64,000 nt of DNA, from the NCBI GenBank assembly GCA_902797965.1, contig CADBUY010000001.1, positions 1-64,000 on the forward strand, written 5' to 3'. Shown piece by piece: positions 1 to 64,000 of this stretch; the first letter of the stretch is position 1, and each line of letters starts with the position of its first letter. A program made the translations under genes and the position numbers. The notes beneath the pieces are model-generated. The model was not told where the DNA came from and did no database searches. It was given only the letters and a program-made list of their open reading frames with translations. The DNA is from an uncultured bacterium. Lineage in GTDB: Bacteria; Cyanobacteriota; Vampirovibrionia; Gastranaerophilales; Gastranaerophilaceae.

Positions 1-208
1 CGATTTTGTTACCAACGTTTGTATTAGCGATATCTTCAACAGATTTTGTGTATAAGCCTGATACTAAAGAAGTTATATATCTTGAAACTGATGTTTCTTG
101 GTTTGCTTCTTCAGGAGATACAGTTGCTACTTCATTTTCGAAAGATTCAAAGAAGTTGTTGATTGAGTTAAGTTCTTCGTTTTCGATTTTGTTTGTTGTG
201 AATAACAT
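1..208 (-). CDS. Hypothetical protein, N-terminal 69 residues (cut by window edge)
   Basis: An open reverse frame runs from an ATG at 208 to the window edge with no stop. A purine-rich AGGAGAG ribosome-binding site lies just upstream (about 217-223). The visible protein starts MLFTTNKIENEELN and is acidic, Asn/Glu/Ser-rich and soluble, with no signal peptide or membrane segment. It uses many C-ending codons (AAC, ATC, TTC), unlike most neighbours, which suggests high expression. I do not recognise the family. The forward frame over the same bases (6-245) is its antisense shadow. This gene diverges from the phage block at 527 and probably marks host DNA at the left boundary of that block. Confidence 0.6.
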   Translation of the reverse strand, partial: MLFTTNKIENEELNSINNFFESFENEVATVSPEEANQETSVSRYITSLVSGLYTKSVEDIANTNVGNKI

Positions 209-526
209 CTGTTCTCTCTCCTATGTATCGCTTACATATATATAAAGTATATAACTAATCAGAAATTGCCTTTTTGTCTTTAATTATTAAGAAATGTAAA
301 ATTGAATTTAAAAAAATGGCAAATTTGTAATAAAAATCAATACTTTGGAAGAAAGGGGGAGGGTAAATATCCTGTGAAGTATCTCATAATTGAGATTCTT
401 CGGTAAAGCCTAAGAATGACAATACTTCATATTTGTCGGCATAGTAATGCCGACCTATGGGTCTACCACTTCAGCAAAGCCTAAGAATGACAACATGCAT
501 CTCTCTACATAAAGAAAGGAGTCTAA
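209..526. other. Intergenic region with short repeats, host/phage boundary
   Basis: No gene is visible in this 318-base stretch. The left part holds the leader of the reverse gene. The right part (about 385-495) is made of small repeats: an 18-base direct repeat AAAGCCTAAGAATGACAA at 405-422 and 476-493, and between them a perfect 8-bp hairpin GTCGGCAT-AGTA-ATGCCGAC at 435-454. The SD of the first phage gene (AAAGGAG) closes the region at about 515-521. Confidence 0.7.
435..454. repeat. Palindromic repeat GTCGGCAT/ATGCCGAC, copy 1
   Basis: A perfect 8-bp inverted repeat with a 4-base loop, followed by CCTA. The same palindrome with a one-base loop change, also followed by CCTA, occurs at 6750-6769. 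The two copies bracket the tail-gene block 527-6669. Confidence 0.7.
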
Positions 527-2059
527 ATGCAAAAAACTGCGTTAATCTGTAACAATTTTGCAGGAATAAACAGAACTTCTGCTGTCTATTCCTCATCTGT
601 TGTTACAGCTTCTGATATACAAAATGTCGAATTGTATTCTACCGGCGTTAACTCCGGTGTCGGCATAAGAACGTCAAAGGGTAATATATCTGTTTGTGAT
701 GATATACCTGATGATGAGAACGTAATTAATATTTTTGAAAGTGTTCAGAATGGACATACATATTTTTTTGTCCATACTGAAAATGCACAAAAAGGCAGGA
801 TTTATTTATTTAACAGAGAAGCTGAAACGCTTGTTCTGAAAGTTGATAATCTTGCCTTAACAGGCAAATCTTGCGGTTGTGATGCTTCTCAAGGCTGGGC
901 AGATTTGTTTGTGTTTTCAAACGGTATAAATCTGTTATCTATTCAGATAAACAAGTATACTGAGGGGGTTCTTGATGAAGTTTATATTATGGAACTTCAG
1001 GATGCTGACGGCAGAGATATCAAAGGTCTTGGAGTTGTTATTTTTGCAGGAAGATTGTGGATTTTTTCAAACCAAATCCTTTGGTATTCCGCCCAGGAAA
1101 ATATTTATGATTTTTCAACTTCTGGAGCAGGATTAGCAACGTCAGCAGGATACATTGAATTTGTTAAAAATATTACTGCAATTTATCCTTATCTGGGAAC
1201 TTTGGCAGTATTTCACAAAAATTCTTCTTCTCTTATAACGGAAGCAGAAGGTGTTTTTTCTAAAACAATGGACTCTCCCGGTGGTTGTGCGGGATATAAT
1301 TCGCTTGTGTTCCATGGAACTGAGTTATATTTTTATGATGATACTAAAAAAGGTGTTTTTTGTTTCCGTCAGGTTGTGAACGGTGATAAAACTTTAGGCG
1401 AAAATATTGCTCTCGATATTCAGGAAGAGCTTTATGACATCCCTCTTTCTCAAACGCATAACATTAAGGCTCTTTCGGTTGTAACTTCAGACAGAAATGA
1501 GGTTTGGTTCTTAGTTCCGACTTCTGATGCTGATTTTTCAACTATTTTAATTTATGATTACATCCGACATTCCTGGGTAAAACGTAAATGCCAGAAAATA
1601 AACTGTTTTAACGTAATTGGCGGAGTATTGTATTCTGCGGGAAAAAAGATTTACGAAGAATATGCATCTTCCACTTTTGACGGAATTTTTATAAGCTCGT
1701 TTTATAAATGTACACCTTTTATCCTGAGAAACGAAAGTTCAAAGAAAGTTGTTTATCCGCCAAAATTAACGCTGGATTTGCATTATAAAAACAATTTTTC
1801 TGTTGAATATATTAAAAACTACAACGAAAAAACATTAAAGGTAAAGCAAATAACAACCAAATCTATCGGAAGTTATCTGTATTTTGATATCGGGTATTGG
1901 GATAAGTCATATTTCCCGAGTAAGGACTTAAATACTTCTAAAAAGCTTCCTGTATCTTTGTTCAAAAGTTTACAAATGACTTTTTCTACAAAAGAAGCCG
2001 GTGAGGATTTTTGTATCAGAAATCTTGAATTTGAGAAGCTGAAAGTTAAGACGGCATAA
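527..2059 (+). CDS. Phage tail/head-tail protein, beta-propeller-like
   Basis: First gene of the phage block; 510 residues, ATG preceded by a strong AAAGGAG. No signal peptide or membrane helix. The sequence is a succession of short beta-strand-rich stretches with GRLWIF, ILWYSA and FYDDTKKGVFCF-type patterns and an SPGGCAG segment. This recalls phage stabilisation/tail-hub proteins of the P22 gp10 kind, which have propeller-like folds. The resemblance is by eye and the exact family is uncertain. A structural role at the tail or head-tail junction is inferred from the following co-directional genes (next start 19 bases downstream) and the terminase further down. Confidence 0.55.
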   Translation: MQKTALICNNFAGINRTSAVYSSSVVTASDIQNVELYSTGVNSGVGIRTSKGNISVCDDIPDDENVINIFESVQNGHTYFFVHTENAQKGRIYLFNREAETLVLKVDNLALTGKSCGCDASQGWADLFVFSNGINLLSIQINKYTEGVLDEVYIMELQDADGRDIKGLGVVIFAGRLWIFSNQILWYSAQENIYDFSTSGAGLATSAGYIEFVKNITAIYPYLGTLAVFHKNSSSLITEAEGVFSKTMDSPGGCAGYNSLVFHGTELYFYDDTKKGVFCFRQVVNGDKTLGENIALDIQEELYDIPLSQTHNIKALSVVTSDRNEVWFLVPTSDADFSTILIYDYIRHSWVKRKCQKINCFNVIGGVLYSAGKKIYEEYASSTFDGIFISSFYKCTPFILRNESSKKVVYPPKLTLDLHYKNNFSVEYIKNYNEKTLKVKQITTKSIGSYLYFDIGYWDKSYFPSKDLNTSKKLPVSLFKSLQMTFSTKEAGEDFCIRNLEFEKLKVKTA

Positions 2060-2077
2060 AAAAGAAAGGAATAAAAA

Positions 2078-2674
2078 ATGGGTAAAAAATCAGAAAGTAC
2101 CACAAGAACGGTATATAGTAACACAACAACAAAAAATCCGTATGCCTTTGCAAAAACCGACAATAGCGGCACTGTTGCCGGATTTCAGGATGGTGCGCTT
2201 AATTCTGTATATCAGTTTGTTAACAAAAATATTGATTCCCTGTTGGATGAATATATTAATCCGACTCTTAATTCAACGACAAATCAGGCAAAGTTAAATT
2301 CATTCATAAACACATTAAATCAGCAGACAAGTGCTAATTTAGAAAATAATATTATTAATCCGCTTTCAAAAAGAAATATGATAAGAAGCTCTCAGGCAAA
2401 TGATTTATATAGAAATCTTGCAAGTCAGAATGTTTCTGCAGTTTCAGATTATGCGAATAATTTATTATCTTCTTCTCAGGAAAATACGGCAAAGATGCTA
2501 GCAAATCTGTTTTCATACTATATGCAAGGCGCAAATTATCTTGCTGATATGCAAAAACAATCATTACAAACAAGCAGAGGCAATGCCTCAACTTATACAA
2601 ATGGCGATGGTAATAATTCAGAACTTCTTTCAAAGGCTGCTGCAATGGCAATCGCTGCAATGTCAGCTTTATAG
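2078..2674 (+). CDS. Probable phage structural protein, Asn/Ser-rich helical
   Basis: 198 residues; ATG with AAAGGA 10 bases upstream, 18 bases after the previous stop. The protein is rich in Asn, Ser, Gln and Ala. It has predicted long helices (roughly residues 45-160) and an alanine-rich C-terminus (LLSKAAAMAIAAMSAL). It has no signal peptide. Such proteins often sit between tail-hub and fibre genes in gut podovirus-like genomes, where they may be internal or tail-tube-associated. I cannot assign a family. It shares the operon with the beta-propeller gene and the small membrane protein that follows. Confidence 0.5.
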   Translation: MGKKSESTTRTVYSNTTTKNPYAFAKTDNSGTVAGFQDGALNSVYQFVNKNIDSLLDEYINPTLNSTTNQAKLNSFINTLNQQTSANLENNIINPLSKRNMIRSSQANDLYRNLASQNVSAVSDYANNLLSSSQENTAKMLANLFSYYMQGANYLADMQKQSLQTSRGNASTYTNGDGNNSELLSKAAAMAIAAMSAL

Positions 2675-2685
2675 GGGGGGGATTT

Positions 2686-2925
2686 ATGGATAAAGAATTT
2701 TTACACAAGTACGCACCGCTTTTAATTCTATGTATTGCGGTGATTCTTCAATATAACATTTTTGTTACGCCTGCAAAGTTGGAACAAACGCACAGAGAGA
2801 TACTTTCAGAGGTATCTCAGATTTATATAACAAAATCAGAGTTTAGTATTGTAAAAGAACAGCTTGTAGATATTAACAAAAAAGTTGATAAAATTTATGA
2901 CACTATAATTAACGAAAGGGGGTAA
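2686..2925 (+). CDS. Small phage membrane protein with one N-terminal helix
   Basis: 79 residues. An N-terminal membrane segment (about 9-27, APLLILCIAVILQYNIF) is followed by an amphipathic, charged helix that could form a coiled coil. The size and layout fit several small phage proteins (holin-like, spanin-like, or haemolysin XhlA-like), but no diagnostic motif is present, so lysis is only a guess. The ribosome-binding site is part of a run of eight G (2674-2681) that starts in the stop codon of the upstream gene. The stop codon overlaps the leader of the next gene by design: the TAA is 2 bases before its GTG. Confidence 0.5.
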   Translation: MDKEFLHKYAPLLILCIAVILQYNIFVTPAKLEQTHREILSEVSQIYITKSEFSIVKEQLVDINKKVDKIYDTIINERG

Positions 2926-2927
2926 AT

Positions 2928-3449
2928 GTGGCATTAGAACGTATCGAGTATGGCGCTCTGGCGTCATCTAAACTCTTGAATGATAATTTTGAATACTTAG
3001 ATAACAGAATATCTTCCGTTGCAGATAATTTGGCATCTGAAAGTTCCGGCATATATTCAAATATTGCAAGTATGAATAGTAGTTTAACCCAAGCTGATGA
3101 AAATTTGGCATCTGATATAAGTGATTTGGAAACGAATTTGAATACACTGAGAAATGAGTTTGATTCAGTTGATTTAACTCCAAAATACACTAATGCGATA
3201 ACTGTAGTAAACTCCTCCGGCGGAGGTTCTTATAATATAAATTGGAACGGATGGCTTGCTTTTGATTTGTATTGCAATGCAAACAGTGCAAGATATCAGT
3301 TTTATATTGATGGCGTAATGGTTGGTGCAACGGCTTCTGACGAAGGTGACCGAGCAGCAGGAATTGTTATGGTTAAAAGCGGCTCTGTTGCAACTTGGAA
3401 CGGAAGTCAGAGTATTGTAATTAAAAAAGTACCGTTTGTGGGAGGTTAA
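2928..3449 (+). CDS. Short tail-fibre-like protein with coiled-coil stalk
   Basis: 173 residues from a GTG start. AAAGGGGGT precedes it and no better in-frame ATG exists. Residues about 15-90 form a heptad-like coiled coil (SVADNLASESSGIYSNIASM and similar). A C-terminal beta-rich globular part follows (about 95-173) with a Gly-Gly turn and repeated aromatic strands. This stalk-plus-head layout is typical of trimeric tail fibres or baseplate decorations. It lies immediately upstream of another small phage gene, with the ribosome-binding site inside its own 3' end. Confidence 0.5.
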   Translation: MALERIEYGALASSKLLNDNFEYLDNRISSVADNLASESSGIYSNIASMNSSLTQADENLASDISDLETNLNTLRNEFDSVDLTPKYTNAITVVNSSGGGSYNINWNGWLAFDLYCNANSARYQFYIDGVMVGATASDEGDRAAGIVMVKSGSVATWNGSQSIVIKKVPFVGG

Positions 3450-3450
3450 T

Positions 3451-3948
3451 ATGTATTACAGAATAAAAGATAACGAGATTTTTGACTACGCTGATTATGA
3501 ATACGCTAAAGAGTGTCAATTTACTGCTTTATGTACAATGAGCGAGTTTGATAAAAATAGGGATAACTACATTATAAGTGATGGTCAAATTGTCCTAAAT
3601 CCTGAGCTTGAGCAGATTTTGCAAAGAAAAAGACAACAGCAGTTTGAAAGTGATTTTTTCTTAACTACTTTAGGCTGGATAAGAAGAAAAGTTAATATGA
3701 AAGACGGTACCGTAAAAGATTTTCTGTCGGACATTCTTTTATCAGTAAAAGCAGGGCTTGAACTCGGGCAAAATGTTGAGTTAATAACTTATCAGACTCC
3801 TGATTTTACAAAAGAACTGACCGCAGAGTATTTAAAATCTTTGCAGGAAATTAAGTCTGCAACTGCTGAATTTATACAGGAATGTTTGTTTCAAACAGTT
3901 AATGATTTTTGGGTAAATGAGGGAGGTAATAATGGCGTTTCAGATTGA
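3451..3948 (+). CDS. Phage protein of unknown function, between two fibre genes
   Basis: 165 residues from ATG 3451, chosen over an upstream in-frame TTG because GGAGG lies at 3441-3445. The N-terminal third is beta-rich with an aromatic, acidic composition (MYYRIKDNEIFDYADYEYA). The rest is helical and charged. No recognised domain. Position directly after a short fibre and before the main fibre would suit a fibre-assembly factor or a baseplate adaptor, but this is inference from order only. Its 3' end overlaps the next gene by 17 bases, indicating translational coupling. Confidence 0.45.
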   Translation: MYYRIKDNEIFDYADYEYAKECQFTALCTMSEFDKNRDNYIISDGQIVLNPELEQILQRKRQQQFESDFFLTTLGWIRRKVNMKDGTVKDFLSDILLSVKAGLELGQNVELITYQTPDFTKELTAEYLKSLQEIKSATAEFIQECLFQTVNDFWVNEGGNNGVSD

Positions 3949-4303
3949 TAAGAATGGTAATATATCTATGTTTCAGGGTGATAGCGGACTGATTACAATC
4001 AGGGGGCTAAATCCTAATAAAAATTTTACGGTATATTTTGCTATTCAGGATAAAAACAGAAAACCTGTAGGAGAAGAATTATCCGTAAGCAATAATAACA
4101 ACGATTATGTCGTGTTCCATCTGACTGGAAGTTATACGGATTTATTGAAAGTAAAAAAGGACGAGCCCTGTTCCGTATATTATTACGGACTCAAAGTCTG
4201 TAATGAAGATGAACAGCGTGAAGAAACTCTGCTTGTGGCGTCTGAACAGATAGGAGGTCTAAATACTATAACGGTTTATCCTAAGAAAGTTGAAGGTGAT
4301 TAA
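3932..4303 (+). CDS. Phage beta-sandwich protein, baseplate/fibre-associated
   Basis: 123 residues. ATG 3932 is preferred to an upstream frame extension because GGGAGG lies at 3921-3926. The start lies inside the upstream coding region. The sequence MAFQIDKNGNISMFQGDSG followed by TIRGL...FTVYFAIQDK is beta-strand-rich and resembles the small immunoglobulin-like or N-terminal BppU-like domains encoded beside phage fibre genes. It ends exactly before the start of the large fibre (stop at 4301-4303, next ATG 4305), so the two are very probably made together. Confidence 0.45.
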   Translation: MAFQIDKNGNISMFQGDSGLITIRGLNPNKNFTVYFAIQDKNRKPVGEELSVSNNNNDYVVFHLTGSYTDLLKVKKDEPCSVYYYGLKVCNEDEQREETLLVASEQIGGLNTITVYPKKVEGD

Positions 4304-4304
4304 T

Positions 4305-6209
4305 ATGACACAGAATAATTTATATATGGAAAATGATGAATTGAGGCTATATGTTGATGTTCAGCCTTTAACAATCGATGTGTTGGAAAACAGTAAAAAT
4401 GAGGCAGCCGCAAGCGCTGAGGACGCAAAACAAAGCGCAGAAAGTGCAAGTAATGCTTTAAGCAGTATGATTGATTACAAAAATCGGCTGGAAATATTTT
4501 ATGCACAGGCATCAGATAATCTTTCCTCTTTATTAAATAATGCAATTGAATCAATTATTAATACTAAAAATACTGTATTAAACACTATTCAGACTCTTGG
4601 TGAAACGGTTCTCAGTAATATTAACAATACGTTCAATGAGGTTAAAAATTCCATTCAGACTCTTGGACAAAGTTATGTTAATCAGGCTAAAGATTATGCT
4701 GATGAGGCAAAAAATATTGCTGATAATATAGTAAGTTTAGAACATATAAATCAGTATAAAGCATTAGAAACGGGGAATATCTCTTCTGATAATAATGTTT
4801 TACCCTGGATTAGGAAAATGGCTTATTCCACCTTTGACCGTTCAAAATTTACAGTAGTCGGCAGTCCTGTTATTACAGATGATGGGATTGCAAGCGGGTT
4901 TAGTGGTGAGAATTATTTAAAATTACCTAATTTTGATGTAACGGGAAAGAGTTTTGAGTTTGACCTAGGTAAAGTTTACGTTCCTGCTTCTACAGGAGCT
5001 TCTCATGCTTTATTTAACGTTCTTGTAGGTACAACAGAAGCATCAAATGTTTTAAATTTTGCCGTAGGTTCAGCTGGGGAAATGTATGTTTCAGGAGCTA
5101 ACAAAAATGCCGCTGTAAAGTATTTAACAGGCTATTCTTTAAATAATTATTACTGGCTTAAAATAGGTTCAGATAATTCGACTATTGTTTATTGTAAAAT
5201 TTCTACAGATGGAGTTAATTATACAACAATTACAACACCACTTTTAAACCCATACACTCTTTTTACTTATCTTGGTATAGGGCGAGGCAACAATACTACT
5301 TCGTATTGGCTTGGGGATTATGATTTAAGACAGTTTAAACTTTCAGTTGACGGAGTAGAGGTTTTCAGCGGAAACCGAACAGGCATAGATACGATTAAGC
5401 CAGATAATTATACTGTAGTCGGTACACCTACTATTAGTGCGGATGGAATACTTGATAAAAGTGTTTACGAAACACAAGAAGCTGCTTTAGGTAACTATTT
5501 ATCTCATTATATCGGTGACATACCAACTACATCAACTATTAGAGTAGAATGTAAGTTTACGGTTAAAAAATTACAAGGAGAAACTGGCGGTGCAGGTGGC
5601 TTGTACGGATTAAGAAATGAGAGTAGTTCGCATGGTATAAACGTACCAATATTAGAATCAAATAATACAATCCTTTCTGTGTACGGCGGAGTGAGTAGTG
5701 TAGGTTTTTATACATTAAATATTGGAACAACTTATTATCTAGAAACTATAGATACCTTCACTCAAAAGACAGTTAATATTTATGATGCTAATGATAATTT
5801 ATTAAAAACAGGTACATACGACAAAACTATTCAAGACAGTGAGTCTTGGGAAAATGTAACATTCTACATTAGTCAATCAAGTGCTACCCAGCAAGGTAAC
5901 AACTCTTGTAGTTTTGACTTAAACGAGTTGAAAGTATGGATTGACGGCAACTTAGTTTATCAGCCTTGCTTGAAGATACCGTATACCTATGCTGGTAATG
6001 GAAAAGGCTATAATGCAAGTACAGGTTCTAAGATTGTTCAATCTATATATCGTGACCGCGTATCTGATGTGTATGAGCAATTTGGATATGCGCCTTATTA
6101 TACTTTGTCTGATACAGATTTTACACTTCCGCAAGGGGAATTGTACGGAATGATTGAAAACCTCAGAAAATTAGTCATAGAACGAACCTCTCAGGTTCAG
6201 GGTGATTAG
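4305..6209 (+). CDS. Large tail fibre with two tandem lectin-like domains
   Basis: 634 residues from ATG 4305 (GAAGGTG upstream; a TTG 15 bases earlier is less likely). Residues about 30-150 are an Ala/Ser-rich coiled-coil stalk (EAAASAEDAKQSAESASNAL). Two homologous beta-rich domains of about 185 residues follow. Each opens with T-V-V-G-(S/T)-P-x-I-x-x-D-G-I and closes with a D-L-x-x-(F/L)-K-(L/V)-x-(V/I)-D-G strand (about 183-355 and 370-550), like concanavalin-A/LamG-type folds. A short C-terminal helix (GELYGMIENLRKLVIER) ends the protein and may be a trimerisation or chaperone segment. Likely the receptor-binding fibre. No template/variable repeats or reverse transcriptase were seen nearby. 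Confidence 0.65.
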   Translation: MTQNNLYMENDELRLYVDVQPLTIDVLENSKNEAAASAEDAKQSAESASNALSSMIDYKNRLEIFYAQASDNLSSLLNNAIESIINTKNTVLNTIQTLGETVLSNINNTFNEVKNSIQTLGQSYVNQAKDYADEAKNIADNIVSLEHINQYKALETGNISSDNNVLPWIRKMAYSTFDRSKFTVVGSPVITDDGIASGFSGENYLKLPNFDVTGKSFEFDLGKVYVPASTGASHALFNVLVGTTEASNVLNFAVGSAGEMYVSGANKNAAVKYLTGYSLNNYYWLKIGSDNSTIVYCKISTDGVNYTTITTPLLNPYTLFTYLGIGRGNNTTSYWLGDYDLRQFKLSVDGVEVFSGNRTGIDTIKPDNYTVVGTPTISADGILDKSVYETQEAALGNYLSHYIGDIPTTSTIRVECKFTVKKLQGETGGAGGLYGLRNESSSHGINVPILESNNTILSVYGGVSSVGFYTLNIGTTYYLETIDTFTQKTVNIYDANDNLLKTGTYDKTIQDSESWENVTFYISQSSATQQGNNSCSFDLNELKVWIDGNLVYQPCLKIPYTYAGNGKGYNASTGSKIVQSIYRDRVSDVYEQFGYAPYYTLSDTDFTLPQGELYGMIENLRKLVIERTSQVQGD

Positions 6210-6210
6210 T

Positions 6211-6669
6211 ATGTTCTGCTGGTATTCAGACAAAAAGGCAGGCATATTCTTTAATGAAATGCCTCTGGTCGGAGTAAGGTACTCTATTCCATCTATGACA
6301 AAATATGAAAAGAAGTCTGTTGAAAGGTATCCTTTTATTTGTAGAAAAGGGCTGAAAGTATGTTTGAAAGATTATGAGAAAAGCAGGTATTATGAATTCA
6401 AAATTCCTAAAGGATATTGTTATGACGGAGCGTCTGTTCCGCGTCTTTTTTGGAGAATTATCGGTTCAAACACCGATAACAAATTTTTAATTCCTGCTCT
6501 TATTCATGATGTTCTTTGTGAACACCATGAATACATAAATAATGACAGAGCTTTTTCTACAAATGTTTTTTCTGCTTTACTCAAAAGCAGCGATATAAAC
6601 TCTTTCAAACGATTTTTAATGAAAAATTCTGTAGCATTTTATCAGACAATATTTTGTAAATGGAGGTAA
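6211..6669 (+). CDS. DUF1353 family phage protein
   Basis: 152 residues from ATG 6211, one base after the fibre stop; an in-frame GTG at 6202 overlaps the fibre gene and is less likely. The central stretch YCYDGASVPRLFWRIIG followed by ALIHDVLCEHH matches the conserved core of DUF1353 proteins (DGAS-(I/V)-P...W; H-D). These are common in tailed-phage genomes near tail or lysis genes, and their conserved Asp/His residues suggest a metal site, but their role is unknown. The gene is the last of the tail block and is followed by a strong terminator. Confidence 0.75.
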   Translation: MFCWYSDKKAGIFFNEMPLVGVRYSIPSMTKYEKKSVERYPFICRKGLKVCLKDYEKSRYYEFKIPKGYCYDGASVPRLFWRIIGSNTDNKFLIPALIHDVLCEHHEYINNDRAFSTNVFSALLKSSDINSFKRFLMKNSVAFYQTIFCKWR

Positions 6670-6676
6670 TATAAAT

Positions 6677-6712
6677 AAGGCAAGGTTTGAATGCTCAAAC
6701 CTTGCCTTTTAA
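6677..6712 (+). terminator. Rho-independent terminator of the tail block
   Basis: A perfect 14-bp stem (AAGGCAAGGTTTGA, 6677-6690, with its complement 6695-6708), a 4-base loop and a T-rich tail. It lies 8 bases after the DUF1353 stop codon. Confidence 0.9.
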
Positions 6713-6749
6713 TATCATCTTTTTATGTATTTTGATGCATAAAGTTATT

Positions 6750-6769
6750 GTCGGCATAATAATGCCGAC
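6750..6769. repeat. Palindromic repeat GTCGGCAT/ATGCCGAC, copy 2
   Basis: Perfect 8-bp inverted repeat with loop AATA, followed by CCTA as in the copy at 435-454. Confidence 0.7.
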
Positions 6770-6778
6770 CTACTCGAA

Positions 6779-7015
6779 TTGATATTGTTTCGCAAATATT
6801 GATTGTTCGTTTCGTTAGGCTTGGGGACAAACAACCATTGCTTCGGTACCTAACGTAATGAGCAAACAATGTTGGTAAGACAATATCAAAATCGGCATTG
6901 TTTGAGCGTAAGCGAGTTTGCCGATTTCTGGTCGAACCATACAATTGTTTAGCGAATGAAGTTCGAGTACCGAGAGTTTCTTTCTGTTCCTTTCTTTGCG
7001 GTCAAAGAAAGGAAC
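6779..7015. repeat. Array of fold-back hairpins between DUF1353 gene and terminase
   Basis: The 421 bases between 6670 and 7090 have no convincing gene but contain consecutive inverted repeats. One is an imperfect fold-back whose ends TTGATATTGT (6779-6788) and ACAATATCAA (6880-6889) are perfect complements, with a second complementary layer inside (around GTTAGG and CCTAAC). Next is AAATCGGCA/TGCCGATTT (6889-6897 and 6919-6927). Last is a perfect 13-bp stem GTTCCTTTCTTTG/CAAAGAAAGGAAC with loop CGGT (6986-7015). It may be a nest of inserted palindromic repeats or a structured RNA. Confidence 0.6.
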
Positions 7016-7090
7016 ATTAAAAAGAATTGAAAACATTGTAAAACTTATACGCCAAAATGCATAAAATGATGTATTAAAAAGGAGGTTAAG

Positions 7091-8389
7091 TTGATTTATA
7101 AGTTATTAAATAAACAAAAGGAATTTATAGAAATTCCGCATAATAATGCTCTTGATGTTGCTGTTTATCAGGGTGGTTACGGAAGTGGTAAAACGTGGTG
7201 CGGTTCACTTTTAGGAATACTTCTTGCAATGAAATACCCCGGATGCAAAGGCTTAGTCGGCGCTAAAGAATATGAACTTGTCAGAAAAACTACTCTTGTT
7301 GCGTATTTGGAACATCTGGATGACTTTGGCTTTGTCCAGGAAAAAGATTTTACATACAACAAAATTGATAAAATAATAAAGTTCTCTAATGGCTCAGAAA
7401 TTTTGTTTACAGCCCTTGATGATCCGGAAAAATTCAAATCCTTAAACCTGCACTGGGCAGAAATTGAAGAAGCCTCACAAATCTCTGATTCTTCTTTTAA
7501 ACAACTTTTAGGCCGTCTTAGGAATACATTTAGAGGTAAAAACTGGGTTGACTTTAGATACAGGCTTTTTGGACATACAAATCCCCAAAGTGACAAAGGA
7601 TGGATTTGGCAACGGTTTGTTGAACATTCAAAGGAAAATTACAGGCTGATAATTGCTCCTACAACTAACAATATTTATTTGCCCTCTCATTTTGTGCAGT
7701 CTTTGAAAGAGAGTTTTGATGAAGAATACTACAGAATTAATGTTCTGGGTGAATTTGGAAATTATTCTTCCGGACTTGTGGTAAAAGGATTTGACGAAGA
7801 AAATAAATTGAATTTAAAATATAATCCATTTTTACCCCTGCATCTTACCTGCGATTTTAATGTTGACCCTATGTGTTGGGCAATTGCGCATAAAGATAGA
7901 GAAGATGTGTATTTTATTGATGAAATTGTTCTTGAAAATACTTCAACACGCCAATGTATAGAAGAATTTATAAGACGTTATCCTGCTCATAAGTCAGAGA
8001 TTATTATAAATGGTGATGCTTCAGGTGACAACAGAAGTACCCAAAGCGAGTACACGAACTATGCAATCATAAAAAATGCGCTTAAAGAATATGGTTACAA
8101 AGATGTTAAATTCAGGCTTAGAAATTATAATCCTCCTGTTATGAATCGAATTTCTGCTTTTAATGCCAGAATTAAAAACTCCAAAGGGGAAAGGCATTTA
8201 TTTGTTGACCCTAGAAGATGCAAATGGATTTTATATAACATCTATAACCTGTCTTTTAAAGAAGGAACAAGTATTGTGGACGTTCCGACACATAATCAGA
8301 TTAAATCGGATAGAGAAGCAAAGTTTCTTGAACATCCTTTTGATGCTGTGAGCTACCTTGTGGAATATTACTGGAGGATTAAATCTTAG
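7091..8389 (+). CDS. Phage terminase large subunit
   Basis: 432 residues from a TTG start with GGAGG at 7081-7085. The N-terminal ATPase domain shows a Walker A GGYGSGKT (28-35) and a Walker B followed by catalytic acid, HWAEIEEAS (121-129). The C-terminal RNase H-like nuclease shows the acidic residues in LTCDFNVDP (about 255), INGDASGD and FLEHPFDAVSYL (about 420). It would drive ATP-dependent DNA packaging and cut the concatemer. Length is normal for the family. The usual downstream partner, the portal, is absent: host-like genes begin about 200 bases later. It is separated from the tail block by a terminator and a hairpin array, so it needs its own promoter. Confidence 0.92.
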   Translation: MIYKLLNKQKEFIEIPHNNALDVAVYQGGYGSGKTWCGSLLGILLAMKYPGCKGLVGAKEYELVRKTTLVAYLEHLDDFGFVQEKDFTYNKIDKIIKFSNGSEILFTALDDPEKFKSLNLHWAEIEEASQISDSSFKQLLGRLRNTFRGKNWVDFRYRLFGHTNPQSDKGWIWQRFVEHSKENYRLIIAPTTNNIYLPSHFVQSLKESFDEEYYRINVLGEFGNYSSGLVVKGFDEENKLNLKYNPFLPLHLTCDFNVDPMCWAIAHKDREDVYFIDEIVLENTSTRQCIEEFIRRYPAHKSEIIINGDASGDNRSTQSEYTNYAIIKNALKEYGYKDVKFRLRNYNPPVMNRISAFNARIKNSKGERHLFVDPRRCKWILYNIYNLSFKEGTSIVDVPTHNQIKSDREAKFLEHPFDAVSYLVEYYWRIKS

Positions 8390-8532
8390 GGGTAAATATA
8401 ATTCTACAATGAAGCTGATGCGTTTAAACACATATTTTATCTTGTTATTAACAAAAAATCGACTTACGTAATAATGTTGTTATCAGGAAATAACAAATAG
8501 TTTGTAATAAACTTTAACACACTAGCAATTTC

Positions 8533-8561
8533 TTGAATTTTCGGGTTTTTATATATATAAT
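8533..8561 (+). promoter_or_regulatory. Promoter of the small membrane protein gene
   Basis: TTGAAT (8533-8538), 17-base spacer, TATAAT (8556-8561). The transcript would start near 8568 and carry a GAAGGTG SD before ATG 8587. Confidence 0.7.
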
Positions 8562-8586
8562 GAAATAGTGTGAAGGTGTTTCAAGT

Positions 8587-9087
8587 ATGGCGAATGCGTT
8601 TTCTGTAGATGTAAAACAAAACTCTTACGGCAGCATACAACGATATGCAGAGCTGCCTAACGGCAGAATTCTCTATGGTGTTATTGATTCTGATGGCAAT
8701 AAAGCCGGAAAGCTCACTATCCCAAAAGAAGAAGCAGATGTGTTTGAAGCGTCTTATAAAGAAATTCTAGAAACTGCTCCGAAAATTCAGGCCTATGTTA
8801 AGGCTAATTCTTCGGAGGAGTCTATTAAAAAACGCAGAAATATGGCTCGTGGAATTGTCGGCATAAGCGGTGTTATAGGTGCAACAATACCATTGGTTAT
8901 TTTAAGAAAATCTACCTCTGTTACGAAGAAAATTTTAGGCGCAGTTGCAGGTATTGTGGTAGGTTTATCAGCAGGATTTATTTCATCTTTAGGTGTTACA
9001 ACACCTCCAGGCTCATTAGAGTTTGCAAAAGCGACAAGAAATCTTTCCAAACTTGATATTCAGCCCGTATTGGATGAACAGGCTTAG
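8587..9087 (+). CDS. Hypothetical protein with paired membrane helices
   Basis: 166 residues, ATG with GAAGGTG upstream. The N-terminal 80 residues are soluble and mixed alpha/beta (ELPNGRILYGVIDSDGNKAG). Two hydrophobic, Gly-rich helices follow (about 95-113 and 118-138), then a short polar tail. This hairpin-like glycine-rich pair could insert in the membrane. No family is recognised. The gene has a good sigma-70-type promoter and a leader with SD, unlike the next gene. It is the first host-like gene right of the phage block and is probably a lineage-specific protein. Confidence 0.6.
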   Translation: MANAFSVDVKQNSYGSIQRYAELPNGRILYGVIDSDGNKAGKLTIPKEEADVFEASYKEILETAPKIQAYVKANSSEESIKKRRNMARGIVGISGVIGATIPLVILRKSTSVTKKILGAVAGIVVGLSAGFISSLGVTTPPGSLEFAKATRNLSKLDIQPVLDEQA

Positions 9088-9092
9088 ACGTT

Positions 9093-9120
9093 TTGTATTA
9101 TTTTTCTTGTGTCATATAAT
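9093..9120 (+). promoter_or_regulatory. Leaderless-type promoter of the lrgA-like gene
   Basis: TTGTAT (9093-9098), 16-base spacer, TATAAT (9115-9120), then exactly 6 bases to ATG 9127. No SD lies before that ATG. Confidence 0.6.
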
Positions 9121-9126
9121 AATAGT

Positions 9127-9519
9127 ATGATAAAGAAGATTTTCGATTTTGGGTTAGGATTTATTATTTTAATAGCGTTTTACTATGTAAGCGTATTAAT
9201 TCTGCGCTTTATTCATATTCAGTTTCCGCCTACTATATTAGGTTTAATTTTGCTTGCGGCTGCGCTTATAACAGGTGTTATAAAAGAAGAGTGGATTAAA
9301 ACGGCTTCAGAATGGCTGATTAACAATATGGCTATGTTTCTGCTTCCGTTTATTGCAGGTCTGGTTGCATATCAATCACTAATTCTCAGAAATTTGGTAC
9401 CGATTTTGCTTGTTATATTCCTTACTACAGCATTAATGATTGTTTTAACCGGACTTTTTATTGAGTATGGAACTGCAAGACTTCGTCTGCATAACCGGAG
9501 GAAAAATCACCATGATTAA
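9127..9519 (+). CDS. lrgA: LrgA/CidA family membrane protein
   Basis: 130 residues with four hydrophobic helices, including the family hallmark FPPTILGLILL (a P-x-x-(I/L)-x-G-(L/M) motif) and a GLVAY segment near helix 3-4. LrgA/CidA proteins are holin-like and work with an LrgB/CidB partner in murein hydrolase control or in pyruvate/glycolate export. ATG 9127 is chosen because TATAAT ends 6 bases before it; the upstream in-frame GTG 9109 lies within the promoter. The stop overlaps the lrgB start by 8 bases, so the two are coupled. Confidence 0.82.
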   Translation: MIKKIFDFGLGFIILIAFYYVSVLILRFIHIQFPPTILGLILLAAALITGVIKEEWIKTASEWLINNMAMFLLPFIAGLVAYQSLILRNLVPILLVIFLTTALMIVLTGLFIEYGTARLRLHNRRKNHHD

Positions 9520-10192
9520 TCCGTTTGGACTGATACTTTCGGTTGGACTTTTTAAAGGTTTTCAGAAACTTAAAATTAATGGCAAAAGCCTGTCTTGCCC
9601 ACCGGTTTTACTTGCGGGAATTGTAATTATAGTAATCTTAAAATGCTTTAACATTGATTTTACAACATATAATGAGAGCGGTAAATTTTTAACCCTAATG
9701 CTTATTCCTGCGGTTGTTGCTCTAGGGTATCCTATTTATAAACATCAGGAGCTTTTGCTAAAGAATAAAAGGATAATTTATTTTGGCTTTTTGTTTGCAA
9801 CAATTTTTGCAATACTAAGCACTTATTTTGTGGCAAAATTTGCACATGCTGATTTGAGAATAATAGTATCAATGCTTCCGAAGTCAGTAACTGCACCAAT
9901 TGCGGTAGAAATATCAAAAGGAATGGGTGGTGTTCCTGAACTGACTGCCTGCATTGCGGTTTTAACAGGTGTTTTTGGTGCGGTATTCGGGCATAAATTG
10001 CTCAAGCTATTTAAGGTTAAGCATGATATCGCCATAGGACTTGCAATGGGCGCAGCAAGCCACGTTATCGGAACAGCCAGATGTGCTGAAAAAGGCAGAG
10101 ATTTGCAGGTGGTTATGGCTTCTCTTGCACTTGTAATTGTCGGTATTTTGACGGCAATTCTTGCACCTGTTTTTGTGCATATTATTAGTTAG
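9512..10192 (+). CDS. lrgB: LrgB/CidB family membrane protein
   Basis: 226 residues from ATG 9512, supported by CCGGAGG at about 9495-9501. Multiple transmembrane helices. The signature region MLPKSVTAPIAVEISKGMGG (about residues 122-142) and a later GAASHVIGTARC segment are diagnostic of LrgB/CidB proteins. It forms a two-gene operon with the LrgA-like gene and ends just before a bidirectional terminator. The substrate or physiological role (autolysis control or export of small organic acids such as glycolate or pyruvate) cannot be decided from sequence. Confidence 0.9.
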   Translation: MINPFGLILSVGLFKGFQKLKINGKSLSCPPVLLAGIVIIVILKCFNIDFTTYNESGKFLTLMLIPAVVALGYPIYKHQELLLKNKRIIYFGFLFATIFAILSTYFVAKFAHADLRIIVSMLPKSVTAPIAVEISKGMGGVPELTACIAVLTGVFGAVFGHKLLKLFKVKHDIAIGLAMGAASHVIGTARCAEKGRDLQVVMASLALVIVGILTAILAPVFVHIIS

Positions 10193-10201
10193 CAGAGTTT
10201 A

Positions 10202-10242
10202 AAAGAAAGGCGGTTTCGAATATTTCGAAACCGCCTTTCTTT
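10202..10242. terminator. Bidirectional terminator between lrgB and pepA
   Basis: A 19-bp perfect stem (AAAGAAAGGCGGTTTCGAA and complement) with a 3-base loop. A/T runs on both sides let it serve both converging genes. Confidence 0.92.
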
Positions 10243-10256
10243 GTTTATTTTAAACT

Positions 10257-11660
10257 TTATTGTTCCAGGATATAGTTCAATAAAGTTCTTACACCCGCAC
10301 CTGTTGCACCTGCAATAAGTTCTTTTTGAGCTTTATCCAAAAATGCAGTTCCTGCAATATCAATGTGTGCCCATTTTACGTCTTTAACAAATTTTTGTAA
10401 GAACACACCAGCTGCTGAAGCACCACCCCATCTTGCACCTGAATTCTTCATATCAGCAACTTCTGATTTCAAGCTGTCAAAATATTCTTCCCATAATGGA
10501 AGTTCCCAGAATTTTTCACCGCTTCTTTTTGCTGTATCAATAAGGTTATGAACCAATGTTTCATCATTTCCCATAATACCTGCAGCGTGAGAACCGAGAG
10601 CTACCATACAAGCTCCTGTAAGTGTTGCAAGGTCGATAACTTCGTCGACACCAAGTTCGCAAGCATAGCAGAGCGCGTCTGCAAGAGTTAATCTACCCTC
10701 TGCATCAGTATTGTCTACTTCAATTGTTTTACCATTTTTTGCTGTAAGTATATCTCCCGGTTTATATGATTTGCCGCTCGGCATATTTTCGCATGCTGCA
10801 ATTATACCGTGAACTTCTACTTGCGGGTTAAATTCTCTTATTATGCTCATAACACCCAAAACACATGCGGCACCTGACATATCATCTTTCATTGTTAACA
10901 TTGATGAAGCAGGTTTGATATCAAGTCCGCCTGAATCAAAGCAGATACCTTTACCAATAATTGCGATACGTTTTTTAGGGTTATCACAAGTGTATTTCAT
11001 GTGAATAAATTTAGGTTCTTGTTCACTTCCTTGCCCAACTGCAAGAAATGCGCCCATACCCATTTTCTCACATTCTTCTTTGTCGTAAATTTTTGTTTCC
11101 AAGCCAGCAAAGTCTTGTGCAATATTTGCGAGTTCAGTTGGTGTAGCAAATTGAGCCGGTTCGTTTGCAAGATTACGAGCAAAAGTCATTGCTGCTGCAA
11201 TCTTTTCTGCTTTTTTTACCAAATCAGGATTTGCTTGAACATAAACTTCTTCTACATGGTTGTTTTTCTTTTCTGATTTATATTTATCAAATTTATAATC
11301 TGCAATAAATGCACCCATTGTGAACTGTTCTGAATAGTCAAAATTAATTCCTTCAAAAGAAAAAGCAACTTTTTTAGCTTCCATTTGCATAGCTTTTTTA
11401 ATTGCTTTTGCTACTGCTTCTCTCAATTTATTTGAGCAAAATTCTTCTTTCTTACCCAAACCGAGAACAAGCACTTTTCTATATGGTGCATTACCATAAG
11501 TAGGTAATAAATAAGTTTCGCCAAATTTCCCCTTAAAATTATCCTCTTCAATAGCGTATTTGTTAGCTAAATCGTTTGTAGTTTTTTCACCCTCAAATTG
11601 ATTAACTACAAGGATATCAGCTTCAACAGAGGCTGCATTTTCTACAACTTTAATCTCCAT
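10257..11660 (-). CDS. pepA: Leucyl aminopeptidase (M17 family)
   Basis: 467 residues; start ATG with AAGGAG about 9 bases upstream. The C-terminal catalytic domain carries GKGICFDSGGLDIKP (236-250) with the catalytic Lys, MKDDMSG (257-263) and the M17 signature NTDAEGRL (317-324), which binds two metal ions. The N-terminal macro-like domain is present and length is normal. It removes N-terminal residues from cytoplasmic peptides and may also handle Cys-Gly. It stands alone between two strong terminators. Confidence 0.95.
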   Translation of the reverse strand: MEIKVVENAASVEADILVVNQFEGEKTTNDLANKYAIEEDNFKGKFGETYLLPTYGNAPYRKVLVLGLGKKEEFCSNKLREAVAKAIKKAMQMEAKKVAFSFEGINFDYSEQFTMGAFIADYKFDKYKSEKKNNHVEEVYVQANPDLVKKAEKIAAAMTFARNLANEPAQFATPTELANIAQDFAGLETKIYDKEECEKMGMGAFLAVGQGSEQEPKFIHMKYTCDNPKKRIAIIGKGICFDSGGLDIKPASSMLTMKDDMSGAACVLGVMSIIREFNPQVEVHGIIAACENMPSGKSYKPGDILTAKNGKTIEVDNTDAEGRLTLADALCYACELGVDEVIDLATLTGACMVALGSHAAGIMGNDETLVHNLIDTAKRSGEKFWELPLWEEYFDSLKSEVADMKNSGARWGGASAAGVFLQKFVKDVKWAHIDIAGTAFLDKAQKELIAGATGAGVRTLLNYILEQ

Positions 11661-11734
11661 AGTTATAAAACTCCTTTCTTGTTTATTCTATTCTAGCTGA
11701 ATTTTTCTTTTTTTTGAATACTCTAATAAGTTTA

Positions 11735-11776
11735 GATAAAAAGGCGGTTATTCAAATGAATAACCGCCTTTTTATC
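11735..11776 (-). terminator. Terminator of the prfA-rnpM-infB operon
   Basis: A perfect 20-bp stem (11735-11754 with 11757-11776) and a 2-base loop. The stem carries AAAAAGGCGG on one side and CCGCCTTTTT on the other, giving a U-run in transcripts of either direction. Confidence 0.92.
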
Positions 11777-11788
11777 TGCTTTATATTT

Positions 11789-14350
11789 TTATACTAATTC
11801 GGTTTTTTCGACTTCTTCCGTTGTCGTAAATTTAACTATATCGCCCTCTGCAATATCGTTAAACTTAACGAAAGAAAGACCGCATTCAAAGCCTTGAGCA
11901 ACTTCTTTAACATCATCTTTGAAACGTTTAAGCTGGTCAACAGGGCCTTTGAAGATTTCAACACCGTCACGATAGATTGTAGCAGTATCGTTTCTGTTAA
12001 TCTTGCCCTCTGTTACATAGCAGCCTGCAATCTTTTGAGTTTTACCGATTGTAAATATTTGTCTGATTTCAACTTTACCTGTTTCAATTTCTTTAACATC
12101 AGGTGAAAGAAGGGAAATCATTGTGTGTTCAATATCTTCAAGGATTTGGTATATAATATCGTATTTCTTGATTGTAACACCTTCTCTTTCTGCTGCAGCA
12201 AGAGCATTTGCGTCTTCTTTAACGGTAAAGCCCAAAATTAATGCGTTAGAAGCGGATGCTAACATTACGTCTGCTTCTGATATATCACCAACACCAACGT
12301 GGATAATCTTTGTAACGATTTCTTTAGATTCAAGCTGAGCAATTGCCTGAGAAACAGCTTCCGCAGAACCATGAGTGTTAGCTTTGATAATAAGGTTAAG
12401 ATGCGGAACATCATCCTCTGCTGCGCCGGCTTCTCTTCTCATGTGAGCAGGAAGCATAGCTTCAAGACGTCTGTCACGTTCTTTTTCTTTTCTCTTATCA
12501 ACAATAGCCTTCATTTCTTTTTCATTTTGAACTACTTCAAAATAGTCGCCTGCATTCGGAACTTCTGTTAAACCTAAGATTTCAACAGGAGTAGATGGCT
12601 CAGCTTTAACAATTCTTTCTCCCGAGTCTGAAAGCAACGCTCTTACACGACCACAGGCAGTACCTACTACAACACAGTTACCCGCTCTCAATGTACCGTT
12701 TTGGACAAGAAGTGTTGCAACAGGACCTTTACCTTTATCTAAATTAGCTTCAATTACAACGCCTGAAGCGTTTGCTTTCGGGTTAGCTTTAAGGTCTTGT
12801 ACTTCGGCAACAAGCAGAATGTATTCAAGTAACTCATCTATACCGTCACCCATAAGTGCTGAAACATTAACGGTAATTGTTTCACCACCCCATGCCTCAG
12901 GAACAAGTCCGTGTTCTGTTAATTGCTGAAGAACTCTGTCAGGGTTAGCACCAGGTTTATCGCACTTGTTAACAGCAACAATAATAGGTACATCTGCAGC
13001 TTTGGCGTGGTTAATAGCTTCAATTGTTTGAGGCATTATACCGTCATCTGCCGCAACTACAAGAATTGCGATATCAGTAGCTTTTGCACCTCTTGCACGC
13101 ATTTCCGTAAATGCTTCGTGCCCCGGAGTATCAACAAAGACGATTTTCTTTTCGTGTTTGTTATCAAGATAAACAGTATACGCACCGATTGACTGTGTGA
13201 TACCGCCAACTTCGGTTGCAACAATTTTGTGTTTTGAAGCACGAATTGAGTCAAGAAGCGTTGTTTTACCGTGGTCAACGTGACCCATAATTGAAACAAC
13301 AGGAGCACGCTTTTTAAGAAGTTTTTTATCAACTTCCGTTAATGCTTTTTGCTTCTGTTCTTTTTCCATTTCTTCTTCTATAAACGCATCAAAGTCTTCT
13401 TCTAAAACTTCCAGTTCATATTCTGCGCAGACTTTTTTGATTGTATCTACGTCAATAAGTTGGTTAACAGTTGCCATAACACCTTGGAACATAAGGAACT
13501 TAACAATTTCAGCCGGTGTTTTCTGAATTTTATCGGCAAGCTCTTGAATAGTCATTGCCTGATTTACGACAAGTGATTTAACTTCTTCTACAGCTTCTTC
13601 TTTATGAGATTTCTTTTTATGTTTCTGAGCTGCAGCTTTTTCAAGAGAAATCATTTCCTGATCTTCTTTTTTAGAGTTGAAATCTTTTTCTTTCTTTTTG
13701 CCGCCATCATTACGTCTTTTTGAGCCATTACCTTTTCCTTCATAAATTTCCTGAGGAATAATACGGCGTTCTACAAGTTTTTTGTCCCCCGATGGCTTGT
13801 TAAATGGTTTTCTTTCGCCTTTTTCATCAGGTTTTGAATCTCTTCCTTTGCCTTTTTCAAAAGAGTTGTTATTAGGAGCAGCTTTACGGACAATCTCAAT
13901 TCTTGATTGATTTTTGTATTCTATCTTGGTTCTTTCAATTCTGACCTGCGGCTTTTCAGCCTTTTTTATAACCGGAGCTTCTTCTTTTTTTTCTTCAATG
14001 ATTGGTTTTTCCAGTCTTTTTTCAACACGTTCTATTTTTGCTGGCTTCTCAACTCTCTGCACTCTTTCTATCTGAGGTGCTTTTGGTGCAAATGCTTTTT
14101 TCTTTTCTTCCTGTGGTTGAGGGGTTTCTTCTGTATTAGTTTTAGCTTTTTTTACAACGAACGCCTTTGGTTTTGCACCTGTTTTCTGTGTCCCATAGCC
14201 TAAATGTTCTTTGAGTTTGCGAATTTGTGCCGGTGTTACCGTATTTGAATGAGATTTTACGATAATATCAATCTCTGCAAATTTTTCTATAATCTCTTTA
14301 CTTGTTTTTCCTAATTCTTTTGCTAATTCACTAACTCTTAAACTGTCCAT
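11789..14350 (-). CDS. infB: Translation initiation factor IF-2
   Basis: 853 residues; ATG with AAGGA 8-9 bases upstream. An IF2_N helix domain (1-50) is followed by a long charged Lys/Glu linker (60-250), a second IF2_N-like domain (about 262-312) and the GTPase domain with G1 GHVDHGKT (356-363), DTPGHEAF and NKCD. Domains II-IV follow. IF-2 delivers fMet-tRNA to the 30S subunit. It follows the RnpM/YlxR gene by 12 bases, the conserved partner order, although nusA is not upstream here and prfA takes that place. Confidence 0.97.
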
Positions 14351-14361
14351 CCAATAGTCCT

Positions 14362-14622
14362 TTACTTATCCTTTTGTTGAGCAAGGCTCAACAATGTTTC
14401 TTTGTCTATATTTATTCCCGATTTAAGTATTTTATTCAATCGGTTTTTCTTAAATGCCATACTAATACAGTCTTTATTATAACAAAGATATGCAGATCTG
14501 CCAAACACCTTGGAATTTGGCATTATGACAACATTTCCGCTTGTGTGTTCTTTTGTTATTTTAATTAATTCTTCTTTCGGTTTAAGTTCACCGCAAGTTA
14601 TACATTTTCTTTTGTGTTCCAA
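14362..14622 (-). CDS. rnpM: RnpM/YlxR (DUF448) RNA-binding protein
   Basis: 86 residues from a TTG start with AAGGA upstream. The N-terminal KRKCITCGELKPKEELIKI matches the YlxR C-x-x-C motif, and KVFGRSAYLCYNKDCI fits the conserved G-R-(G/S)-A-Y-(L/V)-C core. YlxR (RnpM) binds RNase P RNA and modulates it in Bacillus. Location between a small hypothetical gene and infB matches the common ylxR-infB pair. The start is only 2 bases past the upstream stop, so coupling is likely. Confidence 0.9.
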   Translation of the reverse strand: MEHKRKCITCGELKPKEELIKITKEHTSGNVVIMPNSKVFGRSAYLCYNKDCISMAFKKNRLNKILKSGINIDKETLLSLAQQKDK

Positions 14623-14624
14623 AT

Positions 14625-15032
14625 TTATCCTTCAAACATTTTTTTTATATCTTGTATTGTTTTTTTACTGTTTTTAAAATAGGCAATTTCAAAATCTTCC
14701 TCTGAAAATCTTTTAATTGGAGTTTCTTCTAAATTAGATGTTTTAGTTTTAACTGTTGCATCAAAAAGCGCATGAAATGCGCTAATATATTTGTTTGTTT
14801 CATTTATAGAATTTCCATCAATTAGTATTCTATGCCAAACCCCTAAATGCTCAATTTCGGCTTTTTTGCCTTTTTGTTTTTTTATGACATCAAACATTGT
14901 ATATAATTTTGGTACTATATCAATATCATTATCCTCAATTTCTCTCAAGAATTCCTGTATATCTTGTTTGGAAAATTTTGCTCTGAATTGAGTATTTTGT
15001 CTATTTGTATTTATAATCGGCATTATTTTCAT
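14625..15032 (-). CDS. Hypothetical protein in the prfA-infB operon
   Basis: 135 residues. The N-terminus MKIMPIINTNRQNTQFRAKF is followed by an acidic, helical body. A short Asn/Gln-rich leader ending in F-x-A-K-F recurs in many small Gastranaerophilales proteins in my recollection; that comparison is from memory. A second ATG at residue 4 is possible, but AAAGG before the first supports the longer form. It lies between prfA (19 bases) and the rnpM start (2 bases) and is thus co-expressed with translation genes. Function unknown. Confidence 0.6.
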   Translation of the reverse strand: MKIMPIINTNRQNTQFRAKFSKQDIQEFLREIEDNDIDIVPKLYTMFDVIKKQKGKKAEIEHLGVWHRILIDGNSINETNKYISAFHALFDATVKTKTSNLEETPIKRFSEEDFEIAYFKNSKKTIQDIKKMFEG

Positions 15033-15051
15033 ATTATTTTAACCTTTAAGT

Positions 15052-16134
15052 CTATCCTACCTCGGCTAATTTTTCCAATTTTAATTTTTGGTCGTATTCT
15101 ATCAGAAGATGAATAAGTTCATCCAAATCACCGTCAATTACTGTCCATACGTTTAAGTTATGGTTAATTCTATGGTCAGTTAAACGTCCCTGTGGGAAGT
15201 TATATGTTCTTATTCGTTCGCTTCTGTCACCTGTTCCGACTTGTGAACGGCGGAGGTCAGTAACCTCCTGCATTTGCTTTTGAACCTCCAAATCATAAAG
15301 TTTTGAACGCAAAATTTCCATTGCTCTTTCTTTGTTTTGGAGCTGTGAACGTTCTTCCGTACAGAAAATCATAATTCCTGTCGGTTTGTGGAATAGTCTT
15401 GCTGCGGTTTCTACCTTGTTTACGTTTTGACCGCCTGCACCACCACTTCGAGCTGTAGACATTTCAATATCTTCAGGTCTAATCTCGATTTCGACATCAT
15501 CAACTTCAGGCATAACCGCAACTGTCGCAGTTGAAGTGTGAACTCTGCCTTGTGACTCTGTTTCAGGAACTCTCTGAACTCTATGAACGCCTGATTCGTA
15601 TTTAAGTTGGGAATAAACAGCATCACCTTTAATTGAAATAATAATTTCAGAATATCCGCCGGCTTCGCATTCTGTTTTTGAAAGAATTTGAGTCTGCCAT
15701 CCTTGTTTATCAGCGTATTTAAGATACATTCTGGCTAAGTCACCTGCAAAAATATTAGCCTCATCTCCACCTGCGCCGCCTCTGATTTCTAACATAATGT
15801 CTTTATCATCCATAGGGTCGCGAGGAAGAAGCAGAACTTTCATTCTTTCTTCATACTCAGGAAGTTTTGCTTCATTTTCTTCCATCTCAGCTTTTAAAAA
15901 TGATTTCATCTCTTCATCTTTTTCTTCGTGAATCATCTGCTTTGCTTCTTCTATCGCATCAGTTGCTTTTTTCCAAGCATAATAAAGCTCAACGGTTTCT
16001 TCCATTGATTTTCTTTGTTTTGATAAATCACGAAACTTGTTATAATCAGCAATTACGTTTGGATCGGAAAGTGTTTCACCAAGTTCAACGTACTTTTTTT
16101 CAATCTGAATAATTTTATCTAACATGTCTTTCAT
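15052..16134 (-). CDS. prfA: Peptide chain release factor 1
   Basis: 360 residues, ATG with AAGGGA upstream. The GGQ motif (234-236 within [13 protein letters not shown]) positions water for peptidyl-tRNA hydrolysis. The PxT codon-recognition motif at 190-192 (PET) marks RF1 (UAA/UAG) rather than RF2 (SPF). Full length. PrmC, which methylates the GGQ glutamine, is not seen next to it. It is the first gene of the operon that continues to infB. Confidence 0.96.
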
Positions 16135-16197
16135 AATAAAAAATCCCTTTTAACAATATAATCATTAATTTTAGTATACCAAAAACATGAAAATAGG

Positions 16198-18645
16198 TTA
16201 TCGGGAATGTATATTAAGCTGTGTATATTTTTTCTTTGAGGAATTGTAGGTGAAAATTTTGTAATTCTTATTGTTAACGCATATTTTAATAGAATTATTG
16301 ATATCCGTTCTTAAAATTTTTGAACTTCTAAGTGTTTCAATCGTGAAAATTGACGGGTGTCCAAACTTGTTTTCACCTGTCGAAATAACGGAATATTCAG
16401 GATTAATAAACTTTGCCAAATCTCTGTTAATAACTCCGGATGCACCATGGTGTCCTACTTTTAGAACTGTTACGTTTTGTGGAATATTCGGTTTTAATTC
16501 GTTAAGAGTTTTTATTCCTGCATCACCAGTGAACAGCATAGTAAAATCATTGTATTTTACTAAGGTTATTATTGAACTCTCGTTATCACCAATGCCTGCA
16601 ATATCTTTCAAGATAAAGTTGGTAATTTTCACCCCTGATTTATCATAGACTATTTGACCGTTTTCGGCTTCTATAATTTCTGTATTCCGTTTGTGAGCAG
16701 ACGCAAGAATTGTTTTAGAAGAAGCAGATGTGTCATTTAAGTTATTAACATATACTTTACCGACATTAAGCGTATTTATCAAATCTGCCGCACCGCCGGA
16801 GTGGTCATTATCAAAGTGTGTAACAATTATTGTATCGAGGTTTTTAATTCCCTTGTCTTTAAAATACTTAAGAATAAAGACCTCTGCCTGAGATTTTCCG
16901 CCCTCAAACCCGCTTTTGCCTGTATCAATCATCATATATTTATTATCAGGAGTTTTAATCATAAATGCATCAGCATTACCGACATCAAAAGCCGTAATTT
17001 CAAGATTGTGATTAGGAATTGAAATCGTAGAAACAAGTAAAACAGATACCAATATCGGAATTGAAAAACTGAAGTATTTACCGAATTTTTCTCTGATATC
17101 TTTATCAAACAGGTATGTCACATTTATAAGCGTTAAGTAGTAAATCAGTATTTGAAATGGATTTGGATGTGTTGTCTGAAGCGTTGAGTTAGGAAGATTT
17201 CCCCAAAAGTCAGATATATTAACTAAAATTGTAATCAGTGGACTAAGAATAAAGTCAAAAACTCGGCAGATATAATAAGCCAGGTTAAATGGCAAATGAA
17301 CAAATAAAATCGTTAAAACAGAGCTTATAAAACCGCCAAAGCTGATTACATAAAGAATAGGAACGCTCATTATGTTTGCAAAAACCGAATAAATGCTGAT
17401 ATTGTTAAAATAAAAAATCTGAATGGGAATAACCCATAATTGAGCAATAACAGGAACTGATACGCTTCCTATAACCCAGTTAACAAATCTGTGCTTGCTT
17501 TTAATCAGGTATGGTGTCATTACAAGCAAGCCAAAAGTTACAACAAAAGAAAGCTGAAAACCGACATCATTAATATACATAGGGTTATAAATAAGCATCA
17601 GAAACGCAACAAATGATAAAAGCGAAATGCTGTGAGCATCTCTGTCAACAAGTTTTCCGATAAGAACAAACAAGAGCATTAAAGCTGCTCTTATTACAGA
17701 AGCGCCAAGACCTGTCATAAAAACGTAGGTTATAACTGCAAGAATACAAATACCTATGTTAATTCTAAAAGGAACTCTGCAAAAATTAAGCAGAAAGAAG
17801 AAAAATGAATAAATAAAAGCAACGTTCATTCCAGAAGCTGCAAGTATATGCAATAATCCTGAATTTACAAAAGATTGTTTAATATTTTCAGGCGGAGAAA
17901 CTGCATCATCTCCAAATACAATTCCTCCAAGAATTTCAAGATTTGGAGATTTTATGTAATTCCTGTGAACGCTCATTACCACATCTCTTGCATTATTTAT
18001 CTTTTGCAGGGTTCTTTCTTTAAAAGTCTTATTAACAGGAAGTTTTTCATAGCAAGGTATATCCAAATCTTTCATTGAATATGGATTTCTGCCGTAAAAT
18101 ACTGCATAAGTACCAAAATTTCTTAAATAGTATCCGTAATCAAACTGTGAGGGATTTCCTGCTTTAAAAGGGGTTGAAAGTCTGCCCCTGATTTTATACG
18201 AGTCATAGATGTTTAATTTATCTTTTGTGTTAAGTGTGACAAGGATTTTTTCATTATCAAAATTCTCTGTTTTGTTGTCGTACTCAATTTTATTTACCCC
18301 AAAGAAAAACCTTGTTTTATCACCGCCTTTTGTCTGCGGAACGGAAACAATTTTACCATAAATTGTTGAATTAACAGGGGCTAAGTTTAAAATCTCATCT
18401 GTTTCTTTGAGCCTTAAAGAAGTGTTAATTATTCCGAAATAAAAAATTAAAGCCCAGATTATAACAATTTTTAGTGGAAAATAATCCTTGATTACACAGA
18501 TAATAAGCAGTATTGTCAGGATAAATGCCGATAAAACAGAAAATCCGCTTAGTGTTCCAAACAACGCAAGAATATAAATTCCGACTGTTACAAGCATTAA
18601 AAAATTTTTATTGTGATAGATAGATGAACAAATATCCCTGAACAT
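16198..18645 (-). CDS. comEC: DNA-uptake channel protein ComEC/Rec2
   Basis: 815 residues. An N-terminal membrane and DUF4131-like part is followed by a competence domain with many helices (about 225-510, containing SGLLHILAASGMNVAF). A C-terminal metallo-beta-lactamase-like domain has THFDNDHSGG (609-618), FTGDAG and GHHGASG. The protein forms the inner-membrane channel for single-stranded DNA in natural transformation. No SD precedes ATG 18645, but TGG-TAAAAT ends 6 bases before it, suggesting a leaderless transcript. Together with the prepilin cluster it points to a type IV pilus-linked uptake system. Confidence 0.94.
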   Translation of the reverse strand: MFRDICSSIYHNKNFLMLVTVGIYILALFGTLSGFSVLSAFILTILLIICVIKDYFPLKIVIIWALIFYFGIINTSLRLKETDEILNLAPVNSTIYGKIVSVPQTKGGDKTRFFFGVNKIEYDNKTENFDNEKILVTLNTKDKLNIYDSYKIRGRLSTPFKAGNPSQFDYGYYLRNFGTYAVFYGRNPYSMKDLDIPCYEKLPVNKTFKERTLQKINNARDVVMSVHRNYIKSPNLEILGGIVFGDDAVSPPENIKQSFVNSGLLHILAASGMNVAFIYSFFFFLLNFCRVPFRINIGICILAVITYVFMTGLGASVIRAALMLLFVLIGKLVDRDAHSISLLSFVAFLMLIYNPMYINDVGFQLSFVVTFGLLVMTPYLIKSKHRFVNWVIGSVSVPVIAQLWVIPIQIFYFNNISIYSVFANIMSVPILYVISFGGFISSVLTILFVHLPFNLAYYICRVFDFILSPLITILVNISDFWGNLPNSTLQTTHPNPFQILIYYLTLINVTYLFDKDIREKFGKYFSFSIPILVSVLLVSTISIPNHNLEITAFDVGNADAFMIKTPDNKYMMIDTGKSGFEGGKSQAEVFILKYFKDKGIKNLDTIIVTHFDNDHSGGAADLINTLNVGKVYVNNLNDTSASSKTILASAHKRNTEIIEAENGQIVYDKSGVKITNFILKDIAGIGDNESSIITLVKYNDFTMLFTGDAGIKTLNELKPNIPQNVTVLKVGHHGASGVINRDLAKFINPEYSVISTGENKFGHPSIFTIETLRSSKILRTDINNSIKICVNNKNYKIFTYNSSKKKYTQLNIHSR

Positions 18646-18651
18646 AGAAAA

Positions 18652-18660
18652 ATTTTACCA
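18652..18660 (-). promoter_or_regulatory. Extended -10 promoter of comEC, leaderless type
   Basis: On the reverse strand TGG-TAAAAT (an extended -10) is followed by 6 bases (TTTTCT) and the comEC ATG. No clear -35 or SD. Confidence 0.55.
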
Positions 18661-18724
18661 TGAACAGAGTGTTAGTGGTTTGGGGATTCATTTAAAGCTA
18701 TCATTTTTGTTTTCAGGATGCATC

Positions 18725-20002
18725 TTATGCAGAAAGTTCTTCTAAATCGTCTGTTTCAAATTCTAATTTAACAGTTCCGTCACCTTGTTGTGAATCGTTA
18801 TTCTGTGGACTGTTAACTGTATTAGAGCTATTTTCTTCTGCTTCTTTTTGGGCTTCAACTTGTTCAGAAGCAGTTTGTGTAGCAGAATTTAATTTGTCTG
18901 CTTGATCTTCAGTATTGTCGGCTTCTAACCAAGCTCCGATTGGTTCCAGGAATGAATAGAATGTATTTGAAATTGCTGATGCTTCATCAGATGCTCCTAA
19001 TGCATAAGCTGAAAGATTTGCAAAATCCGTTAATGAAGTTTGTCTTGCTATTTCAGATGCTGCTACTTTTGCTAATGTTTGTACAGCACTTGGAATTCTT
19101 GATAGTGCTGCTCGTTTCTGATCACCAGAAACTTGATCTAATTTTAGTGCAAGCGCTTCACCGGATGCAGATGCTGCACTACCAACAATAGGAATAAATG
19201 ATGAGCTTTGTGCTGCAGCTCTTACAGATGCAGCTGTTGCTTTAGCTGTTGCACTTGTAGTTTCATTAACAGTACCTGTTACCTGAGTTGTTGTATTTGT
19301 TGCTTGTTGTGTGCTTACTTTAGATGCAGCAACTTCCATTTGTTGAGTGCTGCCTTGAATAGTTGTATCAACTTGATCATTAATATCAGTCTGATCAGAA
19401 CTTAGGTCTTCAACTTGATCTTGTTCGTCTTCTGAATTTGCTTGAATTTTAGCAATTGCCTGAGATATTTCTGTAATACCTTTGCCTGCAGCTTTTAATT
19501 TTTCTATTGCAACTGTTCTTTCTGCAGAAGTACTGTTAGCATTTTCTAAGATGCCTTTACATAGATCAATTGTTTCTAAGTGTTCTTGTAATTTCTTTTG
19601 CTGCTCTTCTTTTTCTTTATTGTCGTCGTTGATTTTGTCTAATTGAGCTTGTATATTAGCAGCAACATTTTGCATTTGAGATACTAGTTCATTAACTTTT
19701 GAATTAGTGTTTTCTGCTGTTGTTCTGATTGATTCGTTTAAATTAGCAGCTGCTTGTTCATTTTCCTGAACTTCTTTATTTGCAGCACCTGCTTCATTAG
19801 CGCCAAATAATTTTAAGAGACTTGTAATGGTGCTGGAAACTGCCTGAACCTTTTGTTCTTCGCTTGCATTTGCATATATAAAAAGACCGCCGGCTGCCCA
19901 AGTTTGACCAGCTGCTTGTGCAAAATTAACAGTACCGCTCTCAGCAGAGCTGCCGCCTTCTTTTGGTATGTATTGTAAAAAATTTGCACCGTTTACTGTC
20001 AT
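18725..20002 (-). CDS. Unknown Ala/Ser/Gln-rich protein with coiled coils
   Basis: 425 residues, ATG with AGGAAG 10-11 bases upstream. No Sec signal. Low-complexity composition, rich in Ala, Ser, Thr, Gln, Asp and Glu. A long coiled coil lies at about 90-150 and a second acidic helical part at about 195-225. Two small hydrophobic, Ala/Gly-rich stretches (FAQAAGQTWAAGGLFIYA near 27-44; SSFIPIVGSAASASG near 265-280) resemble membrane-active or packing segments. Only one Cys. The pattern recalls secreted translocator or filament-like proteins, but I recognise no family and would not name a function. It is monocistronic, between comEC and a repeat element. Confidence 0.6.
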   Translation of the reverse strand: MTVNGANFLQYIPKEGGSSAESGTVNFAQAAGQTWAAGGLFIYANASEEQKVQAVSSTITSLLKLFGANEAGAANKEVQENEQAAANLNESIRTTAENTNSKVNELVSQMQNVAANIQAQLDKINDDNKEKEEQQKKLQEHLETIDLCKGILENANSTSAERTVAIEKLKAAGKGITEISQAIAKIQANSEDEQDQVEDLSSDQTDINDQVDTTIQGSTQQMEVAASKVSTQQATNTTTQVTGTVNETTSATAKATAASVRAAAQSSSFIPIVGSAASASGEALALKLDQVSGDQKRAALSRIPSAVQTLAKVAASEIARQTSLTDFANLSAYALGASDEASAISNTFYSFLEPIGAWLEADNTEDQADKLNSATQTASEQVEAQKEAEENSSNTVNSPQNNDSQQGDGTVKLEFETDDLEELSA

Positions 20003-20112
20003 CTTATGTACTTCTTCCTATAATACCATCTTATATATAAAAAGTATTTAAAAAGTAGGTAATTTCAGTATTTGCATGATTTGTTACAAAACTTAATATT
20101 TTTTTAGCAACC

Positions 20113-20236
20113 GGTCAGCAAAAAGATGTATTACCCTCTCCCACCAAATGGATGATGTGGGCGAGGGAAATGTTTTAAACATTTTCCTTGCCTCTCCCGC
20201 CGAAGGGATTAATACACTCTGATAAAGTTGCTGACC
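20113..20236. repeat. Fold-back element with 9-bp terminal inverted repeats, containing a 65-bp repeat
   Basis: GGTCAGCAA (20113-20121) and TTGCTGACC (20228-20236) are perfect complements at the ends. Inside lies a 65-base unit (20134-20198) that recurs at 21939-22003 with 61 identical positions. The unit can itself form an 11-bp stem (CCCTCTCCCAC with GTGGGCGAGGG). It fills most of the 245-base gap between two genes. Confidence 0.65.
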
Positions 20237-20247
20237 TGTTACTTTTT

Positions 20248-21060
20248 TTATTCTTCCCAAGAATATTTACTTACAAGCCATTTTTTGTGAAGAGAGCTTA
20301 GGACATTTTTTTGTTTTAAGTCATTGATTGCACTATCAAGTGCTTCTTTTAGTTTTGCAGCTCCTTTTCCTTTTCTGAAGGCGATACCATAAGGTTCTCT
20401 CGTGTAGCGTTTTGGAAGAAGTTTGACTTCGGAATCGGTAAGTGCATAACCGTTTAAAATTGTGTCATCTGAAGTCAGTGCTGCAATTTGTCCTTGTTTT
20501 AATGCTAAATAGGCTTCTCTGTATGTTTTAAACCCGATAACGTGTCCGGTCGGAACCATGCTCAGCATATTTTTTTCTGCAGTTGTTCCCCAAACTACAC
20601 CTATGTTTTGGTCTGCTAAATCAGAGATTGCAGTTACGCGGCTGCTTGATTTAACCAAAATGGCAAGTCCTGCGGAGTCGTATGGTATAGAAAAGTTAAT
20701 TATCTCCTCTCTTTGAGGCGTAATAGTCATTGTTGCAATAATAATGTCCGCTTCGCCTGTAGAAAGTTTAATCAGGCGGTTATTTGGCGTAACGCTTACA
20801 AATTTTACCGCATTTTTGTCGTGAAAAATTTGCTCTGCTATATTTCTGGCTAAATCAGCATCATATCCGCAAATTTCACCTTTTTTGTTAACGAAGCCGA
20901 ACGGTTTAATGTCAGTATTTATACCTACTTTTATGTAACCGTTATTTATGATTGCATCGTACATATCCTTGCTTTCATAATTGTCAGGCTTCAGAATAAG
21001 CAAATAAAACACCACAAGGCACAGAAAAATAGCAATTAATGTTATTCCGAGTTTTTTCAT
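20248..21060 (-). CDS. Amino-acid ABC transporter substrate-binding protein
   Basis: About 270 residues. The ATG at 21060 overlaps the thyX stop as ATGA; a longer start inside thyX is unlikely. A hydrophobic N-terminal anchor (LGITLIAIFLCLVVFYLLIL) has no lipobox, so the protein may stay membrane-tethered. The body is a family-3 periplasmic binding protein: GYIKVGINTDIKPFGF, GYDADLARNIAE, then ADIIIATMTITPQREEIINF, which is the signature. It should bind a polar amino acid. Partner permease and ATPase genes are not adjacent, so it works with a distant transporter or as a sensor. Confidence 0.88.
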   Translation of the reverse strand: MKKLGITLIAIFLCLVVFYLLILKPDNYESKDMYDAIINNGYIKVGINTDIKPFGFVNKKGEICGYDADLARNIAEQIFHDKNAVKFVSVTPNNRLIKLSTGEADIIIATMTITPQREEIINFSIPYDSAGLAILVKSSSRVTAISDLADQNIGVVWGTTAEKNMLSMVPTGHVIGFKTYREAYLALKQGQIAALTSDDTILNGYALTDSEVKLLPKRYTREPYGIAFRKGKGAAKLKEALDSAINDLKQKNVLSSLHKKWLVSKYSWEE

Positions 21061-21752
21061 AATTCCAGTTTTGGCTTCCTTCCGCAAGATTTGTCTTCAT
21101 CACAAAAACCCAGTCGTTCGCATTTCGGAACAAGATAAGGTTTCAGCCAAGGTTCAACTTTAATTAATTCATCACACATAGCTTTAACCATCATTCTGAT
21201 TTCTGTTTGAGCTCTTGAACAAAGTCTGAGATTAGCAATATGAATAAGTTCTCTTAGGTTTAAGCTGGTTACAATTGAAGTTGCACATGCATTTGGTAAT
21301 ACTGCACGAGCATCTTCAGCAGGAATGCCGGCATCAACAAATTCCTGATATTTATTTGAAATTTCGCCCATAAAATCAACGAATTTTTTCTTTAATTCCT
21401 CGTCTTTGGCTATTGTAGGCGGAATTAAATAATCAAATTGTCCTTTTTCTTTAACATACCTTTGTGATTTTTGCGAAAAAGACATGTGTCTGTGTCTTAC
21501 GAGTTGGTGAGTGCAAGCTCTTGAAACATTAGAGATTGCAAAAGTTACCTGAATATGCTCTATAACTGAATAATGTCCTGAGCCGACAACGCGTTCAATA
21601 AGTTTAAGCATTTTTTCTTCGTCATCAGTTCCGTTAAATATATTAATAGGCATATCTGCGCTATAACAGGTTCTTGCCGCAGTGTAAATTGTTTTCAGCA
21701 TGTTTTCAGGTCTGGAAATCAGGTTTACAACCGGCTTGTTATCATTTTCCAT
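21057..21752 (-). CDS. thyX: FAD-dependent thymidylate synthase
   Basis: 231 residues, ATG with GGGAGAG upstream. The ThyX motif R-H-R-x-x-S is present as RHRHMSFSQKSQRY (86-99), and SGHYSVIEHIQVTF (about 58-71) is the other conserved element. ThyX makes dTMP from dUMP using methylene-tetrahydrofolate and reduced FAD; the enzyme is unrelated to ThyA. Its stop codon overlaps the start of the downstream binding-protein gene by 4 bases, so the two are co-transcribed though unrelated in function. Confidence 0.95.
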   Translation of the reverse strand: MENDNKPVVNLISRPENMLKTIYTAARTCYSADMPINIFNGTDDEEKMLKLIERVVGSGHYSVIEHIQVTFAISNVSRACTHQLVRHRHMSFSQKSQRYVKEKGQFDYLIPPTIAKDEELKKKFVDFMGEISNKYQEFVDAGIPAEDARAVLPNACATSIVTSLNLRELIHIANLRLCSRAQTEIRMMVKAMCDELIKVEPWLKPYLVPKCERLGFCDEDKSCGRKPKLEL

Positions 21753-21938
21753 ATTACTACTCTCCCTTTTATAATTTATATAATAATATCATGATTTAAC
21801 ATTTCTTGTAAAATCATTTAACATAAATTTTATAAAATTACGGGACTATTGCATGAAATGTAATCAAACTATTACTATATACGGTTTTAGCATTTCAAGA
21901 TTGAACCCCACACCCTTCCCTCACCCGTCCTTCGGACA

Positions 21939-22003
21939 CCCTCTCCCACCAAATGAATAATGTGGGCGAGGGAAAAGTTTTAAACATTTTTCTTGCCTCT
22001 CCC
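21939..22003. repeat. 65-bp intergenic repeat, copy 2
   Basis: Second copy of the unit at 20134-20198, four differences over 65 bases. It lies in the 318-base gap (21753-22070) between the thyX start and the 3' end of the prepilin operon. Nothing else gene-like is visible in that gap; the flanks are C-rich (ACCCTTCCCTCACCCGTCC). Confidence 0.75.
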
Positions 22004-22070
22004 TCAAGGGGCGAGGAGAGTTGCGCCACTCTTGTTTATCAAATTTGCATGAGTCATGTATTATTACTCA

Positions 22071-23159
22071 TTAGTCTACATACTTGTCTACAAGAACAAA
22101 ACATTCTTCTTCAGACATCCAGTAGCAACCGTAACCGCCGATATTAGGTTTTGTTTTATCATCACCTTCGTGACGAGGCATTTCTGATTGAAACTCAATA
22201 TCAAAAACGCCGGCAGAATTTTTATTATAAGAATCATTTTGAACATAGCTGGACATCGTTTGTCCGTTTAAGAAAGTATATATTTTCGATTGTTCATTTA
22301 TATTGCTTCTTACATATCCGTTATAAGACAAAGGTTCTTCATTTATAACATCATCATCCTCAACCACAGAATGATTTGCCGGAACTTTTGATTGAGGAAG
22401 ATAATATCCCCATGCCTGTGCCTTTGAGTACACATAAGGTCTGGATGGTGAAGAATATTTATAGACAATATCATTTGCCTCCCCTTCTTCCTGATAAATA
22501 ATTCTTGTTGTTAGGTATCTCGGTTCTACCTCCGGTATTCCAAGTGGACACACTCTGCCATTCTCTAGAGCGGCAAAAGCAAAAATATCAGGATCTTTGG
22601 TTTTCCAGTTATTACTTTTAGAGCCTTTTTCATATCTCATTGAATTTGGCAATTTTGCACCGTTTAAATCGGCATAAATAATGTAGAATTTTAACTTTTC
22701 ATCATCAGCAGGATAGCGTTTAGATATCCAGAATCTTACGCCGTTAGTTGCAGTAAACATGACTTTATCTTTCGTGAACAAGTCATCAGTACCCATATCT
22801 GTAATGGCTTTTTCAGCAGAACAAATATCATCTCTGTTATCATTTTCAACAGGGTTAATATATTCAATTAATGCTCTGCATAAACGCCTTGCACCCTCTG
22901 TATCGCTTATTTCTTTATTATCACCGGTTGTAGGATGCTTGACCTGTTTTTTAAATGGTTCTCTTTCATAAGCATTACTAGGAATCCAGTAAGTCGTTGT
23001 ATTATACAGTGCTCTATCTAAAACATAGTACATATTTGAATATAAGTGACTTATACCCTTATCATAAGTTTTAAAAGTAGTGATTGCAGCTCCTACCATA
23101 AAACTTATAATCGCCATAGTAATTACCAGTTCTGCCAAAGTAAAACCGCTTTTTTTCAT
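22071..23159 (-). CDS. Type IV prepilin-like protein (DNG-type)
   Basis: 362 residues, ATG with CGGAG upstream. The leader MKKSG is followed by FTLAELVITMAIISFMV, a class III signal: cleavage after Gly5, Glu at mature +5, then a hydrophobic helix to about residue 27. The large soluble domain has a recurring pseudopilin pattern, FTATNGVRFWIS, then IIYADLNGAKLPN, then DIFAFAALENGRVCPLG. The same order appears in the next gene. Likely a minor pilin or pseudopilin processed by a prepilin peptidase. Last gene of the five-gene reverse cluster. Confidence 0.85.
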   Translation of the reverse strand: MKKSGFTLAELVITMAIISFMVGAAITTFKTYDKGISHLYSNMYYVLDRALYNTTTYWIPSNAYEREPFKKQVKHPTTGDNKEISDTEGARRLCRALIEYINPVENDNRDDICSAEKAITDMGTDDLFTKDKVMFTATNGVRFWISKRYPADDEKLKFYIIYADLNGAKLPNSMRYEKGSKSNNWKTKDPDIFAFAALENGRVCPLGIPEVEPRYLTTRIIYQEEGEANDIVYKYSSPSRPYVYSKAQAWGYYLPQSKVPANHSVVEDDDVINEEPLSYNGYVRSNINEQSKIYTFLNGQTMSSYVQNDSYNKNSAGVFDIEFQSEMPRHEGDDKTKPNIGGYGCYWMSEEECFVLVDKYVD

Positions 23160-23179
23160 TATGTATGCTCCGTGTTATA

Positions 23180-23827
23180 TTATTTGATGTCTTCTAATTG
23201 TTTTGTTACGTCTGTATTGGAAAGGTACTTTCTTGTAGCTTCGTCTTCAATATACAGCTTGCCCCAGCGGTCTAATTTAATCTCAAATCTGTCAGGTTTA
23301 GTGCAATTTGCATCTGTTGAGAAACAATTACTTGCTTTATCGCCGTTAACATCAACATAGATACTTTCTTTTGCGTTAGTCGCACTGCCTCGAGAGAAAT
23401 CGCTTATAGGTAATATCCATACAACACCATCAGCTGTAGTAAAAGTTCCATCACCTGGTGCCTTACCTGCAGTAAATTTTTCTTTTTTGGTACAGTCTAT
23501 TTCACCTTTAACATTCATACGAGCGGCAAACAAACCACAGAATTTATCGTTGCCCTTATACTCTTTTCCGTGGTATGTTGCTTCCGGAGTTGTATTAACG
23601 TGTGAAAAACCTGATTTGTTTTCCTCATCATCATCAGGATAAAAGTCTTCGTCGTTTATCAATTCATTAACAATTCTTCCTGTTAAATAGTAAACTTTTT
23701 TAAGCATCATCATTTCCTGATTAGGCTTTGTATTAAACATAGCCGGCAGAATAATTGTGGCTATAGTTGCAACTACTCCCAAAGTAATTAATGTTTCTGC
23801 AAGCGTAAACCCTTGTTTTATCTTCAT
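23180..23827 (-). CDS. Type IV prepilin-like protein (DNG-type, short)
   Basis: 215 residues, ATG with GAAAGGA upstream. Leader MKIKQG then FTLAETLITLGVVATIATI, the class III prepilin signal typical of the many pilin-like proteins in Gastranaerophilales. The globular part has FTTADGVVWILPIS, IYVDVNGDKASN and DRFEIKLDRWGKLYI, the same DNG-type core as the adjacent larger pilin. Cys pairs in the C-terminal half could form a disulfide. It is separated from the upstream 1015-residue gene by a hairpin. Confidence 0.85.
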   Translation of the reverse strand: MKIKQGFTLAETLITLGVVATIATIILPAMFNTKPNQEMMMLKKVYYLTGRIVNELINDEDFYPDDDEENKSGFSHVNTTPEATYHGKEYKGNDKFCGLFAARMNVKGEIDCTKKEKFTAGKAPGDGTFTTADGVVWILPISDFSRGSATNAKESIYVDVNGDKASNCFSTDANCTKPDRFEIKLDRWGKLYIEDEATRKYLSNTDVTKQLEDIK

Positions 23828-23872
23828 AATGATTTTCCTTTCTATACGAATCTTTCTCTTAATTATATACCC

Positions 23873-23898
23873 ACACCTCCCATATTACAGGGAGGTGT
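23873..23898. other. Hairpin between two prepilin genes
   Basis: ACACCTCCC (23873-23881) pairs with GGGAGGTGT (23890-23898) across an 8-base loop. There is no U-run in the direction of transcription (reverse), so it may be an attenuator or mRNA-stability element rather than a full terminator. Confidence 0.5.
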
Positions 23899-23909
23899 GA
23901 TTAATTTTG

Positions 23910-26900
23910 CTACCACATTACAACAATAGCACCACCACCGCCTTGTGTCGGGTTTGCTATGGAATAATTTGCACTTTCTTCAGCGGTCATTCTACTTTCA
24001 TCAAAAACTTTTGCTCCCATGTAACTACCTTCGCCTGCGTTATCTTGATAGCAGTCAAAATTACCGCCTTTCTTGCCGTCGTAGCTTTTATCAAAAGGAG
24101 TACCAATTGGAGTTTCTGTCCAACTTCCTCCCGCTACGCTTCGCAATCTATAAGCCTGGAAGTGGTATGTGCCTTTTGGAACAACACAATAATCAGTAAA
24201 TCCTGTTCCTTGTCCGCCAAAAGCAATATTATTCAATTGAGCCATTCCGGTGTGGAATACTTTTGCCCAACGCGAAACCCTTGGAATAGGAGTCGGTTCC
24301 GGCTGCATAGGTTCCACAGAATGAGAAGTCACGCCTTTTCTCCAATGGAACGGATTATTCCAAGCTGTTGGAGTTATATTATAAGAACCACCCTTAGCTA
24401 CTCTTGAGAATACTTCCTGGTCTTCACTGTTGAAGCAAGTTATTTTAGCATTCAGACCATTTTCATATTCCGTTCTTTTGGTACTTAAATAATTAGCTAC
24501 ATTTAGCCCCTGATTTTCAGCTTCTCTTGATAATTCCATAATATCAAATACAATGCCGCCATGAGGGATAGTCATCTCACAGCGAGTTCCCATAGAAGAC
24601 ACCTGGAAGTGTTCGTGTTTCCCCGGAGAACCTGCCTGCCCCATACTATATGATTTCGTCCATGTTGTTGATGACTGGTCAATTCTCGGTTCCTGAGTAA
24701 TAACCTCTTCTGTTTTTTTAAGTTCATATCTGTTAGCTCTACTAAGTGGAGCACCGATTTTTGCATCCTTACCTTTTGCTGCAGAATCTTGATCCTCGCC
24801 TTTAAACGTTTGCCAAGCAAGATTTTCAGTGTAGATTCCGGGCGTATATGTTTTTTTACCGTCAATATACCCCACTACACCGCCTTTACCGCCTGTTGCA
24901 CCTACTGCAGAGCTATTTACGGAGTCTGTTGCTTGCTGAACTGTTATATAATGTTTATTGTCACCGAAATTAGGAATGTGATATGCCATAAACTTCTCAA
25001 CGTATTTACCGTCTTTAGCTCTTCCTATATGCTTTATTTGATTGCCAATCTCAACTGTTGACCATGACATACCACTATCAGCAGCCCCTGCATTTGGTAC
25101 AGTTCCTGGAGAACAAGTACTGCTGCTAAGATTCAAAGATGTACAAGCCACTAACTCATATCCGTTATTACCAACATTACCATATAAAGTACCTATATGC
25201 TTGACAAATGGGTATGTGATTCCTGAATATCTATTCTGTTCAGCAGTTCCATAGAAAAGAACATAGTCTAATTGCATATATTTTCCTGCACCGCCTGGAC
25301 CTCCGAGCTGCTTCACAGAATCATGTGTCTCATAAGGTTCAATAGCAAGTTTTTCTGGGTTTGCCGGATCATACCATCCATAATCCGAGTTTGTATAAAA
25401 TTCATGAGTTGACTCGGTATCTTCGGAATATCTGCAATAATCACTAATCTGCTTTAATGTTTCCGGTGTTTTATACTCATCATCAGAGTCAATTCTCCAG
25501 CCTTTCTTATCATCGTATACAGACGGGCGCGGTTTTATATCACCTGCACTGTTTAGCATTGCATCATAAACTTTTATTCTTTCAGCATATTCATCTTTTA
25601 AGGTATCTCTTTTATTAGCTAAATCTTTTAAATTAGTATCATTATCCCGTTGGGTATACTTTGATTTAATTTCTTTATCTTTTTTTGCTATTTTTTCATC
25701 CAGCTCGGTATTTTTCTTATCCATATCTTTTATTGCATTTGTCAGAGTTGTAACGCCAGATCTTGCATCAGATGCTGATTCACTGGCGTATGTTTTCATT
25801 TCTTCTAACAGTTTTTTATTTTCTGTACTCTGGCTCAAATCTTCAAATAATTCTGCTTCTGTAGCATTTCTTTTTTTTGTCGGATCAGCTTCATCATTAG
25901 CACTTCTCTTATGAATTTCATCATTATTCAACCATTTTTTTATAGATTGGAAGTTTTCTTTTATATCAGCCTGTTTTTTTGCTATATTGTTATATTGATC
26001 TCTATTCATAAAAGAATTTTTTTGATAAACTTCATATAAACCAAACTCTGGTGCATCCTTTCCTGCTGCAGTTGACAGTGCTATATAAGCCTCTCTGCGA
26101 CTGGCATAAGTTGAAGAAGAAGATGTTAGTGTTGAATATATATTTGGCATACTATCCATTGCACTTATATAATTGTTGAGTTTTTCTATGTATTTAGCAT
26201 AACCTGTTTTATTTGTTTTATTTTGTTCTATTTGCGCTTGATAACCAGCAATATCTTTTTTCAATTTATCTACCTGCTTATCATAAGCTTTATAGCTTTC
26301 ATCATATGTCTTTTGTGCATTATTATAATCAACTCGAGCATTCTTCATTTTTTCATACGCTTTGTCACTACCATGCACTAGTGCCGCACAAACAGCCCTT
26401 GCAGGAGATTTGTATGTGTATGTAGCATCAGCACCTTTGCTGCCTGAACCTGAAAATGCAGTTTGGATTATATGTTCATCTTTAATAGCAAACCTTATAT
26501 TGTCATCAGTCAAATCATAAGGCATATCCGTACTACCAAAATTACCCATTTTGTTAGCAAAAGTTATATTTCCTGTTTTTGCATAATTTACGGCATCAGC
26601 CATAGTAAAAGTTGAGCTTCGGCTATCATTATTTTGGGGCAGATATGCAGCATATTTTGTACCACCTGAACCTGCACTATACAAATCTATTTTATAGACT
26701 GAGGCATTTGGAACTTTATCCAAATGGCACGCATCTACCTCGCGGGATTTTAATATTCTAAATGAATTATAGGTTTCTTCAAGAAACATGCCGTTATCTA
26801 AAGCAATGCATCTGTATACGCCATGTTTTGCACTAACAGGAACAGGCTTACTCTTCTTGGTAATCAACGGTAACGCTGCAGCCATTGCAACAGCAAGCAC

Positions 26901-26957
26901 CGTAAATAATATCATTATTTCAACTAAAGAAAAACCACGTTTTGTTTGATTGTTCAT
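23910..26957 (-). CDS. Giant prepilin-like protein: Gly-rich fold with inserted coiled coil
   Basis: 1015 residues, ATG with AGGAG upstream. Leader MNNQTKRG then FSLVEIMILFTVLAVAMAA (class III signal, cleavage after Gly8). A Cys-containing module follows (HGVYRC, 45-50), then VYKIDLYSAGSGG (87-99). This looks like the first strand of the glycine-rich folds (compare Gly_rich_2-type domains) found at tips of phage fibres and adhesins. A charged coiled coil occupies about 198-468. A long Gly-rich body resumes after it (GGPGGAGK, GATGGKGG, GQAGSPGK). The C-terminus is GGGGAIVVMW. Probably a surface-exposed, adhesin-like minor pilin with a stalk. The glycine-rich assignment is by pattern. Confidence 0.78.
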   Translation of the reverse strand: MNNQTKRGFSLVEIMILFTVLAVAMAAALPLITKKSKPVPVSAKHGVYRCIALDNGMFLEETYNSFRILKSREVDACHLDKVPNASVYKIDLYSAGSGGTKYAAYLPQNNDSRSSTFTMADAVNYAKTGNITFANKMGNFGSTDMPYDLTDDNIRFAIKDEHIIQTAFSGSGSKGADATYTYKSPARAVCAALVHGSDKAYEKMKNARVDYNNAQKTYDESYKAYDKQVDKLKKDIAGYQAQIEQNKTNKTGYAKYIEKLNNYISAMDSMPNIYSTLTSSSSTYASRREAYIALSTAAGKDAPEFGLYEVYQKNSFMNRDQYNNIAKKQADIKENFQSIKKWLNNDEIHKRSANDEADPTKKRNATEAELFEDLSQSTENKKLLEEMKTYASESASDARSGVTTLTNAIKDMDKKNTELDEKIAKKDKEIKSKYTQRDNDTNLKDLANKRDTLKDEYAERIKVYDAMLNSAGDIKPRPSVYDDKKGWRIDSDDEYKTPETLKQISDYCRYSEDTESTHEFYTNSDYGWYDPANPEKLAIEPYETHDSVKQLGGPGGAGKYMQLDYVLFYGTAEQNRYSGITYPFVKHIGTLYGNVGNNGYELVACTSLNLSSSTCSPGTVPNAGAADSGMSWSTVEIGNQIKHIGRAKDGKYVEKFMAYHIPNFGDNKHYITVQQATDSVNSSAVGATGGKGGVVGYIDGKKTYTPGIYTENLAWQTFKGEDQDSAAKGKDAKIGAPLSRANRYELKKTEEVITQEPRIDQSSTTWTKSYSMGQAGSPGKHEHFQVSSMGTRCEMTIPHGGIVFDIMELSREAENQGLNVANYLSTKRTEYENGLNAKITCFNSEDQEVFSRVAKGGSYNITPTAWNNPFHWRKGVTSHSVEPMQPEPTPIPRVSRWAKVFHTGMAQLNNIAFGGQGTGFTDYCVVPKGTYHFQAYRLRSVAGGSWTETPIGTPFDKSYDGKKGGNFDCYQDNAGEGSYMGAKVFDESRMTAEESANYSIANPTQGGGGAIVVMW

Positions 26958-26976
26958 GTATCATTAACTCCTATTG

Positions 26977-27519
26977 CTACCATCCTATAAATACAGCCGG
27001 ACCTGAGTATTCATTGTCATTTTTTAAAATTGCATATATAGATGACGACGGATACGAAGACTGAAAGAAATTCATCAACTCGTATATATTTGAGTTGCCA
27101 CCTTCTTCGACTTGTTCTGTCTCATTTTGAAAATTCGATAATTCAGAACCGCTTATGGTAATTACATCTTCTCCTTTGTCACTGTTAAATTGCGGTTCCT
27201 GAGAATGATAGAACTTTCTTCCGTTTGTATTATGCAATGTATAAATTACAGCAAACGCTATTCCGGAGGGAGGAGTAAATGTACAATCATTTCCGGCATT
27301 TATCGGTTCACCCGCATAACTCCCATCAGAACGTTTTTGCTTCAACACTACGCCTTCATAATAGCACTCAAAATATCCATGTTTATTAGCCTGAATTTCT
27401 TTTTTCGGCTTTGCTGTTATTATTTTTGAAGTAGCAATAAAAAACATTGACATAACAAGCATTGACACCAATGCTTCTGCGAGAGAAAAGCCAAATTTTT
27501 TATTTTTTATATCTACCAT
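26977..27519 (-). CDS. Prepilin-like protein, short Gly-rich type
   Basis: 180 residues. Leader MVDIKNKKFG then FSLAEALVSMLVMSMFFIA (cleavage after Gly10). The module HGYFECYYEG matches the cysteine module of the two neighbours, and a second Cys follows in NDCTFTPPSG before the strand FAVIYTLHN. The C-terminal end GPAVFIGW parallels GGAIVVMW and GAIVIVW of the neighbours. It appears to be a reduced version lacking the Gly-rich body. The start overlaps the 3' end of the upstream pilin gene by 7 bases; the SD (GGAG) is spaced rather far, consistent with coupling. Confidence 0.8.
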   Translation of the reverse strand: MVDIKNKKFGFSLAEALVSMLVMSMFFIATSKIITAKPKKEIQANKHGYFECYYEGVVLKQKRSDGSYAGEPINAGNDCTFTPPSGIAFAVIYTLHNTNGRKFYHSQEPQFNSDKGEDVITISGSELSNFQNETEQVEEGGNSNIYELMNFFQSSYPSSSIYAILKNDNEYSGPAVFIGW

Positions 27520-29441
27520 ACAATTACTATTGCTCCATCTCTGCGTTTATCATCATTTGCAACACAGTAACTTTCTTTATAATCATGTTGCTTACCATCT
27601 GTTCCGATGTAATGCTTAGTAACATTTTTATACTGGACTTCACCAATTTCGCATTTTGCTTGTCCGTTCGCTTCAACATTTATTTTAAATTTTTTGAAAC
27701 GTTCACCGTTAGACGGTGATTGCCTATCTATTATTTTCAGAATGTTTTCACCATCTGCAATATTAATAAATGGATAGGCACCGGAACCTGCGTACCCCGG
27801 ACAAAAACCGGCTACATCACATTTATACAAACCGCCTCTGAAACCGGACTCATTTATCCTTGAGATATACTGATTAAAAACACTGTTATCGGCAGTCGCT
27901 GCAGCTTTTATTACCTCATTAGGATTTGGCATTATGCTGGATGTTAACGGCAACAATTGTCTTACTGATGAAAGTTCATTTGGCCTTGATTCTGCATGTA
28001 TTATATAGTTTCGTGGATTGTCAATACTGGTTGTCTTAGATACAATAGAATCTCTCGTATTTTCGCCTCTTGTATAACCGGGGAACAAATACAAATTTCC
28101 GTTAAGTTTAGTAAAAGTCATAGATTGCATGTCTCCCGGAGTTCCTGCTTTACCATACTCATAATCAACACCTAAAGCAGTATAAGACCACTTAAATGCA
28201 TCATTCTTATACGCCACTTCACCTGGTTTTGCTTTGTTTTCAGGACCGCCTAGATTTTTAAGACCATCACCCTGCTCTATGCCAAATTGTACCCCTTTGC
28301 TTCTGCGAGATTCGCTGAACGGAAAGTATGTATCTAGAAGGTCGTTAGTCAAAATAACATTTCCAACTTTTGCGCCGGCAGTATTTTCTAATGTATCCTG
28401 AGGTGTATTTTGAGGTGTATTTTCTGTAGGATCTTTTCCGTGAGTAAGTTGGACCACACCATTTGGCAACACTTTTTGATATGCATCTCCACCTGCCAAT
28501 TTGGCTTTCAAATGAAGATCAAAACGGCTTCCGTTACGTATTGTTGATTTAATTTGCATTCTGTCATCATTTGCTGTTATAAAAAATTCAGATTGCTGAT
28601 TAGCATCTATAGGAACTAATAATAAATTCCCTGGTAACATCTCTCTACCCATTGCAGAATCAGTCCCACCCTCATGAATATACCAGTAGCACATATCATT
28701 GGCTAATGCCAGACCTTCAACATTAGAGCGAGCATCCCAGTACTGACCATCAGGATGAGGATACGGACCTTTACAGTTGATTGTATTTTGTGAGCACGCA
28801 GTCTCGCAATTTATTCTTACGTCACCAGTCGTATTTTGAAAAGATATTTTTCTGGCAGCCAATCCGGCTCCGCCTCTTCGTACAGGTGACTTAATATTAC
28901 TAAATACTGCATACAAATAGCTTCCGTGGCTTACTTTATCATCTACCCATTCTTCAAATAGTTTAATAATTTCTTCTGACAGACTCATTACCCCAAGAAG
29001 TTCACTGTCTCCCATATTTGCACTAGCAATATCTTCCTTGAAAGTATTAAGATGAATAATACCGTTTCGTACAAAATTGCTATTGTCAATTGTATAACCA
29101 ACATGAGCAGGATCACGATAACCATCAGAACCTGCACCTATAGCAAAAATTTCATACTTATCCGCTGCAGGGACATTAAAAACACAGTAATCTTCATGTT
29201 CTGATTGTTTCGGCTGACAATCTTTTGGCCCTCTGTTATTTGCATGATACTGCATTAACACACCATTCTCATTATAATAACATTCAAAAATACCATGGCT
29301 CTTATAAATATTAGGGACTTTCAGCTTTTTTGGCCCGATAATCGGCACCATTGCAGCCGCAACTACCATAACTACAAGCATGGAAAGCAAAAGTTCAGCA
29401 ATAGTAAACCCTGAATACAGTTTAAATTTATTATTCTTCAT
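27513..29441 (-). CDS. Large prepilin-like protein with Cys/Gly-rich extracellular domain
   Basis: 642 residues; first gene of the five-gene cluster, ATG with AGAAG upstream. Leader MKNNKFKLYSG then FTIAELLLSMLVVMVVAAA (cleavage after Gly11). The module HGIFECYYNENGVLMQYH is followed by CVFNVPAADKYEIFAIGAG, again cysteine then a glycine-rich-fold strand. Later segments (GRGPKDC, CNGPYPHP-like Cys pairs and multiple short Gly turns) suggest disulfide stabilisation. The C-terminus is RRDGAIVIVW. Expected in the periplasm or on the surface after prepilin peptidase processing. Confidence 0.8.
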   Translation of the reverse strand: MKNNKFKLYSGFTIAELLLSMLVVMVVAAAMVPIIGPKKLKVPNIYKSHGIFECYYNENGVLMQYHANNRGPKDCQPKQSEHEDYCVFNVPAADKYEIFAIGAGSDGYRDPAHVGYTIDNSNFVRNGIIHLNTFKEDIASANMGDSELLGVMSLSEEIIKLFEEWVDDKVSHGSYLYAVFSNIKSPVRRGGAGLAARKISFQNTTGDVRINCETACSQNTINCKGPYPHPDGQYWDARSNVEGLALANDMCYWYIHEGGTDSAMGREMLPGNLLLVPIDANQQSEFFITANDDRMQIKSTIRNGSRFDLHLKAKLAGGDAYQKVLPNGVVQLTHGKDPTENTPQNTPQDTLENTAGAKVGNVILTNDLLDTYFPFSESRRSKGVQFGIEQGDGLKNLGGPENKAKPGEVAYKNDAFKWSYTALGVDYEYGKAGTPGDMQSMTFTKLNGNLYLFPGYTRGENTRDSIVSKTTSIDNPRNYIIHAESRPNELSSVRQLLPLTSSIMPNPNEVIKAAATADNSVFNQYISRINESGFRGGLYKCDVAGFCPGYAGSGAYPFINIADGENILKIIDRQSPSNGERFKKFKINVEANGQAKCEIGEVQYKNVTKHYIGTDGKQHDYKESYCVANDDKRRDGAIVIVW

Positions 29442-29681
29442 AGCGCTATCTTCTTTATTTTATCTGCAAATCCTGAGCAGATTTTACTCTTTTTAACAGA
29501 CCGAATAACCACCCCGAATTCAAAATATATATACTTTGTATACGAAATGTACATACTCGATTATATTCTATTATATCATGTTTTTTTACTCTTGTGAACC
29601 CCCCTAAATTTGATTTTAACAGTTTTTTAAGTTCATTTGAGTCTGATTAAAACGACTTTTTTGCGGCTTTTTTTGTTAACT

Positions 29682-29774
29682 TTTGTAACGATTATTTTAA
29701 TCAGGTAGCAAAAAAAATTATAATCACGTTTTAGCATAAATGGATGGTTGATAAATCAAAATATATGATATAAT
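29682..29774 (+). promoter_or_regulatory. Promoter region of the 108-residue gene, with a shared 20-base motif
   Basis: Extended -10 TGA-TATAAT (29769-29774), with TTGATA at 29748-29753 (15-base spacer) and a GAGGT SD before ATG 29801. Upstream, TTTGTAACGATTATTTTAAT (29682-29701) recurs with one change at 62826-62845. The rest of the 359-base gap 29442-29800 holds only T-rich sequence and the leader of the reverse prepilin operon, with several TATAAT-like boxes near 29555-29580. Confidence 0.6.
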
Positions 29775-29800
29775 TGAATAGATAAAGCGAGGTAATATAC

Positions 29801-30127
29801 ATGAGTGAAATTAATGGTCCTAAAATTAGTGTCAATCAGGTAAATTTCAACAGCACACAAAAACAAATTCCTGAAACCCCACAAACAGTGGCTGAAGAAG
29901 AACCGAAATTCAAAGATTTTTCTGACCCGAAAGCTGAAGCTCTCGGACGTTCAATGTTGGTAAAAGACGCTGACAGCATTAATAATGACCTGAAAGCGCT
30001 TGTAAAAAACCCGCAAATTGCAGAAAATTCTGATGAGTTATTTGATGCTTCATATCAGGCTGCGATTGATGCAGGCATTGAAAATCCTTATGAAGAAGCT
30101 TCTACTTTTTCAACAGGAAGCATTTAA
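29801..30127 (+). CDS. Small hypothetical soluble protein
   Basis: 108 residues, ATG with GAGGT upstream and an extended -10 promoter. The N-terminal 35 residues are Asn/Gln/Pro-rich and probably disordered. The remainder is a helical, acidic domain (DPKAEALGRSMLVKDADSIN). No Cys, signal or membrane segment. No family recognised; the style is that of lineage-specific regulators or structural small proteins. It diverges from the prepilin operon with a 359-base gap between them. Confidence 0.6.
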   Translation: MSEINGPKISVNQVNFNSTQKQIPETPQTVAEEEPKFKDFSDPKAEALGRSMLVKDADSINNDLKALVKNPQIAENSDELFDASYQAAIDAGIENPYEEASTFSTGSI

Positions 30128-30227
30128 GAACAGTTAAATCACGTAAGGATTCAAGTAGCGGAGGCATCACAGGATATTTTCCCCCACTCAGCACCCCTCT
30201 TTTATTAATGCAGGCTCATGAGTTTTA

Positions 30228-30236
30228 TGCTATAAT
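30228..30236 (+). promoter_or_regulatory. Extended -10 of the TPR gene, leaderless type
   Basis: TGC-TATAAT (30228-30236) is an ideal extended -10. Six bases (AGATTT) separate it from ATG 30243, and no SD is present. Confidence 0.65.
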
Positions 30237-30242
30237 AGATTT

Positions 30243-31178
30243 ATGCACAACGATAAGTCAAAAGCTATGCGCAGACTCTCAAATGCTTTAAATGCAAATG
30301 ATATGGTATCTGCTAAAAAAATTATTGAAAATGAAGTTAAAAGATTCTTGCCTAAGTTTGAATACTATTTTTATATGGGTTTGGTATCGGATGATTATCA
30401 GGAAAAACTTAAGTTTTATACAAAGGCAATTAAAGAAAATTGTGAATTTTCCGATGCTTATATAAACAGAGGATTGGTAAAAAACGAACTTCAGGATTAT
30501 GACGGTTCAATCGAAGATTATAACAAAGCAATCGAGCTAGACCCAAAGTGCTCTCTTGCGTTTAATAACAGAGGGTATACAAAATACAAAAAAGGAGATT
30601 ATGCGGGCGCTCTTGCCGATTACAACAAGGCAATTCTGTTAAACCCGAAGCTAAATATTGCAATTGATAACAAAGCTAAACTTTTGTCTGAAGTCTGTCT
30701 GAAAGATGATGATGAGTTTAGTGAAAAGTATTATCTCAGCCTTGGTATTCAGGAAATTAACAAAGGTAATTTCTTAGAGGGGATTAAAAATATTGATGAA
30801 TCAATAAAGTATAATGACAAGTCTGATATTGCCTACTTCTACAAAGCGGTTGCGTATCACAATCTTAATAATATCGATTTGGCTTATGATAACTATACAA
30901 AAACTATCGAGCTTAATAAAAAAATGATTGATGCTTATTATAACAGAGGTCAAATAATTGCAAAAGACAGCCCGAAGCAGGCATTAGATGATTTTGTTAC
31001 AGCTGTGGCTTTAGACCCCAAGTTTATAGACGCTTATTATGCAATTGCCGCAATACAAAAGAATTTGGGGCAGTATCAAGAGGCAATAAAAAATCTTGAT
31101 AAAATAATTGAAATTGAGCCCATGGCAGTTAATGCAAAAGCTCTTAAAAAGCTGATTATGACTAAGTATATCAAGTAA
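30243..31178 (+). CDS. Tetratricopeptide repeat protein
   Basis: 311 residues, no signal peptide. TPR units are clear: YINRGLVKNELQDYDGSIED, AFNNRGYTKYKKGDYAGALA, then further repeats to the C-terminus (YFYKAVAYHNLNNIDLAYDN, YYNRGQIIAKDSPKQALDDF). About seven repeats over roughly residues 60-300 form a superhelical scaffold for protein-protein contacts. The partner is unknown. It appears to be read from a leaderless transcript. The following exported-protein gene has its own promoter only 13 bases after this stop. Confidence 0.88.
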   Translation: MHNDKSKAMRRLSNALNANDMVSAKKIIENEVKRFLPKFEYYFYMGLVSDDYQEKLKFYTKAIKENCEFSDAYINRGLVKNELQDYDGSIEDYNKAIELDPKCSLAFNNRGYTKYKKGDYAGALADYNKAILLNPKLNIAIDNKAKLLSEVCLKDDDEFSEKYYLSLGIQEINKGNFLEGIKNIDESIKYNDKSDIAYFYKAVAYHNLNNIDLAYDNYTKTIELNKKMIDAYYNRGQIIAKDSPKQALDDFVTAVALDPKFIDAYYAIAAIQKNLGQYQEAIKNLDKIIEIEPMAVNAKALKKLIMTKYIK

Positions 31179-31190
31179 TTAGGCTAAAAA

Positions 31191-31219
31191 TTGAAAGATT
31201 TATACATTTAGGGTATAAA
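31191..31219 (+). promoter_or_regulatory. Leaderless-type promoter of the first paralogue gene
   Basis: TTGAAA (31191-31196), 17-base spacer, TATAAA (31214-31219), then 6 bases to ATG 31226. No SD. The promoter starts 13 bases after the stop of the TPR gene. Confidence 0.72.
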
Positions 31220-31225
31220 TATATT

Positions 31226-32122
31226 ATGAGGAAATTTTTAATAGCCGGATTAATATTATCGTTGTGCAGTTTTCAATCTGTTTTTGCTGTTAGCGGAGGC
31301 TCAGTTGTAACTCTTGATAAAAATGAGATTGAAAAACCAACAATCGGTATTCAGGATAACACAAAAGAGCTGCAAGGTTCGCTTTTGATTAATAACTCTG
31401 AGGACATAGCAACACTTATTGACCAACAAAAAGAACACGATTTAAAGGATTTGGAAATCCTTTGGAAAGGTACTATTGAAAATAATCAGGTTATTGAATT
31501 TGCTTTAAAAAAACTTGCAACTCCTGAGTCGCAAAGAAGAATACATTCTTCTCTGATGGCAAAAACATTGTCAGCAGTCGTATCAGGTGCATCTTTTGTT
31601 CCAAGCATTATGGGTGCAAACTATGGTGTTCAAACAGCAGCCTTTTCGGCAGGCAGGCTTGCTCAGGGACTTCTTAACAAAGATAAATTACCAAAAGAAA
31701 CACCGCTTACTGATACCGAGTTAATTGAACTTGCCGGCATGGTGGAAAATCTGCAGGATGCTTTAATCAGCTCGTATTATAATTACAAAAATACTTTGAG
31801 TTTGCTGAAAGATACGCGTTCAAAGATGCTTTTATATAGTAAAAATTACTCAAATGCGCTTGACGGAAAAGATATTTTGGAAATTTCAATTTCTTTATCT
31901 CTATATGATTCAATGCGTTTGAGAGAATTTAATCTTGAACAGTCTGCAAAAAAATATCATATTCAACTCCAAAGGCTTGCAGGAAAAAAGGCAGTAGACT
32001 CTCTGGAATTATACCAATATGACTTTGATTCAATGTTATATAAAGATATTCAGCCTGACAAGGATAAAGATAATTCAAAATCCAAGTCGAAAACAAAGGG
32101 GGGAAATAATGCGAAAAAATAA
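31226..32122 (+). CDS. Exported helical protein, paralogue A
   Basis: 298 residues with a Sec signal (MRKFLIAGLILSLCSFQSVFA) cleaved near residue 22. The mature part is mostly helical: LEILWKGTIENNQVIEFALKK, a central Gly/Ala-rich segment (VVSGASFVPSIMGANYGVQT), and long helices to a Lys-rich tail. The helical, periplasmic layout resembles TolC-like or pilus-accessory proteins, but no family is assigned. The next gene encodes a clear paralogue and starts 14 bases before this stop. Confidence 0.75.
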   Translation: MRKFLIAGLILSLCSFQSVFAVSGGSVVTLDKNEIEKPTIGIQDNTKELQGSLLINNSEDIATLIDQQKEHDLKDLEILWKGTIENNQVIEFALKKLATPESQRRIHSSLMAKTLSAVVSGASFVPSIMGANYGVQTAAFSAGRLAQGLLNKDKLPKETPLTDTELIELAGMVENLQDALISSYYNYKNTLSLLKDTRSKMLLYSKNYSNALDGKDILEISISLSLYDSMRLREFNLEQSAKKYHIQLQRLAGKKAVDSLELYQYDFDSMLYKDIQPDKDKDNSKSKSKTKGGNNAKK

Positions 32123-33005
32123 AATCCTCTCATTAATAATTCTTTTAACAATGATGTTTGCGCCGTTTGTACAGGCGATTACGATTAATGATTTGAAATA
32201 CCCAAAAGACTCGTTTTACAGGTTTGGTACGACAGACACTCCTGAAAAAAAAGCAGATAAAAGTGAACAATTGGATTTATCTGTTCCTGAACTTGAAATT
32301 AAGCCTGTTGTTATAAAAGAAACAAAACCGGAATCTCTTACTTATGCAGATTTGAGCATTAAGAGTATGGCAATGGATGTATCAAAAGTTTTGGATATGG
32401 AATACAACGAAATGCTTGAGGATTTGTCTTTGCTTTGGCAGGGTGCCGCAATGAAAAGTGATACAATTAAATTTGCCATATATAAACTTTCCAACCCTGA
32501 TAAAGACAAGCCAGATGAGGGTGCGGTAAGAAAAGTATTATCTACTATTGCCGGTATGTCAACTTTTTTAGGTGCAGGTACCGGAAATCCTATTATGGCA
32601 AGTGCAGCTTTAATCGGAGGCAATACGCTGGGTATTATGTCACAGGATACAAAGGCTCTTAATTACAAATATACTCAGGTAACTGATGCTGATATGATTA
32701 TTCTTGTCAGAAAAGTTGATGAGCTTCAGCAGAAAGTTGTTGATTGCTATTACGATTATATGACCGCAAGATTATTGTATGATATGACTTCAAAAATGGT
32801 TAAAGAGCGTGAAATTAACTACAAAAAATCGCAATCTTTAGGCAAAGAAGTTGTTCTTGTCACAGATACTTTTTATCGAGAGGCGATTGATGAACATGTG
32901 AAAGCAAGAGGAACTTTCTTTGAAAAACGTTCTCAGCTTGAACAACTTGTCGGAAACGATATTTTCCGCCAGTTTGAAGAAGTGGTTGATAAAAGAAATA
33001 ATTAA
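32109..33005 (+). CDS. Exported helical protein, paralogue B
   Basis: 298 residues from ATG 32109 with a GGGGGGA SD inside the upstream gene; a longer in-frame start lacks support. Sec signal (KNKILSLIILLTMMFAPFVQA). It shares with paralogue A the order LSLLWQGAAM...FAIYKLSNP, a Gly-rich centre (STFLGAGTGNPIMASAALIG), TDADMIILVRKVDELQQKVV and YYDYMTARLL. A tandem duplication with translational coupling implies a heteromeric pair in the periplasm. Function unknown. Confidence 0.75.
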   Translation: MRKNKILSLIILLTMMFAPFVQAITINDLKYPKDSFYRFGTTDTPEKKADKSEQLDLSVPELEIKPVVIKETKPESLTYADLSIKSMAMDVSKVLDMEYNEMLEDLSLLWQGAAMKSDTIKFAIYKLSNPDKDKPDEGAVRKVLSTIAGMSTFLGAGTGNPIMASAALIGGNTLGIMSQDTKALNYKYTQVTDADMIILVRKVDELQQKVVDCYYDYMTARLLYDMTSKMVKEREINYKKSQSLGKEVVLVTDTFYREAIDEHVKARGTFFEKRSQLEQLVGNDIFRQFEEVVDKRNN

Positions 33006-33799
33006 ACAACCGGTTTGAGGACAAATTTTTCTATTGCTTTTACAAAACCGTCATTTTCAACCGAGTCTGTTATGTAATTTGATATCTCTTTTAGGCTATC
33101 TGTTGCATTTCCCATTGCAATTCTTAGTCCGCCTGCTTCTAAAAGTGCAATATCGTTATTCTGGTCACCGATTGTCAATGTTTCTTCTTTGGATATTCCC
33201 CAGTAATTTTGAAGGAAATGAACAGCGCAATACTTTGATGCTTCCGGATTTGAGAACTCTAAAAAGTGCGGTGTTGATTTAACTATATAAAGTTCCGGAA
33301 AAACTTTGGGCAGCTCTTGCTCATAGCGGTTTATTCTATCTGCATTATTATAATCAATTGCCAATATTTTATTAACTCGGTTTTTCTTTATCTCAGCAAA
33401 CGGTTTAACAACATAATTTACGCTTTGGCGTTTGCTGTATCTTTGAATTTCGTAATTATCATTTTCTGAATAAAGAATGTCATCATTATAAAGATTAATA
33501 TGAATATTTTCTGATTTTGCCCACGCGATAATTCTTTCAGACTCATCTTCCGTTAAGTATCTCTCGTACAAAACTTTTCCATTCTCTTTAACCAGACCTC
33601 CCTGATACGAAATAACCGGAGTGTTAAGATTAAGTTCTTTGGCAACAAGCTCTGCTGCTGCGTTCATCCTGCCAGTAACAAGAACAACTTTGACTCCAGA
33701 ATTTTGAAGTCTTTTTATACAATCTTTAACCCCTTTTGTAAATTGCTGTTCAGGGATTAGAATTGTGCCATCTATGTCTGTTGCTATAAGTTTAATCAT
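33002..33799 (-). CDS. HAD-superfamily phosphatase, Cof type
   Basis: 265 residues. Motif I DxDGT uses Asp8 and Asp10 (IATDIDGT); motif II VLVTGR (about 40-45); motif IV LTIGDQNNDIALLEAGG with Asp pair. The C2-type cap between motifs II and III is typical of Cof/YidA proteins, which dephosphorylate sugar phosphates or FMN/PLP-like compounds. It overlaps the 3' end of paralogue B by 4 bases and diverges from the sugar permease. TGT-TAAAAT ends 6 bases before the ATG and no SD is present. Confidence 0.9.
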   Translation of the reverse strand: MIKLIATDIDGTILIPEQQFTKGVKDCIKRLQNSGVKVVLVTGRMNAAAELVAKELNLNTPVISYQGGLVKENGKVLYERYLTEDESERIIAWAKSENIHINLYNDDILYSENDNYEIQRYSKRQSVNYVVKPFAEIKKNRVNKILAIDYNNADRINRYEQELPKVFPELYIVKSTPHFLEFSNPEASKYCAVHFLQNYWGISKEETLTIGDQNNDIALLEAGGLRIAMGNATDSLKEISNYITDSVENDGFVKAIEKFVLKPVV

Positions 33800-33805
33800 A
33801 GAATT

Positions 33806-33814
33806 ATTTTAACA
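33806..33814 (-). promoter_or_regulatory. Extended -10 of the HAD gene, leaderless type
   Basis: Reverse strand TGT-TAAAAT, then AATTCT (6 bases) and ATG. No SD. Confidence 0.6.
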
Positions 33815-33943
33815 CAAAAGGGTTAATCTTTAATTTTAATATTAAATGCCGGTATTTGATTGATATATACTCCAATACAATTTTTTAATTCTAAAATTTT
33901 GTCCGAGAACTTGTTTGCGTTTTCCACCCTAATATTTACACTC

Positions 33944-33972
33944 TGGACTTATGTTTTGCATCAATTTATAAT
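33944..33972 (+). promoter_or_regulatory. Leaderless-type promoter of the sugar permease gene
   Basis: TGGACT (33944-33949), 17-base spacer, TATAAT (33967-33972), then 7 bases to ATG 33980. No SD. Confidence 0.65.
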
Positions 33973-33979
33973 TATTTGT

Positions 33980-34786
33980 ATGAAAAAATTGTTTTTATAT
34001 TCCGTTTTGATATTGCTGGCGTTTTCAATGATATTACCGTTTTTTATGATGTTTTTAATCTCATTAAGCGGTCAGGATAATATTTTTACGGATTACAAAA
34101 ATATAAACCTTTCTTTTTGCGCATACAAAAATGTTTTTAATTCAATTCCTGTTATCAGATATTTTCTAAACAGCCTTATTGTTGCTTTCTGCACTACAAT
34201 TGGACAGGTTGCAATATCTGCTCTTGCCGGATACGGATTTGCAAGATGTGAGTTCAAAGGAAAAGATATTTTATTTTTTATATTCATCCTTACAATGATG
34301 GTTCCGTCACAGGTTAACATTGTGCCTTTATTCTACCTTATGAGCAAACTTGGTTGGATAAATACATATCAGGCGTTAATAGTTCCCGGGTTATTCGGCG
34401 GATTCGGCGTGTTTATGATGAGGCAATACTTTACGAGTTTTTCTAAAGAACTGGAAGAAGCATCAACACTTGACGGGTGTAATATTTGGCAAACATTCTT
34501 CAAAATTGCACTGCCTTGCGCTGTTCCGGCAATTGCAACTCTCAGCATATTCACATTTGTAACAACATGGAACAGCTTTATGTGGCCTCTGATTGTAACA
34601 AACACAGAGAGTATGCGAACAATTGCCGTAGGCTTAACCATTTTTAAAAGCACATTCAGAGAAGTTACTCTCTGGGGTGAGCTTATGGCGTGTTCCTGCA
34701 TCTGTTCAATACCTGTAATTATTGTATTTATAACAGGGAAAAAGTATCTTATAAACAACCCGCTTGACGGAGCCGTTAAAGGATAA
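33980..34786 (+). CDS. Sugar ABC transporter permease (MalG/UgpE type)
   Basis: 268 residues from ATG 33980; a longer in-frame start at 33860 would cross the promoter. Six membrane helices. The cytoplasmic EAA loop is present as LEEASTLDGCNIWQTFFKIA (E-A-A---G family motif) and docks on the ATPase. Family: carbohydrate-uptake permeases paired with a MalF-like subunit and a family-1 binding protein. A binding lipoprotein lies at 35618-36631 on the other strand, but no MalF-like or ATPase gene is seen here, so the set is incomplete in this window. Confidence 0.9.
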   Translation: MKKLFLYSVLILLAFSMILPFFMMFLISLSGQDNIFTDYKNINLSFCAYKNVFNSIPVIRYFLNSLIVAFCTTIGQVAISALAGYGFARCEFKGKDILFFIFILTMMVPSQVNIVPLFYLMSKLGWINTYQALIVPGLFGGFGVFMMRQYFTSFSKELEEASTLDGCNIWQTFFKIALPCAVPAIATLSIFTFVTTWNSFMWPLIVTNTESMRTIAVGLTIFKSTFREVTLWGELMACSCICSIPVIIVFITGKKYLINNPLDGAVKG

Positions 34787-34789
34787 GAT

Positions 34790-35515
34790 TTACCCCTCCC
34801 AATATTTGTCGAGCCATTTTGTCGGTTTTATGTAACGAAAACCCATCTTCCCAAAGTATCCTTTATATGCCTGTTCAGGTGTTGGTTTACCATGGAAAAT
34901 AAGAATTTTTGCTTCCTCCGGATCACGTGGAACTTTAAACCAGCACATTGGGAATTTATGCAGGCATTGACGTTTAAAACTTACAACCCAATCTTTTGGC
35001 CAGTATTTTAGCAATCCTTTTCTGTCCATTTCATAGGACAAAAATGCCTGTTCATTTTTGTATCTGTCACGAATAGTCAGCCCCTCTTTATAGAAGTTTT
35101 CAATAATATCAGGATGCTTACCTACTTCAAAACGAAATACGGAAGAGTTACCGATAATATCTCTTGGAAAATCATAGTCTTTCGAGATTAAGAAACTTCC
35201 CTCAACTTCAAAGAACGGGTCTAAAGAGCTTCTTATAATAATATCCAAATCCAAGAATAATGCCGTCCCTGTTAAATCTGAAAGCGGGTTTGCAAAAAGA
35301 CCAAGTTTTTTCCACATTCTGTCAGGAATTCCCTCGTCATTCAGTTCGGGAAGAGGTCTGATTTCAACTCCATCGGCAATTCCCTCTGCGTTATCGGTAA
35401 AACATACAAATCTGTGTGGTAAAGACAGGTTCTTCTCTACCATTTTATATAACTTGTTAACATATTCAGGTCCGAATTTTGTACCCCATTTGATGCAAAT
35501 AACATTTCTATCCAT
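34790..35515 (-). CDS. Glycosyltransferase-like protein
   Basis: 241 residues, ATG with AGGGAG upstream. The N-terminal half has the nucleotide-sugar fold with LFLDLDIIIRSSLDPFF, where L-D-L-D is the metal-binding DxD. FHGKPTPEQAYKG at the C-terminus has the H-G-x-x-K-P-type element of GT8-like enzymes. Likely transfers a sugar to a cell-surface glycan or a protein. It sits between the divergent sugar permease and the sugar-binding lipoprotein. Substrate cannot be read. Confidence 0.75.
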   Translation of the reverse strand: MDRNVICIKWGTKFGPEYVNKLYKMVEKNLSLPHRFVCFTDNAEGIADGVEIRPLPELNDEGIPDRMWKKLGLFANPLSDLTGTALFLDLDIIIRSSLDPFFEVEGSFLISKDYDFPRDIIGNSSVFRFEVGKHPDIIENFYKEGLTIRDRYKNEQAFLSYEMDRKGLLKYWPKDWVVSFKRQCLHKFPMCWFKVPRDPEEAKILIFHGKPTPEQAYKGYFGKMGFRYIKPTKWLDKYWEG

Positions 35516-35617
35516 ATTTATATACTCCCTTTATGGTTATCATATCATAAAAATGACAAGGAATTATATTTTATTTACAAATAAATGGTGCGTACAAACG
35601 CACACTAATTCTGAAGC

Positions 35618-36631
35618 TTATTTAAATATTTTCTTATTTAGTTCATCTCTTTGTTTGCTAAAGTTTTTATCAACTTGATTTGGTACAGATTTTTGTATTG
35701 CCTCCAGAAAAGCTTTTTCTTTTATTTTTTTTGATGAGTCAATTCTTGCGGGAACAATAAGACCTGTTTGTGTAAAGTAATCAATGCTTTTTTTTGATGA
35801 CATATATTGAACAAATTTTATTGCTTCTTTTTTATGCTTTGATTTTTTAGATATTCCCCATCCTGAAGCATCAGCAGTAATTACACCGGGGAATGTAACA
35901 ATCCCGTAAGGGAATTTAGCAGTTTCTGTGATTTTTGGATACAACCACCTGCCCGAAAGATACAAACCTATTTTCTCGTCTAAAAACATCTGAGCCAAGG
36001 TTGAACTGCCTACCTGAGCAGGAGTGGGTGCATATTTGCCCTCTAATTTTTTATAAAAATCAATTCCCTCTTCAAAACCAAGCGTCAGAGTATAAGGTGA
36101 TGCCCAATATACATCTCTTTCGTAACTAACCCCATAATGTTTTGAATCCGTTATTTTTACAATCATGGTTTTAAAATCATCAAATGTCCAATCAGGGTTA
36201 ATCTCGCCTGTAATATTTTTGTTATAGTAAAAAACAAAATTAGAAATATCTCTCGGAATTGCATATAATTTGCCATTACTGCTCATTGCCTCAACAGCCT
36301 GAGGATAAAAATCTTTCTTATCAATCAAATTATCCAAATCTTCAAGCTGACTGACATACAAAGGTAAATAAAGATTATTCAGAAAAATTACATCTGGAGC
36401 AGTTGATGAGGCAAACAAAAGATGAATTTTCTGAAAATAGTTTTGAGGAATGTGCATAAAATTAATCTTTACGTCAGGATTTTCTTTTTGATAATCCGTA
36501 ATCAGCTCTTTTAGAATTCCCGTTTCCGTTATTGAACCCCAGGAAGAAAAACTGAGTTCTACTACATCATTTTGAGTACAAGAACATAAAAAAAACGGGA
36601 GCAATAAAAGGATTAGCAGACGTTTTAGCAT
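35618..36631 (-). CDS. Sugar-binding lipoprotein of an ABC transporter
   Basis: 337 residues. N-terminal lipoprotein signal with L-C-S-C lipobox, lipid-modified Cys18. The body is family-1 (MalE/UgpB-like): TGILKELITDYQKENPDVKI, FASSTAPDVIFLNN, then WGISKKSKHKKEAIKFVQYM. It belongs with the MalG-like permease at 33980-34786 in function. It overlaps the end of the upstream FimV-like gene by 7 bases and has a weak SD, so it may depend on that transcript. Expected substrate: an oligosaccharide or glycerol-phosphate compound. Confidence 0.88.
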   Translation of the reverse strand: MLKRLLILLLLPFFLCSCTQNDVVELSFSSWGSITETGILKELITDYQKENPDVKINFMHIPQNYFQKIHLLFASSTAPDVIFLNNLYLPLYVSQLEDLDNLIDKKDFYPQAVEAMSSNGKLYAIPRDISNFVFYYNKNITGEINPDWTFDDFKTMIVKITDSKHYGVSYERDVYWASPYTLTLGFEEGIDFYKKLEGKYAPTPAQVGSSTLAQMFLDEKIGLYLSGRWLYPKITETAKFPYGIVTFPGVITADASGWGISKKSKHKKEAIKFVQYMSSKKSIDYFTQTGLIVPARIDSSKKIKEKAFLEAIQKSVPNQVDKNFSKQRDELNKKIFK

Positions 36632-39084
36632 AAATCCATTATAAACTCCATGTTATTGTCAGTCGCTTTTGCAATAAACTTATGCGCACCAATACGAACG
36701 AGGTACTGAACACTTCCGTCTGTTCCTCTTTCATTAACTCTGGTCTGAATATTCTCTGTTTTTAATTCATCATATTTCTTTAATATTTTATAGTTTTCAT
36801 CTTTTTGAGCAACTACAAAATAACCGTCATCTTTTTTAGTCAACATACATATAAAACTACCGCAAATTGCGGATTTTAAAACCGAATAAGATTTGCCGTC
36901 AATCTCACAAGCATAAGGATAATTGTTATTTTGATTTTCTTTTTGCGAACTTACTATTTTTTCTTTTTGTAATTGTTTTTCTTCAGAGAGTTTTTTATTT
37001 TCTCGCTCTGCCTTCTGTTCGCCGATCAAATCCAGAAGTTTTTGCGCCTCATCCTTAACTTTTGCTGTCTGAACCGGTTTTCCCTTTACAGTCTCCAGCG
37101 TATCAGTATTTTCTATTATACCGTAATTTTGCTCATAACTACTGTTTTTTTCCTGTTCATTATCAACAACTTCAAAACCGTCAAAATGGCTTAATTCTTC
37201 TTGAACATCATCATAAAACGGTTTAAAACTTACATTTTTAATACTGTCCAAAAGAGCGGTTTCATCAATTTTTTCCACGTTTTTTTTCGTTTCATACTTT
37301 TGAGGGTTTTTCTTGTAATCAGCAATATCGGGTAATGAGTCTTTGATAGAAAGTGTTGAAACTTCATATCCGTTCTCTACAATCGGCATGTCATCGGATG
37401 GACGAAATTTAGACGCATCCTTGCTATGAATTGCCTCAGACATATTTGCCAAATCATCAGACACCTTAAGTTTGCTGACTTCGTATCCCTCACTATAGTA
37501 TACTACATCGTGTTTTGCTTCTGATTCAATTCTCTTGTTTCCTTGTTTCTGAAGTTCCTTTGACAAATCCGGAAGCATGTCTTTTACATTCAGAATTAGC
37601 ATCTCTGAAGTTTTATGTGACTTCTTTTCTCTGCTTTCAAGCTCTTTCTTCATTGCCTCTGTGCGTTGGGGATTTGTTCTTAAATCTGTTACAAAATCCT
37701 CGTCAAGTTCAACATTGATTAGTTTTTTGATAGAATCAACGTCATCTTTTGAAAATGATAAATTTTGCTTAATCGTATAATCTGCAATAATATTTTCGAG
37801 AATTTCTATATCAGATAAATGCTTTGCTTCTTTTGGTTCTTTTAAAGCAAACTCTTCAATGTTATTTATAGTTTCATCACCTATTTCATTTTGTAATAAT
37901 TGATTCAATCTTTGAGCATCATTCTCTGAGAAATTTAGATTTTCGCTATTTATTGTATCATTGTATAACTTTTCATCAAAACCCGCCTCTTCTTCCTGAG
38001 GGTTTTCTTCTTCAGATGAAAACTGATTAAGCAGGTCAGCCAAGTCATCATATTCCTCTGAAGATTCTTCCTGCGTCGTATCATTTTTCTTTTCTGTTTT
38101 ATTTTTTTCATTATACAGGCTATCTAAATCAACAATAACTGTCGGCTCTTCCGGTTCTTTTTCTTCCGGTTCCATATTCTGTTTCGCTTCATTGCTTAAT
38201 GATGCACCTGTTACAATATTTATATTGCTTATTGGTTGTGCGTTTTTGTACTTGTCATTAAGTTTATTAATCGCATTTTTGATTTTTTTAGTCTTTGATT
38301 TTTGTTTTTTGCTATTGTCATTGTCATCAAAATCAAAATCATTTTGATTACCTACAATAGATGCCATCTGCTCTTTTCTTAAAAATACAATAAGCAGTAC
38401 CAGCATAGCGAGAACTATAATTCCTATAAAAATAGGCATTCTTTCTTTTGATGTTGTTGGTGGTACATCAATGTAATTGCTATTGAAATCTTCTGACTGA
38501 GTATTCTTTAAATTATGCGATTCCTGTTCAACAGGTTTTTCTTTTTGTTTTTCCTCTGTTACAGACGGCAACTCCTGTTGAGAAGTGGAATCATGGTGTT
38601 CCCAGTAACTTGTCTGCTTTTTAATTTCCTTTTTTGGATCCTCTGTTTTTGTTGTCGTTGTCAAAACTTTTGTCGAAACAGAACTTTTATCAGGAATATA
38701 GAGAGAAGCTACAGCGCTTACAGACGGTTCACCCTTTGTTTTAACGGTTATACGTGTATACCCGTCAACTCCGAGTGCATAAGGGAATGTTGACACTTGT
38801 ATGCTTTCAATGTTTTCATATCCATTTATTGCGGGCATAGTAGTCATTTCGCTATTTACACCTTGAAGAATTATATGATATGTATTACTGTCAACTTTTT
38901 CAGGATTAAGCGTTTGTAAAAAAGGTTTTTTTGTAAATGCAGTAAGTGATACAGTTCCATAAGAACCTCTGTCTACACGCAGCGACATCAGAGAATTCTG
39001 GTACGCATTTTCAGCAAAAGAGCCCAGCACTGTAACAACAGATGCAAGACACAATGCAATCGTTCTCTTCCTAAAATTCCTCAT
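36625..39084 (-). CDS. FimV/HubP-like membrane protein with acidic cytoplasmic tail
   Basis: About 819 residues from ATG 39084. Signal-like N-terminus, then a beta-rich periplasmic part that may be AMIN-like (about 35-120). A Ser/Thr/Lys linker, a single membrane helix (about 217-236, FIGIIVLAMLVLLIVFL) and a very acidic cytoplasmic region follow. The cytoplasmic region has repeats: ENLNFSENDAQRLNQLL and QNLSFSKDDVDSIKKLI form one pair; GYEVSKLKVSDDL and GYEVSTLSIKDSL form another. A small C-terminal globular domain ends the protein. FimV and HubP have this layout and organise type IV pili and chemosensory proteins at the pole. This role is inferred, supported by the chemosensory genes next door. 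Confidence 0.6.
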   Translation of the reverse strand: MRNFRKRTIALCLASVVTVLGSFAENAYQNSLMSLRVDRGSYGTVSLTAFTKKPFLQTLNPEKVDSNTYHIILQGVNSEMTTMPAINGYENIESIQVSTFPYALGVDGYTRITVKTKGEPSVSAVASLYIPDKSSVSTKVLTTTTKTEDPKKEIKKQTSYWEHHDSTSQQELPSVTEEKQKEKPVEQESHNLKNTQSEDFNSNYIDVPPTTSKERMPIFIGIIVLAMLVLLIVFLRKEQMASIVGNQNDFDFDDNDNSKKQKSKTKKIKNAINKLNDKYKNAQPISNINIVTGASLSNEAKQNMEPEEKEPEEPTVIVDLDSLYNEKNKTEKKNDTTQEESSEEYDDLADLLNQFSSEEENPQEEEAGFDEKLYNDTINSENLNFSENDAQRLNQLLQNEIGDETINNIEEFALKEPKEAKHLSDIEILENIIADYTIKQNLSFSKDDVDSIKKLINVELDEDFVTDLRTNPQRTEAMKKELESREKKSHKTSEMLILNVKDMLPDLSKELQKQGNKRIESEAKHDVVYYSEGYEVSKLKVSDDLANMSEAIHSKDASKFRPSDDMPIVENGYEVSTLSIKDSLPDIADYKKNPQKYETKKNVEKIDETALLDSIKNVSFKPFYDDVQEELSHFDGFEVVDNEQEKNSSYEQNYGIIENTDTLETVKGKPVQTAKVKDEAQKLLDLIGEQKAERENKKLSEEKQLQKEKIVSSQKENQNNNYPYACEIDGKSYSVLKSAICGSFICMLTKKDDGYFVVAQKDENYKILKKYDELKTENIQTRVNERGTDGSVQYLVRIGAHKFIAKATDNNMEFIMDLC

Positions 39085-39091
39085 ACCCACA

Positions 39092-39100
39092 ATTCTACCA
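39092..39100 (-). promoter_or_regulatory. Extended -10 of the FimV-like gene, leaderless type
   Basis: Reverse strand TGG-TAGAAT, then 7 bases to the ATG at 39084. A GTG one codon pair upstream is too close to the box to be the start. Confidence 0.5.
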
Positions 39101-39133
39101 TATTTTCACAAAACTAACTATACATTATTTATA

Positions 39134-40153
39134 CTACATATCAGTAACAACAATTTTTTTATCCGTAAATATTTTCTCAACATTTAAAATAGTATATGGT
39201 GTGTCATTATATATAAATTCCGCAAGAAAATATCCTTCTCCTGAGTTAACAATTTTATCTTCAGGAACTTCAAATAATTCGTTAATTTTATCAATAAGCA
39301 AGGCTATTTCCATATCATTACTTCTTACAATAATTACCGGTGTTTTTTCTTTTGTTTCTTTTGTTTCTTCTGTTTTGTCTGTTGAATTAAGATTCAGAAA
39401 TTTCTTAACATCAAGTACCGTTATGTAATCACCTCTAAGGTTCATTATTCCTGCAATAAAGTCAGGAGTCCCCGGAACTTTTGTAATTGTAGTATCTTTC
39501 ATTACTTCTTTCAGAACATCCAAAGAAATGCAATATAAATCATCATTTAGGTTAAAAGAGATTAGCTTTCGTCTTGCGTATAAATCGCCTGTTACCATGG
39601 ATAACCCTGTCTTTTCTGATATCTCTTTTGTTCTTTTCTGCATTATTTCCACAGAAGCAGGGTCACTCGGGAATAATGACGGAATGTCATAGCTTGGCAA
39701 ATTTATTGTACTCTTCAACAAATTTTCTATTGAATATAAGTTAATAATAAATATGGTATCCTGATCCTGTTTGTAAATTGAATCGATTATTGTTTTGTTA
39801 TCAACAAAAGGTATCGCATCAACATTAGCTGATTCAAACGGAGCAATTCCTATGATTTTATCGGTTATAATACCAAAAATTGTTTCATCCGTTTTTACAA
39901 TCAACAAGTCGCTGTTAACATTATATTTTGTAACATCTGTATCAAGGTAAAAACGAATATCGACAACATTTATAACAAAATTATTGTACTTTAAAAGCCC
40001 GACAATATTGTTTGGCAGCTTTTGCGGATAATCAAGCTTCGGAAGTTTCATTATCTCAAGAACACTTGCTGTATTAACGGCATACTTGCTATTTCCTAAC
40101 ATAAAATACAGGTGAGTATTCTTTTTTTGTTCAATATATCCGATTCCGTTCAT
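39134..40153 (-). CDS. Double CheW-domain scaffold protein
   Basis: 339 residues with two CheW-like SH3 domains: first about 13-155 (YFMLGNSKYAVNTASVLEIM, NNFVINVVDIRFYL), second about 195-335 (ISFNLNDDLYCISLDVLKEV, IAGIMNLRGDYITVLDVKKF). A Thr/Lys/Glu-rich insert lies within the second (KTEETKETKEKTP). CheW couples chemoreceptors to CheA. Two domains in one chain, instead of one, suggest cross-linking of receptor arrays or a CheV-like role. The start is coupled to the stop of the GGDEF gene (they share one base). Confidence 0.88.
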   Translation of the reverse strand: MNGIGYIEQKKNTHLYFMLGNSKYAVNTASVLEIMKLPKLDYPQKLPNNIVGLLKYNNFVINVVDIRFYLDTDVTKYNVNSDLLIVKTDETIFGIITDKIIGIAPFESANVDAIPFVDNKTIIDSIYKQDQDTIFIINLYSIENLLKSTINLPSYDIPSLFPSDPASVEIMQKRTKEISEKTGLSMVTGDLYARRKLISFNLNDDLYCISLDVLKEVMKDTTITKVPGTPDFIAGIMNLRGDYITVLDVKKFLNLNSTDKTEETKETKEKTPVIIVRSNDMEIALLIDKINELFEVPEDKIVNSGEGYFLAEFIYNDTPYTILNVEKIFTDKKIVVTDM

Positions 40154-41628
40154 TATATACTATCCTTTGCGTTATTGCCATCGTATACTATAACTCTGTT
40201 TCTTCCGCTTTCTTTTGCTGTATATAGAGCCTCATCTGCGGATTTTAACATCTCTGCAGAAGTTTTGAAGTCCTGAAAATTCATTGTTAACCCAATACTT
40301 ACGGTCACTTTTGCCTTTACTCCGTTATACTCAAAAGCATACTCTTCGACAGAACGTCTGAGGCGCTGAACAGGAATTAATGCTCCTTCAATATTAGTTT
40401 CAGGCATTATCATAACTAATTCTTCACCGCCATATCTGAACAGAAGATCCGTTTTTCTGAATGATGCTTTCATCAAATCAGATACTGTTTTAAGAACGTA
40501 ATCGCCATATTGGTGTCCATAAGTATCATTAACCTTTTTAAAGAAGTCAATATCGAGCATTGCCAGACTGAAATCTGCCGGATGTCGTTTGGTACGGTTA
40601 TATTCCTGCTCTAAACCAAGCTCAAATTGTCTTCTGTTATATAAACCGGTCAAGCCGTCTAATACCGACATAAATTCTTTTTCTGTATACTGATACTTCA
40701 TTTTAAATATTGCAAGCAGCTCGCTTATCATAATGTCAAAGTATCTGAATGAAGCATAATCAGCATCCGAACGTGTATAGAAACAAATTCCGCCTATAAG
40801 TTTTTTATCAAATACGAGCGGAATAATAATTTTTGACTTCATATCCGTAAATGTATAGTCAATTTCTTTACCCAATAAAATTCTAACTACCTCGAATTTT
40901 GTATCATTTATGGTTTTTATGTCAGCCAATTTTCTGAAAAAATCGTACTGAATATCTGATAAAAGATTTTTTGACAGATTTCTTCCTAACGTATCTATAT
41001 AAAGAATGTTCTCCGAATAATCATCAGGTGAAGCAAAATAAACTCCCGCAACAGTATATTCAACAAATGAACTTAACAAAGAGAATAATTTTTCAACCAG
41101 AATTCTTTCATAATTAAGAAAGTCGCTGAGATTTCTAAATTCATTTGCAAAAACAGATTTAAGCAGCAAGTCATTCAAAATTGTATTTAATTGTGACTGA
41201 GCCGAGTTATCAGGAGTAGCCTGAGAAGCTATCTTTTCTTTGTACTCATCTGATACAGGATATCTTCTTAATGTTGCATTAATATTAGATACCAGTTCAT
41301 CCATATCAATAGATTTAGATAAAAACAACTGAGCTCCGGCTTTTTTACCCCAAAAGCTGTCTATTTTCTTATCAAGAATAGTTAACAAAATTACCGGAAT
41401 TCTCTTTGTTTCTTCCTTACTCTTAACCAATCTGCACAACTGATATCCGTCAATTGCAGGCATCATAATATCAGATAAAACAAGATCAGGAACAAATTCA
41501 AACAGTTTTTTGTATGCTTCTGCTCCGTTTGTTGCAGTTTCTACTTCAAAACCATTACTTAAAAGCCCATCTTTTAAAAACTTTAATTGTGAATCGCTAT
41601 CTTCTACCAGTAAAATTTTTGCTGCCAT
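40153..41628 (-). CDS. Response regulator with diguanylate cyclase output
   Basis: 491 residues. Receiver domain (1-125) with acidic pair near 10-11 and phospho-acceptor Asp53 (LVLSDIMMPAIDGYQL). A GAF-like middle (about 150-310) follows, then GGDEF domain 325-485 with active site GGEEL (400-404) and an I-site RKTD (391-394) five residues upstream. The intact I-site implies c-di-GMP feedback. It lies upstream of the CheW scaffold and divergent from the MCP gene. Phosphorylation by the CheA hybrid would tie surface sensing to c-di-GMP. Confidence 0.93.
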   Translation of the reverse strand: MAAKILLVEDSDSQLKFLKDGLLSNGFEVETATNGAEAYKKLFEFVPDLVLSDIMMPAIDGYQLCRLVKSKEETKRIPVILLTILDKKIDSFWGKKAGAQLFLSKSIDMDELVSNINATLRRYPVSDEYKEKIASQATPDNSAQSQLNTILNDLLLKSVFANEFRNLSDFLNYERILVEKLFSLLSSFVEYTVAGVYFASPDDYSENILYIDTLGRNLSKNLLSDIQYDFFRKLADIKTINDTKFEVVRILLGKEIDYTFTDMKSKIIIPLVFDKKLIGGICFYTRSDADYASFRYFDIMISELLAIFKMKYQYTEKEFMSVLDGLTGLYNRRQFELGLEQEYNRTKRHPADFSLAMLDIDFFKKVNDTYGHQYGDYVLKTVSDLMKASFRKTDLLFRYGGEELVMIMPETNIEGALIPVQRLRRSVEEYAFEYNGVKAKVTVSIGLTMNFQDFKTSAEMLKSADEALYTAKESGRNRVIVYDGNNAKDSI

Positions 41629-41713
41629 CGTAATTGATATATTCCAATTTCTTAAAATTTAGTATAAAATAATTATATAATAAATGTTCAAAAAAAACTA
41701 TAGGAGAGAAGAA

Positions 41714-42760
41714 GTGGGTATAGAATGGAATTTAGGTCTAAGACAGAAGTTTAACATAAAGTGCGCAATAGATTTGGGCGTTTTTATTTTAACATGTGTT
41801 TTAATTGGCGTTTTTGCAAAAGCACAAAATATTGCTCCTTATGACACAGTTATATTTATCGCAATCATTGCAATTATTAATCTGTTGTCACAGTTTATTA
41901 CAAAACAGTGGATTGTAAAAATTATTAAAAAATCTCTTTCTGTTCAGTCTGAGTCTATATCTGCTACTACGGAAGATGTTTTGAACTCTGTTAACAACCA
42001 GAAAAGAAAATTTGAAGTAATATCAGCAAATAACAAAACAATGTCAGGATTGCTTGAAAAATTAAAAATTATATCAGAAGACTCTGTTGTTATGTCTAAA
42101 AACACAGAAAAACAAATTGACCAATCTATTAATTTTTCTCAGAAAGAACACGATTTTATCTCGGCTAATGTTGAAAAAATGTTAATCCTAAGACAAAAAA
42201 TTCAGATGATTGCTGAGCTTATTCTTGAACTTTCCGAGCACTCTCAGCAAATCGGAAATACAATAAGTGTAGTTGATGATATTGCGGAACAGACAAACAT
42301 GCTTGCCCTTAATGCTGCAGTAGAAGCTGCTCGTGCAGGCGAACATGGGAAAGGGTTTGCGGTTGTAGCAGGTGAAATCAGAAAGTTAGCTGATGAATCT
42401 AAACAGGCAATCACAAAAATCACATCTTTAACGAGTAACATTCAATACACTACTAACTCTACAGTCATGGCTACAGAAGAGGGAACAAAAGAAATCGAAT
42501 CTGTAGTTAAAGATATCAATACGCTTCTTAATGACTCAGAAACATTGTTAACACTAATAAAAGACATTATGGATTCTCTTGAGGGAATTAATAAAAACGC
42601 ACAAAAACAAAGTGACATAATTGAAAAATTAGGTTCAATGGACGAAGAACTGAATACTGCATCCGGAGATTTTATCCAATTTTTGGCAGCACATACAGAA
42701 AAAATATCTGCGTTGAACAATCTTACAGCCAGTATAAAGACTTCTGTCGAAGAAGATTAA
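41714..42760 (+). CDS. Methyl-accepting chemotaxis protein without sensory domain
   Basis: 348 residues from GTG 41714. AGGAG seven bases upstream and TATAAT at 41676-41681 support this over ATG 41684. Two adjacent membrane helices near the N-terminus ([33 protein letters not shown]) leave almost no periplasmic loop. A cytoplasmic four-helix bundle follows, with the highly conserved tip [20 protein letters not shown]. No ligand domain, so input may be membrane state, a partner protein or pilus contact, as for PilJ-like receptors. CheA follows 27 bases downstream. Confidence 0.9.
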
Positions 42761-42787
42761 TAACAGGTATAAACACCGGAATAAAAA

Positions 42788-45700
42788 ATGGATTTTTCAG
42801 ATAACGATAACAAAGAACTTATGCAACTCTTTCAAACAGAGAGCGAAGAGATTATAGAGAGGATTTTTACAAGCCTTTTTTCTTTAGAGAAAAAGCCTGA
42901 TAACAAAGAACTCACTACCGCTGTGTACAGGGATTTACACAGCCTTAAAGGTGCTGTCAGAATGGTCGGGTTCACAAATATCCAGTCCATTATTCACAAA
43001 ATGGAAGATATTTTTGACTTTATCAACGAGAAAAAAATGGCTCTGGACGCAAGTTCTATAAACGTAATTTCGCGTTCTTTGGAAATTGTATCTAAGTATT
43101 TGCAGGAGTCTATCAGAAATAATCGTGAAATAATAGATGATGATTTTAAATCAACCTTGTCTAACCTTGAATACATACATGATGTTGAACTTAATGACAA
43201 AGCAAACCCGCAGCATGCCGGTAGCGGCATACCTGGACTTGACATTCCGGGTTTGGATATCCCCGGACTTGATATCCCTGTAGTAAATATGCCTGATGTG
43301 GATTTGCCCAAGATTAGTGATTTTAATATCAGACAATCAATTAGTGAATCTGCTGAGACAAAATCAGACACATCAGATTTAACACAGTTTCAGGAAGAAA
43401 TTAACTTTGGTTTTAACAAATGTTTTGGCATCATTGACAGTATTGTTCCGGAAGAAGAGTCTCAAGACATTGTAATTTTAAAAGAAGAAGTTCAAAAAAT
43501 ATATAATTATTTCAAAAGCTCTGATTTATATGAAGTCAAATCTTCTCTGGAGAACGTTATTACAAAAATAGACTTTGTAATGAACGCAACTAACACTTTA
43601 ACCATAAGTGAAATACTGGAGTTGCGAAATGAACTTAGTTCTGCGGCTGCTAAATTTACGACTTCCTGTATAGCGTTTGAGCCAAAAGGATTTACTTTCT
43701 TTGATGTTGCTGAAAAGATTTCAATGCTTCAGGGAAGCAGCGTTTATACGGCAGAAATAAGAGATGATATCTTAAAATTAAAAGAAAATATTGATGACAC
43801 AAGCATTCTTGAAATCTTAAACACAATAATTGAGATACTGAATTTTATTGAAGAAAATTCTGTTCAGTTAGAAGAACAAATGGTTGCAACTTTGAAAAGC
43901 GGTATTGAATACTGTGCTTCACCAAATGAAAATGTTGACAGCGATTTGATTGTTCAGCAGCTTGAAATTATGAAACAATTGCTGGATTTGAGCTATAAGA
44001 AAGACACCGGTGTAACAGAGATTAAAAATCTTTCAACTCAATCTTCACAAGTAAATAAATCTTCGTCTTCAACTGAGATTAAAACGCTTCATGTCAATGC
44101 GCAAAAACTGGATTTACTCGTGAACCAGCTTGGTGAACTCATTATTACAAAAATTAAAACAGAAAAAAATATTGAAAAAATCGACAATATCAAAAATACA
44201 AATGAAAATTGTCAAAAGGATTTATTAAAAACATCAAATTATTTGAGATATTATAACCGTAAATATCTACAGTCTTCTAATTCAGAACAGTATACAGCAG
44301 CTTTTGTAAAGCAGGTATTTTCTTTGTTATCTGATATTACCCAGAATATTTCAAGAACAATTTATGACCTTAATTCTCTTTACAGAGCTTCAAAAGAAGA
44401 CGATATGAAAATGCGTTTAATTATAGATGAAATGGAATCTATGGTTAAAAATATTCGTGTTCTCCCTATCTCAACAGTATTCAATTCTTTCTCAAGAATG
44501 GTTCGTGACATTGCGACAGAAAAGGGCAAAGAAATTGATTTTGAGATTGAGGGAAAAGGCACCTGTGCCGACAAAAAGATTATAGAAGAAATAAAAACTC
44601 CTCTAATACATATTCTGAGAAATGCAATTGACCATGGTATTGAAACAAAAGACGAAAGAATATCCTGTGGCAAGAGTCCAATTGGTAAAATTATGTTATC
44701 TGCCCGTCAGGATGACAACAAGGTTATAATTGATGTTGCCGATGACGGTCGCGGATTTAATCTCGAAAAAATAAAAGACAGAGCGGTGTCAAGAGGCTTT
44801 TTAACAAAAGAAGATATTGAAAATATGACTGATGAAGCTATTATGAATATTATTTTCTGGCCGGGCTTTACGACAGGTGACTCAATTACAAGCATTTCAG
44901 GCAGGGGTATCGGTCTGGATGTTGTTAAAACAAAAATATCTCAGCTTAACGGTAAAGTTAAAGTAATCTCGGAATTCGGCAAAGGTAGCTGTGTTCACAT
45001 TGAAATTCCTGTTACATTGACTACTCTGAGAGTATTTCTAGTAAAAATTTCGGGACAAACTTTTGCTATACCGATTCAAGTAATCACAACATTTATCGTT
45101 AAAAAGCAAAACGAGATTAAAACAAATAACGGAGTTAGAACAATCGTATACAACGGAAACCTTCTTCCATTATATTACATGTCAGATATTCTTGGACTTG
45201 CCCCTGAAAAAAGAGGTGAAAAGGAAACTATTCTTATCATAGAATCTGATGAGAAAACAGTTGGTCTTGTTGTAGATAAACTGTTAGGCGATCAGGACAT
45301 TCTGCAAAAGAAACTTTCTGCACCTTTGTATAAGGTTAAAAACATTTCAGGAATTACAAACCTCGCATCAGGAGAGCTTTGTTTAATCCTCAATATGCAG
45401 GACATTTTGCACTACGACTTTAACAAAGCCGCAAGTTCTGCTGCGACACAAAAGCTGCTCCCTGCAGATGTTCTTTCTTACAAGAGAATTTTAATTCTTG
45501 ATGATTCAATCACAACTAGAACCATGGTTAAAAATATCTTATTAAATGCAGGTTATATGGTTGATGTTGTTTCTGAGGCGGAAGAAGCATTGGTTAAATT
45601 AAAAATGAACCACTACGATTTAATTATTAGCGATTTAACAATGCCAAAAATTGACGGATACGAGTTTATTGATAAATTAAAAACTGATGAAATGTATGCT

Positions 45701-45853
45701 GATATTCCCGTAATAATTATGAGTTCTATTCCTGAAAAAACAGCTATGGATAAACTCGGTCAAAATGTTGATTATTACATTACAAAAGACAACTTTAATC
45801 AGAACGCATTTATTGAGCAGATTAAGGCTCTTTTAACCAAATATCACGAATAA
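42788..45853 (+). CDS. cheA: CheA-type sensor histidine kinase with C-terminal receiver
   Basis: 1021 residues. Hpt domain with phospho-His51 (DLHSLKGAVRM). A Pro/Leu/Asp linker contains a short tandem repeat I-P-G-L-D (148-163). A long helical region follows, then dimerisation, the ATPase with N-box ILRNAIDHG (609-617), G1 ADDGRGF and G2 GRGIGLDVVK, a CheW-like domain, and a receiver with Asp949 (LIISDLTMPKIDGYEF). Only one Hpt is clear, unlike ChpA, which has many. It probably phosphorylates its own receiver and the REC-GGDEF protein. No free CheY, CheR or CheB is adjacent. Confidence 0.94.
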   Translation: MDFSDNDNKELMQLFQTESEEIIERIFTSLFSLEKKPDNKELTTAVYRDLHSLKGAVRMVGFTNIQSIIHKMEDIFDFINEKKMALDASSINVISRSLEIVSKYLQESIRNNREIIDDDFKSTLSNLEYIHDVELNDKANPQHAGSGIPGLDIPGLDIPGLDIPVVNMPDVDLPKISDFNIRQSISESAETKSDTSDLTQFQEEINFGFNKCFGIIDSIVPEEESQDIVILKEEVQKIYNYFKSSDLYEVKSSLENVITKIDFVMNATNTLTISEILELRNELSSAAAKFTTSCIAFEPKGFTFFDVAEKISMLQGSSVYTAEIRDDILKLKENIDDTSILEILNTIIEILNFIEENSVQLEEQMVATLKSGIEYCASPNENVDSDLIVQQLEIMKQLLDLSYKKDTGVTEIKNLSTQSSQVNKSSSSTEIKTLHVNAQKLDLLVNQLGELIITKIKTEKNIEKIDNIKNTNENCQKDLLKTSNYLRYYNRKYLQSSNSEQYTAAFVKQVFSLLSDITQNISRTIYDLNSLYRASKEDDMKMRLIIDEMESMVKNIRVLPISTVFNSFSRMVRDIATEKGKEIDFEIEGKGTCADKKIIEEIKTPLIHILRNAIDHGIETKDERISCGKSPIGKIMLSARQDDNKVIIDVADDGRGFNLEKIKDRAVSRGFLTKEDIENMTDEAIMNIIFWPGFTTGDSITSISGRGIGLDVVKTKISQLNGKVKVISEFGKGSCVHIEIPVTLTTLRVFLVKISGQTFAIPIQVITTFIVKKQNEIKTNNGVRTIVYNGNLLPLYYMSDILGLAPEKRGEKETILIIESDEKTVGLVVDKLLGDQDILQKKLSAPLYKVKNISGITNLASGELCLILNMQDILHYDFNKAASSAATQKLLPADVLSYKRILILDDSITTRTMVKNILLNAGYMVDVVSEAEEALVKLKMNHYDLIISDLTMPKIDGYEFIDKLKTDEMYADIPVIIMSSIPEKTAMDKLGQNVDYYITKDNFNQNAFIEQIKALLTKYHE

Positions 45854-46327
45854 CTAAAATTTGCCATCAAGATATTCTATAACATTTTTAGGCAGAAAAG
45901 AAGTTAAATCTCCGCCATTGTAGAAAATTTCTCTTGCGTTTGATGAAGATACAAAACTATGCTCAGGTTTTGCAAAAAGACACACAGTTTGAATATTATC
46001 TCCAAGTTTTGAATTAACGGCTGCAAGTTCCTTTTCATACTCAAAATCAGAAGAATTTCTCATTCCTCTTAAAAGAACATTTATGCCTTTTTCTTTTGCA
46101 TAATCAACAGTCAAACCATTAAAAGAGCAGACTTCAACATTGCTAAAGTCCTTTACACATTCTCTGATTAAATCAAGTCGTTTATCAACCGGTATAAAAG
46201 AACCTTTATTAATATTATATGCAACTGCAACAATTACATTATCAAAAATTTCCGTACCTGATTTAATTATATCCAAATGTCCGTATGTAATCGGATCAAA
46301 ACTTCCTGCATATAAAGCAACTGACAT
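45854..46327 (-). CDS. coaD: Phosphopantetheine adenylyltransferase
   Basis: 157 residues, ATG with GGGGGA upstream and TATAAT about 20 bases further. GSFDPITYGHLDII has the T/H-x-G-H nucleotidyltransferase motif (YGHL), and FAKPEHSFVSSSNAREI contains the C-terminal S-S-S/T-x-x-R-x motif. Makes dephospho-CoA from 4'-phosphopantetheine and ATP, the fourth step of CoA synthesis. It is convergent with cheA, with stops on adjacent bases. Length is normal. Confidence 0.96.
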   Translation of the reverse strand: MSVALYAGSFDPITYGHLDIIKSGTEIFDNVIVAVAYNINKGSFIPVDKRLDLIRECVKDFSNVEVCSFNGLTVDYAKEKGINVLLRGMRNSSDFEYEKELAAVNSKLGDNIQTVCLFAKPEHSFVSSSNAREIFYNGGDLTSFLPKNVIEYLDGKF

Positions 46328-46476
46328 AAATGTCCCCCTTTTTTATAAAATTATACACTAAAACAGGTAAATATAAAGTTTTAAAAATATAATAATCATA
46401 ACGTCCTATTTTGACGCAGGGTTATTGTACTATATAAATGTGAGAGGGATGAATGACTTGTCTAAACTCTTTCAAC

Positions 46477-47445
46477 CTAATAGTTCTCTACATTTTCAAC
46501 CAAATACTTCTTATATTCATCTCTCAATGACTTTGGGGAAAGGATTTTACATCCTGCTCCCCATTTAAATACATGCCAGATGATTTCTCGGCTTCCGCTT
46601 GCTTTAAATGTGACAGTATATGTTCCGTCTTCATTATATTTACCCTTTTGCGTAGGGTGAAAATTGTATTTAGAAGCATCTTCTGCAAGTTCTTGATTAA
46701 ATAGTAATTTAACACTTAATACTTCTCCCTGATAAACACCAAAGGAACGGCTGGAATACTTCTGCAAATCAAAATCTCCTTTATCAAAAGTTTCGTCTGT
46801 AAGTTTAAAATCAGTAAATTTATGAAGGAGATAGTTATAAATTCCATCACCCTTTGCTTTTTCTCTTGCAACAAGATAAACCTTTTCACCATAGATTAAA
46901 CCCAAAGGCTCAAGTTTACGTTGTTTTTCATGATATACGGCAGATACCATTTTGGAATCTTTTAGGGCTTCTCTTACAATACCCAAATGTTCCAAATTCA
47001 TTTTGTACTGCGGCATCTGGCGTATGGCATAACCCTCTGTCTGCATATATAGTTCAATATTATTTTCTATTGTATTATTCCGTTTTTGAGAAAGGAGTTT
47101 AATCTTATCGACCGTCTTTTTGAGTTCGGACTTAACTTCTTTGTTTGTCGTTCTTCTCTCATATTGCTCAATATTAGCAATCTCTTTGGGGGTAAATGAT
47201 ATCAGAGGCAAAAGCGCATGATTGGTAAATCCCCAATGTTTTGTATTATATTGCTCATCTATCTCAAGTTCTTCTATCTGAGGGAAAATATTAATCAGAC
47301 TGTCACGCATTCTCTCTGCCGTTCTGCGTGAAACTCCGTATTCTTCTTCTATTTCTTTAATGGTAATTCCCTGCGGTCTTGAAGCCATAGCAAAAGCAAG
47401 CTCTATAATATCAGAATTTCTTGAATATCTCGGTTTATCTTCCAT
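46477..47445 (-). CDS. WYL-domain transcriptional regulator
   Basis: 322 residues, ATG with GGAGAG upstream and TATAAT before it. N-terminal helix-turn-helix (about 22-60, GITIKEIEEEYGVSRRTAER) is followed by a WYL domain (about 150-230, MVSAVYHEKQRKLEPLGLIY and YLVAREKAKGDG) and a WCX C-terminal region. WYL proteins bind nucleic-acid ligands and regulate phage defence or DNA-damage responses. No defence gene is adjacent. A two-copy 49-base repeat lies 85 bases upstream of its start, so it may be an operator or a target of it. Confidence 0.9.
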   Translation of the reverse strand: MEDKPRYSRNSDIIELAFAMASRPQGITIKEIEEEYGVSRRTAERMRDSLINIFPQIEELEIDEQYNTKHWGFTNHALLPLISFTPKEIANIEQYERRTTNKEVKSELKKTVDKIKLLSQKRNNTIENNIELYMQTEGYAIRQMPQYKMNLEHLGIVREALKDSKMVSAVYHEKQRKLEPLGLIYGEKVYLVAREKAKGDGIYNYLLHKFTDFKLTDETFDKGDFDLQKYSSRSFGVYQGEVLSVKLLFNQELAEDASKYNFHPTQKGKYNEDGTYTVTFKASGSREIIWHVFKWGAGCKILSPKSLRDEYKKYLVENVENY

Positions 47446-47529
47446 AACGTTCTCTCCTTTAATAATTATACACGTTTTGTCCGAATTTGTCGTATTGTAA
47501 AAAAATTAAATGACAATTATTTTGCTTAC

Positions 47530-47623
47530 GCCCGACGTGTAGAAACTCTTTAAACTAATTACATTTATCCCCCCACATGCCCGACGTGTAGGAACACTTT
47601 ACACTAATTACATTTACCCCCCA
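47530..47623. repeat. Two tandem 49-base-period repeats upstream of the WYL gene
   Basis: Units starting GCCCGACGTGTAG at 47530 and 47579, each about 46 bases long with 3-4 bases between. They differ at only a few positions and end in a run of C before A. A hairpin with a T-run follows at 47641-47682. Only two units exist, so it is not a CRISPR array. Confidence 0.8.
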
Positions 47624-47640
47624 TGAAAAAGTAAATATAA

Positions 47641-47682
47641 AAACGGATTGGGATAAATTATTAATCTCAATCCGTTTTTTAA
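47641..47682 (+). terminator. Rho-independent terminator after the tandem repeats
   Basis: AAAACGGATTG pairs with CAATCCGTTTT (11 bp, longer with G-U pairs) and a T-run follows on the forward strand. No gene ends here, so it would terminate a short forward transcript crossing the repeats. The rest of 47446-47867 shows another small palindrome (TCAGGCAGTGCCTGA, 47694-47708) and no gene. Confidence 0.65.
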
Positions 47683-47867
47683 TCAGTTTTTGTCAGGCAG
47701 TGCCTGAACTGCAGACTTTTTGTTACCCCATATAAGTTTTCTAAACTTTCAAAATTTAGGCAATTATGAAAGTTATTTACAAATCCTTACAAAAACCCCT
47801 CAAAACTTAACAATATCAATATTTTTCTTTTATAGACACAAAAACTAAAATAATGTAAGATAGACTT

Positions 47868-48289
47868 ATGAATGATGTAGTACAAATCCAAAACTTAATT
47901 TATGTAATTCGTGGTCAGCGGATTTTGCGTAGGGCGAAGCGATAGCGGAGTCCCGAAGTAACAAAAACAAAAGTGAATGTGAGCGATAGCATAATGAACG
48001 GCTTGTTTTTGTGAAGCAATAATCCAAGATAAGAGTAATGCTCGACCGAGATTTAGCAAGGCTTTATGAAGTGGAGACAAGAGTATTAAATCAAGCTGTA
48101 AAACGTAACATTGAGCGTTTTCCTGAAAATTTCATGTTTCAACTTACACATGAAGAATTTGAAGAATTAGAGCATTGCTTCATTCAACATTGTAAAGATA
48201 ATCAAGCTGACATTAGAGAATTAAGGGAAGCAATGGATTTATTAATTGATAGAACAAAACCTACAAAAATCGGGTTTAAAACTGATTAA
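47868..48289 (+). pseudogene. Broken ORF6N-domain (phage-type) gene
   Basis: ATG 47868 opens MNDVVQIQNLIYVIRGQR, the start of ORF6N-domain proteins. The frame then ends at TAG 47943. The domain resumes in another frame at about 48032, [18 protein letters not shown], and continues [20 protein letters not shown], typical of ORF6N. The centre is interrupted by about 113 bases, and the C-terminal part is also cut: the ORF6N core jumps to a short tail KIGFKTD. The ORF6N family occurs in phages and prophages, possibly as antirepressors. TAAGAT ends 6 bases before the ATG. Confidence 0.8.
47919..48031. mobile_element. About 113-bp insertion with imperfect inverted ends inside the ORF6N gene
   Basis: The inserted block has near-inverted ends (GGATTTTGC on the left, GCAATAATCC on the right) and internal GCGATAGC-type short repeats, for example GAGCGATAGC and GCGAAGCGATAGCG. 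The size, 113 bases, explains the shift of frame between the two halves of the ORF6N domain. No transposase, so it would be a non-autonomous palindromic element. Boundaries are approximate. Confidence 0.5.
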
Positions 48290-48399
48290 TTTTTTTATAC
48301 TCAAAGCTTATATGCTGTATATTACAACCTTATTTGCGGTAAAAGGTATATAATTGCCAAATACTATTCTATAATATATATATGATAAAGGAGTTTTAT

Positions 48400-48747
48400 A
48401 TGAAAATTTTTACACCAATGTTCAAAGATGACAGAGATAAAATTATAGCGGTTGCAATGTTATTGTCATCAATGTTTTTTCTTTTCTTTCCGGCACTTAT
48501 CGTAATTTTTATTCCGAAAGAATACATAAGCGAAAATACATATAATCTGGCAAAAGCCATTTTTAACTATGAGCTTTTCTTATTTCTGATTTCATTATTT
48601 TTCATGGTTCCGGTTATCGGATGGCTTGTAGGTTTTATTGTTGCACCAATTTTGGCATTATGGAACATTATCGTTCTGATAATCGGATTGTGCGCAATTG
48701 CAGAAAACAAAGAATTTAAAATCCCTGAAATTTATAATTTTATTTAA
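48400..48747 (+). CDS. Small hydrophobic membrane protein
   Basis: 115 residues from ATG 48400, selected for the SD AAAGGAG at 48387-48393. An in-frame ATG at 48382 coincides with the predicted transcription start, 6 bases after TATAAT (48370-48375). Three hydrophobic helices (about 20-40, 55-75, 80-103), no cytoplasmic domain of size. Composition Phe/Ile/Leu-rich. No family assigned. Its stop overlaps the 3' end of bioD by 8 bases in tail-to-tail arrangement. Confidence 0.65.
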   Translation: MKIFTPMFKDDRDKIIAVAMLLSSMFFLFFPALIVIFIPKEYISENTYNLAKAIFNYELFLFLISLFFMVPVIGWLVGFIVAPILALWNIIVLIIGLCAIAENKEFKIPEIYNFI

Positions 48748-49411
48748 AATACTCGTCTAAAAGTATTATATCAGTTTGATTTTTTTCTACAGTTGCAATA
48801 ACTTTAACTCCTGTAAGATATTCAACCTGTTTGAAGTTATCCTGATGCATAAAACTATTCGGGTTATAGTTATTAAGAATTATACCCTGTATAGGAATAT
48901 TATTCTGTCTTGCGTATTCAACAGTCAGCAGAACAGAATTAATTGTCCCAAGACCGCCATCAGCAACAATTATAATACTCAAATCCAAATCTTTAATGAG
49001 ATCTTTTAAAAGATATTTTTCATTGTTTTCAAGCCTCAAAGGGCAGGTAATTCCTCCTGCTCCCTCTACAAGAACATAATCATACTCAACCTGTTTTTTC
49101 AGAAACTCTTTCTTTATAAGTTCGGGGTTAATTTCTTCCCCAGCCCTTTTTGAAGCCAAATGAGGTGAAACAGCTTCTTTCCACCAATAAACAACACATT
49201 CATCGGCCGTAGTCGGGATTTTCGCAGTATTTACAACATAATTACAATCACTTTCGGTTAATCTTCCGTTTTCCGCAACTACTCCGCTTAAAACAGGTTT
49301 AAAATATCCGCAATTAAACCCCGCTTCTCTCATCCTTTTGACAATCAAAGCAGAAACATAAGTCTTGCCAATATCCGTACCGGTTGCTGTTATAAAAATA
49401 TTCTTAGACAT
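48740..49411 (-). CDS. bioD: ATP-dependent dethiobiotin synthetase
   Basis: 223 residues. Walker A GTDIGKT (11-17) and YFKPVLSG (about 36-43) are diagnostic of BioD, with a glycine-rich VLVEGAGGITCPL later. It makes dethiobiotin from diaminopelargonate, CO2 and ATP. Other biotin genes are not nearby. The ATG follows TATCAT by 6 bases with no SD, another possible leaderless start though without a good -35. Confidence 0.93.
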   Translation of the reverse strand: MSKNIFITATGTDIGKTYVSALIVKRMREAGFNCGYFKPVLSGVVAENGRLTESDCNYVVNTAKIPTTADECVVYWWKEAVSPHLASKRAGEEINPELIKKEFLKKQVEYDYVLVEGAGGITCPLRLENNEKYLLKDLIKDLDLSIIIVADGGLGTINSVLLTVEYARQNNIPIQGIILNNYNPNSFMHQDNFKQVEYLTGVKVIATVEKNQTDIILLDEYFK

Positions 49412-49463
49412 ACCTTAATGATACATCAAAAACTTTTAACAGTACGCATTAATAATTTTCTTT

Positions 49464-50852
49464 CTATTCCTTTACAGGACTGACTCCTCTGGTAATAGCT
49501 TCCAAAATACGTTTAACTTTTACTATTTCTATTCCGTTATATTTTTCCTGAACATCATTAGCTTCAGGAATAATAATGCGCTTAAATCCGAGTTTTTGAG
49601 CTTCATTAATACGTTTTTCAATATGATTAACCGCTCTGATTTCTCCTGATAAACCCAACTCACCAACAATAGCCGTTCGCATGTCAAACACAACGTCACG
49701 CACACAGGTAACTATAGCTAAAGCAATTCCCAAGTCGGCAGCCGGCTCATTAACATCAATACCGCCGATTACATTAACATAAACATCCTGTTTTGAAAGA
49801 TTTAAGCCAATCCTTTTTTCTAAAACCGCAAGTATTTGAAGAACACGACCTGTATCAACACCATTTGCAACACGTCTTGGTGCAGGATACGGAGTCGTTC
49901 CGACAAGAGCTTGTATTTCTACCAGAAGCGGACGAGTTCCCTCACTCGTAACAATAATAGTACTTCCGGGAGTTTGGGTTTGACTGTACTCTTTTAAAAA
50001 CAGTTCGCTCGGATTAATAACTTCGCTTAAACCTTTTGCACCCATCTCAAAAATACCAACTTCCGAAGTGTTACCAAATCTGTTTTTTATGGAACGCAAA
50101 ATTCTATAAGTCTTGTATTTGTCACCCTCAAACTGAATAACCGTATCAACCATGTGTTCAAGAACTTTAGGACCGGCAATATTTCCCTCTTTTGTTACAT
50201 GACCGATTACAATAATTGACACATTTTGAGTTTTTGCAACCTGCATTAAAGAATTACAGCACTCTCTAATCTGTGAAACGCTTCCTGCAGAACTTTGTAT
50301 CACAGAAGTATAAATTGCCTGAATACTGTCAACAATAACCAAATCCGGATTCAATGAGTCTATATGTTTTTTTATCAATTCTAGGTTTGTCTGGGGGTAA
50401 ATGTATAAATTATCTGACTTTACTCCCAATCTTTCTGCACGAAGTTTCACCTGGCTTGCGGATTCTTCAGCGGAAATATATAAAACTTTTTTATTTTGAG
50501 TACACAACTCACCTGATGTTTGTAAAAGTATTGTAGATTTACCGATCCCCGGATCACCTGCAAGCAGAACAAGTGAACCCTGAACAATTCCACCGCCCAA
50601 CACTCTGTCAAATTCAGAAATATTAGTAGAAAATCTTAATTCAGAATTCATCTCTATTTCAGACAGTTTCATCGGCGGATTTGAATCGATAACATCCGTC
50701 ACAAATTCTTTTTTTGCTGAAGAACTGTCAACTTCTTCTACAAAAGAACCCCAGCTTCCACACTCCGGACACTTGCCTAAATAACCGGCAGTTTCATATC
50801 CACAGTTTTGACATACATATTTTGATTTTAATTTGACCATTTTATTTACCAT
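49464..50852 (-). CDS. radA: DNA repair protein RadA/Sms
   Basis: 462 residues. Zinc finger C-x-x-C pairs at 14/17 and 28/31. RecA-like ATPase with Walker A GDPGIGKST (99-107), the KNRFG motif (256-260) and a C-terminal Lon-like domain. RadA extends D-loops and helps resolve recombination intermediates. It also acts in transformation, which fits comEC and the pilins. Start: ATG 50852 has no SD and lies right after a hairpin; ATG 50840 four codons in is possible. Confidence 0.95.
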   Translation of the reverse strand: MVNKMVKLKSKYVCQNCGYETAGYLGKCPECGSWGSFVEEVDSSSAKKEFVTDVIDSNPPMKLSEIEMNSELRFSTNISEFDRVLGGGIVQGSLVLLAGDPGIGKSTILLQTSGELCTQNKKVLYISAEESASQVKLRAERLGVKSDNLYIYPQTNLELIKKHIDSLNPDLVIVDSIQAIYTSVIQSSAGSVSQIRECCNSLMQVAKTQNVSIIVIGHVTKEGNIAGPKVLEHMVDTVIQFEGDKYKTYRILRSIKNRFGNTSEVGIFEMGAKGLSEVINPSELFLKEYSQTQTPGSTIIVTSEGTRPLLVEIQALVGTTPYPAPRRVANGVDTGRVLQILAVLEKRIGLNLSKQDVYVNVIGGIDVNEPAADLGIALAIVTCVRDVVFDMRTAIVGELGLSGEIRAVNHIEKRINEAQKLGFKRIIIPEANDVQEKYNGIEIVKVKRILEAITRGVSPVKE

Positions 50853-50856
50853 AAAG

Positions 50857-50884
50857 AAAGATTTGACAAAATTGCCAAATCTTT
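50857..50884 (-). terminator. Terminator of the LysM protein gene
   Basis: AAAGATTTG and CAAATCTTT pair (9 bp) around a 10-base loop, with CTTTC on the reverse side. It separates the LysM gene from radA. Confidence 0.65.
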
Positions 50885-50917
50885 TTTCATACTACACCTA
50901 CTTACCTAAACCGCCCC

Positions 50918-51472
50918 CTAACCTTTATTAATAGGGATAATCAACTTTTGACCGATTGATAAAGCATTAGGATTAGACATTTTGTTAGCTTCCTGAATTA
51001 AATTAACTTTATCCATGTCAAAAGATCCATAAAATCTTATTACGATACTTTCCAAAGTATCACCCTCTTTGACAGTATATTCTTCTTTTGTAACACTTTC
51101 AGCAGCTGACGGTTTTGAAGCATCAGCAGGTATAAATCTGAATTTTGCATTTTCTGCTGCAACAGGTTTAGATTTTGGAACTGCATCCTCTTTTGGTGCT
51201 GATATGTTAATCAAAATGCTTACAAAAGTTGTTATAAGTAATGTAACTATAACACCTGTAATTAAACCGATTACAAAATAAACCTGAGGTGCTTTTTCTG
51301 TTCTTTGCTGTTTAACACCAAAATTCTGCCAGAGAGCATCAAGTTCTCTGTTCTTTGTTTGTCTTCTATAAAAGTCCTCATCCTGATGTTCTCTGTTATA
51401 TCGACTTAGAGCTTCCATCATAGCAACTTTTTCTCTTGTAATATTTGATCTTCTAAGTGTTGTGCTTTTCAT
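50918..51472 (-). CDS. Membrane-anchored LysM protein
   Basis: 184 residues. A charged cytoplasmic N-terminus (about 1-75), one membrane helix (about 76-95, LITGVIVTLLITTFVSILI), a Pro/Ala/Lys linker and a C-terminal LysM domain (about 133-182, YTVKEGDTLESIVIRFYGSF...LIIPI). LysM binds peptidoglycan N-acetylglucosamine. The protein likely tethers the cytoplasmic membrane to the wall and may work in division or cell-wall maintenance. SD is GAGGGG. It is monocistronic with its own terminator. Confidence 0.85.
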   Translation of the reverse strand: MKSTTLRRSNITREKVAMMEALSRYNREHQDEDFYRRQTKNRELDALWQNFGVKQQRTEKAPQVYFVIGLITGVIVTLLITTFVSILINISAPKEDAVPKSKPVAAENAKFRFIPADASKPSAAESVTKEEYTVKEGDTLESIVIRFYGSFDMDKVNLIQEANKMSNPNALSIGQKLIIPINKG

Positions 51473-51669
51473 AACCCCTCACAGCTTTTTGGTATAAAGA
51501 AGTACCATCATATATAAAATTAACATAAAACTATATACCGTGCAAATTTGTTAAGATTATTGTAAAGTTATATTACGAATTTATGATGTTACTTTCGTTG
51601 AATAAATAACATAATAGCAAAATTTTTTTTGAAGAGTTTTTGTATCTTTAAGAAAGCGAAAATACTGAC

Positions 51670-52572
51670 GTGACAATTACAGACAGAGAAAAATATATCG
51701 GGAATACCATAGCAGGACTAACAGGCGGAGCCGCTGCATATGTCTGGTGTCCACGTATTGTAACAGGTCAATATGTCAGGTATTTAAACAGATATGGTAA
51801 CAGATTTTCAACACCTGAACAGCATAATATATGGAATGCCACACAAAAGTCTTTTCAAAGTTCTCCAATCAAGGATAGCGTTCAGTTAATTGACTACAAT
51901 AAATCAAACTGGGAACCAATTGCAGACAAGTTAATAAAAAAACGCAAAGAATTTTTGAAACGAAATAAAAATCCGTTAGTAAAACTCAGAGCTTTAACTT
52001 GGCCGACTGATGAAGAGCTTAAAGAAAGAATGTATGTATACGCTCAGGGGAAAAATGCCTGCTACATGCCTGCAACATCTCAAATTCTTGTAAACAAAGA
52101 GAAAAAAGCAAATGCTGTTTTTCACGAAATGGGACATGCTCTTAATGCCAAAGGACTAGGACTTGGGAAAATTCTTGCAAAAACAAGAGCAAAAGGAGCA
52201 AAAGCAGTTCCGTTTGTTTTTGGGATTAGCATGCTAACCCCGAAAGACAGTGATGATAATCCTACAAAAAACAAGTATTACAAAGGATTGTTAACTTTCA
52301 AAAAACATGCAGGATTAATCGCTTCGGCGTGCCTGATTCCTCTAACCTTAGAAGAGGGGCTTGCAAGCATAAAGGGTGGCAAAATAGCTAAAGAAGTTTT
52401 ATCACCCGAGCTTTATAAAAAGGTGAATAAATCAAACATTAAAGCATTTATTGCATACTTTACTTCTATGGTTATGGTTGGTATTGGAACAGCTCTTGCC
52501 AATTACATAAAAGACAAAGTAACAGGTCCGCTTCCACAAAAATCTAACAATCAGGAATTTATTGAAAAATAG
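51670..52572 (+). CDS. Putative membrane-associated zinc metalloprotease
   Basis: 300 residues from GTG 51670; no good SD. The motif FHEMGHALN (H-E-x-x-H, about residues 155-163) is the only catalytic signature. Candidate third ligand: the acidic pair in LTLEEGLASIKGG (about 228-240), where Glu is suitable as in HExxH+E enzymes. Hydrophobic stretches near 205-225 and 260-280 suggest membrane contact. It has no Sec signal. The family is not named, and distant M48-like relation is possible but unproven. It ends 22 bases inside the convergent recombinase gene. Confidence 0.6.
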   Translation: MTITDREKYIGNTIAGLTGGAAAYVWCPRIVTGQYVRYLNRYGNRFSTPEQHNIWNATQKSFQSSPIKDSVQLIDYNKSNWEPIADKLIKKRKEFLKRNKNPLVKLRALTWPTDEELKERMYVYAQGKNACYMPATSQILVNKEKKANAVFHEMGHALNAKGLGLGKILAKTRAKGAKAVPFVFGISMLTPKDSDDNPTKNKYYKGLLTFKKHAGLIASACLIPLTLEEGLASIKGGKIAKEVLSPELYKKVNKSNIKAFIAYFTSMVMVGIGTALANYIKDKVTGPLPQKSNNQEFIEK

Positions 52573-53405
52573 ACTTCTTTCAGACGTTTTTTGCTTATAT
52601 GAGTATATAATTGTGTTGTCGATACATCAGAGTGCCCGAGAAGTTCCTGAACAATTCTTAAATCAGCGCCATTTTCCAGCAGATGAGTTGCAAAGCTGTG
52701 TCTTAACGTATGCGGAGAAATATTTTTATGAATTTTTTTCCCTTGTTCATGAATAAACGTATATACATCCTGTCTGGTAATAAGCCGTCCGTTTTCAAGA
52801 ATTAATAGGCGCTTTGTGTCCAGATTATACTTTCTAATCAGAAGTTCCCTTTGAGGTAAATATTCTTTTACAGTATTTTTTGCCGTTTCTCCTATCGGAA
52901 TAATTCTTTCTTTCGAGCCTTTACCAAAACACCTTACATATTTGGAAGCCAAATCAATGTCATTAAGTTTCAAATTAACAAGTTCTGAAACACGCAATCC
53001 GCAACTGTATAAAAGCTCCATAATAACATGCTGAAGCGGAGTAAGATTATTATGAAGCATATCCTCAATTTCTTTTACGGATACAACTTTCGGAAGCCTT
53101 TGAGGTACTTTTGGCTGCTCCAGAGTTGCAGCAGGATTTTTTTCCAAAATTCCTACTGAAGATGCCCACTTAAAAAATCCTCTCAAAGAGGCTACTTTTC
53201 TTATAATACTTGTTGGCGCATACTTAGTTTCCCTCAGAGTTCTGACGTACGAATTTATCATAATTCTGTCAACAGAATTTATGTCATCAATATTAAGTGC
53301 ATCACTAAAACTCTCCAAATCACGCCTGTATGCATCAAGTGTATTTTGGGACAGTCCTTTTTCAAGTTCTAAATACTCTAAATATTCGCCGATTGTTTGA
53401 TACAA
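52551..53405 (-). CDS. Tyrosine recombinase XerD-like
   Basis: About 284 residues from TTG 53405 (CGGAGA upstream; a longer GTG form at 53432 would place a TATAAT box inside the gene). N-terminal SAM-like domain and catalytic core with Arg138 (GLRVSELVNL), HTLRHSFATH giving His232 and Arg235, LLGHSD giving His258 and Tyr267 in TTQLYTHIS. Resolves chromosome dimers at dif. Whether it is XerC or XerD cannot be decided without the partner. Possibly the only Xer. Confidence 0.92.
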   Translation of the reverse strand: MYQTIGEYLEYLELEKGLSQNTLDAYRRDLESFSDALNIDDINSVDRIMINSYVRTLRETKYAPTSIIRKVASLRGFFKWASSVGILEKNPAATLEQPKVPQRLPKVVSVKEIEDMLHNNLTPLQHVIMELLYSCGLRVSELVNLKLNDIDLASKYVRCFGKGSKERIIPIGETAKNTVKEYLPQRELLIRKYNLDTKRLLILENGRLITRQDVYTFIHEQGKKIHKNISPHTLRHSFATHLLENGADLRIVQELLGHSDVSTTQLYTHISKKRLKEVYFSINS

Positions 53406-53475
53406 TATTTTTCTCCGTAATTGATTATACACTATTTTGAATACAATGTGGTATACTTTTATAAGAGGGTTTTAT

Positions 53476-54075
53476 ATGTTTAAAAAGTTTTTATTCGCTT
53501 TATGTATTCTTTTATCACCTGCGGTTTTTGCAAACTACAACGATATTTATGTTGCAAACATTCAGTATGACTGGATTGACAAGAATGCACTTGCAAAAGA
53601 AGCCATGATAAATGAAGTTCATGACATTGTATTTGAAAAACCGGTTGAACTTAAGCCTGATTTAAAAACTCTTTTTGCAGACAGGCTCAAAGACAAAAAC
53701 CACATGGAAAATTACATGGCAGCCTCTGCTGGATATGAAGAGTTTAAGGGCAATAATATATCCGCTTTTTATTACAAAAAGATGGCACACCTTTATATGT
53801 ATGCTCTTCAGGACAAAACTGATTTAACAAAATCATATTATTATGATGCAATGGGGAATCTCAGATATGTTGATTTTATAGAAGGTGAATACCCTGATTT
53901 TCCGTATTATTCAATCCAGTACCGAATTACAGGAAAACCTGTAAGCGCAATATACTTTGTTTCAAAAGATTGTCAATATCTGTTTAAGCCTGACGGAACA
54001 TTTGAGGGTGTTTGGTATAAACATAAACTTTACAACAAGAAAAACAAAGTTATTTTAACCAGAACAACATACTAG
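53476..54075 (+). CDS. Exported hypothetical protein
   Basis: 199 residues from ATG 53476, with AGAGGG 8 bases upstream and TATACT (53451-53456) earlier. A Sec signal (MFKKFLFALCILLSPAVFA) is cleaved near residue 19. The mature protein has aromatic-rich helices (YKKMAHLYMYALQDK) and a C-terminal beta-rich part (YFVSKDCQYLFKPDGTFEGV). No family recognised. It diverges from the recombinase gene. The following stretch (54076-54131) has repeated GGGGTAAAGG units before pncC. Confidence 0.7.
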   Translation: MFKKFLFALCILLSPAVFANYNDIYVANIQYDWIDKNALAKEAMINEVHDIVFEKPVELKPDLKTLFADRLKDKNHMENYMAASAGYEEFKGNNISAFYYKKMAHLYMYALQDKTDLTKSYYYDAMGNLRYVDFIEGEYPDFPYYSIQYRITGKPVSAIYFVSKDCQYLFKPDGTFEGVWYKHKLYNKKNKVILTRTTY

Positions 54076-54131
54076 GGGGGTAAAAGGATAAAGGGGTAAA
54101 GGTTTTTCCACACTCCAAAAAGAATGGATAT

Positions 54132-54611
54132 ATGACAACAACAATAGAAGAAATAGCAAAAATTTTAATAGAACGAGGATTAACAATTGCAACAACAGAG
54201 TCCTGCACAGGCGGGCTTTTGAGTTCAAAGTTTACCGATGTAAGCGGAAGCTCTGCTTTTGTTCATCTGAACCTTATCACATACGCAAATGAAGCAAAGC
54301 AAAAAATGCTCGGAGTCAGAAAAGAAACACTTGAAAACTACGGAGCAGTTAGCGAAGAGTGTTCTTATGAGATGGCAAGCGGATTACAGAAATTAACGAA
54401 TGCTGATATATGTATATCTACAACGGGAATTGCAGGTCCGACTGGCGGCTCCGCAGAAAAACCGGTTGGTTTAATGTATTCGACTATCTGCACAAAAGAT
54501 AAAGCTGTTACTTTTGAAGTTAAATTTCATCCTGAGATTGCAAGAATAGAGATGAAAGAACTTTTCGTTCAGGCGGTTTTGGATAAGTTGTATAAATTTT
54601 TAAACAATTAA
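54132..54611 (+). CDS. pncC: Nicotinamide-nucleotide amidohydrolase (CinA C-terminal domain)
   Basis: 159 residues. ERGLTIATTESCTGGLLSSK and SSAFVHLNLITYANEAK match the CinA/PncC domain, and GIAGPTGGSAEKPVGLMY is the other hallmark. It deamidates NMN to nicotinate mononucleotide in NAD recycling. The fused N-terminal COG1058 domain of full CinA is absent. In many transformable bacteria cinA lies near recA, but here it is alone with its own terminator. Confidence 0.93.
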   Translation: MTTTIEEIAKILIERGLTIATTESCTGGLLSSKFTDVSGSSAFVHLNLITYANEAKQKMLGVRKETLENYGAVSEECSYEMASGLQKLTNADICISTTGIAGPTGGSAEKPVGLMYSTICTKDKAVTFEVKFHPEIARIEMKELFVQAVLDKLYKFLNN

Positions 54612-54643
54612 AAAAGGCAGGTATCTAAAACACCTGCCCTTTT
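54612..54643 (+). terminator. Terminator of pncC
   Basis: GGCAGGT (54616-54622) pairs with ACCTGCC (54632-54638), followed by C and a T-run. Begins right after the stop codon. Confidence 0.85.
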
Positions 54644-54791
54644 ACCGCAACCTCAAGAGAAAATACATTCCCGTAAACCTGTCAACACAAGTGGGTATAC
54701 GCGGTTTATTCACATTATTAGTATAACCGTTTTTTAACACTGTTACATTAGACAAAAGCAGTAAGATTTTTGGGCAAATTTTTGCAACACT

Positions 54792-55607
54792 CTAAACTGT
54801 TTCATCTACAGCAGAACCGATTTTGGCATAGTTTGAGTAATAATAATTAAACACCAAAACAACTACATAAGTTGCATAATAAAAGTTCACAAGCGTTAGC
54901 ACAAAGTGCATTACGATATTTGAACCGAACAAAGCATTCAACGCCGATAAAATCATATAAGTTATAAATATCATCACAAACAATGCTGCATTTTTGAAAA
55001 ATTTTGCACTGAACAAATCTTTAACAGACAACCACAATGCCACAAACGGATTTTTTCTCTTAAAATACATTGCAGGAGCATAGAACATAAAAACAAAATA
55101 ATTAGTAATCATTGTACCAAAAATTAAAATATTCCATTGATTAATTTTTGCGAGCTGTTCATCAGTAAGTGAAGCCGCAAAATTTTTCATCGCTTCTACA
55201 CTTGACAGTGCAGACACAATCTCTGTTGACGGAATACCAACGGCACCAATCAGTTTTTTGCCTAAAATCAGCATTCCCACAATAAAAAACATTGATATTA
55301 CAAAAGTGTTAAACAAAAATCCTATAATCGGAAGAAAATATTCTCCCACGCCAGACATAAACTCAGGGAGCAATGAACATTTTTCGTCAGATTCTTTTAC
55401 GGCTTTCATTACCATATAAAACCAACCTGACAAAAAAGCTGTCAGCATCATCAAAAATAATATTACAGAAAAAGCTATTGCTATCGCTGAACCATGTCCG
55501 GAAAAAATTAAATACAGGCTTGATATCAATGAAAACAAAATAAGAGGTGTTGCTATAACTATATAATTATTGGTTATTCCAAAACTCTCTTTTATAACTT
55601 TAAACAT
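54792..55607 (-). CDS. Multi-pass membrane protein of unknown function
   Basis: 271 residues from ATG 55607, with the SD GAGGGAG; an upstream in-frame extension is unsupported. Five to six membrane helices (for example VIATPLILFSLISSLYLIF, AIAIAFSVILFLMMLTAFL, FVISMFFIVGMLILGKKL). Short polar loops and a C-terminal Asn/Tyr-rich helix. The general layout resembles DUF4013/YciC-like membrane proteins, which have no established function. It lies downstream of, and in the same direction as, the HCP-like gene, about 68 bases away. Confidence 0.65.
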   Translation of the reverse strand: MFKVIKESFGITNNYIVIATPLILFSLISSLYLIFSGHGSAIAIAFSVILFLMMLTAFLSGWFYMVMKAVKESDEKCSLLPEFMSGVGEYFLPIIGFLFNTFVISMFFIVGMLILGKKLIGAVGIPSTEIVSALSSVEAMKNFAASLTDEQLAKINQWNILIFGTMITNYFVFMFYAPAMYFKRKNPFVALWLSVKDLFSAKFFKNAALFVMIFITYMILSALNALFGSNIVMHFVLTLVNFYYATYVVVLVFNYYYSNYAKIGSAVDETV

Positions 55608-55674
55608 CTTCGCTCCCTCTTGTATTAATGTTATCAACGAGTACCAGTATACAACAAAAACAAGCCTAAGCAAA

Positions 55675-57261
55675 TTATGTATTTTCTGTTATTAAAGACA
55701 AATCTTTTTTGGGAGTTGTAATTTCTAAGACATTAAAATCTGTTTTTAATCCATCTGAGATATTTGGCTTTAAAACTGTCTGATTTTTTGTCCCTACAAA
55801 AATATTTTTCACATTCTTTGAACTTAAAAACAGAAGGATTGATAGTGTATGTCTGTCACAATAAGGGAAAAATATATTTACATCCAACGAAAAATTTCCG
55901 GTAATATAATCTGTTATTTTAAGCATTGCAAGATTATCGTACTCCGTATTCAAACACAAAATATTCTCGTTTTCATCACAACATGACATGGAAATAACAA
56001 AAATATCTTTCGGAACATGTTTTATTAATTTTTTAAAATACTCTTTTTCTTCTGAAGAATACCCTCTTGCTCCTATAATTATTACTTGTTTATAAGAGAT
56101 TTTATTTAATTTTTCATTGAGAAGTTTAAATAAATTTTCATAAGAAAATCCTGTTTTTTCAGCAGCACACTCTTTTCCGCTTTTAAACCCCCTTGAATTT
56201 TCTGCCGATTTGATTACTTTGGAAAAATCGTTGTTTATTATCGGAATAACTCCTTTTGAATACGCAAAATCTGTTGTAAACAAAGTTCCTCTATATAAAT
56301 TTTCAACATTATAAAGTGAATTTTTTGTCAGAATTATCGGACCGGGAAATGTTGAAAAATCCAAAAGACAGCTTTCCATGCCCTTTCCATACTGTCCTTT
56401 CAGATTTTTATATTCTCTAAATTTTGGAAAAGTATGCGCAAGCATCATATTATCATGTGTATAAACATCAATCTCTGTGCTTTTAAGCTCCTCTAAAACA
56501 TTTTCTAATTCTCTAATATTAGAACCCACAACCATAACCGCTTTACCCTTTGTTGTGGAAAAAGAAACTTCTGTTTGGCCCTGATTGCCGTATTTTTCTT
56601 CCTGAATTTTTCTTATTGCAGACATAAGTCCACTGTCCATTTTGGCTGCTTCAAGAATAAGGCTTTTTAACTTTTCCTGTTTTTGTGGCGGAAAATTCAG
56701 AAGATTTAATATTTTTAAAATAAAAGAAAATTCTTCTGATGGTTTATGCCCATAGCTTTCATACATAAGCATATTTACTGTCATACTTTTTACAAGTATA
56801 AACATTATTCTGTATAGATTTAAAACTTGAAGAGTCGACGAGTGTATGCGCTTATTAAATTCCTTTTCCCCAAGCCTTATGTAATCATTAACATCTGTTG
56901 TCTTATCCAAAATAATACCCAAGTCAGGTTTTTCGCACTCAACACCGTTTTTTGCACACATATTTTCATATATACTAATAATTCTCGGCAGTTCTGTCTG
57001 AAAAGCAGAGTTTATAACTTTGAAGTTTTGAACCGAAATCTCATAGCTTGAGCTTAATATTGATATTGTGTTCAAAACAAGGTTATAAATTTTCTCATCA
57101 TTAATCCCTGCTTTCTCCAGCTTTAAGCCATAAAATGCAATATTCTTGAGATATAGAATTATAACCTCCTGCAAAGAAGCAGTTGTCGGGTTAATTGAAC
57201 AAATTCCACGCGAAATGCAACGGTCGTACTGATATCCTGATTCATTATTCATAATACACAT
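55675..57261 (-). CDS. Hybrid-cluster-protein (Hcp) homologue with degenerate metal ligands
   Basis: 528 residues from ATG 57261. Homology to Hcp: IDVYTHDNMMLAHTFPKFRE, FPGPIILTKNSLYNVENLYR and IFFPYCDRHTLSILLFLSSK match the order and spacing of Hcp motifs. Key residues differ. The N-terminal C-x-x-C is reduced to a single Cys (CIMN) before C-x5-C (CISRGIC). The Cys in the N-C-L motif is Ser here, and Y-E-Q-K is Y-C-D-R. Hcp normally has one Fe-S cubane and a hybrid Fe-S-O cluster and reduces NO or hydroxylamine. Loss of several ligands suggests a changed or lost activity. The neighbour upstream is a ferredoxin-nitroreductase. Confidence 0.72.
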   Translation of the reverse strand: MCIMNNESGYQYDRCISRGICSINPTTASLQEVIILYLKNIAFYGLKLEKAGINDEKIYNLVLNTISILSSSYEISVQNFKVINSAFQTELPRIISIYENMCAKNGVECEKPDLGIILDKTTDVNDYIRLGEKEFNKRIHSSTLQVLNLYRIMFILVKSMTVNMLMYESYGHKPSEEFSFILKILNLLNFPPQKQEKLKSLILEAAKMDSGLMSAIRKIQEEKYGNQGQTEVSFSTTKGKAVMVVGSNIRELENVLEELKSTEIDVYTHDNMMLAHTFPKFREYKNLKGQYGKGMESCLLDFSTFPGPIILTKNSLYNVENLYRGTLFTTDFAYSKGVIPIINNDFSKVIKSAENSRGFKSGKECAAEKTGFSYENLFKLLNEKLNKISYKQVIIIGARGYSSEEKEYFKKLIKHVPKDIFVISMSCCDENENILCLNTEYDNLAMLKITDYITGNFSLDVNIFFPYCDRHTLSILLFLSSKNVKNIFVGTKNQTVLKPNISDGLKTDFNVLEITTPKKDLSLITENT

Positions 57262-57390
57262 ATTAACCTGTTCCGTAAGATTTAAAATTACCGCTTTGGT
57301 TAACCAACTTGGCAATATGGAGAATATATTAGGGAAAAAGTTAAAGTCTCATTTTCTGTCTGTATAGAGTCTCTATTTATATACACAGTT

Positions 57391-58263
57391 CTAGCCACGC
57401 AGGAAGTTTGTTATTAATCGTTTTGTTTTGCACCACCAGCAGGAATCTTTAGGAATAACATCCTTTATCTCTGATATAGTATAGGGTTCCGGCTGAGGCG
57501 TTCTTGCGTATTTTACTGCAGGTTTGCCTAAAAGCATTGTGTAAACAGGTGTATATCCTCTCGGGATTTCAAGCAGTTCGCTTAATTCAGGAAATATTTT
57601 CATACATATTTCACCATATCCGCACCAGCAAGTTCCATATCCAAGACTGTTTGCATAAAGTTCAATATAGCTGAGTGCAATAATCGGATCTTGCGGAGCG
57701 CAAGGAGCCAAGATTGGAGATGACACAACTATCATGTGCGGAGCTCCTCTAAAAATAATGTCTTCGCCTTTTTCAAAAGAGTTTTTGTAAACTTCAAAAT
57801 GTTTAACAACAGGTGATAATACTTTATTATTTAGTAACTTTATTAATCTTGTGTTTACTTTTTCTTTTAATGCTCTCATTACGGATTTCTTTTCTACAAT
57901 TGAAAAATGAAGTTTATGAGAGTTGCATCCAGTTGGAATATATGGGAGCATGTCTTTGATTTTTTGAAGTTCTTCTTCTGTTAATTCTTCGTCTTTATAT
58001 TGTCTTATGCTTCTTCTTGATTTAATTAGTGATAAAACATCATCTGTCGAGATTTTTTCTGAGTTTTCAGGCTTTTTGTCATTAAATGTTAATGCGCCTT
58101 TTGGACAAATACTCAAACAATGCTGGCAAGAAAGACAATGACTATTTCTTTTCATTCTAGGGTATCCGTCATCATCATAATCAATACACTTTGAAATACA
58201 GTCTGTAATGCACATTCCGCATTGAATACACTTTTCTTTATCAATTGTTATAGTATTTTCCAT
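57391..58263 (-). CDS. Nitroreductase fused to a 2[4Fe-4S] ferredoxin domain
   Basis: 290 residues from ATG 58263, with CAGGAG upstream; a longer start is unlikely. N-terminal ferredoxin with Cys 12, 15, 18, 22 (CIQCGMCITDC) and Cys 43, 46, 49, 53 (CLSCQHCLSIC). FMN nitroreductase fold follows: IKSRRSIRQYKDEEL, then GAPHMIVVSS and YGTCWCGYGEI. Such proteins reduce nitro or quinone compounds, with electrons arriving from ferredoxin. A pair with the Hcp-like gene suggests anaerobic nitrogen-oxide or redox stress handling. Confidence 0.92.
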   Translation of the reverse strand: MENTITIDKEKCIQCGMCITDCISKCIDYDDDGYPRMKRNSHCLSCQHCLSICPKGALTFNDKKPENSEKISTDDVLSLIKSRRSIRQYKDEELTEEELQKIKDMLPYIPTGCNSHKLHFSIVEKKSVMRALKEKVNTRLIKLLNNKVLSPVVKHFEVYKNSFEKGEDIIFRGAPHMIVVSSPILAPCAPQDPIIALSYIELYANSLGYGTCWCGYGEICMKIFPELSELLEIPRGYTPVYTMLLGKPAVKYARTPQPEPYTISEIKDVIPKDSCWWCKTKRLITNFLRG

Positions 58264-58461
58264 AAAAACTCCTGCAAAAAAATATTTACACATAAAAAAT
58301 AACATTTTTTATTCTAAATGTAAAGAAATTTAAACTCTGTAATTCAGTAAATACAAGAATGTTAAATTTTAATATTACAAATTGTTATAATTATGTCAAT
58401 TTCCGTTTCTTAAATTACTTTATATAAATATAAGTTTTCGGGAAAATTAAGAGGATAATTA

Positions 58462-59133
58462 ATGGGAAATTCTGTTGTACCATTAGGTGGACAGTCCGGA
58501 TATATATTCTCCGGTAAAAGAACAATAGGCGAATCATATAATACTCGTGTTGCCCTATGGCAGCTTCCGTACAATGAAAATTATCTGAAATATGATGCAG
58601 ACGGAAGCAAATGGTATGAATCTATAAATAATCAGGGTGATAACGAAATCGAACAGGCAGAACATGCCTTGAATATGAACATGGATAAGTATAAAGTCAG
58701 AACAAAAATTACTGACTATAATGACGGTACTTATGATATTGAAAGTAAATTCCCAAATCAAAATACAATGTTAGAAAACCATGGTAAAGAACATGTTTTT
58801 GTATGGATAAAAAATAAGTTTAATCAGCTTGTTGCAGAGAAAATTTTTAATTTTTCTTCTAAAGATGGCAGAAAAATTGTATATAAAAACATAAAACAAG
58901 GTGAAGATACATTTACTGTTGTAAAAGTTTATTCGTATGATACGACAAAAAATAGGGCAACAGATGTTGTTAACTATGCTTATACCTCTTTGCTCTCTGC
59001 TTTTACAAGAGGCGGGCATCTGGAAAAAGAATATTACATGCTAAACGGAAAAGAAGTCAACGCCGTTAAAACGGATAACGGTGGATATAAATTAAGTAAG
59101 AATGGTAAGGCGCTTACATTTTTGGTGGAATAA
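58462..59133 (+). CDS. Hypothetical beta-rich protein
   Basis: 223 residues, ATG with GAGGA upstream. No signal peptide, although N-terminal MGNSVVPLGGQSGYIFSGKR could be flexible. The remainder alternates short strands rich in Asn, Asp, Lys and Tyr (YDADGSKWYESINNQGDNE, DYNDGTYDIESKF) with a C-terminal YYMLNGKEVNAVKTDNGGYK. Looks like a soluble beta-structure protein. No family recognised. Followed by a good terminator. Confidence 0.6.
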   Translation: MGNSVVPLGGQSGYIFSGKRTIGESYNTRVALWQLPYNENYLKYDADGSKWYESINNQGDNEIEQAEHALNMNMDKYKVRTKITDYNDGTYDIESKFPNQNTMLENHGKEHVFVWIKNKFNQLVAEKIFNFSSKDGRKIVYKNIKQGEDTFTVVKVYSYDTTKNRATDVVNYAYTSLLSAFTRGGHLEKEYYMLNGKEVNAVKTDNGGYKLSKNGKALTFLVE

Positions 59134-59153
59134 ATTAGAATGTAAGATTGGGT

Positions 59154-59182
59154 GACCCTTGGGAAAACCGAGGGTCTTTTTT
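59154..59182 (+). terminator. Terminator after the beta-rich protein gene
   Basis: GACCCTTGG pairs with CCGAGGGTC (one G-U) around loop GAAAA, then TTTTTT. Confidence 0.9.
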
Positions 59183-59196
59183 ATTTGAAATTTTTA

Positions 59197-59205
59197 TGCT
59201 AGATT
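59197..59205 (+). promoter_or_regulatory. Extended -10 of the exporter gene, leaderless type
   Basis: TGC-TAGATT then 6 bases to ATG 59212. No SD; it lies just past the upstream terminator. Confidence 0.5.
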
Positions 59206-59211
59206 TGTCTT

Positions 59212-60144
59212 ATGTTAGTATCTTTAATTAATAAAATTAATGAGATGAACGAGTGGCTTTTTGGACCGATTGACGGTCTGATTGAAAAATTACCCTTTGC
59301 GGATTGGGTTATTGATGCAATCTGCGATAGTGTACATTTGCTGCCGTTTTTGTTTATTGTTTTTCTTATAATTGAATTGCTTGAATTTTATTATGCTGAC
59401 AGAATTAATTCATTATTAAAAAAGACAGGAAAAAGCGGAGTTCTTGTGGGAAGTCTTGCGGCTATAATTCCCCAATGCGGTTTTTCTGTCATAGCAAGCA
59501 GCTTGTATTCAAAAAGAATTATTACAAGAGGATGTTTGATTGCGGTTTATCTTGCAACTTCTGACGAAACGATACCAATACTTCTTGCTACACCGGCAAA
59601 AGCATATTTAATTGTACCAATAGTTGGAGTAAAACTTGTTATAGGTTTAATTGCTGGGTATTTGATAGATATTATAAGACCACAAGCAGTTGTGAAAAAT
59701 GACGACTTTTCATTCGATATGATTGAAGAAGAAGGATGCTGTAAACACGATATTGAGCATGGTCATAAAAGAGAAATCCTCATTCACCCGATTGTGCATA
59801 CAGCTAATGTTTTTGGGTTTATTCTTATCATAACCTTGATTCTTAATTATTGCCTTGAAAGCGTATCTATTACAAACATGCTTGCAAGCGGAAAATATAT
59901 ACAGCCGATTGTTGCAGCGTTTATCGGTTTAATCCCTAATTGTGCAATATCAATCGGTGTAACAATGATGCTGATTAAAGGTTCAATTACTTTTGGTGCA
60001 GCAATAAGTGCTTTGTTATCAAATGCAGGCTTGGGACTTTTGGTATTATTAAAGAATAACGATTTTAAAGACACAATGAAAATCGTTGCATTTTTGCTTG
60101 TAATAAGTATTTTATCAGGGTTGCTGCTAACAATTATTTTATAA
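59212..60144 (+). CDS. ArsP_2-type putative heavy-metal exporter
   Basis: 310 residues with about ten hydrophobic helices and two inverted-repeat-like motifs, IIPQCGFSVIASSLY and LIPNCAISIGVTMM, typical of the ArsP_2 (PF11449, putative 10TM heavy-metal exporter) family. The cytoplasmic loop between the halves is Cys/His-rich (EEEGCCKHDIEHGHK), suiting metal binding. Start ATG 59212, no SD. Substrate is not determined. No arsR or metallochaperone is nearby. Confidence 0.83.
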   Translation: MLVSLINKINEMNEWLFGPIDGLIEKLPFADWVIDAICDSVHLLPFLFIVFLIIELLEFYYADRINSLLKKTGKSGVLVGSLAAIIPQCGFSVIASSLYSKRIITRGCLIAVYLATSDETIPILLATPAKAYLIVPIVGVKLVIGLIAGYLIDIIRPQAVVKNDDFSFDMIEEEGCCKHDIEHGHKREILIHPIVHTANVFGFILIITLILNYCLESVSITNMLASGKYIQPIVAAFIGLIPNCAISIGVTMMLIKGSITFGAAISALLSNAGLGLLVLLKNNDFKDTMKIVAFLLVISILSGLLLTIIL

Positions 60145-60326
60145 TATTCCCAAATCTTTGAAAATACTCCAGATATTTAATCATAAATATGGCTAAATTT
60201 TTGTCTAATTATTGGAATTTTTTGTTACAAATAATTCATCTTTTTAAGAAACTAAGCAATTTTTATAATTTTAATGTTTTATATAATTATAGCCTGTATA
60301 TCAAGCATTGCCTGAAATAAAACGGA

Positions 60327-61763
60327 TTACTTTATTACAACATCCAATGTTTCGTAATCGTTAAGGTATGGTAAATGTTCTTCTGTTATCAATTCCCCCG
60401 GTAGAAGAATTGAAATTCCCGGAGGACATTCTGCAATTACTTCTGCTGAAATTCTGCCAATTGCGTCTTCTTTTTTTACGGTTTCTTTTTCTGCATAATA
60501 AGCATCTCTCAGGCTCATCATGATTTTTGGTTCAAGCATTGGCATGTGTTTGCGTTTTTCCAAATAATATATGTCTTTATAATTTTCTTTGGCAATTTTC
60601 TCTAAAGCATCCGCCAGATATTTAAAATCAGAACGCTTGTTACCTAAATTGCAAAGAATTAAAACGCCAACATCAGAAGCAGATTCGACTTCAATCTGAA
60701 AATCTATTTCAAGAATTGATTCTAGTCTTTTTCCTGAAAGTCCGTCTATTTTAATAAATACTTTTGTTACGTCCGTTTTGTATCCAAAATCAGCTTTAAG
60801 CTGATGAAGATTAGGAATATTATCCAGACGTTTTCTCAAATATTTTGCGTTTGCAACGGCTTTATCGATAAGTTTTAAGCCTTGTTCGGTCTGCAAATTT
60901 GCTCTGGCTGCATCTAGGCTTGCAAGGAGCATCAAAGAAGGACTTGTAGTATGCAAAAGTTTAAGCGCTTTTTCAATGCTTTTTTCATCAAGACAGGACT
61001 CTTTTGAAATATGGAGCATGGAAGTTTGGCTCATGCTGCCGCCTGTTTTATGGAGTGAATGAACAACTGCGTCTGCACCTAATTTTAGTGCCGTTTCAGG
61101 GAGGTGTTTATTAAAGTTCCACAAACATCCATGCGCCTCGTCTACTACAAGCGGTACATTATATTTTTTGCAGACCATGCTTATTGATTTTATATCTGAT
61201 ACAACGCCCTCGTAAGTAGGGTTTGTAATCCAAACCATAGAAATATCTTTATCTTTTTCTAATAGTTCTTCAATCTGCCATGCTTCAATATTTCCCCAAA
61301 TTGACCAGTCTTCAATTCTGTTTGGGCAAACCCATACAGGTTCGGCACCTGATATCATAAGACCAGTTAAAACCGAACGGTGGCAATTTCTGTTAACAAT
61401 AATTTTTTGTCCTTTTTTTGTCATAGACATGGCAATTGCAAGATTGCCTGCTGTTGAACCGTTTAAAAGGAAGAAAGTTTTTTTTGCGCCAAATGCTTCT
61501 GCCGCAAGTTCTTGAGCTTCCTTAATAGGACCTGTTGCGGGATGTAAAGTTCCTAAGTTATCAAATTCATCCGTTGTATCAATATTTAAAGCCTTCTCAC
61601 CTATAAGTTTTTTAAAGTCTTTAAAAACAGCTTTTCCCTTCGTATGTCCGGGAATATGGAATTGATATGTCGGATTTTCATACGCAACTTTTAGAGCCTC
61701 AACAATCGGTGCTTTTACTAAAGTGCGTTCTTCTATATTTGTTTTGTCTATATTTTTAACCAA
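60327..61763 (-). CDS. Orn/Lys/Arg decarboxylase, PLP-dependent
   Basis: 478 residues from TTG 61763 (AAGGAAG upstream). PLP-binding lysine Lys239 in VHSLHKTGGSMSQTS, with DEAHG (208-212) contributing the Asp that holds the pyridine nitrogen. The length near 480 matches the shorter bacterial SpeA/YaaO-type enzymes rather than the 700-residue inducible forms. Decarboxylates lysine, arginine or ornithine; substrate is not clear from sequence. Monocistronic. Confidence 0.93.
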   Translation of the reverse strand: MVKNIDKTNIEERTLVKAPIVEALKVAYENPTYQFHIPGHTKGKAVFKDFKKLIGEKALNIDTTDEFDNLGTLHPATGPIKEAQELAAEAFGAKKTFFLLNGSTAGNLAIAMSMTKKGQKIIVNRNCHRSVLTGLMISGAEPVWVCPNRIEDWSIWGNIEAWQIEELLEKDKDISMVWITNPTYEGVVSDIKSISMVCKKYNVPLVVDEAHGCLWNFNKHLPETALKLGADAVVHSLHKTGGSMSQTSMLHISKESCLDEKSIEKALKLLHTTSPSLMLLASLDAARANLQTEQGLKLIDKAVANAKYLRKRLDNIPNLHQLKADFGYKTDVTKVFIKIDGLSGKRLESILEIDFQIEVESASDVGVLILCNLGNKRSDFKYLADALEKIAKENYKDIYYLEKRKHMPMLEPKIMMSLRDAYYAEKETVKKEDAIGRISAEVIAECPPGISILLPGELITEEHLPYLNDYETLDVVIK

Positions 61764-61830
61764 TTACTTTTCTTCCTTAGTTAATATTTACTAATAAATA
61801 TAATATCCGAAAAAAATTATTTTTGCTATA

Positions 61831-61858
61831 AAACATCAAAGTTTATAAATTGATGTTT
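61831..61858 (-). terminator. Possible terminator of the TonB/TPR gene
   Basis: AAACATCAA pairs with TTGATGTTT (9 bp), and on the reverse strand a T-rich tract follows some bases later. The remaining gap 61764-61966 holds no gene. Confidence 0.5.
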
Positions 61859-61966
61859 CTATTAAAGACTACAGGTTTGAAAGACAAAATACCAAATTGT
61901 AAGGAGATAATAAAGAAAACACGTTTTCTGAATTAACAATAAAATCAAAACACTTGCATTTTCTCA

Positions 61967-62776
61967 TTATTTATTTCTCATAATGATTTCAGCACGATAT
62001 CTTTTGTAAGCATGGTTGAGTTCTGTCATACTGATTGCTTTATCTATATTATGAATAGCGTTATTATAGTCTCCCGCAAGGTCATAAGCGTTAGCCAACG
62101 TAAAGTATGCAAAAGGAGTTTCTTCTTGTGCTAATGCTTGTTTACATTTTTCTATACGTTTTTTATCATACAGCGTTTTCAATCTTTTACACTCAACTAA
62201 ATCGTCAGACGCTTCCGAGTGATTACCAAGAGCCTTATTGAGTTTATGTCTGCGTGCGTATAAAAAGTATGCTGCTGGATCACCTTCTATTTCTCTTATT
62301 GCTTGATCAATATACTTGAGAGCGGTTCTGTTGTCGCAATTTTCTGACATTTGAACAAGTTCTTTTATGTGGTCTGTTTTAACTATTGACGAATCAAATG
62401 AGTATACAACTGTAATGTTTTCTCTTCCTGCTTCATCAGGCAGTTGTGCATAAGGAGATGCTTTTTGGATTGAATTTAGAGCAGACTCATCATATAATCT
62501 GTTTCCTGAACTTTCTTTTATGTAGGAAGATAGTACATTTCCGCTTTTATCAATCTTAAATATTACTGTAGCATGTCCTTCTTCTATAACTTCCGGCGGT
62601 GTCCAGGCTTTCTGTATTTTTGAACGAACACCTGTCATATAGTCACTAAAATCGTACTTGATTGCAGTTTTTTTGTTACATTGATTTGTGTTATCATCAT
62701 AAGCAATTGCAGGGCAAGCAAGCATTAAACTCAGTGATAGCATAATAATAAACTTCAAATTTCTTCTCCCAAACAT
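61967..62776 (-). CDS. Exported protein with TonB-C domain and TPR repeats
   Basis: 269 residues. Sec signal (KFIIMLSLSLMLACPAIA) then a TonB-C-like domain (about 45-135: VRSKIQKAWTPPEVIEEGHA, VIFKIDKSGNVLSSYIKESS, ALNSIQKASPYAQLP). Two or more TPR units follow (TALKYIDQAIREIEGDPAAY; FAYFTLANAYDLAGDYNNAI). TonB_2-type domains lacking a membrane anchor are frequent in this lineage. It probably acts as a periplasmic scaffold. The promoter is excellent and leaderless. Confidence 0.85.
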   Translation of the reverse strand: MFGRRNLKFIIMLSLSLMLACPAIAYDDNTNQCNKKTAIKYDFSDYMTGVRSKIQKAWTPPEVIEEGHATVIFKIDKSGNVLSSYIKESSGNRLYDESALNSIQKASPYAQLPDEAGRENITVVYSFDSSIVKTDHIKELVQMSENCDNRTALKYIDQAIREIEGDPAAYFLYARRHKLNKALGNHSEASDDLVECKRLKTLYDKKRIEKCKQALAQEETPFAYFTLANAYDLAGDYNNAIHNIDKAISMTELNHAYKRYRAEIIMRNK

Positions 62777-62782
62777 AATCTA

Positions 62783-62811
62783 ATTTTATTTAAAAGAAGT
62801 ACTGATGTCTA
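62783..62811 (-). promoter_or_regulatory. Leaderless-type promoter of the TonB/TPR gene
   Basis: Reverse strand TAGACA (62811-62806), 17-base spacer, TAAAAT (62788-62783), then TAGATT and ATG. Five of six bases match consensus in both boxes. Confidence 0.78.
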
Positions 62812-63004
62812 TAATATATTAACTATTTGTAACGATAATTTTAATGTTACATTTACCTCATTTTTGTAAAGATTTTGTAATGATTTGACATGTTTAAGGT
62901 AAAATTAATTAATATTGGTAGAATTGTATATTCTACACTAGCTTACAAAAAACAGATTGCAATTCTTTGCATAAAAATAGAGAAAAGGAAAAGAGAAAGA
63001 GATT

Positions 63005-64000
63005 ATGACAAAATTTTTAACTTTAATGTTTACAATGTTAATGACATTACAAACTGCAAGTGCGCTGAATGTTGACGAATTTATGGATAAACATATTGCG
63101 CCTGTGTCAGACTTTGTAGCAGACATTATCTTTTTCCCTATAACTATTTGCGGAAGCAAAGTACCATTGATTATATTCTGGATTTTAATTGCAGGTATAT
63201 TCTTTACAATATATTTTAGAGGAATGGCAATCTGGGGATTTAAGCATGCAATAGAAGTGGTTGCTAAACCCGCAGGTGATGGCAAAGAAGGATGTGGTGA
63301 AGTTTCATCATTTCAGGCTCTTGCTACAGCTTTATCAGGAACAATAGGTATCGGAAGTATAGCAGGTGTTGCTATCTCTATTTCAATCGGCGGTCCAGGA
63401 GCAGCGTTCTGGATTTTTGTTGGTGCTCTTTTGGGTATGTCAATAAAGTTCGTTGAAGCAACCTTGGCTGTTAAATACAGAAGATTCAATCTCGATGGTT
63501 CTGTTTCAGGCGGTCCCATGCACTATATCGCTCATGGTTTAACAAGAAGAAAAATGCGCTGGCTGGGTCAACCATTGTCTGTTTTATTCGCAATCCTTTG
63601 TATCGGAGGCGGACTTACGGGCGGGAATATGATACAGATTAATCAGACTGCTCATCAAATTGTATTTATAACCGGTGGAGAAAATAGTATATTTCATGGA
63701 TTTACATGGGTAATTGGTTTGATTGCGGCAATACTTATCGGTATGGTTGTTGTTGGTGGTATTAAGAGTATAGCTAAGGTTACAACAATATTAACTCCGA
63801 CAATGTGCGTTCTGTATATCATTTCAGGATTAATAGTTATATTTGCAAATATAAAAGGCATGCCGCATGTAATATCACTGATTTGTCACGAAGCATTCCA
63901 TCCAACTGCTGTAGCAGGTGGTGTTTTCGGAACGATTATTATTGGTTTAAGACGTTCTGTGCAATCTAATGAAGCTGGAACTGGCGCTGCTGCAATTGTT
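63005..64000 (+). CDS. Alanine/sodium symporter (AGCS family), 5' part
   Basis: 332 residues visible, cut at the window end. ATG 63005 after AAGGAAAAG-type purines. The core shows the AGCS features GTIGIGSIAGVAISISIGGPGA, in pieces ALSGTIGIGSIAGVAISI and GGPGAAFWIFVGALLG, then VSGGPMHYIAHGL and the C-terminal signature GLRRSVQSNEAGTGAAA. Multiple helices. An extra N-terminal stretch (MTKFLTLMFTMLMTLQTASA) looks like a cleavable signal, unusual for the family. Imports alanine or glycine with Na+. The gap 62777-63004 carries TTGACA (62885-62890) and the 20-base motif at 62826. Confidence 0.9.
   Translation, partial: MTKFLTLMFTMLMTLQTASALNVDEFMDKHIAPVSDFVADIIFFPITICGSKVPLIIFWILIAGIFFTIYFRGMAIWGFKHAIEVVAKPAGDGKEGCGEVSSFQALATALSGTIGIGSIAGVAISISIGGPGAAFWIFVGALLGMSIKFVEATLAVKYRRFNLDGSVSGGPMHYIAHGLTRRKMRWLGQPLSVLFAILCIGGGLTGGNMIQINQTAHQIVFITGGENSIFHGFTWVIGLIAAILIGMVVVGGIKSIAKVTTILTPTMCVLYIISGLIVIFANIKGMPHVISLICHEAFHPTAVAGGVFGTIIIGLRRSVQSNEAGTGAAAIV

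Follow-up and report, generated by a model that had tools for sequence, protein, structure and literature searches.

In an uncultured Gastranaerophilaceae bacterium (assembly GCA_902797965.1, contig CADBUY010000001.1), three neighbouring prepilins share a common module behind their hydrophobic helix and all end on a tryptophan. We consider it reasonably likely that these proteins, here called A, B and C, are modular type IV minor pilins with TNF-like, glycine-rich-type heads, which probably act together with two further prepilins, D and E, as adhesins at the pilus tip. All positions refer to the window, the whole stretch of 64,000 nt that was analysed.

The cluster consists of five consecutive prepilin genes in the order A-B-C-D-E, all on the minus strand (Table 1); the three prepilins singled out in an earlier note on this DNA are thus indeed adjacent, but D and E follow them on the same strand. 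Because A and B overlap and the other genes lie close together (about 20 nt each for B-C and D-E, 82 nt for C-D), we read A-E as an operon. As that note had proposed, each of the 642-, 180- and 1015-residue proteins carries a class III signal, the leader ending in glycine before phenylalanine, with glutamate at mature position 5; with PF07963, B scores 22.4 bits and C 26.0 bits, both over the cut-off, and A falls just short of it at 19.1 bits. The pilus machine is encoded in the same genome, spread over three contigs: C1 has PilB, PilC and a secretin as a group (near 251-254 kb), C2 has PilD and C3 a PilT-like ATPase. Cluster-bearing relatives go under the name Candidatus Gastranaerophilales or are entered as uncultured bacteria sampled from the rumen and other collections.

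Table 1. Features of the prepilin cluster, in window coordinates.
Feature	Position	Strand	Description
Prepilin A	27513..29441	minus	642 aa; leader MKNNKFKLYSG, mature chain from F12; homologs in genus
Prepilin B	26977..27519	minus	180 aa; 7-nt overlap with A
Prepilin C	23910..26957	minus	1015 aa
Prepilin D	23180..23827	minus	215 aa; without shared module
Prepilin E	22071..23159	minus	362 aa; without shared module
Sigma-70-like promoter match	29570..29598	minus	11/12, TG ahead of second hexamer; about 130 nt upstream of A; consensus match only
A shared module	29130..29297	minus	residues 49-104; HGIFEC ... CVFNVP ... YEIFAIGAG
B shared module	27232..27381	minus	residues 47-96
C shared module	26661..26825	minus	residues 45-99; HGVYRC ... 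CHLDKVP ... YKIDLYSAGSGG
A C-terminal strand	27516..27536	minus	GAIVIVW; Trp last; G636, W642 invariant
B C-terminal strand	26980..26994	minus	VFIGW; terminal Trp invariant
C C-terminal strand	23913..23942	minus	GGGGAIVVMW; G1006, G1009, W1015 invariant
A middle segment	28077..28172	minus	residues 424-455, VDYEYGKAGTPG...LYLFP; counterpart of similar C segment
C middle segment	24549..24659	minus	residues 767-803, TKSYSMGQAGSPG...MTIPHGG; matches PF21722-hit region of relatives
C insert	25548..26363	minus	residues about 199-470; long, charged, probably coiled-coil; weak SMC/TrlF-type matches

The shared module comprises an HGxxxC motif, then CxFxPP and then a strand. The first motif reads SHGIFEC in A (H49-C54), KHGYFEC in B (H47-C52) and KHGVYRC in C (H45-C50), and the strands YEIFAIGAG, FAVIYTLHN and YKIDLYSAG that had been quoted behind these motifs are all present; the HG itself follows the hydrophobic stretch at a distance of about 14 residues, rather than the 20-35 residues after the helix given earlier. 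Among 23-24 homologs per type, the HG pair and both cysteines (C54/C86 in A, C52/C79 in B, C50/C77 in C) vary little if at all. Once the helix is cut off, hhalign comparison of the module yields P-values of 5e-11 (A-B), 3e-15 (A-C) and 4e-12 (B-C), whereas D and E, which have the same pilin helix, give P > 0.04 against it; since these P-values are pairwise, the two controls weigh more than the figures themselves. A search with A alone recovers both C (E 9.5e-8) and B (E 2.7e-5) in the same genome. Together, these sequence comparisons indicate that the module is homologous among A, B and C.

The far ends of the proteins also agree, the last residue being an invariant tryptophan in all three types (alignments of 23-24 homologs each). 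Over the C-terminal 70 residues A and C match with P 4e-8, while B matches either of them weakly (about 2e-3), so that the common C-terminal end claimed previously stands for the tryptophan and for the A-C pair and is weak for B. Between these ends, the middle segments of A and C resemble one another (P 1.4e-4 and 9e-4), and that of C resembles the PF21722 regions of its counterpart in a second genus and of pilins at locus L086, described below (P 1.3e-4 and 5.4e-5), as against a lowest P of 0.007 among 180 control comparisons; the second half of A matches the A protein of the second genus with P 1e-13 (reversed control, 0.6). Otherwise the heads, which are large, differ strongly from one species to the next and contain inserts of up to hundreds of residues, and the coiled-coil-like insert of C is thinly shared with its homologs (alignment occupancy 0.2-0.6). 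Glycine content over the whole chain is ordinary at 8-9% (9.2% in A, 7.9% in C). The many GGxG turns ascribed to the two larger proteins are found in C, which has five against 0.5 expected (a count reached in 0 of 2000 shuffles), but not in A, which has one (p 0.38); B has none.

Scanned against Pfam and NCBIfam, the window proteins gave the pilin signal, some weak noise of coiled-coil type and nothing else, and in the Pfam scans A, B and C had no match to PF21722 (Gly_rich_2; curated cut-off 24.3 bits). The connection to this family comes through relatives. A second genus of the family carries A-B-C in the same order and with the same signatures in four species. There, the B counterpart, of about 355 residues, scores 28.3 bits to PF21722 in one species (E 2.2e-6), profile positions 4-98 aligning with residues 80-174 and the match beginning at CxFxPP, and falls below the cut-off in another (E 6.6e-4). 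The C counterpart scores 27.1 bits in one species (E 5e-6) and lies just below the cut-off in another (E 8.9e-5), the B and C that exceed it coming from different species. Three consecutive pilins are encoded at locus L086 of a different member of the order, and all exceed the cut-off (E 3e-13, 4e-11 and 6e-8), two with the HG-Cys module and the third with a divergent form of it, and the module of A matches these pilins with an hhalign P of 5e-13, helix removed. The pilins of locus L137 exceed the cut-off as well, and their FxPP-to-GGGGGG stretch alone matches profile positions 7-36 (E 1e-7). A tree built on the first 115 mature residues, which offers few columns and leaves many forks elsewhere as well as the orthology of A and B open, places the C proteins of the window's genus and the PF21722-bearing C of the second genus in one supported clade (97/90).

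On this sequence evidence we file A, B and C of the window as apparent divergent relatives of PF21722, not as members by its cut-off. The combination of a foreign domain with a prepilin signal is direct in the PF21722-bearing counterparts and relatives, and reaches the window proteins by way of homology and fold prediction. The union of a pilin anchor with a glycine-rich fold, as put forward in the earlier note, is supported by PF21722 in the counterparts and by matches to ALK and a phage tip (below), but the window proteins have few glycines and no PF21722 match, and B has no glycine-rich part.

AlphaFold2 models were obtained for mature A of the window (mean pLDDT 72.7; 19 sequences) and for a compact C ortholog, L079 (mean pLDDT 78.2; 15 sequences), through which C is represented. 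Both are mostly folded and beta-rich; a helix of about 20 residues (ending at 19-24) leads into a low-confidence stretch (22-34), and strands begin at residue 39 and continue to the end of the chain. Type IV pilins ordinarily have an alpha1 helix of about 50 residues and an antiparallel beta-sheet head, and no separate pilin head is seen in either model. The outcomes that had been named in advance as contrary, unrelated folds or disorder, were not seen. In VIA searches of solved structures, whose alignments begin at residues 37-38, the best match of the A model was the human ALK glycine-rich domain (PDB 7ls0; Z 6.0, rmsd 3.9, 125 aligned, model residues 38-631), followed by TNFs at Z 2.9-3.5, TNF-alpha and TNF-beta among them at about 3.5. 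That of the C ortholog was a mycobacteriophage Bxb1 tail-tip chain (Z 8.5, rmsd 4.8, 159/230 aligned, model residues 37-637), with the next row at 3.6 and ALK absent from the list; absence of other families from these lists carries no evidence. Because Z-scores of 6.0-8.5 are moderate and overlap the range that unmatched models often reach by chance, the fold assignment rests on the agreement of these matches with the sequence bridge to PF21722. An ALK-type domain had been guessed ahead of the VIA search.

Foldseek against the PDB and viral models gave no significant match for either model; its non-significant viral list contained several proteins named glycine-rich. Sequence searches of the PDB with the window proteins and profile A11 returned nothing or weak chance matches, profile A6 found a designed kelch-like protein and antibody linkers, profile A7 found the pilin helix only, and a tblastn search of phages with a glycine-rich pilin returned no match, the low-complexity filter being probably to blame. 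Overall, prediction supports a TNF-like, glycine-rich-type fold for the heads of A and C, and the head of B may be of the same kind.

About 20 members of the genus keep A, B and C in this order in their genomes, mostly accompanied by D and E. The cluster occurs patchily, in roughly 22 of the 58 genomes of the genus and in two or three copies in some of them, and loci L051 and L061 have no B. In a survey covering the order Gastranaerophilales and true Cyanobacteria, PF21722 was present in 71 of the 383 sampled genomes of the order, all of one family and spread over 15 of 51 genera; the window's own genus, whose sequences have diverged, had none among its listed genomes. Within this family most of the PF21722 proteins sampled are pilins. 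The loci read contained 25 glycine-rich frames with a closed start, 22 of which begin as pilins, while none of the six PF21722 loci read from true Cyanobacteria encodes one.

In the mechanism that we favour, the leader and short hydrophobic helix of A, B and C would form the pilin anchor, and the head would be a TNF-like jelly-roll of the glycine-rich-domain superfamily (Gly_rich_2, and the fold of ALK and phage tail-fibre tips). Its core would be formed by the shared module together with the final strand, with long variable loops emerging between short glycine motifs. Once cleaved by prepilin peptidase, the three proteins would probably join D and E in a pilus-tip complex, where the loops may attach to a ligand or surface inside the animal gut. 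The pilin signal and the presence of the peptidase make it likely that the proteins are exported and built into a pilus; a position at the tip is favoured by size, by the short helix and by precedent (S. sanguinis PilB and PilC, PMC8179133 and PMC9934059; TcpB, PMC9565799); and the conserved frame with its very variable loops suggests that varied ligands are bound. A bolder form of this model strikes us as speculative and rather unlikely: the three paralogous jelly-roll pilins would form an A:B:C heterotrimer at the tip, equivalent in a cell to the trimeric tip of a phage tail fibre, and the hypervariable loops of this heterotrimer would set the binding specificity of a family-wide adhesin system in non-photosynthetic gut cyanobacteria.

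Priming complexes are usually encoded as three to five minor prepilins in a single operon, and the layout seen here would fit structural minor pilins that prime assembly in the manner of GspHIJK, their heads capping the fibre and retaining a glycine-rich ancestry without a present binding function. That B is small and plain and that no ligand-binding site can be identified agree with such a role, but an essential primer should not be patchily distributed or lose B, as at L051 and L061, and the heads are large and differ greatly between species; we regard priming as possible, though unlikely. The likeness to glycine-rich domains could also be an artefact of composition, with A and C unrelated beyond the pilin helix, given that glycine-rich sequence is prone to false matches and that Foldseek by itself found nothing significant. 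However, the module is not glycine-rich, reaches P-values as low as 3e-15 when the helix is left out and is missing from D and E, the counterparts exceed a curated Pfam cut-off, and the glycine content of the window proteins is ordinary, all of which makes this explanation barely credible.

Two other readings keep the proteins in a pilus and change what the heads do. They could bind DNA in an uptake (competence) pilus, an idea raised by a ComEC-like gene, recognised by its sequence, at 16198-18645 of the window and by the precedent of ComZ, a modular pilin with a DNA-binding role (PMC8179133). Yet no other fetched locus has a ComEC motif beside the cluster, and neither A nor C matches a DNA-binding domain, so that we hold this use to be improbable; the competence link through ComEC was itself rejected as not conserved at other cluster loci. 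Alternatively, the heads could be docking platforms for a secreted protein instead of binding surfaces themselves, by analogy with TcpB, a minor pilin that is large and trimeric and bears the secreted protein TcpF at the tip of the pilus (PMC9565799). TNF-like domains often trimerise, and Pam3 gp24 is a trimer (PMC9608196), but the genomes read show no co-conserved secreted gene in the operon, and we give docking little credence.

If tip adhesion by modular pilins is correct, a phage-fibre-like, ALK-like domain would stand in place of the usual pilin fold in three pilins of one operon, and such pilins would be spread through a lineage of gut bacteria with few cultured members. A, B and C would then be testable candidates for the attachment of Gastranaerophilales in animal guts, and would add another case of one binding scaffold in phages, bacteria and animal receptors.

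Pilins that carry foreign modules are already known and widespread, with 264 architectures counted in PMC8179133, and large modular minor pilins serve elsewhere as adhesins (PMC8179133 and PMC9934059). The earlier suggestion that no pilin of this build had been described is therefore too broad as regards foreign modules, but of a pilin with this particular head we found no description in the literature searched (glycine-rich pilins and Melainabacteria pilus adhesins, with most subscription papers outside the search). The closest parallels in those two papers are PilB and PilC of S. sanguinis, which like A-C join a class III signal to a foreign, probably binding domain, occur several to a cluster and are of a size that suggests a tip position. 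Their modules are vWA and lectin domains, however, and are grafted onto a pilin head through a linker, whereas in the A and C models the jelly-roll follows a short helix and a low-confidence linker, its start being near residue 38. The type IVb minor pilins CofB and TcpB are likewise very large and function at the tip, but are multi-domain trimers of another build that carry a secreted partner (PMC9565799).

As to the head, the window module corresponds to the first strands of PF21722, a domain for which the B and C counterparts and the L086 and L137 pilins exceed the cut-off, while A-C of the window differ in giving no match to the model, in their few glycines and in their very long loops. 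ALK is an animal receptor kinase with a glycine-rich lattice; in its domain (7ls0), as in the A model, strands from both chain ends take part, but the Z-score of 6.0 is moderate and amounts to a resemblance of fold at most, and A and C do not reach the very high lattice-forming glycine content of the ALK/LTK-type domain. The Bxb1 tail-tip chain is the top match of the C ortholog by fold, the glycine-rich nature of that chain being unconfirmed. Pam3 gp24, a myocyanophage tail fibre that resembles ALK, has an N-terminal helix, a TNF-like domain, glycine-motif loops and a variable, proposed receptor-binding tip (PMC9608196). It is a phage baseplate protein, a homotrimer with a chaperone and without a pilin signal, and its glycine-rich domain is 39% glycine as against 8-9% in the window proteins, but, likened by description, its succession of helix, TNF-like domain and variable loops corresponds to the build proposed for A-C (PMC9608196).

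The gap between the genes for C, the 1015-residue prepilin that carries the shared post-helix module, and D, a prepilin that does not, holds a perfect 10-bp inverted repeat (window 23872-23899; arms CACACCTCCC/GGGAGGTGTG). No T run was found on the transcribed strand at this repeat, which may set the ratio of C to D expression. The window also holds a ComEC-like gene; in the other fetched loci no such gene was found next to the pilin cluster. Roughly 10 kb separates the pilin genes from a chemosensory set that could control the pili.

Other features of the window
Feature	Position	Strand	Basis or remark
Prophage-like genes, contig start	527-8389	+	by eye
Tail-fibre protein-like gene, in prophage-like stretch	4290-6209	+	by eye
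Terminase large subunit-like gene, in prophage-like stretch	7091-8389	+	by eye
ComEC-like DNA-uptake gene	16198-18645	-	motifs LHILAASG, HFDNDHSGG
Two adjacent secreted proteins (298 and 328 aa)	31226-33005	+	alike in appearance
CheW, response-regulator-GGDEF, chemoreceptor and CheA-hybrid genes	39134-45853		read by eye

Among relatives, one genome (G052; loci L047, 3712-15961, and L061) carries two full A-B-C-D-E clusters set back to back in opposite directions, together with an A-C pair lacking B at a separate site. In another locus, from one genome, three D-type pilins stand in tandem between C and E (L055, 10034-12045).

Some genomes of the family (G224 and G225, genus g47) each yielded more than 30 first-look candidates for PF21722 (Gly_rich_2), the glycine-rich domain matched by relatives of B and C, which suggests a large expansion of glycine-rich proteins. 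A genome that belongs to the window's phylum but not to its order has an open frame of more than 20,000 residues (L118, G614:C1) in which PF21722 matches recur.
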